The notes below the pieces were generated by a model. The model ran no database searches. It saw only the letters and a list, made by a program, of their open reading frames with translations, and was not told the DNA's origin. Of a stretch of 64,000 nt of DNA, positions 1 through 64,000 are shown one piece after another (position 1 is the first letter of the stretch; each line of letters opens with the position of its first letter). The position numbers were made by a program, and so were the translations under genes. Source of the DNA: an uncultured Dongia sp. (GTDB lineage: Bacteria > Pseudomonadota > Alphaproteobacteria > Dongiales > Dongiaceae); NCBI RefSeq assembly GCF_936916975.1, contig NZ_CAKZGO010000003.1, positions 124,001 through 188,000 of the forward strand, in the 5' to 3' direction.

Positions 1-2
1 TC

Positions 3-500
3 CACCACCGGTGGGAGGATGATGGGCCTCTTGAACACGGATTCAATCAATACTACCGCACCGCGGCCGACTTGATGGTGAGTTCCGTGGCTACGCTTGT
101 GGCCTCCGAGAAAGGCAAATACGACCTTGAGCCTTGGTCGGTCAAGCTTCCCGGGAAAACGATCACCGTGTCGCCCGATCGCGTGATTCTCGAGCAAACT
201 GGCAGGCTGCGGGTCCAGCGCGTCCGGACAGGGCGTAAGACGAAATCGGAGCATGAGCGCCGGATCTATGCTCTCATCCGTCTGGGCGCCGCGCAGAAGT
301 ACTCAGGTCGCCCCCTCGATCTGGAAGCCTACTATCCGGCAACATCTGAGTCGGTCCTAATGCCGCCGAAGGACGACCCCAAGCTCATCAAAGAGTATAC
401 CGGCGCCATCGCGGCGATCGAGCGCGGCGAGTTTCCGGCCAAGCCGGACGAAGCGCGGTTTTGTCCTAGCTGCCCCTACTATTTCGTCTGCGGGGCGTAA
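3..500 (+). CDS. C-terminal part of RecB/Cas4-like PD-(D/E)XK nuclease or helicase-nuclease (partial)
   Basis: The reading frame is open to the left edge, so only the last ~165 residues are visible; the TTG at 72 in the ORF track is internal to the gene. The C-terminus ends in a cysteine cluster of the form CPSCPYYFVCGA. This resembles the iron-sulfur cysteine motif that closes Cas4/RecB-type nuclease domains, often fused to UvrD-like helicases. The middle part (RTGRKTKSEHERRIYAL) also fits the end of such a nuclease domain. The next gene is the ubiquitin-like gene 84 bases downstream on the same strand, so it could be co-transcribed with the Bil operon or belong to a neighbouring defence cassette. 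The helicase part, if present, is outside the window. Confidence 0.55.
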   Translation, partial: HHRWEDDGPLEHGFNQYYRTAADLMVSSVATLVASEKGKYDLEPWSVKLPGKTITVSPDRVILEQTGRLRVQRVRTGRKTKSEHERRIYALIRLGAAQKYSGRPLDLEAYYPATSESVLMPPKDDPKLIKEYTGAIAAIERGEFPAKPDEARFCPSCPYYFVCGA

Positions 501-584
501 AACCGCATCGGTCGGCTTCCGTTTTTTTAATCCTGCTTTCGCTTCCTCTTCAGGCGCCACTGAGGCGACCAGGAAAGGAAGATC

Positions 585-1073
585 ATGACCACTATCGTTT
601 TCGTCAACATTCACGGCAAGGATGGCCTCTCAGAAGTCGAATTGCCGGAGGCTGCCAACCATGAGCACCTCTTCACTGTCCTCGCCAAGCTTGGTGTCGA
701 GGTTGACCAGGAGACCTTCATCTTCATCGACGAAGAGGAAGAGCCCCTGGATCGGACGAAGCCCGGCCCCCTGCCCTCGATCAAACGCGGCAGCCACATC
801 CATGTAAGCAAGTGCCGCAAGGTCCAGGCCACTGTGCACTATCTCGAGAAGACGAAGGATCACACCTTCGCTCCCGGCGCGCGGGTCAAAAAGGTGAAGG
901 CCTGGGCGGTCGATAAGTTCAAGCTCGACCAGCACGACGCCGCCGAGCATGTCCTCCAGCTCTGCGGTTCGACCGACCGCCCGCCGACCGACACCCGCCT
1001 CAACAAGCTCACTCAGCCTGGCATTTGCACGGTCTGCTTCGATCTGGTCCCGGAAAAGCGCGTCGAGGGCTAA
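585..1073 (+). CDS. bilA: BilA-type tandem ubiquitin-like protein
   Basis: A 162-residue acidic protein that looks like two beta-grasp ubiquitin-like domains in tandem, residues ~1-75 and ~80-155; the second begins near KVQATVHYLEKTKDHTF. It ends in a C-terminal glycine (EKRVEG), the residue that an E1 would adenylate and an E2 would transfer. AAGGAAG lies just upstream of the ATG. It is followed without a gap by the E2-like gene, then JAMM and E1 genes, which is the gene order of the Bil (bacterial ISG15-like) anti-phage operon. In characterised Bil systems the ubiquitin-like protein is conjugated to a phage tail component. The assignment rests on domain style and operon context rather than an alignment. 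Confidence 0.8.
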   Translation: MTTIVFVNIHGKDGLSEVELPEAANHEHLFTVLAKLGVEVDQETFIFIDEEEEPLDRTKPGPLPSIKRGSHIHVSKCRKVQATVHYLEKTKDHTFAPGARVKKVKAWAVDKFKLDQHDAAEHVLQLCGSTDRPPTDTRLNKLTQPGICTVCFDLVPEKRVEG

Positions 1074-1559
1074 ATGAACATCGCGGTTGCCCCAGATCGG
1101 CTGCTGCTCGAGCATGACCTCGCCGCGCCGGAGTTCCGGTGCGGCGAGATCGAAGGACGCTGGCGGCGTGGAACGATGACCTGGCCCTACCTGAACGTCG
1201 CCGTGGCCGCCGAGCGGCGCCCCGGCGCTCCTGACGAGTACGGCTTCCGTTTCGAGTGTTCCGGATATCGGGACACCCCCGTCACGGCCAGGCCGTGGGA
1301 CGTCGCGGAAGACACCGCACTGCCCTTCCACCGGTGGCCGGCCGGCAAGTTTATCATCCCCTCGATTTTCCGACCTGAATGGAAGGACGGACATTGCCTT
1401 TACTTGCCCTGCGACCGGCTCTCGATCGAAGGGCACGACAACTGGCGCAGCGACCACCCGAGCCGGCTCTGGCAACCGCAGCGGGGGCTCGTCTGCTATT
1501 TGGAGCAACTCTATGATCTCTTTCATCAAGCCGATTATTCGGGCATTCGCGGCGCCTGA
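1074..1559 (+). CDS. bilB: BilB-type E2-like ubiquitin-conjugating protein
   Basis: A 161-residue protein beginning directly after the bilA stop codon. The C-terminal half contains [10 protein letters not shown] followed by GHDNW, which fits the catalytic-cysteine region of the bacterial E2-like family found in Bil operons; either cysteine could be the thioester residue. Expected role: accept the ubiquitin-like protein from the E1 (bilD product) as a thioester and pass it to the target. The 3' end overlaps the next gene by 47 bases in another frame, implying translational coupling. Sequence similarity to eukaryotic E2s is not evident by eye, so the call depends mostly on the operon. Confidence 0.72.
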
Positions 1560-2034
1560 ACATCGCGTTAGCTGCCCGCGGCTCCTCTGGGCGGCAACGA
1601 CCGACGAGCTACATCGGCGCGGCAAGCGGATCCATGAGGCTGGTGCCTTTCTGCTTGGCCGAGAGTGTGGGCAGCGCTTCGAAGTGACCAACGTCGTCTT
1701 CTATGACGATCTCGATCCGGAAGCATACTCGACCGGCGTTTGCATTTTGCACGGCCCGGCTTTCGCCAAGCTCTGGGCCATCTGCCGGGAGCATTCATTG
1801 ACCGTGGTTGCCGACGTCCACACGCATCCCGGGCGCGCTCTTCAAAGCGAAGCAGATCGAAGGAACCCCATGATCGCCCGCGCCGGACACGTCGCGGTGA
1901 TTCTGCCGAACTTCGCCACCGCTCCCATTCGATGGGATCAGGTCGGCATCTATGAGTATCGCGGCCGGCATTTATGGCACGACCGTTCGCCCCGGTCCGT
2001 CCGGCGATTCTTCTATACGGGCATTTGGAGCTGA
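1513..2034 (+). CDS. bilC: BilC-type JAMM/Mov34 deubiquitinase-like metallopeptidase
   Basis: A 173-residue protein with a complete JAMM zinc-protease signature: a glutamate in HEAGAFLLG (~residue 43), then VHTHPG and S-E-A-D, giving H-x-H-x7-S-x2-D around residues 98-110. This fold removes or trims ubiquitin-like proteins; in Bil systems it is thought to cleave conjugates or mature the modifier. The visible bilA already ends in glycine, so deconjugation seems more likely than maturation here. GGAG lies eight bases before the ATG even though the start is inside bilB. The gene is followed at once by the E1. Confidence 0.85.
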
Positions 2035-2035
2035 C

Positions 2036-3400
2036 ATGACGAAACCTCTTCACGAAACGATGCACCGCACCGCCAAGTATTTCATGGATAATGGGCGGGC
2101 GAAGACCGCGGATGAGGCGGTGGCGTTGCTCAAGTCTTACGGCTTGAATATCGCCGTCGGCCCCGAGATCCAGAGCAATGCTGCCGCCCAGATTGCCTTG
2201 CTGACGCTAGTCAATCTGGCGCGCCGCACGTTCCTAGGCGGCGTCTCGGTCGTTGGCCTTGGCGAAGCCAAGACGTTGGTCGCACTCTCGGCCCAGCCCA
2301 CCCTGGCCAGCGCCGTCCTGGAACTAGGCGGGCTGATCGCGGGCCGGCTCTCCGCGGCCTGGCCGACTGCGCTTATCGGCTCTGCCACTGCACCGGTAGA
2401 GACCGCGGCTCCGGTTTGGCGCCTGACGTGGCAAGGATGGCGCGCCGGCGTCGTCCCCGCTCGGGAAGGCTGGCGCTTATCTGATGACGAAACCTGTCCG
2501 TTGGCACCGGCTTTGGCGGCTGCGATCTGCACCGCGGAGGCCTTTTCCTTCCATTCCGGCGATGACGCCCTCTCAGGGAAACGTGGGGCTGGACTTTCGC
2601 TTTGGCAACCGGGCGTGGATTGGAAGTCCGTTGACAGCACCGAGGCCCCAATCACCTTCCTGCCGGCGAAGCTCTGGCTGATCGGCTTGGGCAATCTCGG
2701 GCAGTCCTATGCATGGCTGCTGGGCTGCTTCCCCTATCCGGAGCGGGTCGCGGAGATCATGCTCCAGGACTTCGATGTCCTTGGAGATTCGAACGACAGC
2801 ACGTCGGTTCTTACCTACGGCAAGTTTCTTGGGCGGCGAAAGACCCGATGGACCTCAGCATGGATGGAGACGCGTGGCTTCAATACAGTGATCGACGAGC
2901 ATCGTTTCGGCGCTTGGACGAAGCGTCAAGCGGATGAGCCTGGCGTCGCGCTCTGCGGTGTGGATAAGCCCCATCCGCGCGGTGCCCTCGAACAAGCTGG
3001 CTTCGACCTGGTAGTTGAGGCCGGTCTCGGTGCCGGGCCGCAATCCTTCCGCAGCTTCGCTATACACACTTTTCCGGGCCCGCGGCGTGCAGCGGATCTC
3101 TGGCCTACGACGCTGGTGTTGAGCCAGCCCACCGTCTCCGAGATGCCCGCGTACAAGGATCTCGCCACCAAAGGCCTGGACAAATGCGGTTTGGCGCAAC
3201 TAGCCTCACGCACAGTCGGTGTTCCCTTCGTCGGCCTAATCGCGGGTTCACTGGCAATCGCTGAGGTGTTGCGCCGGCTCAACGGGGGTGCGGGGTACGG
3301 CGTGATCGCGGGATCTACCCTCTCTCTCGGCGATGTAGAGGCTGGTCCCGGATCTCACCAAGTCTACCCATCGGGGTATTGCATGGCGTTACGGTACTGA
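2036..3400 (+). CDS. bilD: BilD-type E1-like ThiF/MoeB adenylyltransferase
   Basis: A 454-residue protein; the ORF track starts at 1952 inside bilC, but the ATG at 2036, one base after the bilC stop, is the natural start. The C-terminal half carries a Rossmann nucleotide-binding segment LIGLGNLGQ (~residue 218) and an acidic DFDVLGDSN segment, as in ThiF/MoeB/E1 enzymes. These adenylate the C-terminal glycine of a ubiquitin-like protein and carry it as a thioester. The N-terminal ~200 residues are family-specific. This is the last gene of the Bil operon. A 550-base gene-poor stretch with boundary repeats follows. Confidence 0.83.
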   Translation: MTKPLHETMHRTAKYFMDNGRAKTADEAVALLKSYGLNIAVGPEIQSNAAAQIALLTLVNLARRTFLGGVSVVGLGEAKTLVALSAQPTLASAVLELGGLIAGRLSAAWPTALIGSATAPVETAAPVWRLTWQGWRAGVVPAREGWRLSDDETCPLAPALAAAICTAEAFSFHSGDDALSGKRGAGLSLWQPGVDWKSVDSTEAPITFLPAKLWLIGLGNLGQSYAWLLGCFPYPERVAEIMLQDFDVLGDSNDSTSVLTYGKFLGRRKTRWTSAWMETRGFNTVIDEHRFGAWTKRQADEPGVALCGVDKPHPRGALEQAGFDLVVEAGLGAGPQSFRSFAIHTFPGPRRAADLWPTTLVLSQPTVSEMPAYKDLATKGLDKCGLAQLASRTVGVPFVGLIAGSLAIAEVLRRLNGGAGYGVIAGSTLSLGDVEAGPGSHQVYPSGYCMALRY

Positions 3401-3425
3401 TCGCACGATTTCGCCACAAGACAGC

Positions 3426-3550
3426 TTCATTCGTGCGACAGAGTCCCATCCCCAATCTCGCACTTGCCCGCCCTTCACGTAGGGAAATCTAGTCTTCGGC
3501 TTCCGCGCAACGAAATCCGTCACTGAGAATCTCATTCGAGTGACGGAATC
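3426..3550. repeat. Iteron-like repeats and perfect inverted repeat downstream of bilD
   Basis: Two related 20-mers lie in direct orientation at 3426-3445 (TTCATTCGTGCGACAGAGTC) and 3531-3550 (CTCATTCGAGTGACGGAATC). A perfect 9-bp inverted repeat TCCGTCACT/AGTGACGGA occupies 3516-3524 and 3539-3547. A third related copy (CTCACTCGAGTGACG) is at 12706-12720, next to the second boundary repeat. Such spaced repeats resemble binding sites for a transposase, recombinase or partition protein, but the protein is not in the window. Confidence 0.5.
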
Positions 3551-3597
3551 TCGATTGCGGTGAATTCCCGCAACCGTTTTGAGCGTTTTGCCCGGAA

Positions 3598-3675
3598 TGT
3601 CCGGAATAAAGTTTACTGCACTGGCTAGACGGTCAGATTTCCTGAGCTTCGCCGCAGCGTCCCAATTGTGGCGAC
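3598..3675 (+). repeat. 78-bp cassette boundary repeat, copy 1
   Basis: Starts TGTCCGGAAT and ends CCCAATTGTGGCGAC. It matches 12776-12853 over its full 78 bases in the same orientation, with about a dozen substitutions and a one-base shift. Similarity also trails upstream through the CGAGTGACG motif. Copy 1 closes the Bil segment and copy 2 closes the Zorya segment. On the reverse strand the outer end reads GTCGCCACAATTGGG with repeats further in, as at some transposon ends. No transposase is visible. Confidence 0.7.
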
Positions 3676-3710
3676 CTCCCTTTGGCGATAGGAGCTGTTG
3701 CCAGTACGTG

Positions 3711-3866
3711 ATACCGGCCCTAGTTATGAATGCGGATACCGAAGACAGCATGATCATGGGCTTGGTCGAAAACTTGGCTCGACGGCAGCACCGACCTAAT
3801 GATCTGCTCCGTTACATTCAGGGATTGAAGATGCGCGGCTACGAGGAGCCCGCGAACTCTGGGCTG
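3711..3866 (+). pseudogene. ParB/RepB-like partition protein fragment
   Basis: Inside the frame 3579-3995 a segment containing MGLVENLARRQHRPNDLL and then IQGLKMRGYEE looks like the helical core of plasmid ParB/RepB proteins, which typically read xFVENLARRQHRPLELL. The resemblance begins 36 bases after the boundary repeat and fades near base 3866, so N-terminal and C-terminal parts are missing. It appears to be a truncated remnant of a partition-type gene cut by whatever event placed the boundary. The rest of the 138-residue ORF is not recognisable. Confidence 0.5.
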
Positions 3867-3954
3867 AATCTACGGATGAGTCATTTAAAAATTGAACGGG
3901 ATCGGGTAGGATTTATTGTCGACCATAAACTTGCCACGGTAGTTTGTCGTTGTA

Positions 3955-6900
3955 TTAAACTTCAGAATCCGATGATTTCCACTCGGTGTATCTGATGCGA
4001 TCGAGTTCATTCATCGTTACGCTATGTTCCGTTAGCATTTGCGCCAAGTGTTCTTGGTTCAATAGTTCGACACCATTGAGTGCGGCATTTTCAACAGCCT
4101 GATGGCTGAAGAACTGGTTGGTAACGCAAACTTTGCCGAACTCAATGCCGGGATGTTGGCGACGATAAAATGCCTCGCCTGTCACTACGTCTTTGACAGC
4201 GTCCCATCCAAGTGAAGCGCGATCTATGGCGCTGCTCTTGACCTGGATGAGTTGGCCGGTTCCACCCCTGATCGCAACGATATCAACTCCATTGTCATTT
4301 CGGGAAGAGGTACGCTCGGAGACATAACCCCGCCTACTCCAAAGTGCTGCAATCAGGCACTCGAGGTGCTGCCATTCCATCCGCAACGTCATGTCGAGCG
4401 TCACACGCGCATCAAGCCCATTTAGGTCGGTGTCGGGGACCACATCTGCAATATTGAAATCACCGGGACCGACATCACCGGCGCCATTCAGCATATCATC
4501 GGCAAGTCCACGCTTGTGTTCGAGCAACTGATCAAGCTTGACATCGAAGGTCGTGAAATCTTCAGCGTGAACGACAGGATAGTAAACGTAAACATCCTTG
4601 GTCTGGCCAATGCGGTATGCGCGGTCAGTTGCCTGGTCCTCCTTGGCGGGATTCCAGGTGCGTGTGTAGTGAATGACGTGATTAGCAGCCTGGATGTTCA
4701 CGCCGAAGCCAATGGCGACAGGTGAGAGAATTAAAACTCCGAAGCCGGGCGCTTTCTGAAACGATTTGATGCGCTTTTGCCGACTGGCGACATGACTGGA
4801 AGAAGCGCTGGTATCTCCATTGATAATATCCGCCCGGATGCCGAGACTAGCTTCGATATAATGCTGCAGCAGTCGCTGGATTTCGCGAAACTCACAGAAC
4901 ACGATCGCCTTTTCGGACTTGTCCTTAATCACCTGCAACTGGTTAAGCAGCCAGTCGAGTTTGGGCGCCTTTTCGCGATATTGCCGTTCATCTTCCGGCT
5001 TGAAGATGCTGAGGCCATGTGGGCGCGGGTCGGTGCATATCAGCCTGAGATAGTGCAGAAGACCGAGATGATTTTTGAAGGGCGACGATCGACCTGGGTC
5101 ACTGCGATTTTTGAAGCTGTTGATCGCATTGGCATACAGATTGCGCTGGACGGCAGAGAGCGGCAGCTTACGGCACGAGCCCACTTCGATTTTAGCCGGG
5201 AGATTCTCAGCAACCTCCTTCTTGAGGCGACGTAGGATTTGGGGAGCGATGCGCTGCCGTAGTTCTTCGACACGCGCGCGTTCCTCGTCGGTTTTGGCTT
5301 CGATCGGCTTGCGATAACGTTGGCCGAAATCATTCAATGCGCCGAGCAAGCCTGGCTGAATGAAGTCGAACAGACACCACATGTCAGCAAGGGTGTTCTC
5401 GACAGGCGTTCCGGTGCAGGCAATCTTGAAAAATGCATTCTGCTTCTTTGCAGCACGGGTGACCATCGCTGCTGGATTTTTGACACGCTGTGCTTCGTCG
5501 CAAACCATCAGTGACCATTTTTGCGCAGCAAAGGAGAACTCCAGATCGCGCAGGGTTTCATAGGTGGTCAGCACGACGCGAGCATTGCTCACCCAGCCAG
5601 GGCGCAGGAATTTGACGAGCCCATCTTCTGTCTGAAGGCGCTGGTCGATTTGCGCTCGGGAAACGCGCAGCTGCCGCAAATTTTCGCCATAAGCCATCAG
5701 GAATGGTAGGCTATTCGGACGGAAATAGGTCGCAATTTCCTCCGCCCAGTTCTCGAGAAGTGATACCGGTGCGACGATGAGAACCGGCGGCGCCTCCGCA
5801 TCCCGCTCAATCAGCCAGGCCACGAGGCAAAGTAGCTGCAACGTTTTCCCCAATCCCATGTCGTCGGCGAGAACGGCACCACGCACTTGGCATTCGTCAC
5901 GTAATCCATAGAGATGCTGCATCCAGGCAACGCCCTCGCGCTGATGCGAATACAAGGAAATTTCGGACTTGAGCGCCAATGGCAGCTGTGGCTCACCAGG
6001 AAGATTGGCCAAGGCTTCACGGCGGGCTTCATCATATTCTAGCGACTGGATGTTAGCGCGCAGGACTAGCTGCTTGCGGTCATCTGCAGGGTCGGTGGCA
6101 GCCTTGCGCCGTTCCACAACCGGATTGAACTCGCCATTTTCCTTGGCATCCCGGACCACGCCACTGATGGTTTCGACAATTCGCCGCGCTTCCTCGACCT
6201 TGATGGGTTCCGGAAGCCAGGTGGCGTGGATTGTTGGCGCGCCCGCAGCTTCGGCAGCACCGATTGATTTCCTGAGGTCTTCGATGGACTCCGGGCTGGC
6301 CGGAATAGCAATCGGTTCCCTAGCATCGTCAGGTTGATAGACGATCATCGGCTGGATGTTTTCGGGGAACCAGCCCTCGTTATCCTTCTTCTTGGCGATA
6401 TAGGGAGAGTAGTAGGGCTTTTCCTTGCCAATGTCCGCGATCCGCGCCGAATAGAAGGTGAGGTCATGGATATCGGCGTAGGAAACCAGCGTTGGCGGCG
6501 TTTGCCGCGCGTGGAGAGCCGCCGACAATTCATCGTACACGCGCTGCGCATCGCCTTGGATTTCAAGGTCATACCCTTCCCAGGCGAGCAGCTGGCGCTG
6601 CGCGGCAATCGCTGCCTGCAAACCTATCAGGAATGTGGATAAATCGTCGTCGTTGAGCCAATGGGATTCCGACGATGTCGCCCCCTTGGAATTTGCCGAT
6701 TCAATCAGCAGCCCGATGCGGATGGGACGTCCGCTGACATCACGTTCGTAGATTGGTGAGAAGCGTTCGTAAAGCAATCCGGCATCGTCGCGGGCCTGCT
6801 CGAATTGCCGTTCCTCAATGACATCGACGGCATCGTCGCCGAGGGTCGCATAAGGGTTGAGGATAAACGCCTCGGCGCGCGATCCCGCGACGCGCCGGCC

Positions 6901-7728
6901 AGGGTATCGCTTGATTTCCTCAAGAACGGTTTGGATCTTCGGCGTTATCAGTATCTGCACGATGCCTTCGGTCGTGGCAACGTCATATCGAGCCCGAACC
7001 TTGCTGCTGCCATCAAATGCCGCCAGCCAGCCCAGTGGTGCATCCGAAAATCCCGGCTCGATCTCGATTACGTGATCATCTTTGATATACTCGGACTTCC
7101 GCAAGCCAATTTGCAGCTTGTCGGGTGTAAGCACGACGGACCGATAAAGGAAATCGTCAAGGCGCGCTTCCGCTTCACGCGCGAGGAGGCGAATGCGGCC
7201 CCAGGCGCGCCGATGGAAACTGTCATCGCGCTGATCCGCTGACCGGCGCGCGAAGGCGAAAACCTCCCTGACCAACCGCCACTGGGACGCAGTCATCAAC
7301 TTTGTTCCAGTGGGATTGCTCATGACTGGCCCCGTGAGGTTCCAGTCACTAACCCCTTCGCCAGATCGATACCAGCCGGAGAGGACAATCGAGAAATCGG
7401 TATCGGTCAACCCATTCCGGCTGCTGAGGACGGGCAGATAATCCGTGATAGTGGGCAGGGAAAGCGTTTGCGGTAAACCGGCATAGTCGGGCCGTTCCAA
7501 GGCGAGATAGAGTGAATCCCAGTCGATCGAGAAGCCGTCCGGGGTCTCTACGGCCAGACCATCATCAGACAATTGCGTCAGTAAACCGTGGAGATGCGGA
7601 TCCTCAAGGCGAACGACTTCCTTATCGATGCCCTGGGTGAGGTCGATGCCGAGGTCTGACCAGCGCCGGCCCCAACCACCCTGATGATCGCTACCCGACC
7701 GCTTGAAAAGCCTAAGCATCCTTGGCAC
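3955..7728 (-). CDS. zorD: ZorD: SNF2-family helicase with C-terminal Mrr-like nuclease
   Basis: A 1257-residue protein. Residues ~590-1060 form a SNF2/SF2 ATPase with Walker A DDMGLGKT, motif II CDEAQ and the C-terminal helicase signature AYRIGQT. The last ~150 residues are a restriction-endonuclease-like fold with NGVDIVA and QVKSS, the D...QxK pattern of Mrr/PD-(D/E)XK nucleases. This is the type I Zorya effector, which degrades invading DNA once the ZorAB motor complex has sensed infection. The N-terminal ~580 residues are family-specific. It overlaps zorC by 17 bases and is the last gene of the operon. Catalytic residues in both domains look intact. Confidence 0.92.
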   Translation of the reverse strand: MPRMLRLFKRSGSDHQGGWGRRWSDLGIDLTQGIDKEVVRLEDPHLHGLLTQLSDDGLAVETPDGFSIDWDSLYLALERPDYAGLPQTLSLPTITDYLPVLSSRNGLTDTDFSIVLSGWYRSGEGVSDWNLTGPVMSNPTGTKLMTASQWRLVREVFAFARRSADQRDDSFHRRAWGRIRLLAREAEARLDDFLYRSVVLTPDKLQIGLRKSEYIKDDHVIEIEPGFSDAPLGWLAAFDGSSKVRARYDVATTEGIVQILITPKIQTVLEEIKRYPGRRVAGSRAEAFILNPYATLGDDAVDVIEERQFEQARDDAGLLYERFSPIYERDVSGRPIRIGLLIESANSKGATSSESHWLNDDDLSTFLIGLQAAIAAQRQLLAWEGYDLEIQGDAQRVYDELSAALHARQTPPTLVSYADIHDLTFYSARIADIGKEKPYYSPYIAKKKDNEGWFPENIQPMIVYQPDDAREPIAIPASPESIEDLRKSIGAAEAAGAPTIHATWLPEPIKVEEARRIVETISGVVRDAKENGEFNPVVERRKAATDPADDRKQLVLRANIQSLEYDEARREALANLPGEPQLPLALKSEISLYSHQREGVAWMQHLYGLRDECQVRGAVLADDMGLGKTLQLLCLVAWLIERDAEAPPVLIVAPVSLLENWAEEIATYFRPNSLPFLMAYGENLRQLRVSRAQIDQRLQTEDGLVKFLRPGWVSNARVVLTTYETLRDLEFSFAAQKWSLMVCDEAQRVKNPAAMVTRAAKKQNAFFKIACTGTPVENTLADMWCLFDFIQPGLLGALNDFGQRYRKPIEAKTDEERARVEELRQRIAPQILRRLKKEVAENLPAKIEVGSCRKLPLSAVQRNLYANAINSFKNRSDPGRSSPFKNHLGLLHYLRLICTDPRPHGLSIFKPEDERQYREKAPKLDWLLNQLQVIKDKSEKAIVFCEFREIQRLLQHYIEASLGIRADIINGDTSASSSHVASRQKRIKSFQKAPGFGVLILSPVAIGFGVNIQAANHVIHYTRTWNPAKEDQATDRAYRIGQTKDVYVYYPVVHAEDFTTFDVKLDQLLEHKRGLADDMLNGAGDVGPGDFNIADVVPDTDLNGLDARVTLDMTLRMEWQHLECLIAALWSRRGYVSERTSSRNDNGVDIVAIRGGTGQLIQVKSSAIDRASLGWDAVKDVVTGEAFYRRQHPGIEFGKVCVTNQFFSHQAVENAALNGVELLNQEHLAQMLTEHSVTMNELDRIRYTEWKSSDSEV

Positions 7729-9409
7729 TCATCCACCAGCCCTTGCCTTCTCTGTAGCGAAAGCCCCATTTGGCAAGGGTCCGGGCAACATGTGAATTGT
7801 TGTCACCGGTTCGAATCCAAAGATTCCCGCCGACGTTCGTCTTGTCTTCGACCTGCAGCTTGTATTCGCGCGCAAAGGCCCGGAGAGCGTCGTGCGTGAA
7901 CCTCTGGGCCGGTTGCGGCGGCGTGTTCGTGGTTGGCCGAGGTTGAAAAGGCGGCGTTGGCGGCGCCGACACGCCTGAAGGTCGCCTCGGTGTGGCGGGG
8001 CTGTGCTCACCAGGCGAGATGTTGAACTTCTGACGCAGCTCGGCTTCAAACATTTCTTCCCACGAGCTCCAGCCGCGAATGTCGTCTTGATGACTGAGCT
8101 TTAGAGAGTTCCGAGTGCTGTGCTTAAGTGAGTTATGTGCATCCACTCTGAGTTGCAGACTCTGCCCGCTATTAAATGGAAGATCCCGTCGCGCATCGTA
8201 GCCATAGAGTGCATTGCCAGTGCTACTGAATTCGACCGCAACGAGATCTCCCATTCGCATGATGAAAGCGTTGTCGATTCCGGTTGCATTCAAGTTTTTG
8301 ATCAGGCCGACCATTTTCGTTCGGAGAGCAACGAAGTCGCGGTCGGTCGAATAGCGAGCATGGGAACCGAGTGCGAATTCTATACTGTTGATCTGCTTGG
8401 CATAGCGCTTCCAGAATTCCATTCTACGGGTGTCGCCGAGGCCATCCTCTGCCAATTTGGTGAAGAACGTTTCGATAAATTCCCGGTTTAGCCAGGTGCC
8501 GACCATCTCGCGCGCTTCGGAATTGACGCCACCCCAGCGCGTTGCGTTGGAGGGCAGCCAGGGATTGCCCCACCAAAGAATGGCCGCATCGCGCAATCCC
8601 TGATGCAATGGTTTGCCATCAATCTTCGCATATCTATCAAGTAGCATGATGAGGCCACGATCACGCATGATCCCATTTTTGCCCAGGAGATCAAGCAGGC
8701 GAGGCAATCGTTCCACAAACGAAGAATCGTTGCCGATGATCGCGCCCCGAATCTGGGCGAGGACCAGTTCTCGCTGGAACCACGATGCCTGGGGAATGCC
8801 GAGCTGTTCGCACAAGTCGGTGACAATGCGGGAATCGCCGTTGAGCAGCGCATCGACATAGCGGCTATAGGGATCTGCGCCGAAGAGAGTGCGGTGATCG
8901 ATGGCTGTCTGAACCCAATCCGGGTTTGATGTTACGTCGGCAATCCGGTCATTCCGCTGGTTGAGGTAGTCACGCAGTTGATGCCAGTTCCCGCGGCTGG
9001 CGTCGGATACGGTGTCGCTCAATCCATCATAAGTGAAATAGCTGGCGATCATACCCTTGTAACAGCGTCGATAGTAACGAGGCTCCGCCAGCCAGGCATC
9101 GATCTCGTTCAGAATTCGCGCGAGACGCGCCTGATCGTCGATCACACAGGGGCCTCCAGTGCGATGGGGTAGCGCGAGGCTCCATGAGAGGAGATAGATA
9201 TCCCTGAATGATTGCTTCTCGTTGCTGTTCCAGAACCGGTCAAGTGCGGCGATCTGTTGGTCGATGGGGATGGCCGAGCCGTTGCGAGAGTTTGCCCGCT
9301 TCTTCATCTCGGCCAGCACATCATCCATATTATCGGCAGTCGGCATAGGTCTGCCTGCGATTTCAATGGCGGGCTGAAGCAAGGCCGCAAGTTGTTGTAG
9401 CTGTTGCAT
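7712..9409 (-). CDS. zorC: ZorC: EH-signature-domain protein of type I Zorya
   Basis: A ~565-residue protein between zorB and zorD, which is the diagnostic position and size for ZorC. The ORF track begins at 9421, but the ATG at 9409 forms a TGATG overlap with the zorB stop and has AGGTG nine bases upstream, so it is preferred. The C-terminus has a proline-rich linker and then a small module with RTGDNNSHVARTLAKWGFRY and GKGWWM, probably DNA- or partner-binding. ZorC is thought to bind DNA and cooperate with ZorD. Identity is by context and general resemblance to EH-signature proteins. Confidence 0.88.
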   Translation of the reverse strand: MQQLQQLAALLQPAIEIAGRPMPTADNMDDVLAEMKKRANSRNGSAIPIDQQIAALDRFWNSNEKQSFRDIYLLSWSLALPHRTGGPCVIDDQARLARILNEIDAWLAEPRYYRRCYKGMIASYFTYDGLSDTVSDASRGNWHQLRDYLNQRNDRIADVTSNPDWVQTAIDHRTLFGADPYSRYVDALLNGDSRIVTDLCEQLGIPQASWFQRELVLAQIRGAIIGNDSSFVERLPRLLDLLGKNGIMRDRGLIMLLDRYAKIDGKPLHQGLRDAAILWWGNPWLPSNATRWGGVNSEAREMVGTWLNREFIETFFTKLAEDGLGDTRRMEFWKRYAKQINSIEFALGSHARYSTDRDFVALRTKMVGLIKNLNATGIDNAFIMRMGDLVAVEFSSTGNALYGYDARRDLPFNSGQSLQLRVDAHNSLKHSTRNSLKLSHQDDIRGWSSWEEMFEAELRQKFNISPGEHSPATPRRPSGVSAPPTPPFQPRPTTNTPPQPAQRFTHDALRAFAREYKLQVEDKTNVGGNLWIRTGDNNSHVARTLAKWGFRYREGKGWWMSAKDA

Positions 9410-10122
9410 CACAGCATGCACCTGCCGAATCCTTGGCCTTCGCGTGGTGCCTGAGTGACAGCGCGTTTTTCACCCAAGCTCAGTAATTCCAAGCGCATTT
9501 CAACCCGACGACTCTGCTCATCCGACTCCTTGGCGTCATTGAAGGAATAGCCTCCAACCAGAAACAGATTCCGCACATCGGCCTTCTGGTTTTCAGAAAG
9601 AAGATTGTCCCCCACCTCAGCAAACATCGCGCAGACAACTCGCTGGCTGCGCTGAAGGCTGAGATTCAAATTGAGGAGATATTCGCCCTTCTTGTCGGTA
9701 TAGCCTTCGACGACGACACGTTTGAGAACGCGTTTCCCGAGCTCATCATTGGCCAAGGTCAGTATCTCCGGGACAAACTGCCGGAGCACGCGCTCCTGAT
9801 CATGGGTCAGATTGTGCTTGTTGGATGCAAACTGCGCGCGATCACCAAAATCCACGACACGCCGATCTAGGTCGATCCTTATGCCCGGATACCGCTTCGC
9901 AGCCTCCATGAACCTTCGCAAAAACTCATCGACATCTTGTTTATATTGTTGCTCCAGTTTCTCTTGCTCGGTGACTGTTTTGGTGACGGCAAGCAATGCC
10001 ACCGCCATGACGACCAGAAACAAGACCATAAGCGCGGTCATGAGATCGGCGAAGGATATCCAGAAAGGCTTTTCGGCCTCGTCCTTCCCACCACGCTTTA
10101 TGGATAGCCGGGTTCCGATCAT
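9409..10122 (-). CDS. zorB: ZorB: MotB-like stator protein with OmpA-like peptidoglycan-binding domain
   Basis: A 237-residue inner-membrane protein. A single N-terminal transmembrane segment begins FWISFADLMTALMV; the aspartate is residue 26, the proton-binding position known for ZorB/MotB-type stator proteins. The periplasmic part ends in an OmpA/MotB peptidoglycan-binding domain (VVEGYTDKKGEYLLNLNLS and LFLVGGYSFN...SRRVEMRL). With ZorA it forms the proton-driven sensor complex. It lies three bases downstream of zorA and overlaps zorC. Confidence 0.93.
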   Translation of the reverse strand: MIGTRLSIKRGGKDEAEKPFWISFADLMTALMVLFLVVMAVALLAVTKTVTEQEKLEQQYKQDVDEFLRRFMEAAKRYPGIRIDLDRRVVDFGDRAQFASNKHNLTHDQERVLRQFVPEILTLANDELGKRVLKRVVVEGYTDKKGEYLLNLNLSLQRSQRVVCAMFAEVGDNLLSENQKADVRNLFLVGGYSFNDAKESDEQSRRVEMRLELLSLGEKRAVTQAPREGQGFGRCML

Positions 10123-10125
10123 GGC

Positions 10126-12195
10126 CTAACTCCGTACCGGGGTTTTCACGCCTGCGGTTGCCAAAGTGCTATCAAGTTCGAGAATGGTTGCCGAAAGGAG
10201 CTGAACCGCCGATGTAAGCTTGGTGTGGAACTCGTGGTTAGCCCTGTCCAAGGTGCGTTTGATCTCATCGGCGAAGGATTGATGTGCTTCGGCCAGCACC
10301 TTGCTGACACCGTCGAGATAGGTGTCAGCCTGTGTTTGCGCGGTGCCAAGGCGTGCGGCCGAATTTTCGATGCGCGCCAGAATATCGCCGGTGAGGGCCG
10401 CCTCCTTACGTGCGCTCTCCACGACATTCCGTAGTTCGGTCATCAGCAGGCCAACGGCGTCGCGCTGTGCCCGGTAGTCGTTCAGCAATTCCTGAAGGGC
10501 GGTAGCGCCGGAAATCAATGCCCCTGAGGTCTCCGACATCCGGGCGGAAACGAGTGCAGCTTGATCAATTACACTAGCCACCCTTTGCCCAGCGCTGGCG
10601 AAGCTGTCGGCGGCGGCACTGATCTGCCCGGCACCCAGGTTCATTTTGTCAATCGAGATATTGGTCGCATGAGTGAGAAGCTGCATGTTCTCGGCCATCA
10701 AAGACGAAGCGTTGGCGATTTCCTTGATCGCCGTGTCGACGGAATCGGTCATCGCACCGACGGCGGTTTGTGTCCGCTCGCTCATCGCTTGTTCGCGGGC
10801 GCGGTTGTTTTCATATGCCGCGGTTTGGGAATCGGTCAGCTTCTCCAGCATGTCACTAACTTGAGACCCAATAGTCTCCAGTGTTGCCTGGATTTTATGG
10901 CTGGTTTCGGTTTGTGAGGTTGATGTTAGCTGTTTGATTTGCTCCACGAAGGCGATCGATTGCGTGTTGATCGCTTCCTGGCGGGCTTCCATTTTTTCGA
11001 TGGCCTGGGCCATTCTTTCGGCCATTGTATCGGTGGATCGGCGGCTAGATTCCTCAATATTGCTAACTAGGGTCCGCAAGGTACCGACAGCTTCCTGCAT
11101 GCTTTGGGCTGTTTGCTTGTTGAGGTCGCTGAGGCCCGAAATCTGCCCGCCGAACAGGTCATTCAGCCGCTGGCTGAAACTGGTCATGACATCCTGCAGC
11201 ATGCGGCCAGCCGACGCACTCTGATCACCGGCGGCGGTCTTGACGACCTCGGCGATATCGCGCAGCGGGCCTTGCAGGCTGGTCTGGATGCCCTCGGCGA
11301 TGGCGCTGGCCAGATTGCGGCTGTCCTCCCGCGCCGCCTCGGTAAGCCGAGTAACCATCTGGCCCTGCTGTTCCCGTGCCGATGCAATCTGTGCTTCGGT
11401 CAATTCACGCAGCAAATCGCCCAGCTCGCTCACCAAGGCGTCCTTGAGGATTCTGGACTGGCTGGCAGACTCTTCCGACGAAGTTACGAGGCGAGACAAA
11501 TACTCTTCGCCAACGCCGGAGACGAACCGTTCGTCAATGGTATGCGCGATCTGCTCGGTCAGGCGGTAGAGCCATGCGAGGAGGAATTTTTCAATAAAGG
11601 TGATTGCGATGGCGAGGGTAATGGCAGTTGCCGAGATCAGAAAAGCCTGACTGACATCGTCCATCAGAAACTTAAGACTTGTTTGGGATTTGGTCGGGTC
11701 GCTCACGTCCAGCTTTTGCAAACCCTGGATCAGGCCGCCAAATGTGCCGATAATTCCAATACCAGTAAATATTCCAGGGAGGTGTTTGAAGAATTCCGTA
11801 TGCCGACGGGTGTCGACGAGAAATTGATTGTTAAAGTAGATTTCCGCCGGACCAGTGGCGCGCACAGCAATTATCTCCGTCTTGCCGTCGCGCTCTATGC
11901 GCTGGATATGCAAGGACTCGCGATACTCCCTCCAAAGATAGTCCAGCCGTTTGTGCTTGGCGAATATCTCGTCGAACTCGGTGATGGCATTCTGCGATGA
12001 AGCCGATGTCAACCTGTTTCGCAAGAGCCTGAAGCGGACACCATGCCATATGCCCGGCAACAGGAAGAAGAACACAAACAAGGCTGTGAGAAGAGTGAGG
12101 ACAACGAACGCTGTGCTATGCAGCTGCGGGAGCACTGCGGCCAGAAACTTGTCCGCATCGCGGGCGATATCGGCGAGAAGAGAATCGAGGTTCAC
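10126..12195 (-). CDS. zorA: ZorA: MotA/ExbB-like stator protein with long cytoplasmic tail
   Basis: A 689-residue protein. Membrane segments near residues 30-50 (VVLTLLTALFVFFFLLPGIW), ~140-160 and ~190-210 carry the MotA/ExbB proton-channel fold, including GIGIIGTFGGLIQGL. From ~residue 230 to the C-terminus it is almost all heptad-like, Gln/Ser/Ala-rich helix, matching the long intracellular tail of ZorA that transmits the signal to ZorC/ZorD. The start is a GTG that overlaps the stop of the preceding RHH gene (GTGA), so translation of the motor is coupled to that small gene. Confidence 0.93.
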   Translation of the reverse strand: MNLDSLLADIARDADKFLAAVLPQLHSTAFVVLTLLTALFVFFFLLPGIWHGVRFRLLRNRLTSASSQNAITEFDEIFAKHKRLDYLWREYRESLHIQRIERDGKTEIIAVRATGPAEIYFNNQFLVDTRRHTEFFKHLPGIFTGIGIIGTFGGLIQGLQKLDVSDPTKSQTSLKFLMDDVSQAFLISATAITLAIAITFIEKFLLAWLYRLTEQIAHTIDERFVSGVGEEYLSRLVTSSEESASQSRILKDALVSELGDLLRELTEAQIASAREQQGQMVTRLTEAAREDSRNLASAIAEGIQTSLQGPLRDIAEVVKTAAGDQSASAGRMLQDVMTSFSQRLNDLFGGQISGLSDLNKQTAQSMQEAVGTLRTLVSNIEESSRRSTDTMAERMAQAIEKMEARQEAINTQSIAFVEQIKQLTSTSQTETSHKIQATLETIGSQVSDMLEKLTDSQTAAYENNRAREQAMSERTQTAVGAMTDSVDTAIKEIANASSLMAENMQLLTHATNISIDKMNLGAGQISAAADSFASAGQRVASVIDQAALVSARMSETSGALISGATALQELLNDYRAQRDAVGLLMTELRNVVESARKEAALTGDILARIENSAARLGTAQTQADTYLDGVSKVLAEAHQSFADEIKRTLDRANHEFHTKLTSAVQLLSATILELDSTLATAGVKTPVRS

Positions 12196-12401
12196 TTCGT
12201 GGTTCCCACTTTCGAGAGCTTTGTCCCTTTGGCCTGGGCCTCAGCCAGATCCTCAACACCATGAGTCTCGCAATAGGCGAAGAGCAAGGCTTCCACCATG
12301 TTGGTCTGAGAGCGTCGTTCGCGCGTGGCGGCAGCTTCGAGCAGCCGCTTGAAGCGTGGTGAGACGCGAAAGCTGAGGGAGATAGTTTTAGCGGAAGGCA
12401 T
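12192..12401 (-). CDS. Ribbon-helix-helix (CopG/Arc-like) small protein heading the Zorya operon
   Basis: A 69-residue protein, start ATG at 12401. The pattern KTISLSFRVSPRFKRLLEAAA followed by RRSQTNMVEALLFAYCE is a beta-strand plus two helices typical of ribbon-helix-helix DNA-binding proteins. Its stop codon overlaps the zorA start (GTGA), so it is the first gene of the Zorya operon. A palindrome TGTATA-N9-TATACA lies just upstream and could be its operator. Inference: an autoregulator of the Zorya operon. An antitoxin-like role is possible, but no toxin partner is visible. Confidence 0.72.
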   Translation of the reverse strand: MPSAKTISLSFRVSPRFKRLLEAAATRERRSQTNMVEALLFAYCETHGVEDLAEAQAKGTKLSKVGTTK

Positions 12402-12417
12402 AGTTGCTCTTTTAGTT

Positions 12418-12464
12418 TGTATATATCTTTACTATACATTTATTGATAGCAGTGTGAAGCGGAT
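12418..12464 (-). promoter_or_regulatory. Candidate promoter and RHH operator of the Zorya operon
   Basis: On the minus strand TTCACA and TATAGT are separated by 16 bases and lie ~35 bases before the RHH start codon. Overlapping the -10 region is a perfect inverted repeat TGTATA-N9-TATACA (12418-12438), the size expected for two RHH dimers. The stretch is distinctly AT-rich against its surroundings. No experimental support. Confidence 0.45.
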
Positions 12465-12476
12465 TTTTGACTGGTA

Positions 12477-12531
12477 TAGGAAGCCGTCCACATAACTTGA
12501 TCAAAGAACAGGCGAGCACGATGGCTTCCTA
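12477..12531. repeat. Short inverted repeat in the Zorya upstream region
   Basis: TAGGAAGCC at 12477-12485 is repeated inverted as GGCTTCCTA at 12523-12531, followed by AAAA. It could form a long-loop stem or be paired binding sites. The rest of the 650-base gap 12402-13058 holds only the operator, this repeat and the boundary repeat; no gene is recognisable. Confidence 0.35.
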
Positions 12532-12775
12532 AAATCGAGGGACTTCGGCACAGCCGTTGTCGTTCGCCAAGGTAGCGAAATAACTAGCCCCCTAACGGCT
12601 CTCTTTGAAAAGGCTGCCGCGTTGGCGTACTCTTGCTCTCAGAACCGTCCAAAGGCAGGAAGAATGACCTATTTTCTGCGGTCAGTTGATCTCGCGGTGT
12701 CGCGTCTCACTCGAGTGACGCAGCTCGTTCGCGATGAACTCTCACCACTCTCTCCGCCGTTTGGGTCGTTTTTTT

Positions 12776-12853
12776 TGTCCGGAATGAGCTTAACTGCACC
12801 GGCTGGACGGTCAGATTTCTGAGCTTCGCCCGTAAGGGCCCAATTGTGGCGAC
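12776..12853 (+). repeat. 78-bp cassette boundary repeat, copy 2
   Basis: Second copy of the sequence at 3598-3675, same orientation and same length, starting TGTCCGGAAT and ending CCCAATTGTGGCGAC. It lies on the far side of the Zorya operon, so the Zorya module sits between two directly repeated boundary copies about 9.2 kb apart. A CGAGTGACG motif precedes both copies. Read from the reverse strand this copy begins TGTCGCCACAATTG. Confidence 0.7.
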
Positions 12854-13058
12854 ATTGTTACAATGCGCCTTTATGCATCTGATTTTGCCCCTTTACGCAC
12901 AAGTCACCAAGCGGGCTGCAGTGCCATTTTTTGGCGTAACCAGTTTATGTAAATAAACGCATTATCACCGCGCTTGTCGGTGTTAGAGGTTCACACTAGC
13001 ACCGTTGCGATAGACATTTACTTGAGCGAAATACGCGAAACCGGATTTAAAAGAGCTC

Positions 13059-13454
13059 ATGACCCCAACAGCCAAATCGATGGGACTCGATCGGATAAAA
13101 CCGGGCGCTTCGGCCGCTCGGGCCATCTCAGCCCAACTCTTGCCTTCGTCTAAGATCATTCGCATTGAACTTGCCGATCGGCGTGCACTGGAGGTCCCTT
13201 GCACGATGATTGAAGGCCTACGAGGTCAACCAGCTCGGAAAATCCAAGTGATTGAGATAACGGGTCCGGGTTCGGGGATTCATTTTCCGCTGCTTGATAT
13301 TGACCTGTCTGTTGAAGGCCTTTTCGAAGGGGTCTACGGAACCAGACGCTGGATGGCGTGTCTCCGCGAGCCGTCTGGCTCGACTCGATCTCCGGCTCAA
13401 GCAGGCTCCAAAAGTCGCAATGGTCGCCTTGGCAATAGAGCCACCAACAGCTGA
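13059..13454 (+). CDS. DUF2442 domain protein
   Basis: A 131-residue protein. Residues ~30-95 match the DUF2442 pattern: a strand with IELADRRALEVPCTMIEGL and the signature SGIHFPLLDIDLSVEGLFEG. DUF2442 proteins are often encoded beside DUF4160 proteins in toxin-antitoxin-like pairs; no DUF4160 gene is visible here. The C-terminal ~35 residues are low-complexity and may be non-native. AAAGAG precedes the ATG. Function unknown. The region 13455-13844 that follows holds no gene I can support. Confidence 0.6.
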   Translation: MTPTAKSMGLDRIKPGASAARAISAQLLPSSKIIRIELADRRALEVPCTMIEGLRGQPARKIQVIEITGPGSGIHFPLLDIDLSVEGLFEGVYGTRRWMACLREPSGSTRSPAQAGSKSRNGRLGNRATNS

Positions 13455-13844
13455 CTCCATCGCTGACCCAAGCGCCATTGACGCCGCCGCGAGCCGGCCA
13501 TCGGCTTAACGGATTGGACAGATGCGCTTTGTGGATGGCGCGTTCGAATCCTCCGATGACAATGTCCGGATCAACGCTCAGTATCTGCCGGAGCCATTTG
13601 AGCACTGCAGGCAGCTCATGCCCGGGTCACGGGGAGGTTATCCAGTTCTGATCGAGGTCAGGTCCGACGCATAGCCTTTGTGTGCGGTTGCGCCACGGAG
13701 CTGAGCATCAGATCATCCCTTTAACAGGCGCCTGCCGCCGTGGCGCCATGACTCGCATCTCGCGCCGCATGATCATGAATTGCAGGCCGCTTCAATGGAT
13801 CAACTCGGCCTTGGGAACCATGATCCCCAAGGCGAGCCGTCGCC

Positions 13845-14852
13845 CTAGGCCGCCTTTCCGATCTCCGCCGGTGACCATGGCACGACGCGCTCCAGCTCCG
13901 GATCCGGAAACACCTGCCGGACAACGCCGCCGATCAGTTCCCCCGCCGCCTTCGCACCAATCATCGATAGCCGGATCGCGCCCGGCGTGTGTGACGCCAC
14001 GCGCTCGCCGTCGATCGTCAGCCATGACACCGACTTCCTGACTGCCGGGATCGCCGCCCAGGCGCCGATCTGCTTGAAGAAGAAACTGACACCGGCCGCG
14101 TCGCATTCGTCCCGCAGCGCCTCCGCCCAGGCCGGGTGCATTTCACGGGCTGCGGGACCGCTCTCGCCACCGACGATGACCCAGTCGAGCCCGGCACTGG
14201 CCAGATCGACCGAGCGGTCCGCGCCGCCATTCACCGCCTCCGCCAGACTGATCGCTCCGAGGAGCGGCTCGACCGACACGAAGCGCACGACCGCCGGCAC
14301 GTCGAGAAGGACGGGAATGCGTTCGTTTGCCCGCCTCTGATCCTCGGCTGAGACGCCGAGCCAGACGTTCGGCAGCGGCCAGTGCCGAAGCTGCGCCCCC
14401 GGCCGCAATGCCGACACTTGAGCGTTGATGCGTTCCGGCGTCGCCGGATCGCTGACGTAGGCGCGCGTGATCTCGGCGCGTTTCGTCAGGACCTGGAACG
14501 TGTGTTTGTCGGCCAGCGCCATGACCGCGAATATCCGGTCCCGGGCGGCCGTCGGCAGGTTGTCATGGAATACGTCCGACATCGAGTTGACGAAGACGCG
14601 GCGCGGCGTCCCGCGCCACGTCAGCGGCTCCAACAGCGTCTTCTCGACGACGTTGATCTTGCCGGTCCAGACCGGTTTTCCATTTGCGCCGAGCGTGGTC
14701 GTCCCGGCGTATTTTGCGGAGACGGCGGCGTTGGGATGAGCCGCCATCCGGTGCGCGTCGCGCATGGCGTAGCAGTTCGTGCAGCCGGGACTGGCGAGCG
14801 AACAGCCCGCCGTCGGATTCCAGGTTTTGTCCGTCCACGATATCTCGGTCAT
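13845..14852 (-). CDS. Phage Gp37/Gp68-like DUF5131 family protein
   Basis: A 335-residue protein starting MTEISWTDKTWNPTAGC; the 81 residues upstream in the ORF track do not look native. The N-terminus has CSLASPGCTNCYA, a three-cysteine cluster like the FeS motif of radical-SAM-related proteins, and later RRVFVNSMSDVFH, FQVLTKRAE, NVWLGVS and FVSVEPLLG, all hallmark segments of DUF5131 (phage Gp37/Gp68). Members are common on phages and mobile islands, and their reaction is not established. Intact length suggests it is functional cargo. Confidence 0.85.
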   Translation of the reverse strand: MTEISWTDKTWNPTAGCSLASPGCTNCYAMRDAHRMAAHPNAAVSAKYAGTTTLGANGKPVWTGKINVVEKTLLEPLTWRGTPRRVFVNSMSDVFHDNLPTAARDRIFAVMALADKHTFQVLTKRAEITRAYVSDPATPERINAQVSALRPGAQLRHWPLPNVWLGVSAEDQRRANERIPVLLDVPAVVRFVSVEPLLGAISLAEAVNGGADRSVDLASAGLDWVIVGGESGPAAREMHPAWAEALRDECDAAGVSFFFKQIGAWAAIPAVRKSVSWLTIDGERVASHTPGAIRLSMIGAKAAGELIGGVVRQVFPDPELERVVPWSPAEIGKAA

Positions 14853-15138
14853 GATGCGTGCCTTGTCTGTTGATGACGATGTTGGTCCGTTGCTTGAGAC
14901 GCACGTCACGCGATGTCTGCCGGCCGGAATCCGGGCTTCCGCCCGGCAGCGGTTCGACGTCGTCCTCGTTCGCCTCGGTGAGGAGATAGAGACGTCGGGG
15001 CCGGTCGTTTCCAATTTGGAGGCGATTTTTTTCGGCCAGGCTTCTGACTGATTTCGCGTTGATTTTCGGAAGGTGACCCTTGTGAACTCCTCCACGGTGC
15101 CGGTAGATGGGGACGAGCCTTTCTGAGCGGCATAGGCG

Positions 15139-15639
15139 TCAGGTCAGCCTGCCCATAGAGTAGCCAAACTCCCCCGCGCCGGCCGCTTCCAGCTCTGCGC
15201 GCACTTCCTGTTCGCGCCCCCTGCCTGTCCAGGACACCGTGGTTCCGCTGTATCTGAACTTTCTGCTTTTGACAGGCACCTTCGCCTCCTCGCTTGGGGC
15301 GTCAACGAACTTCACCCAGAGATCCCGGACCGGATCTTTGTCGACGTTGGGAGCGCTCTCGGCCTTGGGCGCAGCTGCCAGTTTCGCCTTTTCGGCCTCC
15401 TCCCAATCCAGGATCCCCTTCGCTTCCGCCAGGACATCCTTCAGCTTCGGATACGGCGTCTTGCCGAGACCGGCAGCGATCACCGTGCCGCCGAGCTGGA
15501 TCTTCTTCCGCGTATCCGCCTTGCGCTGCTTTTCCACTACGCCTTTCCGCCGGCGTTGCGCCCATAGCGCGAGTTCTTGAGCTTCCCGCTCGAACTGCTC
15601 TATCGCCGTGAGCTCCTGCTGCAATGCCTTCTTGCTCAT
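15139..15639 (-). CDS. TraD-like conjugal transfer accessory protein
   Basis: A 166-residue protein from the ATG at 15639, which has AAGGAG ahead of it; the ORF track runs upstream into the intergenic hairpins. The segment RKADTRKKIQLGGTVIAAGL is typical of the short TraD proteins of Ti-type plasmids (DTRRKIxLGG), and the gene is divergent to a TraA/MobA-type relaxase, as in those systems. The C-terminal third (FRYSGTTVSWTGRGREQEV) carries a WTGRGR motif that recalls the H-NS DNA-binding loop, an unusual extension. Probable role: relaxosome accessory at oriT. Confidence 0.6.
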   Translation of the reverse strand: MSKKALQQELTAIEQFEREAQELALWAQRRRKGVVEKQRKADTRKKIQLGGTVIAAGLGKTPYPKLKDVLAEAKGILDWEEAEKAKLAAAPKAESAPNVDKDPVRDLWVKFVDAPSEEAKVPVKSRKFRYSGTTVSWTGRGREQEVRAELEAAGAGEFGYSMGRLT

Positions 15640-15795
15640 GATGAACCGCTCCTTTCCCTGTTTCGTGCTCTCCGCACGAGAAGCCAGATAGAGTCGATTC
15701 CGCCGTTCGCCACACCGGGCCTCATCGGACCGGTTTCGTAAAGTGAGCTCCGCCGCCCGCAGTGACACCCCGGCTCGTCCGGCCCTCAGGTTACT

Positions 15796-15828
15796 CGGTC
15801 GGCGGGGACGCCGACCGATACCGCATCG
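15796..15828 (+). repeat. 33-bp direct repeat with hairpin, copy 1
   Basis: Begins CGGTCGGCG and ends CCGCATCG; identical to 15991-16023 except for one base in the hairpin loop. The 8-bp stem is followed by an ATACCGCATCG tail. Spacing to copy 2 is 195 bases. Confidence 0.75.
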
Positions 15829-15990
15829 CACGACGTGCGCTGCTCAATGCCGCCGCCTATCGGCGCCGCCCCGCAAGCAGGCAAAAGAGTCGTCTCGACC
15901 ATCCGTCGATCCGGGCGCGGACACCTCCCTGTCGAGCAACGGTCCAATAGCCGGGGCAACGCCCCGGCTCCCCCCGAGCCCCAAGTTGTT

Positions 15991-16023
15991 CGGTCGGCGG
16001 CGACGCCGACCGATACCGCATCG
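15991..16023 (+). repeat. 33-bp direct repeat with hairpin, copy 2
   Basis: Second copy of the 15796-15828 repeat, in the same orientation. Its 3' end overlaps the GCATCGGG/CCCGATGC hairpin. Located 175 bases before the relaxase start codon. Confidence 0.75.
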
Positions 16024-16197
16024 GGCAACGCCCCGATGCTCTGAGGCGCCGCTTAGCAGCGCCGAAGCGCAATATACAGCCTGCCGGGAGGCAGGCCGTG
16101 ATTGCGTGTCCACCTGGGCTGAGTGGCGAGGGACCGCCACCGCCTCTACCTCCTTTATGAGGCCGCCATACAGGCGCCCTCACTTTGGGAGCGAACG

Positions 16198-19100
16198 ATG
16201 GCCATCGGCTACATCAATGTCTCGATCGTGGGCACGGCGCGCGGCAACAGCGTGGTCGGGCTTGCCGCCTATGTCTGCCGGCGGAACACCGTCAGCCAAG
16301 TCGACGGCGCCGACTACCGCTTCGCTCATCAGGCAGGCGATCTGGGCGCGGTCGACGTTCTTCTGCCGCCGGGAGCTCCGGCCGCTTTCCAAGATCCGAT
16401 CGCCTTCTGCACAGCGCTGGAAAGGGCCGAACTGACCCGCCCGCGGCGCAAACAACCGACCCGCTGGAAGCACAATGCCCAACTGGCGAAGCACGTCATT
16501 CTAGCGCTGCCGAAGGAATTGACCGGGCCTGAGCGCCGACGTCTCGCCCGGGACTGGGCGGAGACGCAATACGTCGCTCACGGCGCCGGATGCGTGGTAG
16601 CACACCACCGCCCCGATCCGGTCGGTTCCGACAATCATCACGCCCACATCATTGTCAGCACCCGTGAGGTGAGCTCGAACGGCCTCGGCAACAAGCTGCG
16701 CGAACTGAACCCGGCCTTCAGCCGTGGCGCCAGCCACGACAAGGCCAATTTGCACAAGGAAGACCTGCCGGCCACGTGGCGGCAGTTCCAGGAAGCCTGG
16801 TTCCGGGCAAACGGCATCAAGATCCAGGTCGATGCGCCGGCCGCCGTCTCCGGTGTCCATCTCGGCGCCGCGAAGCACGCCAAAAGGTCGGCCGCCTTCG
16901 CGGTCAAACGTGCCAACGATGCCGCAAAGAAGGATGCCAGCGAACGCCTGCATGATCCTCAGAACCTCCTGTGGGAGGCGACCCGGCAACGAGCCACATT
17001 CACGCTGCGCGACCTCTCACGGATCTTGCAGCGCCACGGGATTTTAGGCGGCGAGGCCTCAGCGATCATTGAGGCCGCGCTCGCCCTCGGCGAAGCCGTC
17101 GCCCTCTTCGACCGTGAGACCGGTCAGCCGACCCAGTTTTTCACGACACGGACCGTCCGCAACCAGGAACGGCGGATCGTGGGGACGGCCCAGATCATCG
17201 CCAAACGGCGCATGAGCGCCAAGAGGAGGAGGCTCGTCGAGGCCGATCTCGACGGTCGCATGCCGGCGCTCGAGCTCAGCGCAGAGCAGTCCGACACCCT
17301 TCGGCGCATCCTGGCGGCACCCGACCTGCAGATGCTCCACGGCTTCACCGGCTCCGATAAATCCCGCCTGACCCAGGCCGCACGGCAGTGCCTCGAAGCC
17401 GTCGGATATCGTGTCATCGGCCTTGCTCCCACCAACACCGGTGCCTGCGCGATGGCCGTCAGTGGCTTCGGTGACGCCACGACCATCGATCTCGAACTTC
17501 TGCGCCAGGAGAATCCGGGCGCTCGGTCTAATGCCTGGAACAAGCGCACCTGCCTGATTGTCGACGATGCCGACATGGTCGACGCCCCCCGCTATGAGCA
17601 CTTGCTCATTGCGGCCGCCAAGGCCGAGGCCCGGATGATCCTGGTCGGCGACGAAAGCCGCTCGACCTCTGTTGAACGCGGGGGGGTTTTTGACGCGCTC
17701 AGGGAACGCCATGGCTGGAACGGACTGACCGAGTTTTCCCACCAGAACGACGACTGGGCACGTGCTGCCAGCGATGCCTTCGCCAGGGGCCGTGTGAACG
17801 ATGGAATCCGCGCCTATGCCGAACGCGGCCGCCTTCAGTGGTCGGATCGGCTCGATCAGACGATAGACGATCTCGTCGCGGCCTGGGTGCGGGACAATCG
17901 GATGGACCCTGGCGCCAACCGGTTCGTCTACGCCACCAACGACGACGTCGTCGACCGGCTCAACACCGAGATCCAGGCGGCACGATGGGCGCGGCGGCCC
18001 ATTCCACCCACGCGATTCAACACCATTCGCGGTAACGGCCACCTGCTCCCCGGCGACCGAATCCAGTTCCACGCCGGTAACCGCAGATTCGAGATCGCCG
18101 CCGGGATGGTGGGAACGGTCAGGCAGGCCGCCGCTGACCGTATTAGCTTTTATACGGATGACGCGAGGGTCCTGAGTTTCGGCCCCAGGAGATTCAAGGG
18201 CTGGGGCCTCGGTTACGCCGGGACGGTCTATCGGGGCGCAAGTAAGGTGCACGACCAGGTCTATGCGCTCTACGACGACAAGCTCGCCTGGCATGTCCGG
18301 ACGTCTCAAATCGGCTTTACCCGGCACCGGGAGGACCTCACCCTCTTCGTGCCTCGCGCACTCGCGGCCGACGAGCAGGCCCTCGTCCGCCAGATGGCGC
18401 GCGCGGACCAAAATCGTCTGTCTCTGGCCTTCACTGGTACGCAGGAAGCCGCCGAGATCGCCAAACGTCTTCGGCGCGCGGCGCTCAAGCCGGCGCTGCC
18501 GCTCATTCTTCGAGTGCGGGGCGCCGACGGACAGCTGCTCACCTTCGATCTTCAGTCGGAGGACGGCCATAAAGCAGCGAGAGGGTATCTTTTGACAGCA
18601 AGCCCAAGCCAGCTCGCGGTCGCCTATCGCAACGTTCAACAACTGGCCCGGCCGGCGAAGTCTCGCGGCACTGCGCCCAACGACGCCGAGATCCTCCGCC
18701 GCCAAATCGACGGCATCGCAAAGAGACTTGGCCTGAACGCCGTAACCGGTGAGCCCGCTTCAGATTGCCTCAAACATGCGCTGCTTGTGCGCGAAACAGC
18801 CTGGCATCTCGACGCTTCGGGTCTCGATACCGAGGTTCGTGACAGCACCGGCAGATACATGAACATCGCATGGCTGCTGTTCAACCCAAACCTGGTTCCA
18901 TGGGCCAGTTGGGCGGCGCTCGGGCGGAGGCTGCGCCAGCTGCACGGCAGTGTCCTCGATGCGCTTATCGAGCGCCTACACCAAATTCGCAATTGCGACA
19001 CCATCTCGGACGACATGCGGAGCGCCTGCGCCCTGGCACAGCATCTGATCCGCATATCGCGCGTCATCCGCGACGGCGCCAACCTCACCCGCGAGCAGCT

Positions 19101-19833
19101 TCGCTTCGAGCGCACGATCGAAGCCGCACCGCGGCTGCTCTGGCCGGCACTCCGCTTCTTCCGTGCCGACAAGGAGGAGAGCTCTCATGACGAGATCGTG
19201 TTGGAGGCGCCGGACAAGCGCGTGCCGATCCGCACCGAGCCCAGCAACTATCTCGAGCGCATCGACCCGGATGGGGAGCGCTATCTCGACCAACGACAGG
19301 CGTCGTCCACACCGACTGCTTTGGCAAAGCACGCTATCGCAGTGGTCAAGCCGCCAGCACTGTCAGATAGCAACAAGGCGCAACTGAGATCCAAGCTGAT
19401 GCACGAGATCAAGGCGAATGTCGCGGAAGCTGGCGCCCGGATTGCCGCTTTGACCCCAGACGATTCGCCGATGAAGACGGCGGCTTTGCACATGCGGAAG
19501 GATTCGCTGGAGCGTCAGCTTGCGTTGCTCAACGCCAATCCATCCATGTATGAACTTCCCGGCACAGAGCCGTCGAACGGCCCTACCCTCTCGCGCGCAG
19601 AAGCCGATGCCCGCGCCCTCACCCTCTCCGGCGCCGCAGCGCCGCCCGTCCGACCGTCTACCGACGACCGACCGCGAGACGGATCGAAGCCGACACTGCC
19701 CACCAGCGACACGCAGCGGCATGCGTCCGATATCGAGGACGATCTCGACGCTGATCCTCCACCCACGCTGAAGTCGGCATCGACGCCACGACCTAAGCCG
19801 CCCGCACGGCCGCATGACGATCAAACAAGATGA
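16198..19833 (+). CDS. MobA/TraA-type relaxase fused to degenerate SF1 helicase domain
   Basis: A 1211-residue protein from the ATG at 16198, with GGGAG upstream. Residues 1-230 are a MobA/MobL relaxase: AAY in GLAAYVCRRN (nicking tyrosine candidate) and the metal-binding HHAHII (~147-152). Residues ~350-620 align with the TraA/RecD2-like helicase, but every motif is altered: GFTGSDKS for GxAGTGKS (~382), VDDADMV for DEAGMV (~456), GDESRSTS for GDxxQL, and SHQNDDW where TraA has RRQ. It should nick oriT, but its own ATPase is probably weak or dead. The C-terminal ~350 residues are polar and end in a proline-rich tail. The reading frame is intact. Followed by a three-gene set of unknown function. 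Confidence 0.82.
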   Translation: MAIGYINVSIVGTARGNSVVGLAAYVCRRNTVSQVDGADYRFAHQAGDLGAVDVLLPPGAPAAFQDPIAFCTALERAELTRPRRKQPTRWKHNAQLAKHVILALPKELTGPERRRLARDWAETQYVAHGAGCVVAHHRPDPVGSDNHHAHIIVSTREVSSNGLGNKLRELNPAFSRGASHDKANLHKEDLPATWRQFQEAWFRANGIKIQVDAPAAVSGVHLGAAKHAKRSAAFAVKRANDAAKKDASERLHDPQNLLWEATRQRATFTLRDLSRILQRHGILGGEASAIIEAALALGEAVALFDRETGQPTQFFTTRTVRNQERRIVGTAQIIAKRRMSAKRRRLVEADLDGRMPALELSAEQSDTLRRILAAPDLQMLHGFTGSDKSRLTQAARQCLEAVGYRVIGLAPTNTGACAMAVSGFGDATTIDLELLRQENPGARSNAWNKRTCLIVDDADMVDAPRYEHLLIAAAKAEARMILVGDESRSTSVERGGVFDALRERHGWNGLTEFSHQNDDWARAASDAFARGRVNDGIRAYAERGRLQWSDRLDQTIDDLVAAWVRDNRMDPGANRFVYATNDDVVDRLNTEIQAARWARRPIPPTRFNTIRGNGHLLPGDRIQFHAGNRRFEIAAGMVGTVRQAAADRISFYTDDARVLSFGPRRFKGWGLGYAGTVYRGASKVHDQVYALYDDKLAWHVRTSQIGFTRHREDLTLFVPRALAADEQALVRQMARADQNRLSLAFTGTQEAAEIAKRLRRAALKPALPLILRVRGADGQLLTFDLQSEDGHKAARGYLLTASPSQLAVAYRNVQQLARPAKSRGTAPNDAEILRRQIDGIAKRLGLNAVTGEPASDCLKHALLVRETAWHLDASGLDTEVRDSTGRYMNIAWLLFNPNLVPWASWAALGRRLRQLHGSVLDALIERLHQIRNCDTISDDMRSACALAQHLIRISRVIRDGANLTREQLRFERTIEAAPRLLWPALRFFRADKEESSHDEIVLEAPDKRVPIRTEPSNYLERIDPDGERYLDQRQASSTPTALAKHAIAVVKPPALSDSNKAQLRSKLMHEIKANVAEAGARIAALTPDDSPMKTAALHMRKDSLERQLALLNANPSMYELPGTEPSNGPTLSRAEADARALTLSGAAAPPVRPSTDDRPRDGSKPTLPTSDTQRHASDIEDDLDADPPPTLKSASTPRPKPPARPHDDQTR

Positions 19834-19951
19834 TCGTCAAAAACGGTTCCGCCTGAGCGGACCGACTCAATCTCCTTTGTAGGAAGCAGCCTTGCACCGC
19901 CGCTTGTCTTTGCGCGGCGGCGCGAGGCTGCCGAAGACAAGGAGAGAGAAG

Positions 19952-20434
19952 ATGAGGAAGAAAAGGATTTTGGTGCCAAGTGGGTTATATCCGGTGCCGA
20001 CACCTGGCCTCCGGCCCCGGTTCGAGCTGAAGCGTCACCAGTTTCATCTGACGCCACAGACACCCGATCTCACTGGCAAGTTCCGCTGCCGGCCGCGTTA
20101 CGGCCATCAGCAGATCGCCTGGGATCTGAAGCTTTGCGCCTTCGCCGCCATCGTCCGGCCGGATCTTCCGGACCAGCCGCTCGATCGGCTGTCGGAGGAA
20201 GTCTTCGAGCTCGCCAAGGAGCTGACAGCACTTCTCAGCCAGCCGGCGGGTGCGCGGCCGGAAAGCGAGATCGACGCCGCCTGGACCCAAGTCTCTCTCG
20301 CCCTCGCCATGCGCGGCGATCGGCGCATCTACGCCACGGACAGGCCGTTCGACAGCTCTCGTGGCCTCGGCACCCTGGTGCTGGCGATTGCGCCCGCCGC
20401 CTATGAGCTCTGCGACATCACGGTCACCGCCTGA
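19952..20434 (+). CDS. Unknown protein, paralogue A of the post-relaxase operon
   Basis: A 160-residue protein; the ATG at 19952 has GGAGAGAG upstream, so the longer ORF-track start at 19892 is not used. It shares a scaffold with the next gene: IVRPDLPxxPLDxLSE in the middle, a helix, then GTLVLAIAPAAYELCDITVTA at the C-terminus. The N-terminus is rich in Arg, Pro and Lys. No known domain, signal peptide or membrane segment. It lies 118 bases after the relaxase and 33 bases before its paralogue, so likely one operon. Confidence 0.65.
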   Translation: MRKKRILVPSGLYPVPTPGLRPRFELKRHQFHLTPQTPDLTGKFRCRPRYGHQQIAWDLKLCAFAAIVRPDLPDQPLDRLSEEVFELAKELTALLSQPAGARPESEIDAAWTQVSLALAMRGDRRIYATDRPFDSSRGLGTLVLAIAPAAYELCDITVTA

Positions 20435-20467
20435 CCGATCGAGCGACCGAACATCCTGGAGAATCCC

Positions 20468-20923
20468 ATGAACCAGCTCGTGCCGGTTCCGTCGCCACCG
20501 GCGATGGAACCGATCGTCCACTATCGCGTGCCGCGGCCGAAAGGCAACCATAGCTATCTTCCGGTCGACGTCACCTGCGCCCGGGGCTGCCTCATCGGCA
20601 TCCTGGCCGACCTCGACCGCTGCAACCTGGCCTTCGTGATCCGGCCGGATCTGCCGGCCTGGCCGCTCGATCCGCTATCGGAGCGTCTCGCCGCAACAAC
20701 GGAGGCCCTGACATCGCTTCTCGGCTGGCCTCGCGGCAGCAAGGAAGTGGCCGGGCTGGCGTTTGCCATTCTCGATCTCCAGCGCGAACTCGACTTCCGC
20801 GGCGAGCGCCAGATCCTCGCCAGTGCACGCCTGCCCGGCCCGTCGCGCAACGGCGGCGACGTCCTGGTCATCGCCGTCGCACCCGTCGGCATCCACGCCT
20901 GCGATCTCACCTTCACAGCCTGA
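20468..20923 (+). CDS. Unknown protein, paralogue B of the post-relaxase operon
   Basis: A 151-residue protein with GGAG before its ATG. It is clearly related to paralogue A: FVIRPDLPAWPLDPLSE corresponds to IVRPDLPDQPLDRLSE, and both end in a hydrophobic strand plus CD(I/L)T(V/F)TA. Two diverged copies kept in tandem suggest a heteromer or division of labour rather than redundancy. No recognisable catalytic motif. It is followed 17 bases later by the Fic-fold gene. Confidence 0.65.
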   Translation: MNQLVPVPSPPAMEPIVHYRVPRPKGNHSYLPVDVTCARGCLIGILADLDRCNLAFVIRPDLPAWPLDPLSERLAATTEALTSLLGWPRGSKEVAGLAFAILDLQRELDFRGERQILASARLPGPSRNGGDVLVIAVAPVGIHACDLTFTA

Positions 20924-20940
20924 TATTCCAAGGAACCACC

Positions 20941-22440
20941 ATGCCCAGCCAGATCATCGAACTCTCGGATTCCATCCTCCACGGCCTCGTCGGCCGCAAG
21001 GACCTCTATTTGCGCGGTAACTTCGCCAAGGCCGGCTACAGCATCGCCTTCGAGGATGATCCCGAACGTCCGCTGACCGTGCGTGTCTCGGTCAAGCCGG
21101 GGAAGTTCGGCGCCTACAGCCTGTTTCGGCGCGATGTCCTGGTGGCCGTGCTGAAGCCCAAGGGCGGCGCCCCGATCGCCTATGAGCCGCTGCGCCTGCC
21201 GGATGGCGACGTCCTCGTCATGCTGGACCAGATCGACGCAGTGCTCGACGGTCTCCCCGATTTGAGCGGTCATACGCGCTTGGCCCTGAAGCGCGCGACC
21301 AATGTTGCGCGCCAGGCGACACGCGACCGGCCGGTGGTGCGCCGCCAGCACGCCTCCGCCTTCGAGCTCGGCCTGCTGCGAACCGCCCGCCGCTTCGAGC
21401 GGCGGCACCGGGACGCCCTGTGCCGGCTGGGGCATCAGGTCGACGCCTATCGCACCGCCCTCAGTGAACCGTGGCTGGAACCTGCCATTGCGCGGTTGTC
21501 GGTGCAGGCAGCCTTCGGTGACGTTCTCCTCGTCGAGCGCCGTCTCCAGGACATGCCCCGGGCGGGCCTCCTGTTCCTGCGTGAACGCGGCGACATCTTC
21601 GAGGCGCATCGCGACAATGAACAGACGCTCATCGCCCTTGAAGAAGGCGTCAAGGTTGTCGGACTCCATGGTGACATGCCGCCGATCGCCCTCGATCGCA
21701 AGATGGTCCTCCGCCTGCACCGGATGGTGGCACCTGACGTCTACCGGCTGCCCGGCACCCTCTGGCGCCAGCGGAACTGGATGTTCGCCCATGAAGGTAA
21801 CCGGTGGTCGGCGCCCATGGCGCCGGCACACGCCATCGAGGCGCTCTTGATCCGCTATGGTAAAGCGGTTGATCGGGACCTCTGGGCCGGCGTTCATCCT
21901 CTCATCCGGGCCGGCCTGCTGCACCTGGAGCTCCTCAAGATCATGCCCATGCCGGATACGAACTTCCTGGTGGCACGCCTGCTGCTGTCGCTGATGCTGC
22001 ACGAGGCCGGGATGCCGTTCCTGCCGCTGCCGGCACTGCTGTTCTGGGACCGGGAGCGCTATCTGCGGACTGCCCAGGCCGCCATCCGCAAGGACGATGC
22101 CGGGATCTTCCTGCGCTACCTCGTCGATCTTGCCGGCAAGGCATCCCGCCGGGGTATCTACATGGCCGACCGCCTGCGGCCGGCCTACGACCACATGCAC
22201 CGGGAGCTTCTCATCCCGGGCGAGACCGAGGGCGGTTCCGCGGCACTCACCGAAATGGCGCTGTCGCGGCTGTTCATCTCGGACACCAGCGAGGTCTCCA
22301 GCCACTACGCCGCCTTCGCCCGGATCGACGAGCTGGCCAAACCCGACCTCTGCGACGAGATCATCCTCGCCGGCGGGCGCTCCTATTCGCATGTCCTCGT
22401 GCGGGAGCTGACACGAAGGCCGCGGGACATGCGGGGGTGA
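20941..22440 (+). CDS. Fic-fold protein with degenerate active site
   Basis: A 499-residue protein with AAGGAA before the ATG. The first ~110 residues are a domain of unknown type. From ~275 it follows the Fic/DUF4172 layout: LPGTLWRQRNWMF, then HPLIRAGLLHLELLKI, and in the place of HPFx(D/E)GNGRxxR the sequence MPMPDTNFLVAR (335-346), then LLLSLMLHEAGMPFLPLP and a helix ending FLRYLVDLAGKA. Pro, Asp, Asn and the final Arg are kept, but the catalytic His is Met, both glycines are Thr and Phe, and the first Arg is Leu. AMPylation is therefore unlikely. Forms an operon with two paralogues of unknown function. Confidence 0.65.
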   Translation: MPSQIIELSDSILHGLVGRKDLYLRGNFAKAGYSIAFEDDPERPLTVRVSVKPGKFGAYSLFRRDVLVAVLKPKGGAPIAYEPLRLPDGDVLVMLDQIDAVLDGLPDLSGHTRLALKRATNVARQATRDRPVVRRQHASAFELGLLRTARRFERRHRDALCRLGHQVDAYRTALSEPWLEPAIARLSVQAAFGDVLLVERRLQDMPRAGLLFLRERGDIFEAHRDNEQTLIALEEGVKVVGLHGDMPPIALDRKMVLRLHRMVAPDVYRLPGTLWRQRNWMFAHEGNRWSAPMAPAHAIEALLIRYGKAVDRDLWAGVHPLIRAGLLHLELLKIMPMPDTNFLVARLLLSLMLHEAGMPFLPLPALLFWDRERYLRTAQAAIRKDDAGIFLRYLVDLAGKASRRGIYMADRLRPAYDHMHRELLIPGETEGGSAALTEMALSRLFISDTSEVSSHYAAFARIDELAKPDLCDEIILAGGRSYSHVLVRELTRRPRDMRG

Positions 22441-22627
22441 CGTGCCGAACCTCGCGCGAGAACGCCATCACGGCGCTCGAAAAAAGCATCAGCGGCAAAA
22501 GAATATTTGCGGCCCACAGCTAAGTCGCTGATGCCGCACGAAGATTTATTTGAGGCAAATTGCAGATATCGGACCCGCCGAAGTCAAGCGATCGAATATC
22601 TGCAGCCTGTCGAATTGCAGGTGGATC

Positions 22628-23011
22628 ATGGATCGCGACGATAAAGGCATCAACATCGCGTCTCAGCGGGGCATATCGGGATTCCTTTCGGAGTCCGCAA
22701 GTGGTCTTCGCGAGGCGCAGAACGTTTCGGGACAAGTATCGTTGCAGACAGATTCAGCTACTGCTTCTCAAGAAATGACGATCTCGACACTGGTGCCGTT
22801 TATTCAACGCCGAGAAAAGCGTCGCCGAAATCGCGTCAGGAAGTCGGATCTGATGAGCGCGATTGAGGCAGTGATAGCCACCGGAGCCGAATTCTCTCAT
22901 GTGGAGGTCGACGCCGTGAACGGCAAATTCATCGTATTCACCTCACGTGCTGAACCAGCGCCACAAAATGCCTTTAAAGACTGGAAGAAAAATCGTGCGC
23001 ATAAGGCTTAA
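22628..23011 (+). CDS. Small protein overlapping the integrase (prophage/island type)
   Basis: A 127-residue protein from the ATG at 22628 with AGGTGG just upstream. The C-terminal half, LMSAIEAVIATGAEFSHVEVDAVNGKFIVFT, matches a recurrent short protein encoded directly ahead of integrases on alphaproteobacterial islands and prophages. It overlaps the integrase start by ~44 bases, implying coupled translation. A role in integrase control or excision is plausible but unproven. The ~190-base gap before it (22441-22627) shows no gene. Confidence 0.6.
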   Translation: MDRDDKGINIASQRGISGFLSESASGLREAQNVSGQVSLQTDSATASQEMTISTLVPFIQRREKRRRNRVRKSDLMSAIEAVIATGAEFSHVEVDAVNGKFIVFTSRAEPAPQNAFKDWKKNRAHKA

Positions 23012-24080
23012 AGGAATCAACTGGACTGAGAAGCGTCTCGCCGACGGCTCCATGCGAACTTATTATTATGCTTGGAGAGGTGGTCCAAAATTGCCAGGAA
23101 AACCTGGCGATGCTGCTTTCATCGCCGCCTACAACGCTGCCATAGCCGAGAAGGCCGCGCCCGCGGAAGGCGTCCTGCAGGTTATCGTCGACGCCTACCA
23201 GCAAAGCGAAGAGTTTCTTCGGCTCGCGGATCGCACGCGTCGGGACTATATCGGCAAGATTAAGCTGATCGAAAGGGAATATGGGGATCTTCCCCTCGCG
23301 GCGCTCTCAGCAAGAGGAATGCGCGGAGAATTTCTCGATTGGCGCGATGCTCTCGCGAAGTCTTCGCACCGGCAAGCGGATTACGCCTGGACAGTCCTAG
23401 CTCGTATCCTGTCGTGGGCACTCAACCGCGAGAAGATCGACGCCAACCCCTGCGAGGATGGTGGCCGGCTCTACAGCGGGAGCCGCGCCGAGTTCATTTG
23501 GACGCACGACAATGAGGAAGCATTCCTGAAATCGGCTCCTGCCCATCTTCATTTGCCATTCTTACTGGCGCTTTGGACGGGGCAACGGCAAGGCGATCTC
23601 CTGCGTCTGCCTTGGTCCGCCTATGATGGCACGCATATCCGGCTCCGCCAGAGCAAAACGCGGAAAAAGGTAATCGTGCCAGTCGGCGCTCCGTTAAAAA
23701 TTGTCCTGGATGCCGCTAAGGCCGTGCGGGTCGGACCGATCATGCTTACGAGCACCGACAAGACGCCATGGACTAGCGACGGCTTCCGGTCGAGCTGGAA
23801 GAAGGCATGCGTAAAGGCGGGTATTAAAGAACTCACCTTTCATGATCTGCGCGGCACGGCTGTCACCCGGCTCGCGATTGCCGGAGCCACCGACATCGAA
23901 ATCGCCACCATTACAGGCCTCAAACTTGGCTCCGTCGAAACCATCCTTGACGAGCACTATCTCAGCCGAGAGGTGGAGATCGCAAACCATGGGCAGGCGA
24001 AGCGAGTGAGGCACGAGGCGAGAACAAAATCTCAAACCGGCTCTCAAACCGGCAAAAAACGGCCGGGCCGAAAGAAGTGA
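22968..24080 (+). CDS. Tyrosine recombinase / island integrase
   Basis: About 370 residues; the ATG at 22968 (MPLKTGRKIV) is used rather than 22947. The catalytic domain carries the arginine in LALWTGQRQGDLLRL, FHDLRGTAVTRLA (His-x-x-Arg box) and the tyrosine in HYLSREVEIA, so the Arg-His-Arg-Tyr set looks complete. The N-terminal part has an arm/core-binding domain. It ends 18 bases from the 3' end of tRNA-Gln, the usual arrangement for an element that integrates into the tRNA 3' end. It would mediate integration and excision of the island carrying Bil, Zorya and the mob region. Confidence 0.92.
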   Translation: MPLKTGRKIVRIRLKGINWTEKRLADGSMRTYYYAWRGGPKLPGKPGDAAFIAAYNAAIAEKAAPAEGVLQVIVDAYQQSEEFLRLADRTRRDYIGKIKLIEREYGDLPLAALSARGMRGEFLDWRDALAKSSHRQADYAWTVLARILSWALNREKIDANPCEDGGRLYSGSRAEFIWTHDNEEAFLKSAPAHLHLPFLLALWTGQRQGDLLRLPWSAYDGTHIRLRQSKTRKKVIVPVGAPLKIVLDAAKAVRVGPIMLTSTDKTPWTSDGFRSSWKKACVKAGIKELTFHDLRGTAVTRLAIAGATDIEIATITGLKLGSVETILDEHYLSREVEIANHGQAKRVRHEARTKSQTGSQTGKKRPGRKK

Positions 24081-24097
24081 TTATCCAATTAAATCAA

Positions 24098-24171
24098 TGG
24101 CTGGGGGACTAGGATTCGAACCTAGACTGGCGGAGTCAGAGTCCGCTGTCCTACCGTTAGACGATCCCCCA
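24098..24171 (-). tRNA. tRNA-Gln (CTG), island attachment site
   Basis: The minus strand reads TGGGGGATCGTCTAACGGTA at the 5' end and closes with TCCCCCA-G-CCA, a 7-bp acceptor stem with encoded CCA. The anticodon loop CTCTGAC gives anticodon CTG, glutamine. The T-arm GGTTCGAATCC is present. The 3' end faces the integrase gene, so this is the attR/attL half next to the integrase. The matching direct repeat should lie left of the window. Confidence 0.95.
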
Positions 24172-24466
24172 ACAGGCCGCTGCCTCCATTTGGCGGGGCG
24201 GGCCGGTTAAAGCGGGCGGAACATAATGCCGGCGGCCAGCAAGTTCAAGCTTTGTATCCAGCGCCGCGCGCCTCGTCTGGCGGCACCAGGCAGCACGCGA
24301 CTGTCCTGCGGCCAAGACAGTCCCCACCCCGTAAACTTTATCTTGGCCCCCGATCCATGTAGGATATGTGACGAAGATACCCGGCAACGGCCTTCTCATT
24401 GGCTGCGATCATGTTTTTTCGCGCCTTTTCAATGAGTTGACCTATCGGGGTAGAGGAGCATTACGC

Positions 24467-25630
24467 GTGAACGGTGCATTATCCGGGTCGCCGGCACCTG
24501 CGCTATGGCGTACGCGTGCGGCTAAACCCGGGCAGATCATGGCCGCCCTGGATTTGGGCACCAATAACTGCCGGCTGCTGATTGCCCGGCAGGGTGCCAG
24601 CGGCTATCAGGTGATTGACGCGTTTTCGCGCATCGTCCGGCTTGGCGAGGGTGTTTCGCAAAGCGGTCGGCTGTCGCCTGAGGCGATGGACCGCACCGTC
24701 GAGGCTCTCAAGATCTGCGCCGCTAAAATGGAACGCCGCGGGGTCAGTCTGGCCCGCGCCGTCGCCACCGAAGCCTGCCGCAGGGCGGAGAATTGCGGTG
24801 GCTTCGTCGATCGGGTGCGCGAAGAGGCCGGCATCGCGCTCGACATCATCACCTCCGGCGAGGAAGCCGATCTCGCCTTCAAGGGCTGCACGCCCTTGCT
24901 TGACCGCAATGTGGCGCAGGCGATCGTGTTCGATATCGGCGGCGGCTCCACGGAGCTTGGCTGGCTGCGCCTTAAGGCTGGCCGGCCGCCGCATATGGTG
25001 GCCTGGCATTCGATGCCGTTCGGCGTCGTGAGCCTGACCGAGGAATTCGGTGCCGAGGCGGCCGAAGGCGACAACCCGATGGCCTTCTATCGCCGCATGG
25101 TCGACAAGGTGGCAGCCGAGCTTGATCCCTTCCGCCGTGCCATCGGCGCCGGCAGGTTGATCAGCGAAGGTGCGGTCCAGATGCTGGGGACCTCCGGCAC
25201 CGTGACCACGCTGGCCGGTATCCAGCTTGGCCTCGCGCGCTATGAGCGCAGCCTGGTCGATGGATCCTTCTTGCGCTTCGGCGATGTCGAGCGCATCAGC
25301 AGCGATCTTGCGCGGCGCGACTGCCGCGGCCGTGCGACATTGCCCTGCATCGGCATAGAGCGCGCGGATTTGGTACTCTCCGGCTGTGCCATTCTCTCGG
25401 CCATCTGCAAGATCTGGCCGGTCGGCACGCTTCGCGTCGCTGATCGCGGCGTCCGCGAAGGCATCCTGATGAGCCTGATGACCGGCACCGCACCCGATAC
25501 CGTCTATGGCGATGACGCCGAGATGGATGAAACGAACAATCCCGTCCCGCCGCGTGATCCTGGGGCGCATGATCGCGGCGAAACGGCGTCGCATACCCCC
25601 GCGGACCTCATCGCGGCCAGCGACTTTTGA
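24467..25630 (+). CDS. ppx: Exopolyphosphatase / guanosine pentaphosphate phosphohydrolase (Ppx/GppA)
   Basis: 387 residues from the GTG at 24467, preceded by GAGGAG. It has the actin-like ASKHA phosphate-binding loops: MAALDLGTNNCRLLI, FDIGGGSTEL and MLGTSGTVTTLAG, followed by the conserved glutamate segment ATEACRRAEN. It hydrolyses polyphosphate and/or pppGpp, linking to stringent response. Compact (one-domain) length as usual in Alphaproteobacteria. The next gene rlmE follows 21 bases later, a common pairing. The 295 bases between the tRNA and this gene show nothing recognisable. Confidence 0.88.
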   Translation: MNGALSGSPAPALWRTRAAKPGQIMAALDLGTNNCRLLIARQGASGYQVIDAFSRIVRLGEGVSQSGRLSPEAMDRTVEALKICAAKMERRGVSLARAVATEACRRAENCGGFVDRVREEAGIALDIITSGEEADLAFKGCTPLLDRNVAQAIVFDIGGGSTELGWLRLKAGRPPHMVAWHSMPFGVVSLTEEFGAEAAEGDNPMAFYRRMVDKVAAELDPFRRAIGAGRLISEGAVQMLGTSGTVTTLAGIQLGLARYERSLVDGSFLRFGDVERISSDLARRDCRGRATLPCIGIERADLVLSGCAILSAICKIWPVGTLRVADRGVREGILMSLMTGTAPDTVYGDDAEMDETNNPVPPRDPGAHDRGETASHTPADLIAASDF

Positions 25631-25651
25631 TGAATTGGAGCTTCGACATGC

Positions 25652-26401
25652 GTGACTATCCCCATGCGTAACAACAAAGGTCCCGGTGGCCAGCGCGGCG
25701 GCGGACAGCGTTCCGGCACCCGCGACGAAGGTGCCATCACCGGTCGCGGCCTGAAGACCCGCGTGAAGACGGCCCATAAGCGCACACTCTCTTCCACCTT
25801 GTGGCTCGATCGGCAATTGAACGACCCCTACGTCGCCGAGGCGAAGAAACGCGGCTATCGTTCGCGCGCCGCCTTCAAGATCCTGCAGCTCGACGAGAAG
25901 TATCACTTCTTCAAGATCGGCGGCCGCATCGTCGATCTGGGTGCCGCCCCCGGCGGCTGGACCCAGGTTGCCGTCGACCGCGTTCACTCGGCAGACGGTC
26001 GCGGCAAGGTGATCGGCATCGATCTGCAGGTGGTCGAACCCATTCCCGGCGCCACCATCATCGAGCTCGATTTCATGGATGCCTCGGCGCCCGAGAAATT
26101 GAAGGACCTGCTTCAGGGCCAAGCCGATGTCGTGCTCTCCGACATGGCGGCCTCCTCGACCGGCCATGCGCAGACCGACCATCTCAAGATCATCGATCTC
26201 GCAGAAACCGCGCTCGCTTTCGCCTGCGAAGTGCTGGCACCGGGCGGCACCTTCATCGCCAAGGTGCTGCAGGGCGGTGCCACCAACGAATTGCTGGTGC
26301 CGCTGAAGAAGCATTTTGCCAGCGTGAAGCACGTCAAGCCCGACGCCAGCCGCAAGGATTCCGCCGAGATCTACGTCGTGGCACAGGGGTTTCGCAGCTA
26401 A
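25652..26401 (+). CDS. rlmE: 23S rRNA (U2552) 2'-O-ribose methyltransferase RlmE/FtsJ
   Basis: A 249-residue protein with the FtsJ fold: [16 protein letters not shown] loop [20 protein letters not shown] and FIAKVLQGG, giving the K-D-K-E catalytic set. The first ~35 residues are a Gly/Arg-rich extension. The start is uncertain: GTG at 25652 follows GGAG by eleven bases, while ATG at 25664 is further away. It methylates U2552 in the A-loop of 23S rRNA. Likely co-transcribed with ppx. Confidence 0.92.
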
Positions 26402-26452
26402 CACCACGCGCCTTGACCAATGCCGCTATCACCCACGACCGAAGCCCATCTG

Positions 26453-27370
26453 ATGACCATTCCCCTCCTCATCGACACGGACCCAGGCGTCGACGATGCC
26501 ATCGCGATCTGGCTGGCACTGGCGTCGCCTGAGATCGAGATCATCGGTCTCACCGCCGTGCTGGGCAATGGCCCGGTCGGGCCCTGCGCCGAGAATGCGA
26601 TCCGCATTCTCGACGTCTTCGGGCGCAGCGATATCCCGGTCCATGTCGGCGCGGCGCAGCCGCTCACGCGCAGCTATGCGCGCAAGGGCTGGGGCGTTCA
26701 TGGCGTCGACGGGCTGGGCGGCATCGGCCTTGCCGCACCTTCGCGCAAAGTCGACGGCGAGGATGCAGTAGGTTGGATGGCCAGCGTATTGGCGAAAGCG
26801 GTGCCCGGCAGCATCACCCTCGCTCCATTAGGCCCGCTCACCAACATTGCCAAGCTGCTGCAGAATCACCCGCAAGCCAAACGCGGCATCAAAGAAATGA
26901 TCGTCATGGGCGGCGCCACCAGGCCCGGTGGCGGCAATGCGACGCCCCATGCCGAGTATAATTTCTGGCTGGACCCTGAAGCGGCCGACATCGTCTGTGC
27001 GAGCGGCGTGCCCATGACTCTGGTCACGATCGAGACTGCCCGGCCGGTCAGCGCCACCCCGGCACGCACGGCGCGGATCGCCGCCGCCGGCAGCGTCGTG
27101 GCCGGCCACGTCGCCGACCTGCTGCGCGCCTATGTCCACGAATCGAAGGCCGATGCGCTGTTCGATCCGCTGGTCATGGTCTATCTGCTGCGACCGGATC
27201 TCTTCCGGCTATGCCACGCCCGGTTCCGGGTCGAGATCGGAGAGTCGCCACGGCTCGGCGCATTGACCTGGCAGCCATCGGTCGACAAGACGCCGCATCG
27301 CCTTTTGCAAGCCCCTGATCCTGATACCATTTTCGATTTCCTGGCAGAGCGCCTCCGACGGCAACCCTAA
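26453..27370 (+). CDS. Inosine-uridine preferring nucleoside hydrolase
   Basis: 305 residues from ATG 26453 (MTIPLLIDTDPGVDDA), the metal- and ribose-binding aspartate cluster that opens the IunH family. Also present are LAPLGPLTNIA and EYNFWLDPEAA, both conserved in the family. It cleaves the N-glycosidic bond of ribonucleosides for purine/pyrimidine salvage. An ATG 33 bases upstream is possible. It lies between rlmE and guaB and may share purine metabolism context with the latter. Confidence 0.9.
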   Translation: MTIPLLIDTDPGVDDAIAIWLALASPEIEIIGLTAVLGNGPVGPCAENAIRILDVFGRSDIPVHVGAAQPLTRSYARKGWGVHGVDGLGGIGLAAPSRKVDGEDAVGWMASVLAKAVPGSITLAPLGPLTNIAKLLQNHPQAKRGIKEMIVMGGATRPGGGNATPHAEYNFWLDPEAADIVCASGVPMTLVTIETARPVSATPARTARIAAAGSVVAGHVADLLRAYVHESKADALFDPLVMVYLLRPDLFRLCHARFRVEIGESPRLGALTWQPSVDKTPHRLLQAPDPDTIFDFLAERLRRQP

Positions 27371-29017
<1,647 letters not shown>

Positions 29018-29046
29018 GGCGACGCTTCAACATAAGTAACTTTTCT

Positions 29047-29136
29047 CGTCATGGTCCGCGAAGGCGGACCACCCACGAGTTTGGCGGTAACTGACGAAAG
29101 CAACTCGTGGGTCCTCCGCCTTCGCGGAGGATGACG
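29047..29136. repeat. 90-bp nested palindrome (MITE-like dispersed repeat)
   Basis: Two 35-bp arms (29047-29081 and 29102-29136) pair with four mismatches. Each arm is itself a hairpin (GGTCCGC-GAAG-GCGGACC and CCTCCGC-CTTC-GCGGAGG), and the mismatches between arms are compensatory within each arm. The whole sits between guaB and the RsmB-family gene, where it may act as a terminator. It looks like a non-autonomous repeat found in multiple genomic copies. Confidence 0.7.
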
Positions 29137-29157
29137 ATTGGCTTAGGAACACACAAC

Positions 29158-30540
29158 ATGACTCCCGGCGCCCGCATCCAAGCGGCCATCGAATTGCTGG
29201 CCGCCATCCATGGCGGATCGGCCCCTGCCGACCGCACTGCGGCGGCCTTCTTCCGCAACCGGCGCTATATCGGCGGGTCCGACCGGCGCGCGGTGCTGGA
29301 TCACGCCTATGCGGTCCTGCGCCAGAAGGCGAAGCTTGATTGGTGGATCGGCCGGTTCGATTCCGACCAGCCCTTGCCGGAGCTGGAGCGCGCCCGCATC
29401 ATCACCAAGCTGGCTTTGGTCGATGGCTGGAGCGCCGACAAGATCGCGGGCAGCTTCGATGGCGGCGATTATCGCCCCAAGCCCTTCAACCGCACCGAAC
29501 GCAACTACGCCGGCTTCCTGGAAGACGCTGATTTCAAGCACGGCATGCAGCCGAAATGGGTGCGCTTCGAATACCCGGAATGGATTGAGCCCAGCCTGGT
29601 CAGCCGCTTCGGCCCCGCCTTCGAGCAGGAGATGGCGGCCCAGGTCGAGGAAGCCGCCACCGACATTCGCACCAACACGCTGAAGGCCACCCGCGAGGAA
29701 GCCATCGCCGCCTTGGCCGAGGTCGATATCGTCGCGACGCCGACCGCCCTCTCGCCCTTGGGTCTCCGCGTCGAAGGCCGCCCACCGCTGGGTCAGTTGA
29801 AATGCTTCCAGGATGGCCTCATCGAGGTGCAGGACGAGGGCTCGCAGCTGGCAGCTCTGCTCGTCGATGCGCGACCCGGCCAGCGCGTGGTCGATTTCTG
29901 CGCAGGCGCCGGTGGCAAGACGCTCGCCATCGCTGCCGCCATGAAGAACAAGGGCAAGATCTTTGCCTGCGACACGCTGAAGGGTCGCGTCGAGCGCGCT
30001 GGCGATCGATTGAAGCGCGCCGGCGCCTTCAATGTCGAGCGCAAGGGCTTAGAGAGCGAGCGCGATCCCTGGGTGAAGCGCCATGCCGGCAGCTTCGACC
30101 GGGTGCTGGTCGATGCCCCCTGCTCCGGCACCGGAACCTGGCGCCGCAACCCGGACGCCAAATGGCGCCTGATCCCGGAAGACCTCGCGCGCCTCGTGAC
30201 CTTGCAGGGCAGCATCCTCGATTCCGCCCAGCGCCTGGTACGTCCGGGCGGGCGGTTGGTCTATGCGACCTGCTCGCTGCTCGCCGAAGAGAATGACGGC
30301 CAGGTCACCGACTTTCTCAGCCATCATCCCGACTTCGTGCAGGTGCCGATTGCCGATGTCTGGAAAGATGTCATCGGCACCGATTGTCCCGCCACCGGCC
30401 CGACCCTGTCGCTGACGCCGTTGCGCAACGGCACGGACGGTTTCTTCGTCGCCGTCATGGAACGCATGAAGCCGGCGTCAAAACCCGAAGGCAGCGCGGC
30501 TGAAACGCCAGAGACGCCCGTCGAGAATAACGAGGCCTGA
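29158..30540 (+). CDS. RsmB/NOP-family rRNA m5C methyltransferase
   Basis: 460 residues from ATG 29158, directly after the palindromic repeat. The N-terminal ~150 residues are a NusB-like RNA-binding helical domain. The catalytic domain has VDFCAGAGGKTLAIA (SAM loop), DAPCSGTGTWRRNPDAKW (one catalytic Cys) and YATCSLLAEEN (second Cys). It methylates cytosine in 16S rRNA or a related RNA. The last 63 bases overlap the convergent EamA gene. The C-terminal tail (EGSAAETPETPVENNEA) is acidic and outside the family core. Confidence 0.88.
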   Translation: MTPGARIQAAIELLAAIHGGSAPADRTAAAFFRNRRYIGGSDRRAVLDHAYAVLRQKAKLDWWIGRFDSDQPLPELERARIITKLALVDGWSADKIAGSFDGGDYRPKPFNRTERNYAGFLEDADFKHGMQPKWVRFEYPEWIEPSLVSRFGPAFEQEMAAQVEEAATDIRTNTLKATREEAIAALAEVDIVATPTALSPLGLRVEGRPPLGQLKCFQDGLIEVQDEGSQLAALLVDARPGQRVVDFCAGAGGKTLAIAAAMKNKGKIFACDTLKGRVERAGDRLKRAGAFNVERKGLESERDPWVKRHAGSFDRVLVDAPCSGTGTWRRNPDAKWRLIPEDLARLVTLQGSILDSAQRLVRPGGRLVYATCSLLAEENDGQVTDFLSHHPDFVQVPIADVWKDVIGTDCPATGPTLSLTPLRNGTDGFFVAVMERMKPASKPEGSAAETPETPVENNEA

Positions 30541-31410
30541 GCCGATCAGCCCCATGCCGATGAGGTGATGGGGTTCGATCACTTCGCCTAAGAACAGGAC
30601 ACCCAGCAGCAGCGCACTCACCGGGATGAGCAAGGTCACCAGCGACAGATTGGTTGATCCGGCACGGCGCAGGATGCGGAAGAAAATGACGTAGGCGAGC
30701 GCCGTCGAGAGCAGGGCCAGCGCGACGATGGCGCCCATCGTGCTCAAGCTCGGCATCGCCAGCGCCCAGGGCTGGTCGATCAGCAACACCGGCAGCAGCA
30801 GCAGGCATGTGCTGCCCGTCAACTGACCGCTCGCCACCACCAATGGCGGCCGGTCACGAAAGCGCCGCCCGAACACGCCGGCAAAACCATAAGACAGAGC
30901 CGCCGCCAGGATCGCGAGTTCGGCCCAAAGATGGCCGCCCAATCCGGCCACAACATCATTTCCAATCATCACGGCGACACCCGCCATGCCGGCCAGCACG
31001 CCAAGAACCTTCGCCGGTCCCGCGCGTTCATCCGTCGTGAAGACATGCGCCACCAGCACGGTGAAGAGCGGTGTCGTCGCATTGAGGATCGAGGCAAGGC
31101 CGGCCCCGATCGCCTGCTGACCCCAGAAAATGAGACTGAAGGGTATGGCGTTGTTGAGCAGTCCCATGATGAACACATCGCGCCAGAAGCCGAGATCCCG
31201 CGGCGCCGGCACGCGGAGGGCGACCCGCACGATATGCAGTGCTGCGGCCGCCAAGGCGACACGCATCAGTGCGACGGTGAGCGGCGGCACCTCTGCCACG
31301 GCGATCTTGGCAAAGAAGAACGACCCGCCCCAGAGCAGCGAGAGGCCGATGAGCAAGGCCCAGTCCTGCAGGGCCATGCGTGGGGCGGTGTTGGCGGGTG
31401 CAATCGACAT
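30478..31410 (-). CDS. DMT-superfamily (EamA) transporter
   Basis: 310 residues, ten hydrophobic helices in two EamA repeats, opening LIGLSLLWGGSFFFAKIAV; the second repeat starts near LWAELAILAAALSYGFAGVFGRR. Inner-membrane exporter of amino acids or other metabolites; the substrate cannot be told. It overlaps the 3' end of the convergent RsmB-family gene by 63 bases, so the C-terminal ~20 residues of each are encoded on opposite strands of the same DNA. Confidence 0.85.
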   Translation of the reverse strand: MSIAPANTAPRMALQDWALLIGLSLLWGGSFFFAKIAVAEVPPLTVALMRVALAAAALHIVRVALRVPAPRDLGFWRDVFIMGLLNNAIPFSLIFWGQQAIGAGLASILNATTPLFTVLVAHVFTTDERAGPAKVLGVLAGMAGVAVMIGNDVVAGLGGHLWAELAILAAALSYGFAGVFGRRFRDRPPLVVASGQLTGSTCLLLLPVLLIDQPWALAMPSLSTMGAIVALALLSTALAYVIFFRILRRAGSTNLSLVTLLIPVSALLLGVLFLGEVIEPHHLIGMGLIGSGLVILDGRLWRFSRAAFGF

Positions 31411-31461
31411 GCGTTTTTATGGCCGTCCCGACCGCAAAAGACTATCCGCTCCTTGCGCGGG

Positions 31462-32610
31462 TCATCCTGTCGTGTCCGATTTCCGCCAGTTGAGAGCCTG
31501 CGCCACCAGCTGATGGAAATGATGCACGGCATGTTCGCTGATGGCGCTGCGCTTGGCATCGACCACGAAACGGCCTTGGCGGTAACCGCGTGAGGCCATG
31601 CCGCGCTGGACCGATTCACACAGGCGATTGTCCTCGTCACTCAGGATCGTGCCGGCATATTCACTGGCAGCATCGAGTTGCGGCGTTGACTTGCCATCCG
31701 GCGTGTAGGAGATGGCGAGAAGCTCCGTCCGTGTCGGGCTGACGGGATTGAACCAGAACAGGGAGACGGCCGTATCGCCCGGCGTCAGATTGACCGTCGA
31801 CATCGGCCACAGCCACCAGAAAGCACTCTTCTGCACCGGCGCCTTCGGGTCGAAGGTATAGGCCTTGTTATCCGGCCGCACGCCGCTGCCGATATGCGAT
31901 GAATACTGCGCATGGCAGGTAGAATGATAGGTGTTGAGATCGACCAGATCGGCAAAGGCCGGATGTGCCGGGGCGCAGTGATAGCATTCCACGAAATTGT
32001 CGACCGCGACCTTCCAATTCGCTTCAAGCGTGCTGCTGAAGACTTGGCGGCGCTGCATCGTCGCAAAGCCTGGAATATGTTCATCCAGTTCGGCATCAAG
32101 TCCATCGAAGGCAACCGATGCTGCCGGCGCGTCATCATCCAGATTGAAGAACACGATATGACCATATGTCTCGACCCGCACCGGGGTCAGGCAGAACTCG
32201 CCATGATCGAAGCCGGGTAAATCCTCCGATCCGCGCGCTGAACGCAATTCGCCGGTCAGGTGATAAGACCAGGCATGATAGGGGCAGGTGATCACTTTAG
32301 CCTTGCCGCTGCCCGCCAGAAGTTCATGGGCACGATGCGCGCAGACGTTATAGAAGCCGCGCAGCACATTGTCCTTGCCGCGGCAGATGAACACCTTCTG
32401 ATCAAAGATCGCGGCGGTGACATAGGAGCCGATCTCGGAGAGATCATTGGCATGACACGCCATATGCCAGCCGCGATAAAAGATCGCCTCGCGCTCGGCT
32501 GCAAAGATGTCGGGATCGGTATAGAACCGCGCCGGCAGGGTATAGGACCGCGCCGGGTCCTGGTCGAGCGTGTGCTCCGGTTGTGCTTTGCCGACTTTCA
32601 GCATGACCAC
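31462..32610 (-). CDS. Rieske-type ring-hydroxylating / quaternary-ammonium oxygenase alpha subunit
   Basis: 382 residues. The Rieske [2Fe-2S] centre is NVCAHRAHELL and CPYHAWSYHL (C-x-H ... C-x2-H), followed by the mononuclear iron site DNFVECYHCAPAHPAF. The overall look is close to carnitine/glycine-betaine monooxygenase-type subunits (GbcA/CntA-like) rather than classical dioxygenases, but the substrate is not certain. No reductase gene is adjacent. A lone gene between EamA and a glutamine amidotransferase. Confidence 0.83.
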   Translation of the reverse strand: MVMLKVGKAQPEHTLDQDPARSYTLPARFYTDPDIFAAEREAIFYRGWHMACHANDLSEIGSYVTAAIFDQKVFICRGKDNVLRGFYNVCAHRAHELLAGSGKAKVITCPYHAWSYHLTGELRSARGSEDLPGFDHGEFCLTPVRVETYGHIVFFNLDDDAPAASVAFDGLDAELDEHIPGFATMQRRQVFSSTLEANWKVAVDNFVECYHCAPAHPAFADLVDLNTYHSTCHAQYSSHIGSGVRPDNKAYTFDPKAPVQKSAFWWLWPMSTVNLTPGDTAVSLFWFNPVSPTRTELLAISYTPDGKSTPQLDAASEYAGTILSDEDNRLCESVQRGMASRGYRQGRFVVDAKRSAISEHAVHHFHQLVAQALNWRKSDTTG

Positions 32611-32675
32611 CCTCCCTGCATGACGCTGGAAAGGCGAGCGTAGCCCGTGCGGTTACACGAGGGAAGAGCCGGCGT

Positions 32676-33416
32676 TTACGCCGCCCGTGCCTGCCGTCGC
32701 GCCTTGACGAGATCGGCCCAGCGGGTCGCCACCACCCGGCAGAAATCGTTGGCGGCCGCGATGTGCAGTTTGAACTCGGCGCGCGCGCGGTTGACGGCCT
32801 TGCTGCCTTCGACCTCGCCCAGTTTCTTCAGGATGACGTGGTTGAAATCCTCGATCCACATGGTGGCGTGGGCCGGGGTGATTTCGAAATGGCATTGGAA
32901 GCCATAGGCCGTGTCGCCATAGCGGAAAGCCTGGTTGGCGGTGGTGGCGCCGGTCATCAGGCGCGTGGCATTCTGCGGCAGCGCAAACGTGTCTTCATGC
33001 CATTGCATGATGTGCTGGCGCGGGTTTAGGTCGGAAAGCAGCGGGTCGCGCGTCCCTTCCGATGTGATGTCGATCGGCAGGAAACCATATTCGAACTCAT
33101 CATTCACGCGAACCCGCGCGCCAAAGGTGCGCGCGAGCAATTGCCCGCCCAGGCACAGGCCCAACAGCGGCTTGCCCTGATCGTGAAAGGCGCCGAGCAG
33201 ATCGCAGATGGGCGCGAAAGCCGGATAATCGGCATCGTTATGGGCATGCTGCGGGCCGCCCAGCACAACCGCGCCATCGAAGCCATCCGGTGTGGTGGGC
33301 AGATCCATGCCGTGATGCGGGGTGACCGTGACCAGATCGGCCCCGGCCGACACCAGATGGTCGCCCAAGAGCGAAATATGCGAGGTCGGATCGTTCTGAA
33401 TCACCAGCAGCCGCAT
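32676..33416 (-). CDS. Class I glutamine amidotransferase-like protein
   Basis: 246 residues with the nucleophile elbow GLCLGGQLLA (Cys) and a histidine-glutamate pair in QCHFEIT, the class I GATase triad. It starts MRLLVIQNDPTSHISLLGDHL, like the GuaA-type amidotransferase domain proteins that act on small gamma-glutamyl or amide substrates. No synthase partner is adjacent. Its reaction is not assigned. Confidence 0.82.
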   Translation of the reverse strand: MRLLVIQNDPTSHISLLGDHLVSAGADLVTVTPHHGMDLPTTPDGFDGAVVLGGPQHAHNDADYPAFAPICDLLGAFHDQGKPLLGLCLGGQLLARTFGARVRVNDEFEYGFLPIDITSEGTRDPLLSDLNPRQHIMQWHEDTFALPQNATRLMTGATTANQAFRYGDTAYGFQCHFEITPAHATMWIEDFNHVILKKLGEVEGSKAVNRARAEFKLHIAAANDFCRVVATRWADLVKARRQARAA

Positions 33417-33541
33417 CGGTCATCCCTTCGTCACGCGCAATGTCCGCAGGATGATGGGCATTTGCTGGACGCATGACAAGGGCTCGGCAATGCGCCAGAC
33501 GCATAGCGGGCGCGCATAACGGCACCACCATTCCAGCAAGC

Positions 33542-34417
33542 TCAATGCTGCAGATGCGCACCAGGAAAGAGCCGCCGTGTAAGCCCGCCGAACCTGCCGG
33601 CAATGACCGAGCCAGCATAGATCAGCCCCGCGACCAGCACGATGGCGGGTCCCGGTGGCAGATCGAGATGATAGGAACCCATGAGGCCGAGCAGACCGGA
33701 CACCAGAGCCAGGCTGCTGCCAAGCGCGATCATGCTGGCGACCGACCGCGCCCAGAACCTAGCGGCCGCCGCAGGCAGGATCATGAGACCCACCGCCATC
33801 AAGGTGCCCAGCGCCTGAATGGCCGCCACCAGATTGAGGACGATGAGGATGAGGAAGACCATATGGGCGAGCGCCCCCCGGCCACCCACCGCACGCAGGT
33901 AGGTGGGATCAAAACATTCCACCACCAGATTGCGATAGATCACCGCAAAGGCCAGCAAAGAAAGGATCGCCGTCGCCACCACAAGGATCAACCCATCGCT
34001 GCCGATCGACAGCAGCGAGCCGAACAGGATGTGGAGGAGATCCCGCGTGCTGCCGCGTAGCGAGACGATGAGGACGCCGAGCGCCAGCGACACCAGATAG
34101 AGGGCGGCCAGGCTGGTATCTTCCTTGATCGGTGTCAGGCGCGCGATAACGCCGCTCAGCAACGCCACTGCAAGACACGCGATCAGGCCACCGACACTCA
34201 TCGCCCAGAGATCGAGGCCGAACAGGAAAAAGCCGATGGCGACGCCGGGCAGAATGGCATGGGCCAGCGCATCGCCCATCAGGCTCATGCGACGCAGTTG
34301 CAGGAAAACGCCCAGGGGCCCGGAGACCAACGCCACGGCAATCACCGCCACCAGCGCACGGCGCATGAAGGCGAAATCGACGAAGGGGCCGATCAGGAAA
34401 TCATAGATCATGGTCAC
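33542..34417 (-). CDS. znuB: Zinc ABC transporter permease (ZnuB-like)
   Basis: 291 residues, eight or nine hydrophobic helices of the ABC-3 family: GVFLQLRRMSLMGDALAHAILPGVA near the N-terminus is the family signature. Its start overlaps the stop of the ATPase gene by four bases. With the ATPase it forms the inner-membrane part of a zinc (or manganese) importer. A perfect Zur box upstream of the operon favours zinc. No ZnuA binding protein lies in the window. Confidence 0.88.
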   Translation of the reverse strand: MTMIYDFLIGPFVDFAFMRRALVAVIAVALVSGPLGVFLQLRRMSLMGDALAHAILPGVAIGFFLFGLDLWAMSVGGLIACLAVALLSGVIARLTPIKEDTSLAALYLVSLALGVLIVSLRGSTRDLLHILFGSLLSIGSDGLILVVATAILSLLAFAVIYRNLVVECFDPTYLRAVGGRGALAHMVFLILIVLNLVAAIQALGTLMAVGLMILPAAAARFWARSVASMIALGSSLALVSGLLGLMGSYHLDLPPGPAIVLVAGLIYAGSVIAGRFGGLTRRLFPGAHLQH

Positions 34418-35211
34418 GCGGCACAGATATCCGCATCACCCGACCAGCCATCGGCCTGGCCGCGGGCAGCAGCCAGATTGGCGGCACTGAGCACATCGCG
34501 CGTCGATCCCCAGGCGATGGGCTCGCGCGCCAGCAGCAGGCAATCCGGGAAATGCGCCCGCACGAAATCGAGATCGTGGAGTGCTGCGATTACCGTGCGC
34601 CCTGATACGTGCCAGCGCTCGATGAGCGCCATCAGATCCTGCACCGTGCGCTGGTCAATCGCATTGAACGGTTCGTCGAGGATAATGAGCGAGGCGTCAG
34701 CGGCAATGAGGCGGGCAAACAGCACGCGCTGGAACTGCCCGACCGACAGGCTGGCAATCGGCCGGTCGTCCAAGCCAGCAAGACCCACTTCCGCGAGCGC
34801 CGCTGCCGACGACGCGCGCATCGCCGGCGACAAACGGCGGAAGGCACCGATGCGCCGCCAATGGCCGAGATCGACCACCTCGCGCACGGTCATGGGAAAA
34901 CTGCGGTCGACCTCTGTCACTTGCGGCAGGAAAGCGAGGCCCTTGCGATCCGCAACCTCGATCGAGCCACCATTCAGCGGCAGCAGGCCGACAATGGCCT
35001 TCAACAGCGTGCTCTTGCCCGCGCCATTGGGCCCGACCAGGGCCGTGAGGCTGCCCTTGGCAAAGGCGCCGGTCAGATGATGGACGGCCGGGTGGCGCTG
35101 ATAGGCGATGGTGACGTTGGCCAGCATGATCGCCGGATCAGTGACCGTCGGGCCGGCACGATGCTCCGTATGGGGATGGTGATGATCGGTATGAAGATGC
35201 GCGACGGCCAT
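34414..35211 (-). CDS. znuC: Zinc ABC transporter ATPase (ZnuC-like) with His-rich N-terminus
   Basis: 265 residues. The N-terminus HLHTDHHHPHTEH is a histidine-rich metal-binding tract. Then come Walker A GPNGAGKST, signature LSVGQFQRV and Walker B LIILDEP. It pairs with the overlapping permease and is preceded by a 30-residue membrane ORF and a Zur box. The His tract may sense or buffer cytoplasmic zinc. An internal ATG at ~35130 would remove the tract, so the longer start is worth confirming. Confidence 0.88.
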   Translation of the reverse strand: MAVAHLHTDHHHPHTEHRAGPTVTDPAIMLANVTIAYQRHPAVHHLTGAFAKGSLTALVGPNGAGKSTLLKAIVGLLPLNGGSIEVADRKGLAFLPQVTEVDRSFPMTVREVVDLGHWRRIGAFRRLSPAMRASSAAALAEVGLAGLDDRPIASLSVGQFQRVLFARLIAADASLIILDEPFNAIDQRTVQDLMALIERWHVSGRTVIAALHDLDFVRAHFPDCLLLAREPIAWGSTRDVLSAANLAAARGQADGWSGDADICAA

Positions 35212-35226
35212 GGCCCGGTTCCGCTG

Positions 35227-35319
35227 TCAGACCAGCGCCCAGCGCAGCAACAGCAACAGGCCACCGGCCAGAACTGCCGCCAGCATCAGGCGCTGTGTCA
35301 TGCTCATGCCAAAAGCCAT
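35227..35319 (-). CDS. 30-residue single-pass membrane ORF at head of the zinc operon
   Basis: Too short for the ORF track. The minus strand from the ATG at 35319 reads MAFGMSMTQRLMLAAVLAGG followed by LLLLLRWALV and a stop at 35227. GGAG lies nine bases upstream of the start. It is a single hydrophobic helix with one arginine near each end. It lies 15 bases before znuC and 38 bases after the Zur box, so it would be the first gene of a zinc-starvation operon. Possible small regulator or subunit of the transporter; function unknown. Confidence 0.5.
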   Translation of the reverse strand: MAFGMSMTQRLMLAAVLAGGLLLLLRWALV

Positions 35320-35356
35320 GGGCTTCGTCTCCGGAAAGGATCGCAGGGAATGTCAT

Positions 35357-35371
35357 TGTTATAACATAACA
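35357..35371 (-). promoter_or_regulatory. Zur box upstream of the zinc transporter operon
   Basis: TGTTATAACATAACA is a perfect inverted repeat (TGTTAT-AAC-ATAACA) and matches the alphaproteobacterial Zur consensus around GTTATnnnATAAC. It lies 38 bases from the 30-residue ORF, at promoter distance. The remaining 340 bases to the divergent ATP-grasp gene are AT-rich without a recognisable gene. Confidence 0.8.
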
Positions 35372-35712
35372 GCTAGCCCATCCATATCAGATTGCCGGCG
35401 GCTAGACATTCAATGTGGGCAATTTTCAAATGCGTATAACACGTATTTTACGTGAAAACATTTCATGAACACATATCTCTTGAAACCTTTATGCGCGCGC
35501 TTAGTTAATATGTCGCCGCCATTAGAAACGGCTCGTCTGCCCAAAATTTGGGCTATCCTGTCGATCTGATACGTGGTTGCCGAAAAATTTGCCAACCTTT
35601 CCAGGCTTAGTTTTCCTGACCCTCACTGGCATGAGGCTTGCTGTTCTGACCACCAAACGGCCGTTCCGGTCCATACGCAACGCTGCCGATAAAAGCGCCA
35701 CAGGGAGTTCAA

Positions 35713-37125
35713 ATGGCTTTTGACGAGATGCGGCTGGGCGACGGTGGCATCCGGGCGCCATATCTCGAAGTGGCGAATTGGCTGCAGGGCGTCACCTCCG
35801 CCCAATTGGAACGGCGCCGCGCCGAGGCCGAATTGTTCTACCGCCGGGGCGGCATCACCTTTGCCGTCTATGGCGACGCCCAGGGCGAAGAGCGCATCAT
35901 CCCCTATGACATCATCCCGCGCATCCTGTCAGCGGCCGAATGGGCAAGGCTCAAGGCCGGGCTGGAGCAGCGCATCCGCACGCTCAACCTCTACCTCGCC
36001 GACATCTATGGCCCGCGTGAGATTCTGAAGGCCGGCATCGTCCCCGAAGATCTGGTCTGGCGCAATCCGGCCTTCCGCCCGGAAATGGCAGGCCTTGCCG
36101 CCCCTCATGGCATCTACATCCATATCGCCGGCATCGACATCGTGCGCGTCGATGGCGACGACTTCTATGTGCTGGAAGACAATGCCCGCACGCCGTCCGG
36201 CGTTTCCTACATGCTGGGCGGGCGCGAGATTTCGATCCGCCTGATGCCGGAACTCTATGCCGCTCACCGGGTGGCGCCGGTCGAGAACTATCCCAACGAA
36301 TTGCTGGCGACCTTGCGCTCGTCAGCGCCACGCAACGCGACCAACGATCCGACCGTCGTCCTCCTCACACCGGGCCAGTTCAACTCGGCCTATTACGAAC
36401 ATTCGTTCCTCGCCGACAAGATGGGCATCGAGCTGGTGGAAGGCAGCGATCTCTTCGTGCGCGACGGCATCGTCTTCATGCGCACGACGGAAGGCCCCAA
36501 ACGGGTCGACATCATCTATCGCCGGGTCGACGATGCCTTCATCGATCCCTTGGTGTTCGAACCGGATTCGATGCTGGGCATCCCCGGCCTGTTCGCGGCC
36601 TATGCCGCAGGCAACGTGACGCTGGCCAATGCGCCCGGCACAGGCGCCGTCGATGACAAGGTCGTCTACTCCTATGTCCCCGACATGATTCGCTTCTATC
36701 TCGGCGAAGAACCGCTGTTGAAGAACGTCCCCACCTGGCGCTGCCGCGATCCGGAACATCTCCGCTATGTGCTCGACCATTTGCCGGAACTGGTGGTGAA
36801 GGAAGTGCACGGTTCCGGTGGCTACGGCATGTTGGTGGGACCCCACGCAACCGGCGCCGATATCGCCCTCTTCCGCGAACGGTTGAAAGCCGACCCCACC
36901 AATTACGTGGCGCAGCCCACGCTGTCGCTCTCGACCTGCCCATCCTTTGTCGACAATGGCATTGCGCCCCGCCATGTCGATCTGCGCCCCTTTGTCCTCA
37001 CCGGCGCCGACGGCATCCGCATCGTGCCGGGTGGTCTTACCCGTGTGGCCTTGCGCGAAGGATCGCTGGTGGTGAATTCGAGCCAGGGTGGCGGCACCAA
37101 GGACACCTGGGTGGTGGAGGCTTGA
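35713..37125 (+). CDS. Circularly permuted ATP-grasp protein of the Anbu operon
   Basis: 470 residues with GGGAG before the ATG. Typical CP-ATP-grasp (DUF404/407) segments: GITFAVYGDAQGEERIIPYDIIPR, VLEDNARTPSGVSYML and VKEVHGSGGYGMLVGP. It probably forms peptide-like bonds using ATP. It is the first of four tightly spaced genes (ATP-grasp, alpha-E, transglutaminase, Anbu), a conserved set thought to make and process a peptide or peptide tag. One base separates it from the alpha-E gene. Confidence 0.9.
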   Translation: MAFDEMRLGDGGIRAPYLEVANWLQGVTSAQLERRRAEAELFYRRGGITFAVYGDAQGEERIIPYDIIPRILSAAEWARLKAGLEQRIRTLNLYLADIYGPREILKAGIVPEDLVWRNPAFRPEMAGLAAPHGIYIHIAGIDIVRVDGDDFYVLEDNARTPSGVSYMLGGREISIRLMPELYAAHRVAPVENYPNELLATLRSSAPRNATNDPTVVLLTPGQFNSAYYEHSFLADKMGIELVEGSDLFVRDGIVFMRTTEGPKRVDIIYRRVDDAFIDPLVFEPDSMLGIPGLFAAYAAGNVTLANAPGTGAVDDKVVYSYVPDMIRFYLGEEPLLKNVPTWRCRDPEHLRYVLDHLPELVVKEVHGSGGYGMLVGPHATGADIALFRERLKADPTNYVAQPTLSLSTCPSFVDNGIAPRHVDLRPFVLTGADGIRIVPGGLTRVALREGSLVVNSSQGGGTKDTWVVEA

Positions 37126-37126
37126 C

Positions 37127-38068
37127 ATGCTGAGCCGCACCGCCGATTCACTCTATTGGTTGTCGCGCTATGTCGAGCGTGCCGATTACCTCGCCCGCGT
37201 GCTGGAAGCAGCAAGCAGGCTTTCTGCTTTGCCCAAGGCCTATGGCAGCGGCGGCAATGAATGGGAGAGCGCACTGGCGACCGCCGGCTGCATCGATCTC
37301 TTTCACCAGTTCCACGAGACACCGGATGCCGCCACGGTCACCGATTTCCTGGCCTTTTCGGAGAGCAACCCGTCCTCGATCAAGCGCTGCCTGGAGACGG
37401 CGCGCACCAATGCCCGTGCCGTCCGCACCGCGATCACGTCCGAGATGTGGCAGGCGATCAATGGTGCCTGGCTGGAATTGCCGACCATGTCGGCAAAGGC
37501 CACCGATCCCGACAGCCTGATGGATTTCCTCGATTGGGTGAAGGAAATCTCGCTGCGCTTCGATGGCTCCGGCTACCGCACGATGCTCAGGAACGACGCC
37601 TATTGGTTTGCCAGGCTCGGCATCTTCATCGAACGGGCTGACAACACCGCGCGCATCCTCGACGTCAAATATCATGTGCTGCTGCCGGAACATGCGGCCG
37701 TGGGTGGTGGGATCGATTATTCGCAATGGGCGGCGATCCTGCGCGCCGTCTCGGCATTGACGTCCTATCATTGGGTCTACCGTCAGGGTCTGCAGCCCTG
37801 GCTGATCGCCGATCTTCTTATCCTCAACGAGCAGATGCCGCGCTCATTGGCATCCTGCTACAGCGCCATCGTCGCCAATCTCGAACGATTAAGCAGTGCT
37901 TATGGCCGGCATGGCGAATCGCAGCGCCTCGCGCGCTCGATCCATGTTCAGTTGGAGAACAGCCGCATCGACCAGATCTTCCAGGGCGGCCTTCACGAAT
38001 TCATCACCAACTTCACCGCCAACAACAACAGGCTCGGCGCCGCCGTGGCTGCACAATATCTGAGTTGA
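37127..38068 (+). CDS. Alpha-E domain protein of the Anbu operon
   Basis: 313 residues from ATG 37127 (MLSRTADSLYWLSRYVERAD, the family's opening). All-helical DUF403/alpha-E domain with NARAVRTAITSEMWQAIN and FIERADNTARILDVKYH. It accompanies CP-ATP-grasp proteins, perhaps as a scaffold or partner of the ligase. The second gene of the operon. Confidence 0.9.
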   Translation: MLSRTADSLYWLSRYVERADYLARVLEAASRLSALPKAYGSGGNEWESALATAGCIDLFHQFHETPDAATVTDFLAFSESNPSSIKRCLETARTNARAVRTAITSEMWQAINGAWLELPTMSAKATDPDSLMDFLDWVKEISLRFDGSGYRTMLRNDAYWFARLGIFIERADNTARILDVKYHVLLPEHAAVGGGIDYSQWAAILRAVSALTSYHWVYRQGLQPWLIADLLILNEQMPRSLASCYSAIVANLERLSSAYGRHGESQRLARSIHVQLENSRIDQIFQGGLHEFITNFTANNNRLGAAVAAQYLS

Positions 38069-38083
38069 GGGGGTTAACCGCCA

Positions 38084-38974
38084 ATGCTGATCCATGTGCG
38101 CCATCGTACCCGTTACATCTACGATCGCCCGGTGCACTCCATGATCCAGGCCCTGCGCCTGATGCCGCGCAACCATGAAGGCCAGTATGTCCGCCGCTGG
38201 CAGATCGACCTCGACCAGGACGGCATCCTGCGGCCGGGCGAGGACGCCTTCGGCAATGTCCTTCATATGCTGTCGCTGGAAGGCCCGATCTCGGGCCTGT
38301 GCATCACGGTCGAGGGCGAGGTCGAGATGCAGGACACCAACGGCATCGTGCGCGGCGCGCTTGAGAAATTTCCGGCCGAGCTTTATCTGCGCGACACGCC
38401 CCTCACCATTGCCGATGAAGCGATCATCGATTTTGCAAAATCCGTGGCGGCAAAGGCCGGCGGCAGCGAACTGAAGATCCTTCATGCGTTGCTGGCCGCC
38501 CTCCATGCGGAAATCGTCTTCGACACGCAGCAGACCGATACCGCGACCCGGGCGATCGACGCCTTCAAGATGAAACAGGGTGTCTGCCAGGATCTCAGCC
38601 ATATCTTCATTGCCTGCGCCCGGGTGCTGGGCATCCCCGCCCGCTATGTCGGCGGCTATCTGATGCGCTCCGACGACAACATCCATCAGGAAGCGGGCCA
38701 TGCCTGGGCCGAGGCCTATGTCACCGGCCTGGGTTGGATCGGCTTCGATCCCGCCAACGGCATCTGCCCCACCGAATCGCATATCCGCGTCGGCGCGGGC
38801 CTCGACTATCTCGGCGCCTCCCCCATCCGCGGCGCGAGGTTGGGCGGCCGGGCGGAGAAGATGGAGGTCGAGGTCACCGTCGCCAACACCTATCAAAGCG
38901 ACCCAGCCCAGCAAACCCGCTGGAGCCAGCCGACTGCCGCCATCGTCCAAGCCAGCCAGCAATTCCAGGCCTGA
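38084..38974 (+). CDS. Transglutaminase-like cysteine peptidase of the Anbu operon
   Basis: 296 residues. N-terminal beta domain (MLIHVRHRTRYIYDRPV) followed by the transglutaminase core: catalytic Cys in KQGVCQDLSHIF, His in GHAWAEAYV and Asp in FDPANG, all present. It is expected to act on the peptide product of the ATP-grasp ligase. Spacing 15 bases from the alpha-E gene, with GAGGGGG before the ATG. Confidence 0.9.
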   Translation: MLIHVRHRTRYIYDRPVHSMIQALRLMPRNHEGQYVRRWQIDLDQDGILRPGEDAFGNVLHMLSLEGPISGLCITVEGEVEMQDTNGIVRGALEKFPAELYLRDTPLTIADEAIIDFAKSVAAKAGGSELKILHALLAALHAEIVFDTQQTDTATRAIDAFKMKQGVCQDLSHIFIACARVLGIPARYVGGYLMRSDDNIHQEAGHAWAEAYVTGLGWIGFDPANGICPTESHIRVGAGLDYLGASPIRGARLGGRAEKMEVEVTVANTYQSDPAQQTRWSQPTAAIVQASQQFQA

Positions 38975-39096
38975 AAACGCCGTTTCCCCGCATTGGCAGG
39001 AATCAGTCACCGGTCTATAACGGAACTGCCCTGATCTCCGGACCTTTAGATTAGGTGGGCATTAGGGTGGCCGAGATAGAACAGAAGACGATTCCT

Positions 39097-39951
39097 ATGA
39101 CCTATTGTGTTGGACTGAAGCTGCGCGACGGGTTGGTGATGATTTCCGACACGCGCACCAATGCCGGCATCGACCACATCTCCTGCTTCCGCAAGCTGCA
39201 CATGTTCGGCGAGCCGGGGGAGCGGGCGATGGCCATCGCCAGTTCCGGCAACCTGTCCATCACCCAATCGGTCATCAGCATGGTGACCGAAGGCATGCCC
39301 GACCCGGAGAGCGGCCAGAAGCGCACGCTCAACAACGTGCCCAGCATGTTCAAGGCGGCACAGCTGATCGGCGAGGCCGTGCGCGAAGTCTATCGCACCG
39401 ACGGGCCCAGCCTGGAGATGCATCAATCCGCCTTCGATGTCGCTTTGCTGCTGGGCGGCCAGATCAAGGGCCGCCGCATGCGGCTCTTCATGATCTATTC
39501 CGCCGGCAATTTCATCGAGGCCACCGGCGACACGCCCTATCTGCAGATCGGTGAGACGAAATACGGCAAGCCGATCCTCGACCGCGCCATCACCTATGAC
39601 ACCGATCTTTATGAGGGGTTGAAGCTCGGCCTGCTGTCGATGGATTCGACCATGCGCTCGAACCTCGCCGTTGGCCTGCCGCTCGACATCATGGTGCAGC
39701 GGATGGATGCCTATGCACCGGAACTGGTGCACCGCATCCATGCCGGCGATTCCTATTTCGAGGAGTTGAGCAAGCGCTGGTCAGAGGCGCTCCGCGCCAG
39801 CCATCAGGCGATCGCCCAGCCGCCCTATAAGGGTATCGCGGGCGCTGCCTATACCAGCCCCGATGCCCGCCTGAAGCCCGCCAAGAAGCGCGATGACGAT
39901 GTGGTGAAGACCGCCGCCAAACGTGTCGGCCCGAAGCCGCGGCGGAAATAG
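39097..39951 (+). CDS. Anbu: proteasome-type (Ntn-hydrolase) peptidase
   Basis: 284 residues if started at 39097, which places threonine at position 2 (MTYCVGLKL), the N-terminal nucleophile after Met removal; the ORF-track start at 39055 would block it. Ntn-fold elements LVMISDTRTNAG and FRKLHMF (Lys33-like) follow. Anbu assembles into HslV-like ring or helical particles. The last ~35 residues are basic (KPAKKRDDD...KPRRK). It closes the conserved four-gene cluster, although a 120-base gap separates it from the transglutaminase. Confidence 0.9.
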   Translation: MTYCVGLKLRDGLVMISDTRTNAGIDHISCFRKLHMFGEPGERAMAIASSGNLSITQSVISMVTEGMPDPESGQKRTLNNVPSMFKAAQLIGEAVREVYRTDGPSLEMHQSAFDVALLLGGQIKGRRMRLFMIYSAGNFIEATGDTPYLQIGETKYGKPILDRAITYDTDLYEGLKLGLLSMDSTMRSNLAVGLPLDIMVQRMDAYAPELVHRIHAGDSYFEELSKRWSEALRASHQAIAQPPYKGIAGAAYTSPDARLKPAKKRDDDVVKTAAKRVGPKPRRK

Positions 39952-39958
39952 CGGGCCC

Positions 39959-41386
39959 GTGTCCCGACCCAGCGCAGATGCCATCGCGGCCTTCCAACAG
40001 GCAGCCTCGGCCTTGCTGGGGTCCAAGGGCTTTCTCACCGATCCAGCGGATCTTGCAGCGGCGCTCACAGACTGGCGCGGGCTCTATCACGGCCGAGCCT
40101 GTGGCCTTGCTTTGCCGGACAGCACCGATGCCTGCGCGGCGCTGATCAAGCTCACTGCGCAACACGGTATCAATGTGGTGCCGCAGGGCGGCAATACCGG
40201 CCTTTCCGGTGCGGCGACACCAGATGCCAGCGGCGATGCGGTGGTGGTCAATCTGCGGCGCATGAACCGCATCCGTACGCTGGATACCGCCAACGACACG
40301 ATCATCGTCGAGGCCGGCTGCATCCTCGCCAACATCCAGGACGCCGCTGCCGAAGCCGGCCGCCTGTTTCCCCTGAGCCTCACCGCCGAAGGGTCGTGCC
40401 AGATCGGCGGCAACCTCTCGACCAATGCCGGTGGTTTGAATGTGTTGAAATTCGGCAATGCCCGCGCCCTCACCCTGGGGCTGGAGGTGGTCTTGGCCGA
40501 TGGCTCGGTGCTGGACGGCCTCACCACGCTTCACAAGGACAATACCGGCTATGATTTGAAGCAGCTGTTCATCGGTGCCGAAGGTACGCTGGGCCTGATC
40601 ACCGCGGCATCGATGAAACTGTTTCCAGCGTTCAAGAGTCGCGCGACAGCCTTGGTGGCGTTACCCGGGCTCGACGTTGCGCCCGCCCTCCTCGCACGAT
40701 GCCGGGCGGCGACGGCGGATCAGCTGATCAGTTTTGAATTGCTGCCGCGTTTCGGCCTCGACCTCGCAAGGCAGCATTTTCAGGCGCGCAATCCGTTGGA
40801 GCACACGGCCGACTGGTCGCTGCTGATCGAAGCGGCGACACCCGCCACCGATTTTGACGTGGCGCTCACTCTCGAACGCGCCTTGGGCGAAGCGCTGGAC
40901 GACGGCGAGATCAGCGATGGCCTGCTGGCGGAAAGCGAGGCGCAGCGGACTAATCTTTGGCGCCTACGCGAAGGCATCGTCAACGCACAGCCGCGCGAAG
41001 GCGCCAGCATCAAGCACGACATCGCCGTCCCCGTTGCCAGCGTGCCGGCCTTTGTCGCCGAAGCAACGAGGGCCCTTGCTGCAACGCATCCAGATGCCCG
41101 CCTGCTCTGCTTCGGCCATCTCGGCGACGGCAATCTGCATTTCAACCTGCTGCAGCCGGCAGGCGGCGATCCGGCCGAATTCCTTGGCCAGACCGCCGCG
41201 ATCAACCGACTGATCCATGATCTGGTTACCGCCTATCGCGGCTCGATCAGTGCCGAGCACGGCATTGGCCAACTGCGCCGCGATGAACTGCATCGGCTGA
41301 AATCGCCAATAGCACTGGGCCTCATGCGCCGGATGAAGGCGGCGATAGACCCCGACGGCAGGTTCAATCCTGGCAAGGTTCTTTAA
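39959..41386 (+). CDS. FAD-linked oxidase / D-2-hydroxyacid dehydrogenase
   Basis: About 475 residues; the GTG at 39959, eight bases after the Anbu stop, is the likely start. PCMH-type FAD-binding domain with VVPQGGNTGLSGAA and GGNLSTNAGGLNVLKFG, and C-terminal FGHLGDGNLHFN and EHGIGQLRRDEL. It resembles D-2-hydroxyglutarate or D-lactate dehydrogenases (GlcD/DLD family). Exact substrate not assigned. Possibly co-transcribed with the Anbu cluster by position only. Confidence 0.85.
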   Translation: MSRPSADAIAAFQQAASALLGSKGFLTDPADLAAALTDWRGLYHGRACGLALPDSTDACAALIKLTAQHGINVVPQGGNTGLSGAATPDASGDAVVVNLRRMNRIRTLDTANDTIIVEAGCILANIQDAAAEAGRLFPLSLTAEGSCQIGGNLSTNAGGLNVLKFGNARALTLGLEVVLADGSVLDGLTTLHKDNTGYDLKQLFIGAEGTLGLITAASMKLFPAFKSRATALVALPGLDVAPALLARCRAATADQLISFELLPRFGLDLARQHFQARNPLEHTADWSLLIEAATPATDFDVALTLERALGEALDDGEISDGLLAESEAQRTNLWRLREGIVNAQPREGASIKHDIAVPVASVPAFVAEATRALAATHPDARLLCFGHLGDGNLHFNLLQPAGGDPAEFLGQTAAINRLIHDLVTAYRGSISAEHGIGQLRRDELHRLKSPIALGLMRRMKAAIDPDGRFNPGKVL

Positions 41387-41433
41387 CCAATTTTCCACTA
41401 TACTTGCGTCACCAAAGCCAGTCGGGGGACGTC

Positions 41434-43224
41434 ATGAGTGCCTATGAAGCACCGTTGAAAGATATCCTGTTTGCCTTGAACGAGGTCGCGGGGCTGCCCG
41501 AGATTGCGGCGCTGCCGGGCTATGAAGAGGCCGGGGCGGATACCATTGCCGCGATTTTCGAGGCAGCCGGTACATTTTCCGGCGAGGTGCTGGCACCCAT
41601 CAACAAAAATGGTGACAAGGGCTGCTCGCTCAAGGACGGCAAGGTCACGACGGCTGAAGGGTATCGCGACGCCTATCAGCGCTTCGTCGCCGATGGCTGG
41701 AACGCGGTCGCCTTCGATCCCGCATTCGGCGGCCAGGGCATGCCATGGGTCGTCACCACGGCGCTGCAGGAAATCTGGAACAGCGGCAGCGTCGCCTTTG
41801 CCGCTTGCCCCATGCTGACACAGGCTGCGGTCGAGGCGATCTATCACCATGGCACCGATGCGCAGAAGGCGAAGTACCTGCCCAAGCTGATCAGCGGCGA
41901 ATGGACCGGCACCATGAACCTCACCGAGGCGCAGGCCGGCACCGATCTCGGCGCCATCCGCACACGCGCGGAAGAGGACGGGAAAGGTGGCTATCTGCTG
42001 AAGGGCCAGAAGATCTTCATCACCCATGGCGAACATGATTTCGTCGACAACATCATCCATCTGGTACTGGCGCGCCATCCCGGCGGGCCGGCGGGCCATA
42101 AGGGCCTGTCGCTGTTCATCTGTCCGAAATTCCTGGTCAATGACGATGGCAGCCTGGGTGCACGCAACGATGTCACCTGCGTCTCGATCGAGCATAAACT
42201 GGGCCTGCATGGCTCACCCACCTGCGTCATGGCCTATGGTGACAAGGGCGGCGCCCAGGCCGAGCTGATCGGTGAGCCGCTGCAGGGCCTGCCGCACATG
42301 TTCACCATGATGAACAATGCACGCCTCACCGTCGGCGTGCAGGGTTTGGGCATCGCCGAGCGCGCGACGCAGCATGCCGCCCATTATGCGCGCATCCGCG
42401 TGCAATCGGCTGTAGTGGGGGCACCTCCCGGCGCTAATCTCCCGATCCTTCACCATGCCGACGTGCGCCGCAATCTTGCCACCATGCGCGGGCTTACCCA
42501 AGGATCGCGGGCGCTGGCTTACTTCACTGCCGGCGCGCTCGACCGCGCCACGCATCATCCGGACGCTGCGGAGCGGAAACGCCAGCAGGCGCTGCTCGAT
42601 TTGATGATTCCGATCGTGAAGGCCTGGAGCACCGATAACGGCGTGCGCACGAGCTCGCTTGGCCTCCAGATTCATGGCGGTGCCGGTTATATCGAGGAGA
42701 CGGGGGCGGCACAATTCTATCGCGATGCCCGCATCTTCCCGATCTATGAAGGCACCAACGGCATCCAGGCTATCGACCTGGTCGGGCGCAAGGTCCAGCG
42801 CGATGACGGCCGCGCGATGCATGATCTCATCGCCATCATGACCGCCAGCCTCCAGAGCTTCGGCACCGAGGGCGAGGATTTGCCGGCGCTGCATGAACGC
42901 CTGATGCCGGCCCTGCAGCGGCTGGGATCGGGTACCGATTACATCCTGATGGCCGGCAAGACCGATCCCAACCTGTCGCTTGCGGTGGCGCAGCCTTATC
43001 TCAATCTCTGCGGCACGGTGATCGCCGGATGGCTGCTGGCAAAATCAGCGCAGGCAGCCGTCCGGCGCCTGGCGGCCGGCGATACTGATGTTGATTTCCT
43101 GAAAGCCAAGATCGCCCTCGCACGCTTCTATGCCGACAACGTCCTCGCCGAAAGTGCCGGGCATTTGTCGCAGATCAATAACGGTGCGAAGAGCTTGCTG
43201 GCGATCGATCCGGAGAGTTTGTAG
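41434..43224 (+). CDS. Acyl-CoA dehydrogenase (long, 596-residue type)
   Basis: 596 residues from ATG 41434. Flavin- and substrate-binding segments TGTMNLTEAQAGTDLGAI, HGSPTCVMAYGD, and the catalytic region IHGGAGYIEETGAAQFYRDARIFPIYEGTNGIQ. The C-terminal ~150-residue extension is typical of the DmdC/AcdA-like long dehydrogenases. It oxidises an acyl-CoA at the alpha-beta bond. Ends 34 bases from the convergent ABC ATPase. Confidence 0.93.
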   Translation: MSAYEAPLKDILFALNEVAGLPEIAALPGYEEAGADTIAAIFEAAGTFSGEVLAPINKNGDKGCSLKDGKVTTAEGYRDAYQRFVADGWNAVAFDPAFGGQGMPWVVTTALQEIWNSGSVAFAACPMLTQAAVEAIYHHGTDAQKAKYLPKLISGEWTGTMNLTEAQAGTDLGAIRTRAEEDGKGGYLLKGQKIFITHGEHDFVDNIIHLVLARHPGGPAGHKGLSLFICPKFLVNDDGSLGARNDVTCVSIEHKLGLHGSPTCVMAYGDKGGAQAELIGEPLQGLPHMFTMMNNARLTVGVQGLGIAERATQHAAHYARIRVQSAVVGAPPGANLPILHHADVRRNLATMRGLTQGSRALAYFTAGALDRATHHPDAAERKRQQALLDLMIPIVKAWSTDNGVRTSSLGLQIHGGAGYIEETGAAQFYRDARIFPIYEGTNGIQAIDLVGRKVQRDDGRAMHDLIAIMTASLQSFGTEGEDLPALHERLMPALQRLGSGTDYILMAGKTDPNLSLAVAQPYLNLCGTVIAGWLLAKSAQAAVRRLAAGDTDVDFLKAKIALARFYADNVLAESAGHLSQINNGAKSLLAIDPESL

Positions 43225-43258
43225 GTCTCAAAGACCATTCCTCTCCCTGAAGGGGGGG

Positions 43259-44362
43259 TTACACCCCTTCCAGCACCAGGAGATCCGCCGGTGAGAACGT
43301 GACGGTCGCTTGCGCGCCGCGTTCGGGCGGGGTGACGCCGGGATTGTTGAAGGTGTCGAGCGACAGCAGATTGTCGCCGAGCCGCACCTTGATACGCACG
43401 ACGGAGCCGAGGAAAGCCACTTCTTCGATGGTGCCCTGCAGGCTGTTGCGTTCCGCACGGTCGGCCATGTTGGTGGTGGCACCCTGGCCGCCGAAGCCTT
43501 CCAGGCGCGCTGCTTCCGGTCGCAAGGAGACGGCGCAGACATCGCCGGCCTTGGCATGGGGGAAACCGCGGCCGGCCACGATCTTCTGGCCGCCGACTTC
43601 GAGCACACCGCTCGCAGCATCGACCACCTTGCCGCTCAGCACACTCAACGTGCCGACGAAGGACGCCACGAAGCGCGTCTTCGGCTGGTTATAGATCTCG
43701 AACGGTGCGCCGACCTGGTCGACGCGGCCTTCATTCATGACCACGATGCGGTCCGACATGGAGAGCGCTTCTTCCTGGTCATGCGTCACATAGATCGTGG
43801 TGATGCCGAGCTTCCGTTGCAGGCTCCTGATCTCTTCGCGCAGCGACACGCGAATCTTGGCATCCAGTGCCGAGAGCGGTTCATCGAGCAGCAGCACTTG
43901 CGGCTTTACGGCAAGCGCACGTGCGAGCGCCACGCGCTGCTGCTGGCCGCCGGAGAGCTGGAAGGGATAGCGGGTGGCGAGATGCGGCAGCTTGATGATG
44001 TTGAGCATTTCCTCGACCCGCGGGCCGATCTCGGCAGCCGGTCGCTTGGCGACCTTGAGGCCGAAAGCGACATTTTCCGCCACCGTCATATTGGGAAACA
44101 GCGCATAGGATTGGAACACCATGCCGACATTGCGCTGGTTGGGCCGCAGATGCGTGATGTCCTTGCCGTCGATGCGGATCGTGCCCGATGTCGGCAGTTC
44201 AAAGCCCGCCACCATGCGCAGGGTCGTGGTCTTGCCGCAGCCCGATGGCCCGAGGAACGACACGAACTCGCCGCGCTCGATGCCGAGGTCGACATTCTGC
44301 ACCACGACATTCTGCGCGAAGGCCTTGCGGACCTGGCTGATTTCGAGAAACGCCATACTCAC
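43259..44362 (-). CDS. ABC transporter ATP-binding protein (PotA-like, TOBE domain)
   Basis: 367 residues: Walker A GPSGCGKTTTLR, signature LSGGQQQRVALARAL, Walker B LLLDEPLSALD, then a C-terminal TOBE domain. It matches the polyamine/iron/aminoethylphosphonate importer class. It is the last gene of a five-gene minus-strand cluster with two binding proteins and two permeases. The substrate is not shown by the sequence. Confidence 0.92.
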   Translation of the reverse strand: MSMAFLEISQVRKAFAQNVVVQNVDLGIERGEFVSFLGPSGCGKTTTLRMVAGFELPTSGTIRIDGKDITHLRPNQRNVGMVFQSYALFPNMTVAENVAFGLKVAKRPAAEIGPRVEEMLNIIKLPHLATRYPFQLSGGQQQRVALARALAVKPQVLLLDEPLSALDAKIRVSLREEIRSLQRKLGITTIYVTHDQEEALSMSDRIVVMNEGRVDQVGAPFEIYNQPKTRFVASFVGTLSVLSGKVVDAASGVLEVGGQKIVAGRGFPHAKAGDVCAVSLRPEAARLEGFGGQGATTNMADRAERNSLQGTIEEVAFLGSVVRIKVRLGDNLLSLDTFNNPGVTPPERGAQATVTFSPADLLVLEGV

Positions 44363-44384
44363 TACCTCTTGATACAGGCGCCGA

Positions 44385-45170
44385 TCACGGCGCGTGCTTG
44401 ATCTGTTTTGCGCGGCCGAAGACGTTGATCAGCCCCATGCATGCCCAAGTGAGCACGAAGGCCATCACCGCCAAGGCCGAGGGTTCATAGGCGCGGTTGG
44501 CGCCCACCAGCTGCAGATAGGGGCCGAAGGCCGGCCGGTTAAGCAGGCTGGCCATGGTGAATTCACCGATCACGATGGCAAAGGTGAGGAAGGCACCCGA
44601 AAGGATCGCAGTGCGCACATTGGGCAGGATCACCTTGAACAGGATAGTGGTCCAGCCGGCACCAAGATTCTCCGCAGCCTCGGTCAACGTCCGTACATCG
44701 ATCGACCGCAGGCCGGTATCGACCGCGCGGTACATATAGGGCAGCGCCAACGTGACATAGGAGAAGGCCAGCAAAAGATTGGTCGACCAGATCTCGGCCG
44801 TCATCGGTAGGAAGGACGAACTGTTGTAGAGGCGCAGATAGCCGAACACGATGACGATCGCTGGAATGACCAGCGGCAGCAGGGTGATGAATTCAATGAG
44901 CGGCCGCAGCTTGCGCAGGCGCAGCTGCACCCAATAGGCCGTCGGCACCACGATGAGAACACCGATCACGATCGTCGCCAGCGCCATCAGGCACGAGAAC
45001 AGGAAAGATTCCTGGAACGCCGAATCCGCAAAGACCGAGCGATAGGCATCGAAGCTGTATTCGCCGCGTCGCATGCGCAGGCTGAACTCGAACGTGCCTG
45101 CCAGCGGCACCACGAAATAGAGCGTGCCGATGAAGAGCGCAATCCAGGAACCGAGACGGGATTGCTTCAT
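44385..45170 (-). CDS. ABC transporter permease (PotC-like)
   Basis: 261 residues from the ATG at 45170, which has AAGGTGG upstream; the ORF-track start is 42 bases earlier. Six hydrophobic helices, with ENLGAGWTTILFKVILPNVR as the EAA loop that contacts the ATPase. A ~25-base tandem repeat (45167-45216) lies at the junction with the upstream permease, so the stop of one gene and the RBS of this one derive from duplicated sequence. Confidence 0.9.
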   Translation of the reverse strand: MKQSRLGSWIALFIGTLYFVVPLAGTFEFSLRMRRGEYSFDAYRSVFADSAFQESFLFSCLMALATIVIGVLIVVPTAYWVQLRLRKLRPLIEFITLLPLVIPAIVIVFGYLRLYNSSSFLPMTAEIWSTNLLLAFSYVTLALPYMYRAVDTGLRSIDVRTLTEAAENLGAGWTTILFKVILPNVRTAILSGAFLTFAIVIGEFTMASLLNRPAFGPYLQLVGANRAYEPSALAVMAFVLTWACMGLINVFGRAKQIKHAP

Positions 45171-45192
45171 CGCAGCCACCTTTCCCGCTGCG

Positions 45193-46095
45193 TCATCGCA
45201 GCCACCTTTCACTGCGACCGCGCAGCCAGATATAGGCCCCGTTGGTGAGCCCGGTAATGAAGATCATACCGAGTGCCAGGGCATAGCCGAGATTGGGGTT
45301 GTGCAGCACGTCGCCGCGGATCTGCGCATAGAGCAGAATGGTAATGATGTTGAGCGAGCTACCGGTGAGCGCATAGGCCGTGGCAATGGCGCCGAAGGCA
45401 TTGGCGAACAGCAGCAAGGTGCAACCCAGCACGCTCGGCCACAGGATCGGGAAGGCGACATGCACCCAGTATTGCAGCGCGCTGGCGCCCAGGATCTCCG
45501 ACGCCTCGCGCCATTCGCGCTTGAGGCCATCAAGCGCCGGGGTAAGGATCAGCACCATCAGCGGAATCTGGAAATAGAGATAGGTCAGCGTCAGGCCCCA
45601 GAAGCTCAGCAGGTTGAAGCCGGTCGCGTAGATATTGACGTCGAAGAATTTGACCAGCAGCACGGTGACCAGGCCGGTGCGCCCGAGCGTCGCCAGGAAG
45701 GCGAAGGCCAAAGGCAGGCCGGCGAAATTCGAGGCAACGCCCGAAAACGTCATGAGCGTCGGCCTGATCCAGGCGGGCAAGCCACCCATGACCACGGCAT
45801 AAGCGAGGCCAAAGCCGATGACGGCGCCGACGATGGCCGAAGCGCCGCTCACCTTGATGCTGATCCAATAGGCGCTCATGATCGAGGGCGTGAACAGATC
45901 GAAGATGTTCTGCAGCGTGAAATTGCCTTGCGGGTCCTGGAAACCGCCGACGATCAGATAGAGCGTCGGCAGAATGAGGAACATCAGGGCAAAGATCAGG
46001 AATGGCGCCACGCCGACCCAGGCCCAGGCCGACTGCACCAGTTGCAGACGCGACGCCGCCGAGGGCGGCGCCATGGTTTCTTGAGACTGTGTCAT
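45193..46095 (-). CDS. ABC transporter permease (PotB-like)
   Basis: About 300 residues from ATG 46095 (MTQSQETMAPP); a further ATG at 46074 is possible. It has six or more membrane helices and the EAA loop EASEILGASALQYWVHVAFPIL. It pairs with the PotC-like permease to form the channel. The gap to the binding-protein gene upstream is ~190 bases. Confidence 0.88.
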   Translation of the reverse strand: MTQSQETMAPPSAASRLQLVQSAWAWVGVAPFLIFALMFLILPTLYLIVGGFQDPQGNFTLQNIFDLFTPSIMSAYWISIKVSGASAIVGAVIGFGLAYAVVMGGLPAWIRPTLMTFSGVASNFAGLPLAFAFLATLGRTGLVTVLLVKFFDVNIYATGFNLLSFWGLTLTYLYFQIPLMVLILTPALDGLKREWREASEILGASALQYWVHVAFPILWPSVLGCTLLLFANAFGAIATAYALTGSSLNIITILLYAQIRGDVLHNPNLGYALALGMIFITGLTNGAYIWLRGRSERWLR

Positions 46096-46285
46096 CTTCC
46101 CCGATACGACCGATGGATATGCCGCCAATGGATAAGCCTGGGGGCGCCAGCAGCACCCCAGTCGGTCCATTTACTGGTGATCCACCCCTGGCTGTTCACT
46201 TCTCGCCTATACGCTCAAACGAGAGGCCGCGCCAGCGCCGGGAAAAGCGACCCGAAGCGCCGACGCGGCCCGATCGTTCAAACGT

Positions 46286-47398
46286 TTACTGCACGTTGGC
46301 GCCGACCACCGAATCCCACTGCTTGGTGATCGTTTCCTTGGCCGCACCCTGCTCGTCGAGCGTCGGGAAATAGGCCTTTTCATAGGCAGCCGCCGGCGGC
46401 AGCTTGTCGAGCATGTCCTGCGGTACCTTGCCGTTCTTCACGAGGTCGTTGAAACGGATCGGGTGGCAATAGCCCTTCAGCCAGCCAAGCTGACCTTCGT
46501 CCGAATAGAGATATTCCATCCAGAGCTTGGCAGCGTTCGGATGCGGCGCATAAGCGCTGATCGCCTGGACATAAACACCGGCAATCACCGCGCCAGTCGG
46601 CACGACGACTTCGACCGGCGGATTGCCCTTCAAGGTGTCGCGATCAGCCAATGCCAGGTAATCCCAGCGGATGATGATCGGGGTCGACCCTTGCGCCAGG
46701 CTGGCGGCCTTGCCGATGACCGGCACGAAGTTGCCCGCCTTGTTGAGATCAGCAAAGAACTTCAGGCCGGCTTCGCCGGCTTCGGCACCCGGCTTGGCGC
46801 CAGTCGAAATGCCGGCACCGTGGACGCCGATGATGGCGGCGTTCGAGGCGCGCGGATCGCCCGCGAGCGCCACGGAGTTGGCGTATTCCGGCTTCTGCAG
46901 ATCGGCCCAATCCTTGGGCACGTTCTTCACGATGTCGGTGTTCACTTCGAAGGACAGCACGCCGTAATAGTCACCATACCAATAGCCTTCGGCATCCTTG
47001 GCGCTGTCGGGGATCGAATCCCAGGTCGCGACCTTGTAGGGTTGGACGAGGCCTTCGGCCTTCGACGAGGGACCAAAGGCGAGGCCGACGTCGATCACGT
47101 CCGGTGCCTGCGGGCCCTTGTTGTCCTTGTTCGCCTTGATGGCTTCAATTTCGTCGCCGGAACCGGCGTCCGGGTTGAGCTCGTTGACCTTCAGGCCGTA
47201 TTTCGCCTTGAAGCCCTCGATGAGACCGCCATAGCCGCACCAGTCATGGGGCAGCGCGATCGTGGTGAGCTCACCTTCAGCTTTCGCGGCAGCGATCAGA
47301 TCGTCCATCGAATCCGCGGCGGCAAAGCTGGTCATGAGCGCGGTCGTCGACATCAATGTCGCCAACGACAATGCGACGGAACGCGTAACGAATTTCAT
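46286..47398 (-). CDS. ABC transporter substrate-binding protein, copy 1
   Basis: 370 residues from ATG 47398 with GGGAGG upstream, and a clear signal peptide (VALSLATLMSTTALMTSFAAA). PotD/Fbp-like fold with LTTIALPHDWCGYGGLIEGF and YWYGDYYGVLSFEVNTDIV. Very similar throughout to the next gene upstream, with the same length, so the two arose by tandem duplication. Differences cluster at residues such as GVHGAGIS against AIYAAGLS and TGAVIA against ESTVLA, which could tune the ligand. Substrate unknown. Confidence 0.9.
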   Translation of the reverse strand: MKFVTRSVALSLATLMSTTALMTSFAAADSMDDLIAAAKAEGELTTIALPHDWCGYGGLIEGFKAKYGLKVNELNPDAGSGDEIEAIKANKDNKGPQAPDVIDVGLAFGPSSKAEGLVQPYKVATWDSIPDSAKDAEGYWYGDYYGVLSFEVNTDIVKNVPKDWADLQKPEYANSVALAGDPRASNAAIIGVHGAGISTGAKPGAEAGEAGLKFFADLNKAGNFVPVIGKAASLAQGSTPIIIRWDYLALADRDTLKGNPPVEVVVPTGAVIAGVYVQAISAYAPHPNAAKLWMEYLYSDEGQLGWLKGYCHPIRFNDLVKNGKVPQDMLDKLPPAAAYEKAYFPTLDEQGAAKETITKQWDSVVGANVQ

Positions 47399-47473
47399 AG
47401 GTACCTCCCAAGGTCCATAAGAGTGATCTGCCAGCAGGTTTATTATTGCGATGTCATACAAACTTCACTTGAC

Positions 47474-47536
47474 AGACTTTCACTTTGATAAGGCCGCCCG
47501 TCTTTGTCAAGGCAACCGAAAGTGAAACGAAAGTCT
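47474..47536 (-). promoter_or_regulatory. GAAA-repeat operator candidate upstream of binding protein 1
   Basis: CGAAAGTGAAACGAAAGTCT (47517-47536) and the inverted AGACTTTCACTTT (47474-47486) flank a TTGACA promoter hexamer on the minus strand. Repeated GAAA/TTTC units at about 6-base steps are typical of DeoR/GlpR-family operators. No DeoR regulator gene is in the window. Confidence 0.4.
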
Positions 47537-47693
47537 AAACCCAAGGCACGCGCTTAAAGCACGCCAACGATGACAGTTTTGTGAAGTGCCGCGGCGTTAT
47601 TGCGACGCAACAGTTTCGGTGATTTCAGATGGGATTCGATGCCAGCCCGGACCGGAAGTCATCCGAGCCGGCATCAAAAGCGAGATCTGGCGC

Positions 47694-48806
47694 TTATTTC
47701 ACGTTGGCGCCGACCACCTTATCCCACTGCGTGGTGATCAATTCCTTGGCGCCATGCTGTTGATCGAGTGTCGGGAAGATCGCCTTTTCATAGGCAGCCG
47801 CCGGCGGCAGCTTGTCGAGCATGTCCTGCGGTACCTTGCCGTTCTTCACGAGGTCGTTGAAACGGATCGGGTGGCAATAGCCCTTCAGCCAGCCAAGCTG
47901 ACCTTCGTCCGAATAGAGATATTCCATCCACAGCTTGGCAGCGTTCGGATGCGGCGCATAAGCGCTGATCGCCTGGACATAAACACCCGCGAGCACGGTG
48001 CTTTCCGGCACCACAACCTCGACCGGCGGGTTGCCCTTCAAGGTGTCGCGATCGGCGAGTGCCAGGTAATCCCAGCGCATGATGATCGGCGTCGACCCTT
48101 GCGCGAGACTGTTGGCCTTGCCACCGACCGGCACGAAGTTGCCGGACTTGTTGAGCTCCGCGAAGAACTTCAGGCCGGCTTCACCGGCCGCCTTGCCGGG
48201 TGCCGCACCGGTCGACAGGCCGGCTGCATAGATCGCCATGATGCCTTCATTGCCCGTGCGCGGGTCGCCGGACAGCGCAACGAGATTGGCATATTCCGGC
48301 TTCAGCAGATCGGCCCAATCCTTGGGCACGTTCTTCACGATGTCGGTGTTCACTTCGAAGGACATGACACCGTAATAGTCGCCATACCAATAGCCTTCGG
48401 CATCCTTGGCACTGTCGGGGATCGTTGCCCAGGTCGCGACCTTGTAGGGCTGGATCAGGCCTTCGGCCTTGGAGGACGGGCCAAATCCCAGGCCGACATC
48501 GATGACATCCGGCGCCTGGGGACCCTTGTTGTCCTTGTTCGACTTGATCGCCTCGATCTCGTCGCCCGAACCGCCATCAGGGTTGAGTTCGTTGATCTTG
48601 AGACCGTACTTCGCCTTGAAATTCTCAATGAGCTCGCCATAGCCGCACCAGTCATGAGGCAGCGCGATCGTGGTGAGCTCGCCTTCGGCCTTGGCAGCGG
48701 CGACCAGATCGTCCATCGACCCGGCCGAAGCGAAGCTGGTCATCAGTGCAGTCGTCGACATCAGCGTCGCCAACGACACGGCAACCGAACGCGTCACAAA
48801 TTTCAT
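47694..48806 (-). CDS. ABC transporter substrate-binding protein, copy 2 (paralogue)
   Basis: 370 residues, GGGAG seven bases before the ATG, signal peptide VAVSLATLMSTTALMTSFASA. Nearly identical in layout to copy 1, with long runs such as VYVQAISAYAPHPNAAKLWM unchanged. Two binding proteins with one set of permeases suggest two ligands or two affinities for one transporter. About 290 bases of non-coding sequence separate it from copy 1, including the candidate operator. Confidence 0.9.
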   Translation of the reverse strand: MKFVTRSVAVSLATLMSTTALMTSFASAGSMDDLVAAAKAEGELTTIALPHDWCGYGELIENFKAKYGLKINELNPDGGSGDEIEAIKSNKDNKGPQAPDVIDVGLGFGPSSKAEGLIQPYKVATWATIPDSAKDAEGYWYGDYYGVMSFEVNTDIVKNVPKDWADLLKPEYANLVALSGDPRTGNEGIMAIYAAGLSTGAAPGKAAGEAGLKFFAELNKSGNFVPVGGKANSLAQGSTPIIMRWDYLALADRDTLKGNPPVEVVVPESTVLAGVYVQAISAYAPHPNAAKLWMEYLYSDEGQLGWLKGYCHPIRFNDLVKNGKVPQDMLDKLPPAAAYEKAIFPTLDQQHGAKELITTQWDKVVGANVK

Positions 48807-49049
48807 CGTCCATCTCCCGCAAACAATTTGGGCCCGGCGTGTCCTGACGCCTGGGCAGGGGTGCAGTCGTCTCGCTGCGGGGTGGCTTAGACCATGCCGG
48901 CGGTGACGCTTTCATGAAGCAGCCATGTCAGTCTCGCGATCCAGCCTTGCCGGCTGGTCGGCGCGCGGCGCTTGGCGGAACCACGCGCCAGCGGCTAGGA
49001 TGCCGGCCGATTCAGCCCTTTTTTCACGGCAGCCCACAGGAAGTCACCC

Positions 49050-50612
49050 ATGTCCGCCCCGCGCAAGGTTCTGTTCATTTCAGCCGATCAATGGCGCGCC
49101 GAATGCCTCTCCGCCCTCGGCCACCCCACGGTCAAGACACCGCATCTCGACGCGCTGGCGGCCGATTCGGTGCTGTTCAAGCGACACTACACTGTGACGG
49201 CGCCGTGCGGTCCGGCGCGCGCCAGCCTCAATACCGGCCTCTATTTGATGAACCACCGGTCGGGACGCAACGGGACACCGCTTGACGCCCGGCACACCAA
49301 TGTCGCCCTGGAAGCGCGCAATATCGGACTCGATCCGACCTTGCTGGGCTATACCGACACCAGCGCCGACCCGCGCGGTCGGCATCCGAGCGACCCGGCC
49401 CTGAAGACCTATGAAGGGCCGCTGCCGGGCTACAAGCCGACGCTGACTTTCCCGGACTTCATGGAAGCATGGATGAGCGATCTCAAGGCCAAGGGCTACG
49501 CGTTCGAGGGCCGGCACGACGTCTATTTGCCCAAACCCGGCTTCGAGAAGCCGAAGGATCGCGGCCATCGCTATATCCCGACGCTGTTCGAGGCCAAGGA
49601 CAGCGACACCACCTTCATGACCGACCGCATCATCGACTGGCTGGGCAGTCGCAGCCATGACGATTGGTTCCTGCATTGCGTGTTCCTGCGACCGCATCCG
49701 CCGGTGATCACGCCAGAGCCCTATAACGCCCTCTATGATCCGGCCGATGTCCCCTTCCCCAAACGCAAGGCAACGCCGGAAGAAGAGGCGCTGCAGCATC
49801 CGCACCTCAAGGCGCTGCTCGACAAGTTCGCCAAGCCGAATTCCTATGAGGAGCATAACCCGAACAATCTGGTAACCCAGTCGGACCTTGAGCTACGCCA
49901 GATGCGCGCCTGCTATTACGGCATGATGAACGAGGTCGACGATGCGGTCGGCCGCATCGTGGCGCATCTCAAAGCCACCGGCGAATACGACCACACGCTC
50001 ATCATCTTCACCTGCGATCATGGCGAGATGGGCGGCGATCACTATAGCTGGGGCAAGGAAACCTATTTCGACCAGAGTTTCGCGATCCCGCTCATCATCC
50101 GCGATCCGCGTGAACTCGCCGACGGTACGCGGGGCACAATCGTCGATGCCTTTACCGAATCGGTCGACGTCATGCCGACCATCCTCGACTGGCTTGGCGC
50201 CGAGATCCCGGCGCAATGCGATGGCCGCACACTGACCGGATTCCTCACCGGCGAGGCGCCCGCGCGCTGGCGCGAAGAAGCCCATATGGAACTCGATTTC
50301 CGTTCAGGTCCTTACGGCGGAATCGACGCGGAGCGGGCATTCGGCCTCGAGACCCATGAATGCCAGTTGGCGATCATCCGCGGCCGGCGCTGGAAATATG
50401 TGCATTTCGCGGCGCTGCCCCCGCTGCTGTTCGATCTCGAGAACGATCCCCATGAGATGACCAACCTCGCCGGCGATCCGGCACATGCAGGGATCATGCT
50501 GGAGATGGCGCAGAAGATGCTCTCCTGGCGCCTCAAGCATCAGGAGCATGTACTGACCGATCTCCATAACGGTCCGAATGGCGTGGAGGATCGGGGGCGG
50601 AAGCGGGCGTAA
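49050..50612 (+). CDS. Sulfatase-family hydrolase, phosphonate monoester hydrolase-like
   Basis: 520 residues. The formylglycine motif is APCGPARASL (C-x-P-x-R), with metal-binding FISADQWR at the N-terminus, FLRPHPP and CDHGEMGGDH. The oxidised cysteine would be the nucleophile. Layout and length resemble bacterial phosphonate monoester hydrolase/phosphodiesterases more than classical arylsulfatases, but substrate is uncertain. No signal peptide, so cytoplasmic. Divergent from the ABC transporter cluster, which could import its substrate. Confidence 0.85.
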   Translation: MSAPRKVLFISADQWRAECLSALGHPTVKTPHLDALAADSVLFKRHYTVTAPCGPARASLNTGLYLMNHRSGRNGTPLDARHTNVALEARNIGLDPTLLGYTDTSADPRGRHPSDPALKTYEGPLPGYKPTLTFPDFMEAWMSDLKAKGYAFEGRHDVYLPKPGFEKPKDRGHRYIPTLFEAKDSDTTFMTDRIIDWLGSRSHDDWFLHCVFLRPHPPVITPEPYNALYDPADVPFPKRKATPEEEALQHPHLKALLDKFAKPNSYEEHNPNNLVTQSDLELRQMRACYYGMMNEVDDAVGRIVAHLKATGEYDHTLIIFTCDHGEMGGDHYSWGKETYFDQSFAIPLIIRDPRELADGTRGTIVDAFTESVDVMPTILDWLGAEIPAQCDGRTLTGFLTGEAPARWREEAHMELDFRSGPYGGIDAERAFGLETHECQLAIIRGRRWKYVHFAALPPLLFDLENDPHEMTNLAGDPAHAGIMLEMAQKMLSWRLKHQEHVLTDLHNGPNGVEDRGRKRA

Positions 50613-50619
50613 GGCAAAA

Positions 50620-50745
50620 GCCCCCTCTCCCTAACCCTCCCCCACGTTGGGGGGAGGGAATACCAGCCAGCTTGAACTCAGCACCGGACCCGCACTCAAT
50701 GGAGTCCCCTCCCCCCAACGTGGGGGAGGGTTAGGGAGAGGGGGC
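50620..50745. repeat. Perfect 39-bp inverted repeat between convergent genes
   Basis: 50620-50658 and 50707-50745 are exact inverted copies (CCCCCTCTCCCTAACCCTCC type) around a 48-base spacer. It sits between the sulfatase-family gene and the convergent dimethylformamidase, where it can act as a bidirectional terminator. Exact identity suggests a recently mobile or actively converted repeat. Confidence 0.8.
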
Positions 50746-50750
50746 GCTTC

Positions 50751-52958
50751 TCAGAACGGCGTCGGATCGACGAAGCGCTTCACAACATTCTCCGTCAAGC
50801 GGCTGACATTGTTCTTGTAGCCGTCATGGGCCAGCGCGCCGCCATAGGAGATCGAGCCGGTCGAAAAGACTGCGCCGCCATTGGGCGTTTCGAAGAACAT
50901 CATGTCGCACCGCACGCGCGGATTGGTATCTCCGTTGACGGCTGAATGCGTGTGGTTCATTTCCTCGTTCACCCAGTGATAGGTGTCGGGAAAATCGGTG
51001 GCCGCGGCCACGATCAGCGCGTGGGGCGGTGTGCCGAGGCGCGTATCGGCGCGGTCGATCTCCCAGCCGGCGGCACCGCCGCCGACCGTGCCGAAATCGC
51101 CGATCACTTCATCGACACCGATGCCCTCGAAGATGAAGGCCGCGCGCGGGTCCTGGCTTTCCGGCGTGCGGTGATAGGGAACCGATTCGACGAAGCCTTG
51201 TGCGGCGAAGGCATTGCCGACCAGCATGTTGGGCGGACGGCCGTTCCGGGCCCAGAGGCCCGACATCTCGCCGGTGAAGCTCATATAGTATTCGCCGGAT
51301 TCCGAGAACCAGGCGCGCATGCCGTCTTCAGCACGGCGATGTTCGATGACGCCCGGCAGGCCCGCATGATAGGCGATGCGCCAATAGAACCCGTTGGCGC
51401 CCATATACATGAGCCGCCCGCCGCCATTGGTATAGGCCTGCAAGGCATCCAGCATCGCCTTCGAATAGTATTCCGGATGCGTGCCCGTCATCACGCAACG
51501 ATAGGGGCGCAGGACCTCGACACCCTCGGCATGAAGGTCATCATCGGTGATGACGTCATAGGGGATTTTCTTCTTCTCCAGCCAATCGGTGAGATGCGTG
51601 TCGGCATTGAACTGCCAGAGATCGGTCTTCGGCCGCATGTTGAGGATGGGGCGGAGATGCGACGAGTAGCACACGCCGCTGCCGTCATTGTGCTCGTCAT
51701 AAACCGACAGGCCGAAGCTTTCGTGTTCTTCGAGATATTGATCGACCGCATTCATCGTGGCGAACTTGCCGCTGGCAAGCTCGTCGAACCACCAGCTGGA
51801 GATCATTTGCTGATTGGCATAGGCAAGATAGCTCGCGGTCGGGATGAGCAAAGCCAGCGGTGCCGTAGCGGTGCCGCGCGCCGGTCGGACGAAGAACGGG
51901 ATGTAGTCTTCGATCTTGCCGCCATCCGGGGTCTTCTGCCAGACATGGGCGCAATAGACGCCCGATTTGAGATCGGCTGGAATGGTCAGCGTGAAATCCG
52001 TTTGCCAGCCACAGTCATAGAGATCGTCATCGTGGAAATGGATGGCACCGTAATGCTCCGGCTTGGACTGCCAGCTGAAATCGGTCGAATCCCAGTTCCA
52101 GCCGGTCATGGCGCGCGTCGGCAAATTGATGCTGCGGCCGTGATAGCGGTTGCCGGAAACGTCGGTCACTTTCACGGTCGACATGCCGCGGGAGAAATCC
52201 CAGGCCGCCACCACATATTGCGCCAGTTCGACGTCAAGCGGCAGGTCACGCAGGCGCTCGATCTCGGCAGGCTTCAAGGCGCGCGCCGACACCCGCGGGC
52301 TGTCGATCTTGCCGTTGAAATGCGCGGCGGCGAATTTGTCGTCATTCCAGGCGGCGATCAGGAAACGTCCGCCCTCCCCCATCGCTGCGCTCAGCATCTG
52401 GGTCTCGCTGACCGATTGCTGCATGCCATGGTAAGGCAGCATCATGTTATGGCCGATTGTGACGCGGCCCGTGCCGGCGTCAAAAACAGCATAGACCTCG
52501 TACCAATGACGGGCGAGCAGCTTGACGCCCGTCGAGACCGGCGGGTTCTGACCGGCGCGGAAGGTGAGGCAGCCGTCTTCACCGACATAAAGCGCATAGC
52601 CCGAACCGCTTGCGGCATCATAACTGCCGAGGATCGCCTGCGGCTTGCCGTTGCCGGGCAAGGTCGGCCAGATCATCGCCTGGATGGTGAAATTCGGTAG
52701 GTCGAAGGGCTGGCGTGCGGTCACCCAGATATAGGAGCCCGCCAGGATGGGCTGCTGCCGCGCCGGATAGGTGCCATCGATCTCGCTGTCGATGTTCTTC
52801 GACTTGAAGCCGGGGCCTTCCGGTGAATCATCGCCGCAGATGAGGCGCACGAGCCGCGCCTTGAACTTGCCGCCCAAGGGAGCACTGATCTTGAAATTGA
52901 CCACGTCGCCGGGCACCGCGCTCAGGCGGTCGGTGTAACCGAGGATACGTTCGCTCAT
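50751..52958 (-). CDS. N,N-dimethylformamidase-like large subunit
   Basis: 735 residues. N-terminal beta domain (ILGYTDRLSAVPGDVVNFKI), a LamG-like domain (~70-230), then the catalytic part with DYIPFFVRPARGTATAPLAL, LSVYDEHNDGSGVCYSS, GTHPEYYSKAMLDAL and GGGRLMYMGANGFYWR. These follow the order seen in the DmfA2 iron enzyme, whose site uses two tyrosines and a glutamate. It hydrolyses a dialkylformamide or related small amide. The small subunit is encoded 60 bases upstream. The native substrate here may not be DMF. Confidence 0.83.
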   Translation of the reverse strand: MSERILGYTDRLSAVPGDVVNFKISAPLGGKFKARLVRLICGDDSPEGPGFKSKNIDSEIDGTYPARQQPILAGSYIWVTARQPFDLPNFTIQAMIWPTLPGNGKPQAILGSYDAASGSGYALYVGEDGCLTFRAGQNPPVSTGVKLLARHWYEVYAVFDAGTGRVTIGHNMMLPYHGMQQSVSETQMLSAAMGEGGRFLIAAWNDDKFAAAHFNGKIDSPRVSARALKPAEIERLRDLPLDVELAQYVVAAWDFSRGMSTVKVTDVSGNRYHGRSINLPTRAMTGWNWDSTDFSWQSKPEHYGAIHFHDDDLYDCGWQTDFTLTIPADLKSGVYCAHVWQKTPDGGKIEDYIPFFVRPARGTATAPLALLIPTASYLAYANQQMISSWWFDELASGKFATMNAVDQYLEEHESFGLSVYDEHNDGSGVCYSSHLRPILNMRPKTDLWQFNADTHLTDWLEKKKIPYDVITDDDLHAEGVEVLRPYRCVMTGTHPEYYSKAMLDALQAYTNGGGRLMYMGANGFYWRIAYHAGLPGVIEHRRAEDGMRAWFSESGEYYMSFTGEMSGLWARNGRPPNMLVGNAFAAQGFVESVPYHRTPESQDPRAAFIFEGIGVDEVIGDFGTVGGGAAGWEIDRADTRLGTPPHALIVAAATDFPDTYHWVNEEMNHTHSAVNGDTNPRVRCDMMFFETPNGGAVFSTGSISYGGALAHDGYKNNVSRLTENVVKRFVDPTPF

Positions 52959-53017
52959 GATTTTGGCTATCTCGTCAGATGGAGATGAAAGGCGCTTGAG
53001 GTAGTCACGTTACCCCA

Positions 53018-53332
53018 TCACTTGACCGGGCAGGGTTTTCCCACCACTTCCTGCCAGCGCGCACGGAAACAGGCCCAGGCGGCGGCACCGTAATCGGTGA
53101 AGATTTCCGTCTCGCTCACCTCGACCGGCTGGCCGCGCTTGGGCGCCATGCGGCCCAGGCGCCATTCCTGATATGGCGTCGTGCAGATGATGATGGTGCG
53201 GCCGCGAACGAAGCCCCAACGCAGCAATTGCAGAAGCTTCTGCACATCGGCGCTATATGGCCCGAACGGCGCCGCCTTGAATTGCTGCGCCAGCGCCGTG
53301 CTGTGCGCGCTTGTCGGATCGATCTTGATCAT
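53018..53332 (-). CDS. N,N-dimethylformamidase-like small subunit
   Basis: 104 residues, immediately upstream of the large-subunit gene. All-alpha/beta small protein with RGRTIIICTTPYQEWRLGRM and YGAAAWACFRARWQE, resembling the ~15-kDa alpha subunit of DMFase, which pairs with the large subunit in an alpha2beta2 assembly. It lies 43 bases after pgi on the same strand, so it may be read from the pgm-pgi transcript or from its own short promoter. Confidence 0.75.
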   Translation of the reverse strand: MIKIDPTSAHSTALAQQFKAAPFGPYSADVQKLLQLLRWGFVRGRTIIICTTPYQEWRLGRMAPKRGQPVEVSETEIFTDYGAAAWACFRARWQEVVGKPCPVK

Positions 53333-53375
53333 GTCCTGCCCCCACCGGACACCGCCCCGCGCGGTGCTTCACGCC

Positions 53376-55022
53376 TTATTGTCGATGCGTAAAACTATCA
53401 TATAGGGCCATGAGGCCGGCTGTCGAGGAATCGCCCGGGCCACCCTTGCCGGCCAGCAAGGCATTGGCCATTTCCTTGCCGAGCTCGACACCCCATTGGT
53501 CGAAGGGGTTGATGTCCCAAATCGTGGCGGCAACGAACACCTTGTGCTCGTAGAGCGCGATCAAGGCGCCCAGGTGATAGGCATCCAGCACCGGCAGAAG
53601 AATGGTGGTCGAGGGCCGGTTGCCGGGGAAGGTGCGGTGCGGCGTAAGGCTGGCGACCGTCGCCACATCGCGGCCGGCGGCCGCCATCTCGGCACTGACG
53701 GCAGCACCTGATTTACCAAAGGCCAGCGCTGCTGCTTGCGCCAGGCCATTGGCGAACAGCATGTGATGCTGATCGGGGAAGGCGGACCGGTCCCGCGCCA
53801 CCAGGATGAAGTCGCAGGGCACCGCTTCCGACCCCTGATGCAGCATCTGGTGAAAGGCATGCTGGCCATTGGTGCCGGCCTGACCCCAGATGACCGGCGA
53901 GGTGCTCCAGCCAACGGGGGCACCCGCGCGGGTGACCGACTTGCCGTTGCTCTCCATCTCCAATTGCTGGAGATAGGCGGGCAACCGCCATAAATCCTGT
54001 GCATAGGGCAGAACGGCCTGGGCGCCCATGCCACAGAAATTGCGATGCCAGACCTGCAACACGCCGAGGATCACCGGCAGGTTTTCGGTGAGCGGCGCTT
54101 CGAGGAAATGGCGGTCCATCGCGGCGGCGCCGGCCAGCAGGTCGCGGAATTTGTGCGGGCCGACGGCTAGAATGATGGAGAGGCCGATGGCGGACCACAG
54201 CGAATAGCGGCCGCCGACCCAATCCCAGAAGCGGAACATGCGCGCGGGATCGATGCCGAATTCCTGCACTGCGGCGATGTTGGTCGATACCGCGACGAAA
54301 TGCCGATCGACCGCCGCTTCACCCAGTTTCCCGGCCAGCCACTTACGGGCCGAGCGCGCATTGGCCATGGTTTCGGCGGTGGTAAAGGTCTTCGAGGCGA
54401 TGATGAACAGCGTCTTTTCAGGGTCTGCCTTGGCCAGCACCGCATCCAGATGTGCGCCATCGACATTGGAGACGAAATCGAGCGTCAACTTGCCACCGAT
54501 ATCCGGCCGCAGGGCGTCGACGATCAAGGCGGGGCCGAGATCGGAGCCGCCAATGCCGATATTGACGATATGCCGGATGCGCTTGCCCGTAGCACCCTTG
54601 AACGCGCCATGGCGGATCTGGTCGGCGAAGTCGAACATCAGTTCGAGTTCCGCCTCGACCAGGGGGCCGACATCCTTGCCGTCGATCTTGAACTTCAGAG
54701 CATTGCCACCATGCGCCGCTGGCGCCCGCAACGCCATATGCAGTGCCGGGCGACCCTCGGTGTTGTTGACCTTTTCGCCGCCAAACAACCGCGCCCGCGC
54801 TGTGTCGAGCTTCGCTTCATTGGCGATACCGAACAACAGCCCCATCGTCACGTCGGTAACGCCGTTCTTCGAATAATCGAGCACGATGTCGCCGAAGCGC
54901 GCCGAGAAATTCTGGAAGCGTGCAGCATCGCCGGCAAAGAGCTGGGTCAGCGTCGTGTCTTTTAACTTGGCTTGATGCGCTTCCAGCGCTTTCCATGCGG
55001 GGAGTTGGGTCGGGTTCGTCAT
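53376..55022 (-). CDS. pgi: Glucose-6-phosphate isomerase
   Basis: 548 residues with the PGI sugar-binding signatures DWVGGRYSLWSAIGLSI and GRSALHMALR-like GRPALHMALRAP, and IGIGGSDLGP. Catalytic region includes the Gln-Leu-Glu-Met-Glu-Ser stretch. It interconverts glucose-6-P and fructose-6-P. Its ATG overlaps the pgm stop (ATGA), so the two are translationally coupled. Confidence 0.96.
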   Translation of the reverse strand: MTNPTQLPAWKALEAHQAKLKDTTLTQLFAGDAARFQNFSARFGDIVLDYSKNGVTDVTMGLLFGIANEAKLDTARARLFGGEKVNNTEGRPALHMALRAPAAHGGNALKFKIDGKDVGPLVEAELELMFDFADQIRHGAFKGATGKRIRHIVNIGIGGSDLGPALIVDALRPDIGGKLTLDFVSNVDGAHLDAVLAKADPEKTLFIIASKTFTTAETMANARSARKWLAGKLGEAAVDRHFVAVSTNIAAVQEFGIDPARMFRFWDWVGGRYSLWSAIGLSIILAVGPHKFRDLLAGAAAMDRHFLEAPLTENLPVILGVLQVWHRNFCGMGAQAVLPYAQDLWRLPAYLQQLEMESNGKSVTRAGAPVGWSTSPVIWGQAGTNGQHAFHQMLHQGSEAVPCDFILVARDRSAFPDQHHMLFANGLAQAAALAFGKSGAAVSAEMAAAGRDVATVASLTPHRTFPGNRPSTTILLPVLDAYHLGALIALYEHKVFVAATIWDINPFDQWGVELGKEMANALLAGKGGPGDSSTAGLMALYDSFTHRQ

Positions 55023-56659
55023 GTCACCACATCCGGCTGGGCGCGCCCAGACACTCGTTTGATGCCGATGAGCTCTTCGGCAAGGTTGATGAAATCGGCC
55101 AAAGCCACCTGCGGCTCCAGATCAAGCACACCGGTCTTGGGCTCGAAGCGTTCGAGATAGAGGCGCAGGGTAGCGCCCTCGGTGCCTGTCCCTGAGAGGC
55201 GCAACACCAACCGGCCGCCATCGGAGAAGACCAGGCGGACACCCTGGTGTTCACTGATCGACCCATCGATCGGGTCCTGATAGCGGAAATCATCGGCCAG
55301 TTCGATGCGGCGGCCATTGCCGGCACGTCCCTGCAGATCGGGCAAGCGCTGGCGCAACGTATTGACGATCTCATTGGCACGGTCGCTGTCGACCGCCTCG
55401 TAATCATGGCGCGAATAGTAATGCCGGCCGAAGCGCCGCCAATGCGCGTCCATGATGGCTGGCACGGACTTCCCCGTGGCGGCCAATAGATCGAGCCAGA
55501 ACAACACGGCCCACAACCCGTCCTTCTCGCGCACATGGTCCGACCCGGTGCCGTAGCTTTCCTCGCCGCACAAGGTGACGCGGCCGGCATCGAGAAGATT
55601 GCCGAAGAACTTCCAGCCGGTCGGCGTTTCGAAACTCTCGATGCCGAGTTCCGCGGCAACAACGTCGGCCGCCCTGCTGGTCGGCATGGAACGCGCCACA
55701 CCCTTGATGCCCTTGGCATAGCCTGGAATGAGTGTCGCGTTGGCTGCCAGCACCGCGAGGCTGTCGCTGGGGCTGATGGCCAGTTTCGCACCGACGATCA
55801 TGTTGCGATCGCCATCGCCATCGGACGCGGCACCGAGTGCCGGCGCATCGGCCGCCCACATCCGCGCCATCAATTCTTCCGCATGGGCCGGATTGGGGTC
55901 GGGATGATGATTGCCGAAATCTGTTTTGGGCACGAAGTTGAGCAAAGACTGCGCCGAGGCACCCAGGCGCTTTGCCAGGATCTCCTCGGCATAGGGTCCG
56001 GTCACTGCATGCATCGCATCGAACAGCATCCGGTTGCCCTTGAGCCAGTTGCGCATGCGGTCGAAATCGAACAGGCGTTCCATCAGGTCGGCGTAGTCGG
56101 CGACGGGATCGACGATCTCGACGCTCATGCCGCCCAGTTGCTGCGTACCGATACGATCGAGATCGATCTTGCCGGCGCTGTCATCGAGGATGTCGTAGCC
56201 GGTCAGGGTCTGCGACAGCTTGAACATCGCTTCGGTCAAGGATTCCGGGGCGGGGCCGCCATTGGTCGCATTATATTTGATGCCGAAATCACCATCCGGC
56301 CCACCGGGATTATGGCTGGCGGACAGGATAATGCCGCCCTTAAGGCCGCGCTGGCGGATGAGATTGCTGGCGGCCGGCGTCGAGAGGATGCCGCCCTTGC
56401 CCACCAGTACCTTGGCGATGCCGTGTGCCGCGGCCATACGCAGGATGATGGCGCTGGCTTCGCGGTTGTAATAGCGGCCGTCGCCACCGAGCGCGATCGT
56501 CGCGCCCTTCAAATCACCCACGGCGTCAAAGATCGCCTGCACGAACATCGCCAGATAATGCGGCTCGGCAAAGCGTGTCACTTTCTTGCGCAGGCCCGAG
56601 GTGCCGGGCCGTTGATCGGTAAAGGGCGGACAGTTGATTCGTTGGACCGGCGTCGCCAT
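55019..56659 (-). CDS. pgm: Phosphoglucomutase (alpha-D-glucose)
   Basis: 546 residues from the ATG at 56659, with AAGGG eight bases upstream; an alternative ATG at 56668 overlaps the hisD-family stop. GTSGLRKKV near the N-terminus, the catalytic phosphoserine loop ILSASHNPGGPDGDFG, metal loop SDGDGDRNM and the sugar loop CGEESYGTGSDH are all intact. It interconverts glucose-1-P and glucose-6-P, feeding pgi. Coupled to pgi by overlap. Confidence 0.95.
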   Translation of the reverse strand: MATPVQRINCPPFTDQRPGTSGLRKKVTRFAEPHYLAMFVQAIFDAVGDLKGATIALGGDGRYYNREASAIILRMAAAHGIAKVLVGKGGILSTPAASNLIRQRGLKGGIILSASHNPGGPDGDFGIKYNATNGGPAPESLTEAMFKLSQTLTGYDILDDSAGKIDLDRIGTQQLGGMSVEIVDPVADYADLMERLFDFDRMRNWLKGNRMLFDAMHAVTGPYAEEILAKRLGASAQSLLNFVPKTDFGNHHPDPNPAHAEELMARMWAADAPALGAASDGDGDRNMIVGAKLAISPSDSLAVLAANATLIPGYAKGIKGVARSMPTSRAADVVAAELGIESFETPTGWKFFGNLLDAGRVTLCGEESYGTGSDHVREKDGLWAVLFWLDLLAATGKSVPAIMDAHWRRFGRHYYSRHDYEAVDSDRANEIVNTLRQRLPDLQGRAGNGRRIELADDFRYQDPIDGSISEHQGVRLVFSDGGRLVLRLSGTGTEGATLRLYLERFEPKTGVLDLEPQVALADFINLAEELIGIKRVSGRAQPDVVT

Positions 56660-56664
56660 CAAAT

Positions 56665-58002
56665 TCATCCCTTTCGTGTTGCCATGATATCGTCGCGTGT
56701 GCTCGAGACCGCATTGGCATGGGCGTCGAACCCTTCATAGCGCGCCAGCACTTCTGCGGCCTTGGCGAGGCCCGCATAACCCGACGGCGTCACATGCGCC
56801 ACCGTCGCGCGCTTCATGTAGTCGAACACCGAGAGCGGCGACATGGTCTTGGCCCAGCCGCTGGTCGGCAGCACATTGTTGGGGCCGATGACGAAGTTCG
56901 CCAGCGTGTTGGAACTGTTCTCGCCCAGCAGGATCTCGCCGGCATTGCGGATGTGTCCCAAATGCGCGTAGGGCTCCTTGGCATGGATCATCAGATGCTC
57001 TGGCGCATAGTCGTTGACGAAGTCATAGGCGCTCTGGATATCCGGTGTCAGAATGATGCCACCGCGCTCCGACGACAACACCGTCATCGTGTAATCGATC
57101 CGCGTTTCGCTCATCTTCGCAAAGAAGCCGGGAATGGCTTTCATCGCCGCTTCGGCCACGGCGCGCGATGGGGTCACCAGGAAGCCTGAGGAATCCGGCC
57201 CGTGCTCAACCTCGACCAGCAGATCAAGGGCAGCGAGCCTGCCATCCGCCGTCTCATCGGCCAGCACCAGCGCTTCGGAGGGTCCGGCCAGCATGCCAGG
57301 ATCGATGAGGTCGGACAGCTGCTTCTTGGCGGCGAGCAGATAGGGGCTGCCGGGGCCAACGATCTTGAGGCAACGGGGCACGCTCACCGTGCCGTAGGCT
57401 GCAGCCGCCACGGCCTGGGCGCCACCAACGCGGTAAACTTCCGAAACGCCGGCGAGCTTGGCCGCGATCAAGGTTGCGGCATCGGCACGACCATCGGCGC
57501 CCGGCGGCGTCAGCATCACAACGCGCGGGACACCGGCCACCACAGCGGGGATCGCCGTCATCAATGCGACCGATGGGAAAGAGCCTTTGCCGCGCGGCAC
57601 ATAGCAGGCGACGGAGTCAATCGGCGACCAGCGCTCCCCGGCAAAGACACCGGGGCGCATTTCCTTCAGCCACATTTCCTCCGGCCGCTGCGCCTCGTGG
57701 AAGCGGCGGATATTGTCGGCGGCGAATTCCAGGGCCTCGATGACGTCGGCGGAGACATGGGCGTAGGCCCAGTCGAAATCTTCCGGCGGCGTGGCGATTG
57801 CAGTAAAACCCTGGGGCGCGCCGTCAAAACGTTGGGCGCAGCGGATGAGGGCTGCATCACCCTCTGCTGCCACGGCCGCAATGATGGGTTTCACGGCATC
57901 GATGAAGCCTTGCAGATCCTCTTCCGAGCGCACCATGAGCCGGGCGCGGGCCGCGTCATCCATCTGGGCCAAGTCGTAGAAGCGCACGGCACGGTCGGTC
58001 AT
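56665..58002 (-). CDS. hisD: Histidinol dehydrogenase family protein
   Basis: 445 residues of the HisD family: GGAQAVAAAAYGT, MLAGPSEALVLAD, VEHGPDSSGFLVT and DYAPEHLMI with the catalytic Glu-His pair. It lies ahead of pgm-pgi and not in a his operon. The usual AEHDP segment reads VEHGP. Some HisD-like enzymes (for example sulfopropanediol dehydrogenase HpsN) act on other alcohols, so this could be a paralogue rather than the biosynthetic enzyme. The stop overlaps pgm. Confidence 0.75.
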   Translation of the reverse strand: MTDRAVRFYDLAQMDDAARARLMVRSEEDLQGFIDAVKPIIAAVAAEGDAALIRCAQRFDGAPQGFTAIATPPEDFDWAYAHVSADVIEALEFAADNIRRFHEAQRPEEMWLKEMRPGVFAGERWSPIDSVACYVPRGKGSFPSVALMTAIPAVVAGVPRVVMLTPPGADGRADAATLIAAKLAGVSEVYRVGGAQAVAAAAYGTVSVPRCLKIVGPGSPYLLAAKKQLSDLIDPGMLAGPSEALVLADETADGRLAALDLLVEVEHGPDSSGFLVTPSRAVAEAAMKAIPGFFAKMSETRIDYTMTVLSSERGGIILTPDIQSAYDFVNDYAPEHLMIHAKEPYAHLGHIRNAGEILLGENSSNTLANFVIGPNNVLPTSGWAKTMSPLSVFDYMKRATVAHVTPSGYAGLAKAAEVLARYEGFDAHANAVSSTRDDIMATRKG

Positions 58003-58163
58003 TTTCAGGGGAATTCCAAATATACGCAGGTAAATCTATCGGCGAGAGGAGCTTAACCAAGGGATGTATTGGCTTTCCACCCTGAAAGCAATGCAGTGCA
58101 GCAAAATGCGGAAATCCGCCGGATTCGCCTCAAAATCCACCCATGGGAATCCACGGCGCAGAC

Positions 58164-58204
58164 AAAAAAACGCCCAACCGCAAAGAGGAAGCGATTGGGC
58201 GTTT
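58164..58204 (-). terminator. Rho-independent terminator (minus strand)
   Basis: AAACGCCCAA (58168-58177) pairs with TTGGGCGTTT (58195-58204) in a perfect 10-bp stem with a 17-base loop. A run of seven A on the plus strand gives the U-tract for minus-strand transcripts. It would end a transcript coming from the 58.4-58.6 kb region, or act as a leader terminator for the hisD-family gene. Confidence 0.75.
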
Positions 58205-58398
58205 GGGTCGATCTCAGCTGGGGTTCCCTTTCGGGGGGTAGGTCCGGCTGGGGTGCGCTGAAATCGACCGACCAGTTGGCAACATCCGTTAAAGAGCGAA
58301 ACTGACAAAAACCTCAAACTGGCAAACAGGGGCTAAAATCACAGCTTAAATCACAGGGAGTAGAAGTAATTGGCCAGGACTGAACCGGGCCGGCCCGA

Positions 58399-58617
58399 TC
58401 AGACGACGACCGAGAGAAGGGGTTTGTCGAAGGCCAATCTTGACCGCAGCGCGACGCGCGAGCGCATGATCAGGCGTGAGCGCAGGCTGAGGCGCGAACG
58501 CAAATTGACCCGGGAGCGCAGATTCGCGCGCGAACGCTCGGAATTGATCCAGGCCGGCGCCATGCCCATGCAGATCGCCCACATCACCAAGGCGGTGCCG
58601 ATAAGTGTCTCAATCAT
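58399..58617 (-). CDS. Possible small membrane protein with Arg-Ser repeats
   Basis: 72 residues from the ATG at 58617 with AAGGGAC upstream. One hydrophobic segment (MIETLIGTALVMWAICMGMA) is followed by seven short repeats of the LRSRL/LRSRV type and a short tail. The DNA shows matching ~18-base tandem repeats. A terminator on the same strand lies 195 bases downstream. The opposite strand also has an ORF from a TTG (58370-58735), rich in Arg-Glu-Arg, so coding strand is not settled. Function unknown. Confidence 0.3.
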   Translation of the reverse strand: MIETLIGTALVMWAICMGMAPAWINSERSRANLRSRVNLRSRLSLRSRLIMRSRVALRSRLAFDKPLLSVVV

Positions 58618-58765
58618 TGCCAATGTCCCTTTTCGCTGGCCGCGCTTTTCGGAAGGCTGCCTCACCTGCAGCCGCATATTTGTCCCAAACAACCCTAGGC
58701 CGGCCGGGCATGGGCCGCCGCCGACAAGCCGGTGACCTGCGTGACAAGGCTGTGACCGGTTAAAA

Positions 58766-58779
58766 TGTATTTTAATACA
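58766..58779. promoter_or_regulatory. AT-rich palindrome upstream of rimO
   Basis: TGTATTTTAATACA is an inverted repeat (TGTATT/AATACA) in an otherwise GC-rich intergenic region, 155 bases before rimO. Operator-like, with no identified regulator. The rest of 58618-58933 shows nothing else recognisable. Confidence 0.35.
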
Positions 58780-58933
58780 ATCCCTTAGGAGACGGCTTGC
58801 CTGCCGATTAAAATACCGGTAGGTGAAGCGCGCATGTGGATGGGCAAAGTGCCCGCGCGGCGCCCCGGCGGTTTGATGGGGCCTGGCCAGATCAGGCGCG
58901 CGATATCCCTTAGAGATTCAGGACCGCTTTTAG

Positions 58934-60262
58934 ATGAGCAAGAGCCAGCCGCGCGTCGGCATCGTCAGCCTGGGCTGCCCCAAGGCGCTCGTGGATTCGG
59001 AACGCATCCTCACCCAGCTACGGGCTGAAGGGTACGATATCTCCGATTCCTATGCCGGGGCAGACGTGGTCATCGTCAATACCTGCGGCTTCCTTGATTC
59101 CGCCCGCACCGAGAGCCTGGATGCGATCGGCGAGGCGCTGCATGAGAACGGCAAGGTGATCGTCACCGGCTGCCTCGGCGCCACCCCGGATCTCATCCGC
59201 CAGCAGCACCCCAAGGTGCTCTCGATCACCGGTCCGCAGCAATATGAGAGTGTCGTCAACGCGGTTCATGACGTGATCCCGCCGAAGCACGACCCGTTCT
59301 ACGATCTGGTCCCGCCGGCCGGCCTCAAGCTGACCCCGCGCCATTACGCCTATCTGAAGATCTCCGAAGGCTGCAACAATCGCTGCACCTTCTGCATCAT
59401 TCCGGCGCTGCGCGGCGATCTCGTCTCGCGGCCCGCGCGCCAGGTTCTGGTGGAAGCGGAAAACCTGGTGAAGTCCGGCGTCAAGGAATTGCTGGTGATC
59501 AGCCAGGATACAAGTGCTTACGGCGTGGACATTAGATATGCCGAGAGCAAGTATCAGGGCCGCATGGTCAAGGCGAAGTTTCTCGACCTCGCCCGCGAAC
59601 TGGGCCAGCTCGGCGCCTGGACGCGGCTTCATTACGTCTATCCCTATCCGCATGTCGATGATGTCATTCCCTTGATGGCGGACGGCTTGATCCTTCCTTA
59701 TCTCGATATCCCCTTCCAGCATGCCAGCCCGAAGATCCTGAAAGCCATGAAGCGCCCGGGCAATCAGGAAAAGGTGCTGGAGCGGATCAAGAAATGGCGC
59801 GAGATCTGCCCCGACCTCACCATCCGCTCGACCTTCATCGTCGGCTTCCCGGGCGAGACCGAAGAAGACTTCGAATTCATGCTGGATTGGCTGGAAGAAG
59901 CGGAGCTCGACCGCGTCGGCTGCTTCAAATACGAGCCGGTCGACGGCGCCAAATCCAACGATCTCGGCCTCGAACAGGTCGATGAGGATGAGAAGCATGA
60001 CCGCTGGGATCGTTTCATGGAGACCCAGCGCCTGATCAGCGAGAAACGTATGCAGCGCAAGGTCGGCCGGACCCTGGAGGTCCTGATCGACGAAGCCGAC
60101 AAAGTGCAGGCGATCGGCCGCTCCTCGGCCGATGCGCCGGAAATCGATGGCCAGGTGTTCGTCTCCAATCTCGGCAAGAAGCGCCTCAAGGCCGGCGACA
60201 TGGTCAAGGTGAAGATCGACCGCGCCGAGGATTACGATCTCTGGGGCACGCTCGCTGACTGA
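58934..60262 (+). CDS. rimO: Ribosomal protein uS12 methylthiotransferase RimO
   Basis: 442 residues. UPF0004 domain with [15 protein letters not shown] and the auxiliary cluster cysteines (NTCGF, VTGCLG), radical-SAM motif [13 protein letters not shown] (CxxxCxxC), and a C-terminal TRAM domain. It methylthiolates Asp88 of ribosomal protein S12. GPQQYESV and the short spacer favour RimO over MiaB. AGGA precedes the ATG. Confidence 0.95.
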
Positions 60263-60343
60263 CATTCGCTGGATCTGATTGTCAGCCCTATCCGCCGCCG
60301 CTAGGTTGATCCCGGTTCACGGGATCATGGGGTGGGGGACGAG

Positions 60344-61351
60344 ATGGACGAGGCGGAATTCCAGCGCAAGAAGGCCGAGATGGAGCCCTGGTATTGGTGG
60401 GGCATCCAGACCTTCTTCAAATGCAAATTCGACGAGAACCCGGCCAATTGTGATATCGCGTTGGTAGGTGTCCCGCATTCCTCCGGCAACGGCTCGACCG
60501 AACGCGACCAGCATCTGGCCCCCCGCGCGGTGCGCAATGTGTCCGGCTGGTATCGCCGCGGCCATCAGAAATACGGAATTGTCCCGTGGGAGTCGGCGCG
60601 CATCAACGATATCGGCGACGTGCCCCTGCCTCACGCCATGGTCAACGACATCTGCGTCAAGGATATCGAGGGTTTCTACAAGCGCCTCGATCGTGCCGGC
60701 ACAAGGCCGGTCTCGATCGGCGGCGATCATTCGATCACCGGCCCGATCCTCAAAGCGCTGGCTGGCAAGGATGCCAACCTCACGCAGGGCCGCAAATGCG
60801 CGCTCCTCCATTTCGATGCCCATCGCGACGATTACGAACACATCCCGCATTGGTTGGGCGCCGAACGGTCGGCGGCGCATTGGGCTGCCTATACGGTCGC
60901 CGAACAGCATGTCGATCCGGCGCACAGCGTGCAGCTCGGCATGCGCGGCAACCCGATCCGGCCGCGTGCCGATCTCAATTTCAGCAAGCTTGGCTATCGC
61001 CTCATTCCGGCCGATGAATTTTTCGAGATCGGCATCGAGAAGACCATCGAGATCATCCGCGAACGCGTCGGTGACCTGCCGCTCTACATCACCTTCGATC
61101 TCGACGTGCTGGACCCGGCCGACGCGCCGGCGGTCTCGAACCTGGAACCACTGCATGAAGGGTTGCGTGCCTCGCAGATCGTCAAGATCTTCCACGGCCT
61201 GCGCGGCATGAACATCATCGGCGGCGATATCGTCTGCATGATCCCCACCAAGGACAATCCCAACAACATCACCGCCATGAACGCGATGGCGATCATGTTC
61301 GAGATGGTGGCACTCATTGCCGACCGGATGGAGCAGGCGAAGAAGGGGTAA
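60344..61351 (+). CDS. Ureohydrolase (arginase/agmatinase family, non-canonical)
   Basis: 335 residues from ATG 60344, GGGGGA upstream. Metal ligands are present: GGDHS, HFDAHRDDY and TFDLDVLDP. The usual APGTGTPE stretch is APAVSNLEP, and the usual D-x-V-E-x-x-P is GGDIVCMIPTKDN. These features, with GVPHSSGNGSTERDQHLAPRA, set it in a subgroup of agmatinase-like proteins that I recall as including guanidine hydrolases (GdmH), not classical arginase; this is inference. No nickel chaperone genes are adjacent. A 7-bp hairpin GATCCCG/CGGGATC (60308-60326) lies in the short leader. Confidence 0.75.
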   Translation: MDEAEFQRKKAEMEPWYWWGIQTFFKCKFDENPANCDIALVGVPHSSGNGSTERDQHLAPRAVRNVSGWYRRGHQKYGIVPWESARINDIGDVPLPHAMVNDICVKDIEGFYKRLDRAGTRPVSIGGDHSITGPILKALAGKDANLTQGRKCALLHFDAHRDDYEHIPHWLGAERSAAHWAAYTVAEQHVDPAHSVQLGMRGNPIRPRADLNFSKLGYRLIPADEFFEIGIEKTIEIIRERVGDLPLYITFDLDVLDPADAPAVSNLEPLHEGLRASQIVKIFHGLRGMNIIGGDIVCMIPTKDNPNNITAMNAMAIMFEMVALIADRMEQAKKG

Positions 61352-61401
61352 TATTCTTAGCCGGCGCCCCTTGTCGGCGGCTGCGGCCGCTTCTAAGAAT
61401 A
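61352..61401 (+). promoter_or_regulatory. Inverted repeat in the leader of the AlaX-like gene
   Basis: TATTCTTAG (61352-61360) and CTAAGAATA (61393-61401) form a perfect 9-bp stem ending four bases before the ATG at 61406, enclosing a GC-rich inner arm. It would cover the ribosome-binding region and could act as a terminator for the upstream gene or a translational block. Confidence 0.4.
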
Positions 61402-61405
61402 GAGC

Positions 61406-62053
61406 ATGCTCCGCAAGGTTTTCTGGGAAGATCCCTATCTCACGCGTCTCGATACCGAGATCGCGACGGTCGATGGTGATGATGTCACCTTGGCGGCCAC
61501 CATCATCTATGCCTTCTCCGGCGGGCAGGAGAGCGATGCCGGCACGATCGGCGGCCGTTCGGTCCTGGCCGCCAAGAAATTCGGCACGGACATTGTCTAT
61601 ACACTGTCCACAGGTCATGGCCTGGCTGCTGGCGATCTGGTTGCAACCGAGATCGATTGGGAACGCCGCTACCGGCTGATGCGGCTGCATTTCGCCGCCG
61701 AAATCGTGCTGGAGATCGTCTATCGCGATTTGGGGCCGATCGAGAAGATCGGCGCCCATATCGCGGCAGACAAGGCGCGCATTGATTTTGCCCGCGCGAT
61801 GCCGGTGACGGCGGAACTGCCCGCTTTGCTGGTACGCGCCAGCGCCATCATCAACGCCGACCTGCCAATCACCAGCGCCTTCAGCGACACGCAAGCCGGT
61901 CGCCGTTACTGGCAGGTGCCGGGCTTCGACCCCGTCCCTTGCGGCGGCACACACCTCAAGCGAACCGGCGAAGTCGGGCCTTTGACCCTGAAACGCCGCA
62001 ACATCGGCAAGGGCAAAGAGCGGATCGAGATCCATCTGGGGACCTCGGCCTGA
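61406..62053 (+). CDS. Alanyl-tRNA editing (AlaX-like) protein
   Basis: 215 residues. The SAD/AlaX editing fold is shown by GGQESDAGTIGG, a His in RLHFAAEIVLE, and the zinc motif CGGTHLKRTGEVGPL near the C-terminus. It would deacylate mischarged Ser- or Gly-tRNA-Ala. The first zinc motif is H-x3-E instead of the usual H-x3-H, which may alter metal binding. Full length and intact otherwise. Confidence 0.82.
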   Translation: MLRKVFWEDPYLTRLDTEIATVDGDDVTLAATIIYAFSGGQESDAGTIGGRSVLAAKKFGTDIVYTLSTGHGLAAGDLVATEIDWERRYRLMRLHFAAEIVLEIVYRDLGPIEKIGAHIAADKARIDFARAMPVTAELPALLVRASAIINADLPITSAFSDTQAGRRYWQVPGFDPVPCGGTHLKRTGEVGPLTLKRRNIGKGKERIEIHLGTSA

Positions 62054-62259
62054 CATCGCGATGAATAGCTGGGCAGCCCTGCCCAGGATTCCGGCAATCC
62101 CAACCTCCGCGAGGAAAGATCGCGACCTTCCCTGCCCAACGGGTCAAGAATTTCATTGCAGATTTGTGATCGCGGTATAGCCTAGCGGGCGAAAAGGACG
62201 CGGGGCAAGGCGTCCGGGGATGCAAAAAACACGTCAAATCACCAACCAGGAGGCTCTCG

Positions 62260-63819
62260 ATGAATATGCTTCTTAAGGCCGGCGTTGCCGGTCTTGCACT
62301 GGTCATGGCCAGCGGCTTTGCCGCCGACGCCAAGACCCCCAAGGACACGCTGGTCATGGCCTGGGTCTTCGACGACATCATTTCGCTGGATCCGGCGGAA
62401 ATCTACGAGTTCTCCAGCTCGGAATATATGGCCAACACCTATGACCGCCTGATCGTGCAGGACCTCGACAACCCTGGCGCCGTGAAGATGCAGGCCGCCG
62501 AGAGCTGGTCCGCCTCCGATGACGGCAAGGTCATCACTTTCAAGATCCGCCCGGGCATCAAGTTCGCATCGGGTAATGAAATGACCGCCGAGGACGCCGA
62601 ATTCTCGATCGAGCGCTACGTGATCCTGGACAAGAACCCGGCCTTCATCCTGAACCAGTTCGGTCTCAAGAAAGAGACCGTCAAGGACATGGTCCGCGTG
62701 AAGGATGCCTCGACCCTCGAGGTCGAACTCGATGCGCCCTACGCGCCGAGCTTTTTTCTGAACTGCCTGTCCTTCACCTCGGCGGTCGTCGACAAGAAGG
62801 AAGTCATGTCGCATGAGGCCAACGGGGATCTCGGCTATGACTGGCTGCGCACTAATTATGCGGGTTCCGGCCCGTTCGTGCTGAAGGGCTGGAAGCCCAA
62901 TGAATCGCTGGTGATGGAAGCCAACGAATCCTATTGGGGCGGTGCGCCGAAGATCAAGCGCGTACTGGCGAAGAACGTGCTCGAAAGTGCCACCCAGCAG
63001 CTGCTGCTGCAAAAGGGCGATGTCGACATGGCACGCAACCTGACCAACGACCAGCTGACCGCCATTGCCGGCGACAAGAACATCACGGTTGCCGCGACGC
63101 CGAAGGCGACGCTCTGGTATATGGGTCTCAATACTACGAACCCGAATCTTGCCAAGCCGGAAGTCCGCCAGGCGATGAAGTATCTGGTCGACTATGACGG
63201 CCTTGCCAAGACCTCGTTCAAGAGCATCGGCATCAAGCACCAGACCTTCCTGCCGGAAGGCCAGCTCGGCGCCGATAACGAAACGCCGTTCACCCTGAAT
63301 GTCGAAAAGGCCAAGGAGTTGCTGGCCCAGGCCGGCCTGCCGGATGGCTTCAACATCACCATGGACACCACCAACAAGACCGAGACCCGCCTGCTCTCCG
63401 CCTCGATCCAGAACACCATGGCCAAGGCCGGCATCAACGTCATCATCAAGCTCGCCGACAACAAGACGACGCTGACCAAGTATCGCGCCAGCCAGCACGA
63501 CATCTATATCGGCCAGTGGGGCTCGGATTATCAGGATCCGCATTCCAACGCCGAAGGCTATCTGATGGCGCCGCTCGCCAAGCGCAATGTCTGGCAGCTG
63601 CCGGAGAATGAAACCGCCGTTCTCGCCGCCCGCGACGAGAAGGACAACACCAAGCGTGCCGCGATGTATATGGACCTGCAGAAGAAGGCGCTGGAAACCA
63701 GCCCCTACATCATCATGTTCCAGCAGATCGAAACTGCGGCCATTCTCAACAACGTGAAGGGCTTCGTCATCGGCCCGACCTTCGATCTCAATCTCTATGC
63801 GAATGTGACCAAGGAATAA
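62260..63819 (+). CDS. Peptide/nickel-type ABC substrate-binding protein (SBP family 5)
   Basis: 519 residues with a perfect GGAGG before the ATG and a signal peptide MNMLLKAGVAGLALVMASGF. SBP_bac_5 features: LDPAEIYEFSSSEYMANTYDRL, an internal LRTNYAGSGPFVLKGWKPNESLVM, and a C-terminal hydrophobic lobe. It binds di-/oligopeptides or related solutes for import. The probable permease begins at the window's right end after a hairpin repeat. Confidence 0.9.
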   Translation: MNMLLKAGVAGLALVMASGFAADAKTPKDTLVMAWVFDDIISLDPAEIYEFSSSEYMANTYDRLIVQDLDNPGAVKMQAAESWSASDDGKVITFKIRPGIKFASGNEMTAEDAEFSIERYVILDKNPAFILNQFGLKKETVKDMVRVKDASTLEVELDAPYAPSFFLNCLSFTSAVVDKKEVMSHEANGDLGYDWLRTNYAGSGPFVLKGWKPNESLVMEANESYWGGAPKIKRVLAKNVLESATQQLLLQKGDVDMARNLTNDQLTAIAGDKNITVAATPKATLWYMGLNTTNPNLAKPEVRQAMKYLVDYDGLAKTSFKSIGIKHQTFLPEGQLGADNETPFTLNVEKAKELLAQAGLPDGFNITMDTTNKTETRLLSASIQNTMAKAGINVIIKLADNKTTLTKYRASQHDIYIGQWGSDYQDPHSNAEGYLMAPLAKRNVWQLPENETAVLAARDEKDNTKRAAMYMDLQKKALETSPYIIMFQQIETAAILNNVKGFVIGPTFDLNLYANVTKE

Positions 63820-63850
63820 GACGTCGCTCATGCGGCATCTTTCCACGCTT

Positions 63851-63929
63851 CCCCTCTCCCAACTCGGGGGAGGGGAATATCTTACGACAGAGTATTTTCG
63901 TCATGCCCGGGTCAAGCCTGGGCATGACG
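63851..63929. repeat. Palindromic intergenic hairpins between binding protein and permease
   Basis: CGTCATGCCCGGG/CCTGGGCATGACG (63899-63929) pairs with one wobble, preceded by CCCCTCTCCC/GGGGAGGGG (63851-63876). Such hairpins commonly lie within Opp/Dpp operons and lower downstream expression relative to the binding protein. Confidence 0.6.
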
Positions 63930-63951
63930 TGTTTTTATGGCGTGCTCTCCC

Positions 63952-64000
63952 ATGCTGATCAAATCACGCCGTCTGCGCGGCTTGCTGAACTCCCTCGGCT
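63952..64000 (+). CDS. Start of probable ABC permease (partial)
   Basis: An ATG at 63952 opens MLIKSRRLRGLLNSLG and runs off the right edge; an in-frame ATG at 63937 is also possible. The basic, amphipathic start and its position after a family-5 binding protein suggest a DppB/OppB-type permease, but too little is visible to confirm it. Confidence 0.35.
   Translation, partial: MLIKSRRLRGLLNSLG

Follow-up and report, generated by a model that had tools for sequence, protein, structure and literature searches.

Downstream of the mobilisation genes of an integrated defence island is a run of three genes ending in a 499-residue Fic-domain protein, P0003, whose catalytic loop is destroyed while its reading frame has stayed open. 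The reading we prefer, at about even chances, is that P0003 is a former Fic toxin of a mobilisable element that would now serve as a non-catalytic binding protein (pseudoenzyme), alongside a relaxase that has lost its ATPase motifs.

The run lies on the forward strand of the window (the whole 64,000-nucleotide stretch analysed here) and is composed of P0001 (160 aa, unknown family; 19952..20434), its paralogue P0002 (151 aa; 20468..20923) and P0003 (20941..22440), arranged head to tail with gaps of 33 nt and 17 nt. Preceding the three open reading frames are the purine-rich ribosome sites AAGGAGAGAG, CTGGAGA and CAAGGAA, respectively, and the small gaps together with a site before each frame make co-expression likely. 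Coding GC3 is strong (0.76–0.84), and across the ~2,000 codons of four genes there is no stop despite many changed catalytic positions, all frames being open. On co-expression, on the paralogy of the two small genes, on the Fic homology of P0003 and on the loss of its catalytic loop, the analysis agrees with the first-pass annotation.

P0001 and P0002 are 40% identical over 107 aa (E 7e-21) and share the motifs RPDLPxxPLDxLSE and CD(I/L)T(V/F)TA, the latter at the C-terminus. Neither has a significant match in Pfam, NCBIfam, PADLOC, PHROGs or the plasmid collection, and neither carries the [S/T]xxxE[G/N] inhibitory motif. Viral contigs searched with the paralogue alignment gave no relative, a weak negative as the scan used short peptide patterns. 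A structure prediction of the pair reached a pLDDT of 49.5, too low to be of use. Weak profile matches in three other genomes (G001, G008 and G011; E 0.0016–0.04) were set aside, as they look like chance readings of GC-rich frames of other genes.

P0003 covers the whole 93-position Pfam Fic profile above its cut-off (E 5.1e-6; 27.7 bits against 24), and its top phmmer matches in the PDB are all Fic proteins (best E 5.5e-4). The PADLOC SoFic profile (PDLC03963) matches at E 2.7e-13 over residues 231–424 only, and the NCBIfam SoFic equivalog scores 10.7 bits, far below its cut-off of 550. Single-sequence AlphaFold2 prediction gave a pLDDT of 33.6, too low to inform on the fold, and a DUF1612 match (E 0.38) was dismissed. 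The catalytic loop (residues 334–346; window 21940–21978, forward strand) reads IMPMPDTNFLVAR where Fic proteins have IHPFxDGNGRxxR. Aligned with it were 17 Fic proteins, all of which have the loop H, D, G, N, G, R and last R; in the columns I-H-P-F-x-D-G-N-G-R-x-x-R, P0003 has I-M-P-M-P-D-T-N-F-L-V-A-R. Retained are Pro336, Asp339, Asn341 and Arg346; lost are the catalytic His, the Phe, both Gly and the first Arg, and with H, F, G, G and R gone its MPMPDTNFLVAR does not match the AMP-transferase loop HPFx[D/E]GN[G/K]RxxR. A flap-like PGxxRxxxNW stretch before the loop is partly kept (P271, G272, N279 and W280, with the Arg replaced by W275), which we count in favour of a pseudoenzyme. P0003 has no [S/T]xxxE[G/N] match, the class II SxxIEG motif being lost in the alignment (S181P, E184A), and no BID secretion domain family was found in Pfam at E ≤ 1. 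No relative of P0003 was found in phages; scans of genome contigs with P0003, and of viral contigs with the Fic alignment, likewise returned none, weak negatives in that both used short peptide patterns.

Directly upstream of the three genes, near the integrase end of the element, is a TraD/TraA-type mobilisation pair, so that the set, which had been described as having no obvious transfer function, follows mobilisation genes on an integrative mobilisable element. The pair is composed of a TraD-like mobilisation accessory protein (15139..15639, reverse strand; Pfam TraD E 1.8e-8) and, divergent from it, a TraA/MobA-type relaxase-helicase (16198..19833, forward strand; Pfam MobA_MobL E 1.5e-20, AAA_30 E 2.2e-35). 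In alignment with its relatives the relaxase keeps its nicking residues, with the Tyr and HUH intact, and its helicase motifs are altered: Walker A GxAGxGKS has become GFTGSDKS, Walker B DE has become DD, and GDDRQ, RRQ and GQGKT have become GDESR, SHQ and GASKV. Of the columns invariant in seven relatives, the helicase has lost 15 of 60 and the relaxase domain 3 of 28, and the helicase losses cluster in the motifs (9/19 against 6/41 elsewhere; Fisher p 0.01, with motif windows drawn by the analyst). By these alignments the region has lost both of its ATP-using centres, in the Fic protein and in the helicase, and has kept the nicking centre. The first-pass annotation mentioned neither the relaxase upstream nor the loss of its helicase motifs. 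A genome-contig scan with the relaxase alignment gave no relative, a weak negative given its short peptide patterns. Adjoining the TraD-like gene is a protein (13845–14915, reverse strand) matching the PADLOC candidate-defence families PDC-M41B (E 6e-64) and PDC-M30B (E 7e-60).

On the 3′ side of P0003 are a tyrosine integrase (22947..24080, forward strand; Pfam Phage_integrase E 3.4e-14) and then tRNA-Gln, whose 3′ part forms an att repeat (24098..24145) with an exact 48/48 copy outside the window at G000:C3:100493-100540. The repeats are 47.6 kb apart, giving an element of ~47.6 kb in tRNA-Gln that lies mostly to the left of the Fic genes. It also carries, back to back, the Bil defence genes BilA, BilC and BilD (585..3400, forward strand) and a complete type I Zorya system, ZorABCD (3955..12195, reverse strand), both identified by PADLOC. 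Because it has an integrase, att repeats in a tRNA gene and a relaxase but no T4SS of its own, the region is read as an integrative mobilisable element that carries anti-phage systems. The one VirB4 match in the genome sits on a different contig, C40 (L023), which also holds VirB11-like and RepC-like genes, Cas9 and an intact Fic (HPFQDGNGRLSR) with the class II type SSTRIEGS; C40 may provide a helper for transfer of the element, and its intact Fic is a possible partner of P0003.

Among 17 genomes of the order compared, one of the same family, G013, repeats the arrangement of a relaxase gene, two small genes and a Fic gene. Its relaxase is 40% identical to that of the window, has intact helicase motifs and lies next to a divergent upstream TraD-like small gene that resembles its window counterpart weakly (E 0.003); behind the relaxase come two small genes and then a full-length Fic homologue, 29–30% identical to P0003 (30% over 352 aa, E 4e-27). 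The two Fic proteins share an MxSQxIxL start; that of G013 has an intact loop, HGFSDGNGRLAR, scores 42.7 bits against Pfam Fic (27.7 for P0003) and has no inhibitory motif of its own. The shared gene order, relaxase identity and intact loop are counted for the pseudoenzyme. The gene before the G013 Fic has TAQLEG near its start, a class I antitoxin pattern that arises by chance in 4% of shuffles. The P0001/P0002 profile weakly matches the G013 small gene P0007 with a collinear C-terminus (P 0.013), which is suggestive of homology; the other small gene, P0008, shows no similarity to the pair and had no match in 367 genomes by a weak search. The linkage implied by the annotated three-gene module thus holds for the Fic gene, which stays with a relaxase in G013, but for the small paralogues amounts to this profile match. 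The G013 island (L021:163-19696) comprises Druantia, the TraD-like gene, the relaxase, two small genes, the intact Fic and a metallophosphoesterase, and is followed by recombinase-like genes and tRNA-Arg (L022).

In a congener, G004, the Fic gene is reduced to its final 81 codons, 85% identical and beside a different integrase and tRNA-Lys. The dead full-length form was found in one genome only, and searches of 385 genomes from the class and 399 from the phylum gave nothing closer, so the module, judged from these genomes, is rare. Relaxases of rhizobial and Microvirga plasmids (H66–H71) are 33–36% identical to that of the window, and the Mesorhizobium plasmids also have a divergent TraD gene; the aligned plasmid relaxases differ in keeping intact helicase motifs. 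As no Fic gene is annotated adjacent to the related relaxases in annotated plasmids, the Fic set seems to have been added to this TraA/TraD mobilisation type.

The ancestor of P0003 would have been a Fic toxin encoded, together with TraD, the relaxase-helicase and two small genes, in the mobilisation region of integrative mobilisable defence islands of this family; if the G013 TAQLEG gene is a class I antitoxin, the ancestral set would have been a toxin–antitoxin pair riding with mobilisation genes, much as VbhTA accompanies TraA in Bartonella (PMC5675462). In the window lineage the Fic active site would have been lost and selection would have retained P0003 for a predicted binding role rather than for chemistry, with P0001 and P0002 as its putative small partners and with a relaxase that kept its nicking residues and lost its ATPase motifs. 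That both the loop and the inhibitory motif are missing from the window set would be expected, since no activity would be left to restrain. For its most likely action we infer, weakly, that P0003 fills the partner or target site of an active Fic, an occupancy that would protect the cell from the Fic of a related island or of the resident conjugative contig; alternatively, it may tune the mobilisation complex. Neutralisation of one Fic by another has been shown in Campylobacter (PMC5651007), and the most specific proposal for P0003 is that it competes with active Fic proteins. An extension of it, decidedly improbable in our estimate, is that the relaxase-helicase and the Fic turned into pseudoenzymes together and form one complex with P0001 and P0002, for example one blocking active Fic proteins that competing mobile elements deliver or carry, so that immunity or exclusion would arise from a dead toxin.

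Against a retained protein stands decay: with the island settled in its chromosomal site, selection on the transfer region would have lapsed, and the Fic and helicase sites would be among the first to fall to drift. The loss of catalytic residues in both mobilisation-region enzymes, the truncated Fic of G004 beside its other integrase and tRNA-Lys, and the fact that no T4CP gene is seen next to TraD all fit this account; the unbroken frames, the intact relaxase Tyr and HUH residues, the att repeats identical across 48 bp and the strong coding GC3 do not. The changes at the five invariant Fic codons of P0003 required 10 or more substitutions among 15 nucleotides, and at that rate neutral evolution would leave ~24 stops in 499 codons, where none is observed; faster change of the loop under positive selection would weaken this argument. 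Comparison of the C-terminal 81 codons with G004 gives a dN/dS of 0.18, a value that covers the C-terminus alone and is set against a fragment that may be a remnant. The absence of stops and this dN/dS favour a kept non-catalytic protein; because the loop may have been under positive selection and the dead form is a single example, decay stands as a tentative second reading, somewhat unlikely in our view.

Fido proteins with non-canonical loops can have changed chemistry, and P0003 might still be an enzyme of this kind, a toxin held by P0001 and/or P0002. The two small genes upstream of it are a common antitoxin arrangement, Asp339, Asn341 and Arg346 are retained, and Fic2 of Campylobacter fetus is still toxic with a degenerate motif (PMC5651007); however, P0003 is without the catalytic His, either loop Gly or the first Arg, and the small proteins lack [S/T]xxxE[G/N], making this unlikely. 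Less probable still is that the three genes make up a new system of defence or exclusion in their own right: support for the exclusion or defence role suggested by the first-pass annotation comes down to the defence-gene neighbourhood of Bil and Zorya, and the PADLOC SoFic similarity, which would point the same way, is confined to residues 231–424 with the equivalog score far under its cut-off. Moreover, it is the relaxase that the Fic gene accompanies, and no particular defence system: in G013 the cargo is Druantia and not Bil or Zorya.

Conjugation-linked Fic modules are already known, and the P0003 set would be a variant with a dead loop. On the Bartonella plasmid pVbh, VbhT–VbhA is genetically linked to TraC/D and to a TraA relaxase of the rhizobial type; VbhT is a Fic toxin that is active and has a BID secretion domain derived from a relaxase, and its antitoxin is known (PMC5675462). 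Shared with it are the linkage of a Fic gene to a TraA-type relaxase, a small partner gene and a setting in alphaproteobacterial mobile DNA; in the window, by contrast, the loop is destroyed, no BID was found and P0001 and P0002 match nothing in searches. More generally, the small partner of class I Fic toxin–antitoxin pairs (VbhTA, FicTA) carries the [S/T]xxxE[G/N] that these two proteins lack. C. fetus subsp. venerealis has Fic1/Fic2, Fic3/Fti3 and Fic4/Fti4, partly on an ICE, and its degenerate Fic2 is toxic in E. coli (PMC5651007). That system likewise places a degenerate Fic beside active ones, with small upstream partner genes; P0003 differs in lying behind a relaxase and in the loss of the catalytic His, both Gly and the first Arg. 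With class II Fic proteins and SoFic (PDLC03963) it shares the Fic core and flanking helices but not the SxxIEG inhibitory motif or the catalytic loop.

If the pseudoenzyme reading is right, this would be a natural conjugation-linked toxin module turned binding module, with the active form in a related genome for comparison, so that the purpose of dead Fic proteins becomes testable; it would also give the mobilisation genes of such islands a companion that resembles a toxin. Left of the window, in L048:10910-15691, is a 412-aa gene without a PADLOC match; the 1179-aa protein beside it matches LmuB weakly (E 7.7e-7). Also to the left, within the same element, is an LmuA-like protein (L048:440-1540; PADLOC E 1.6e-52).
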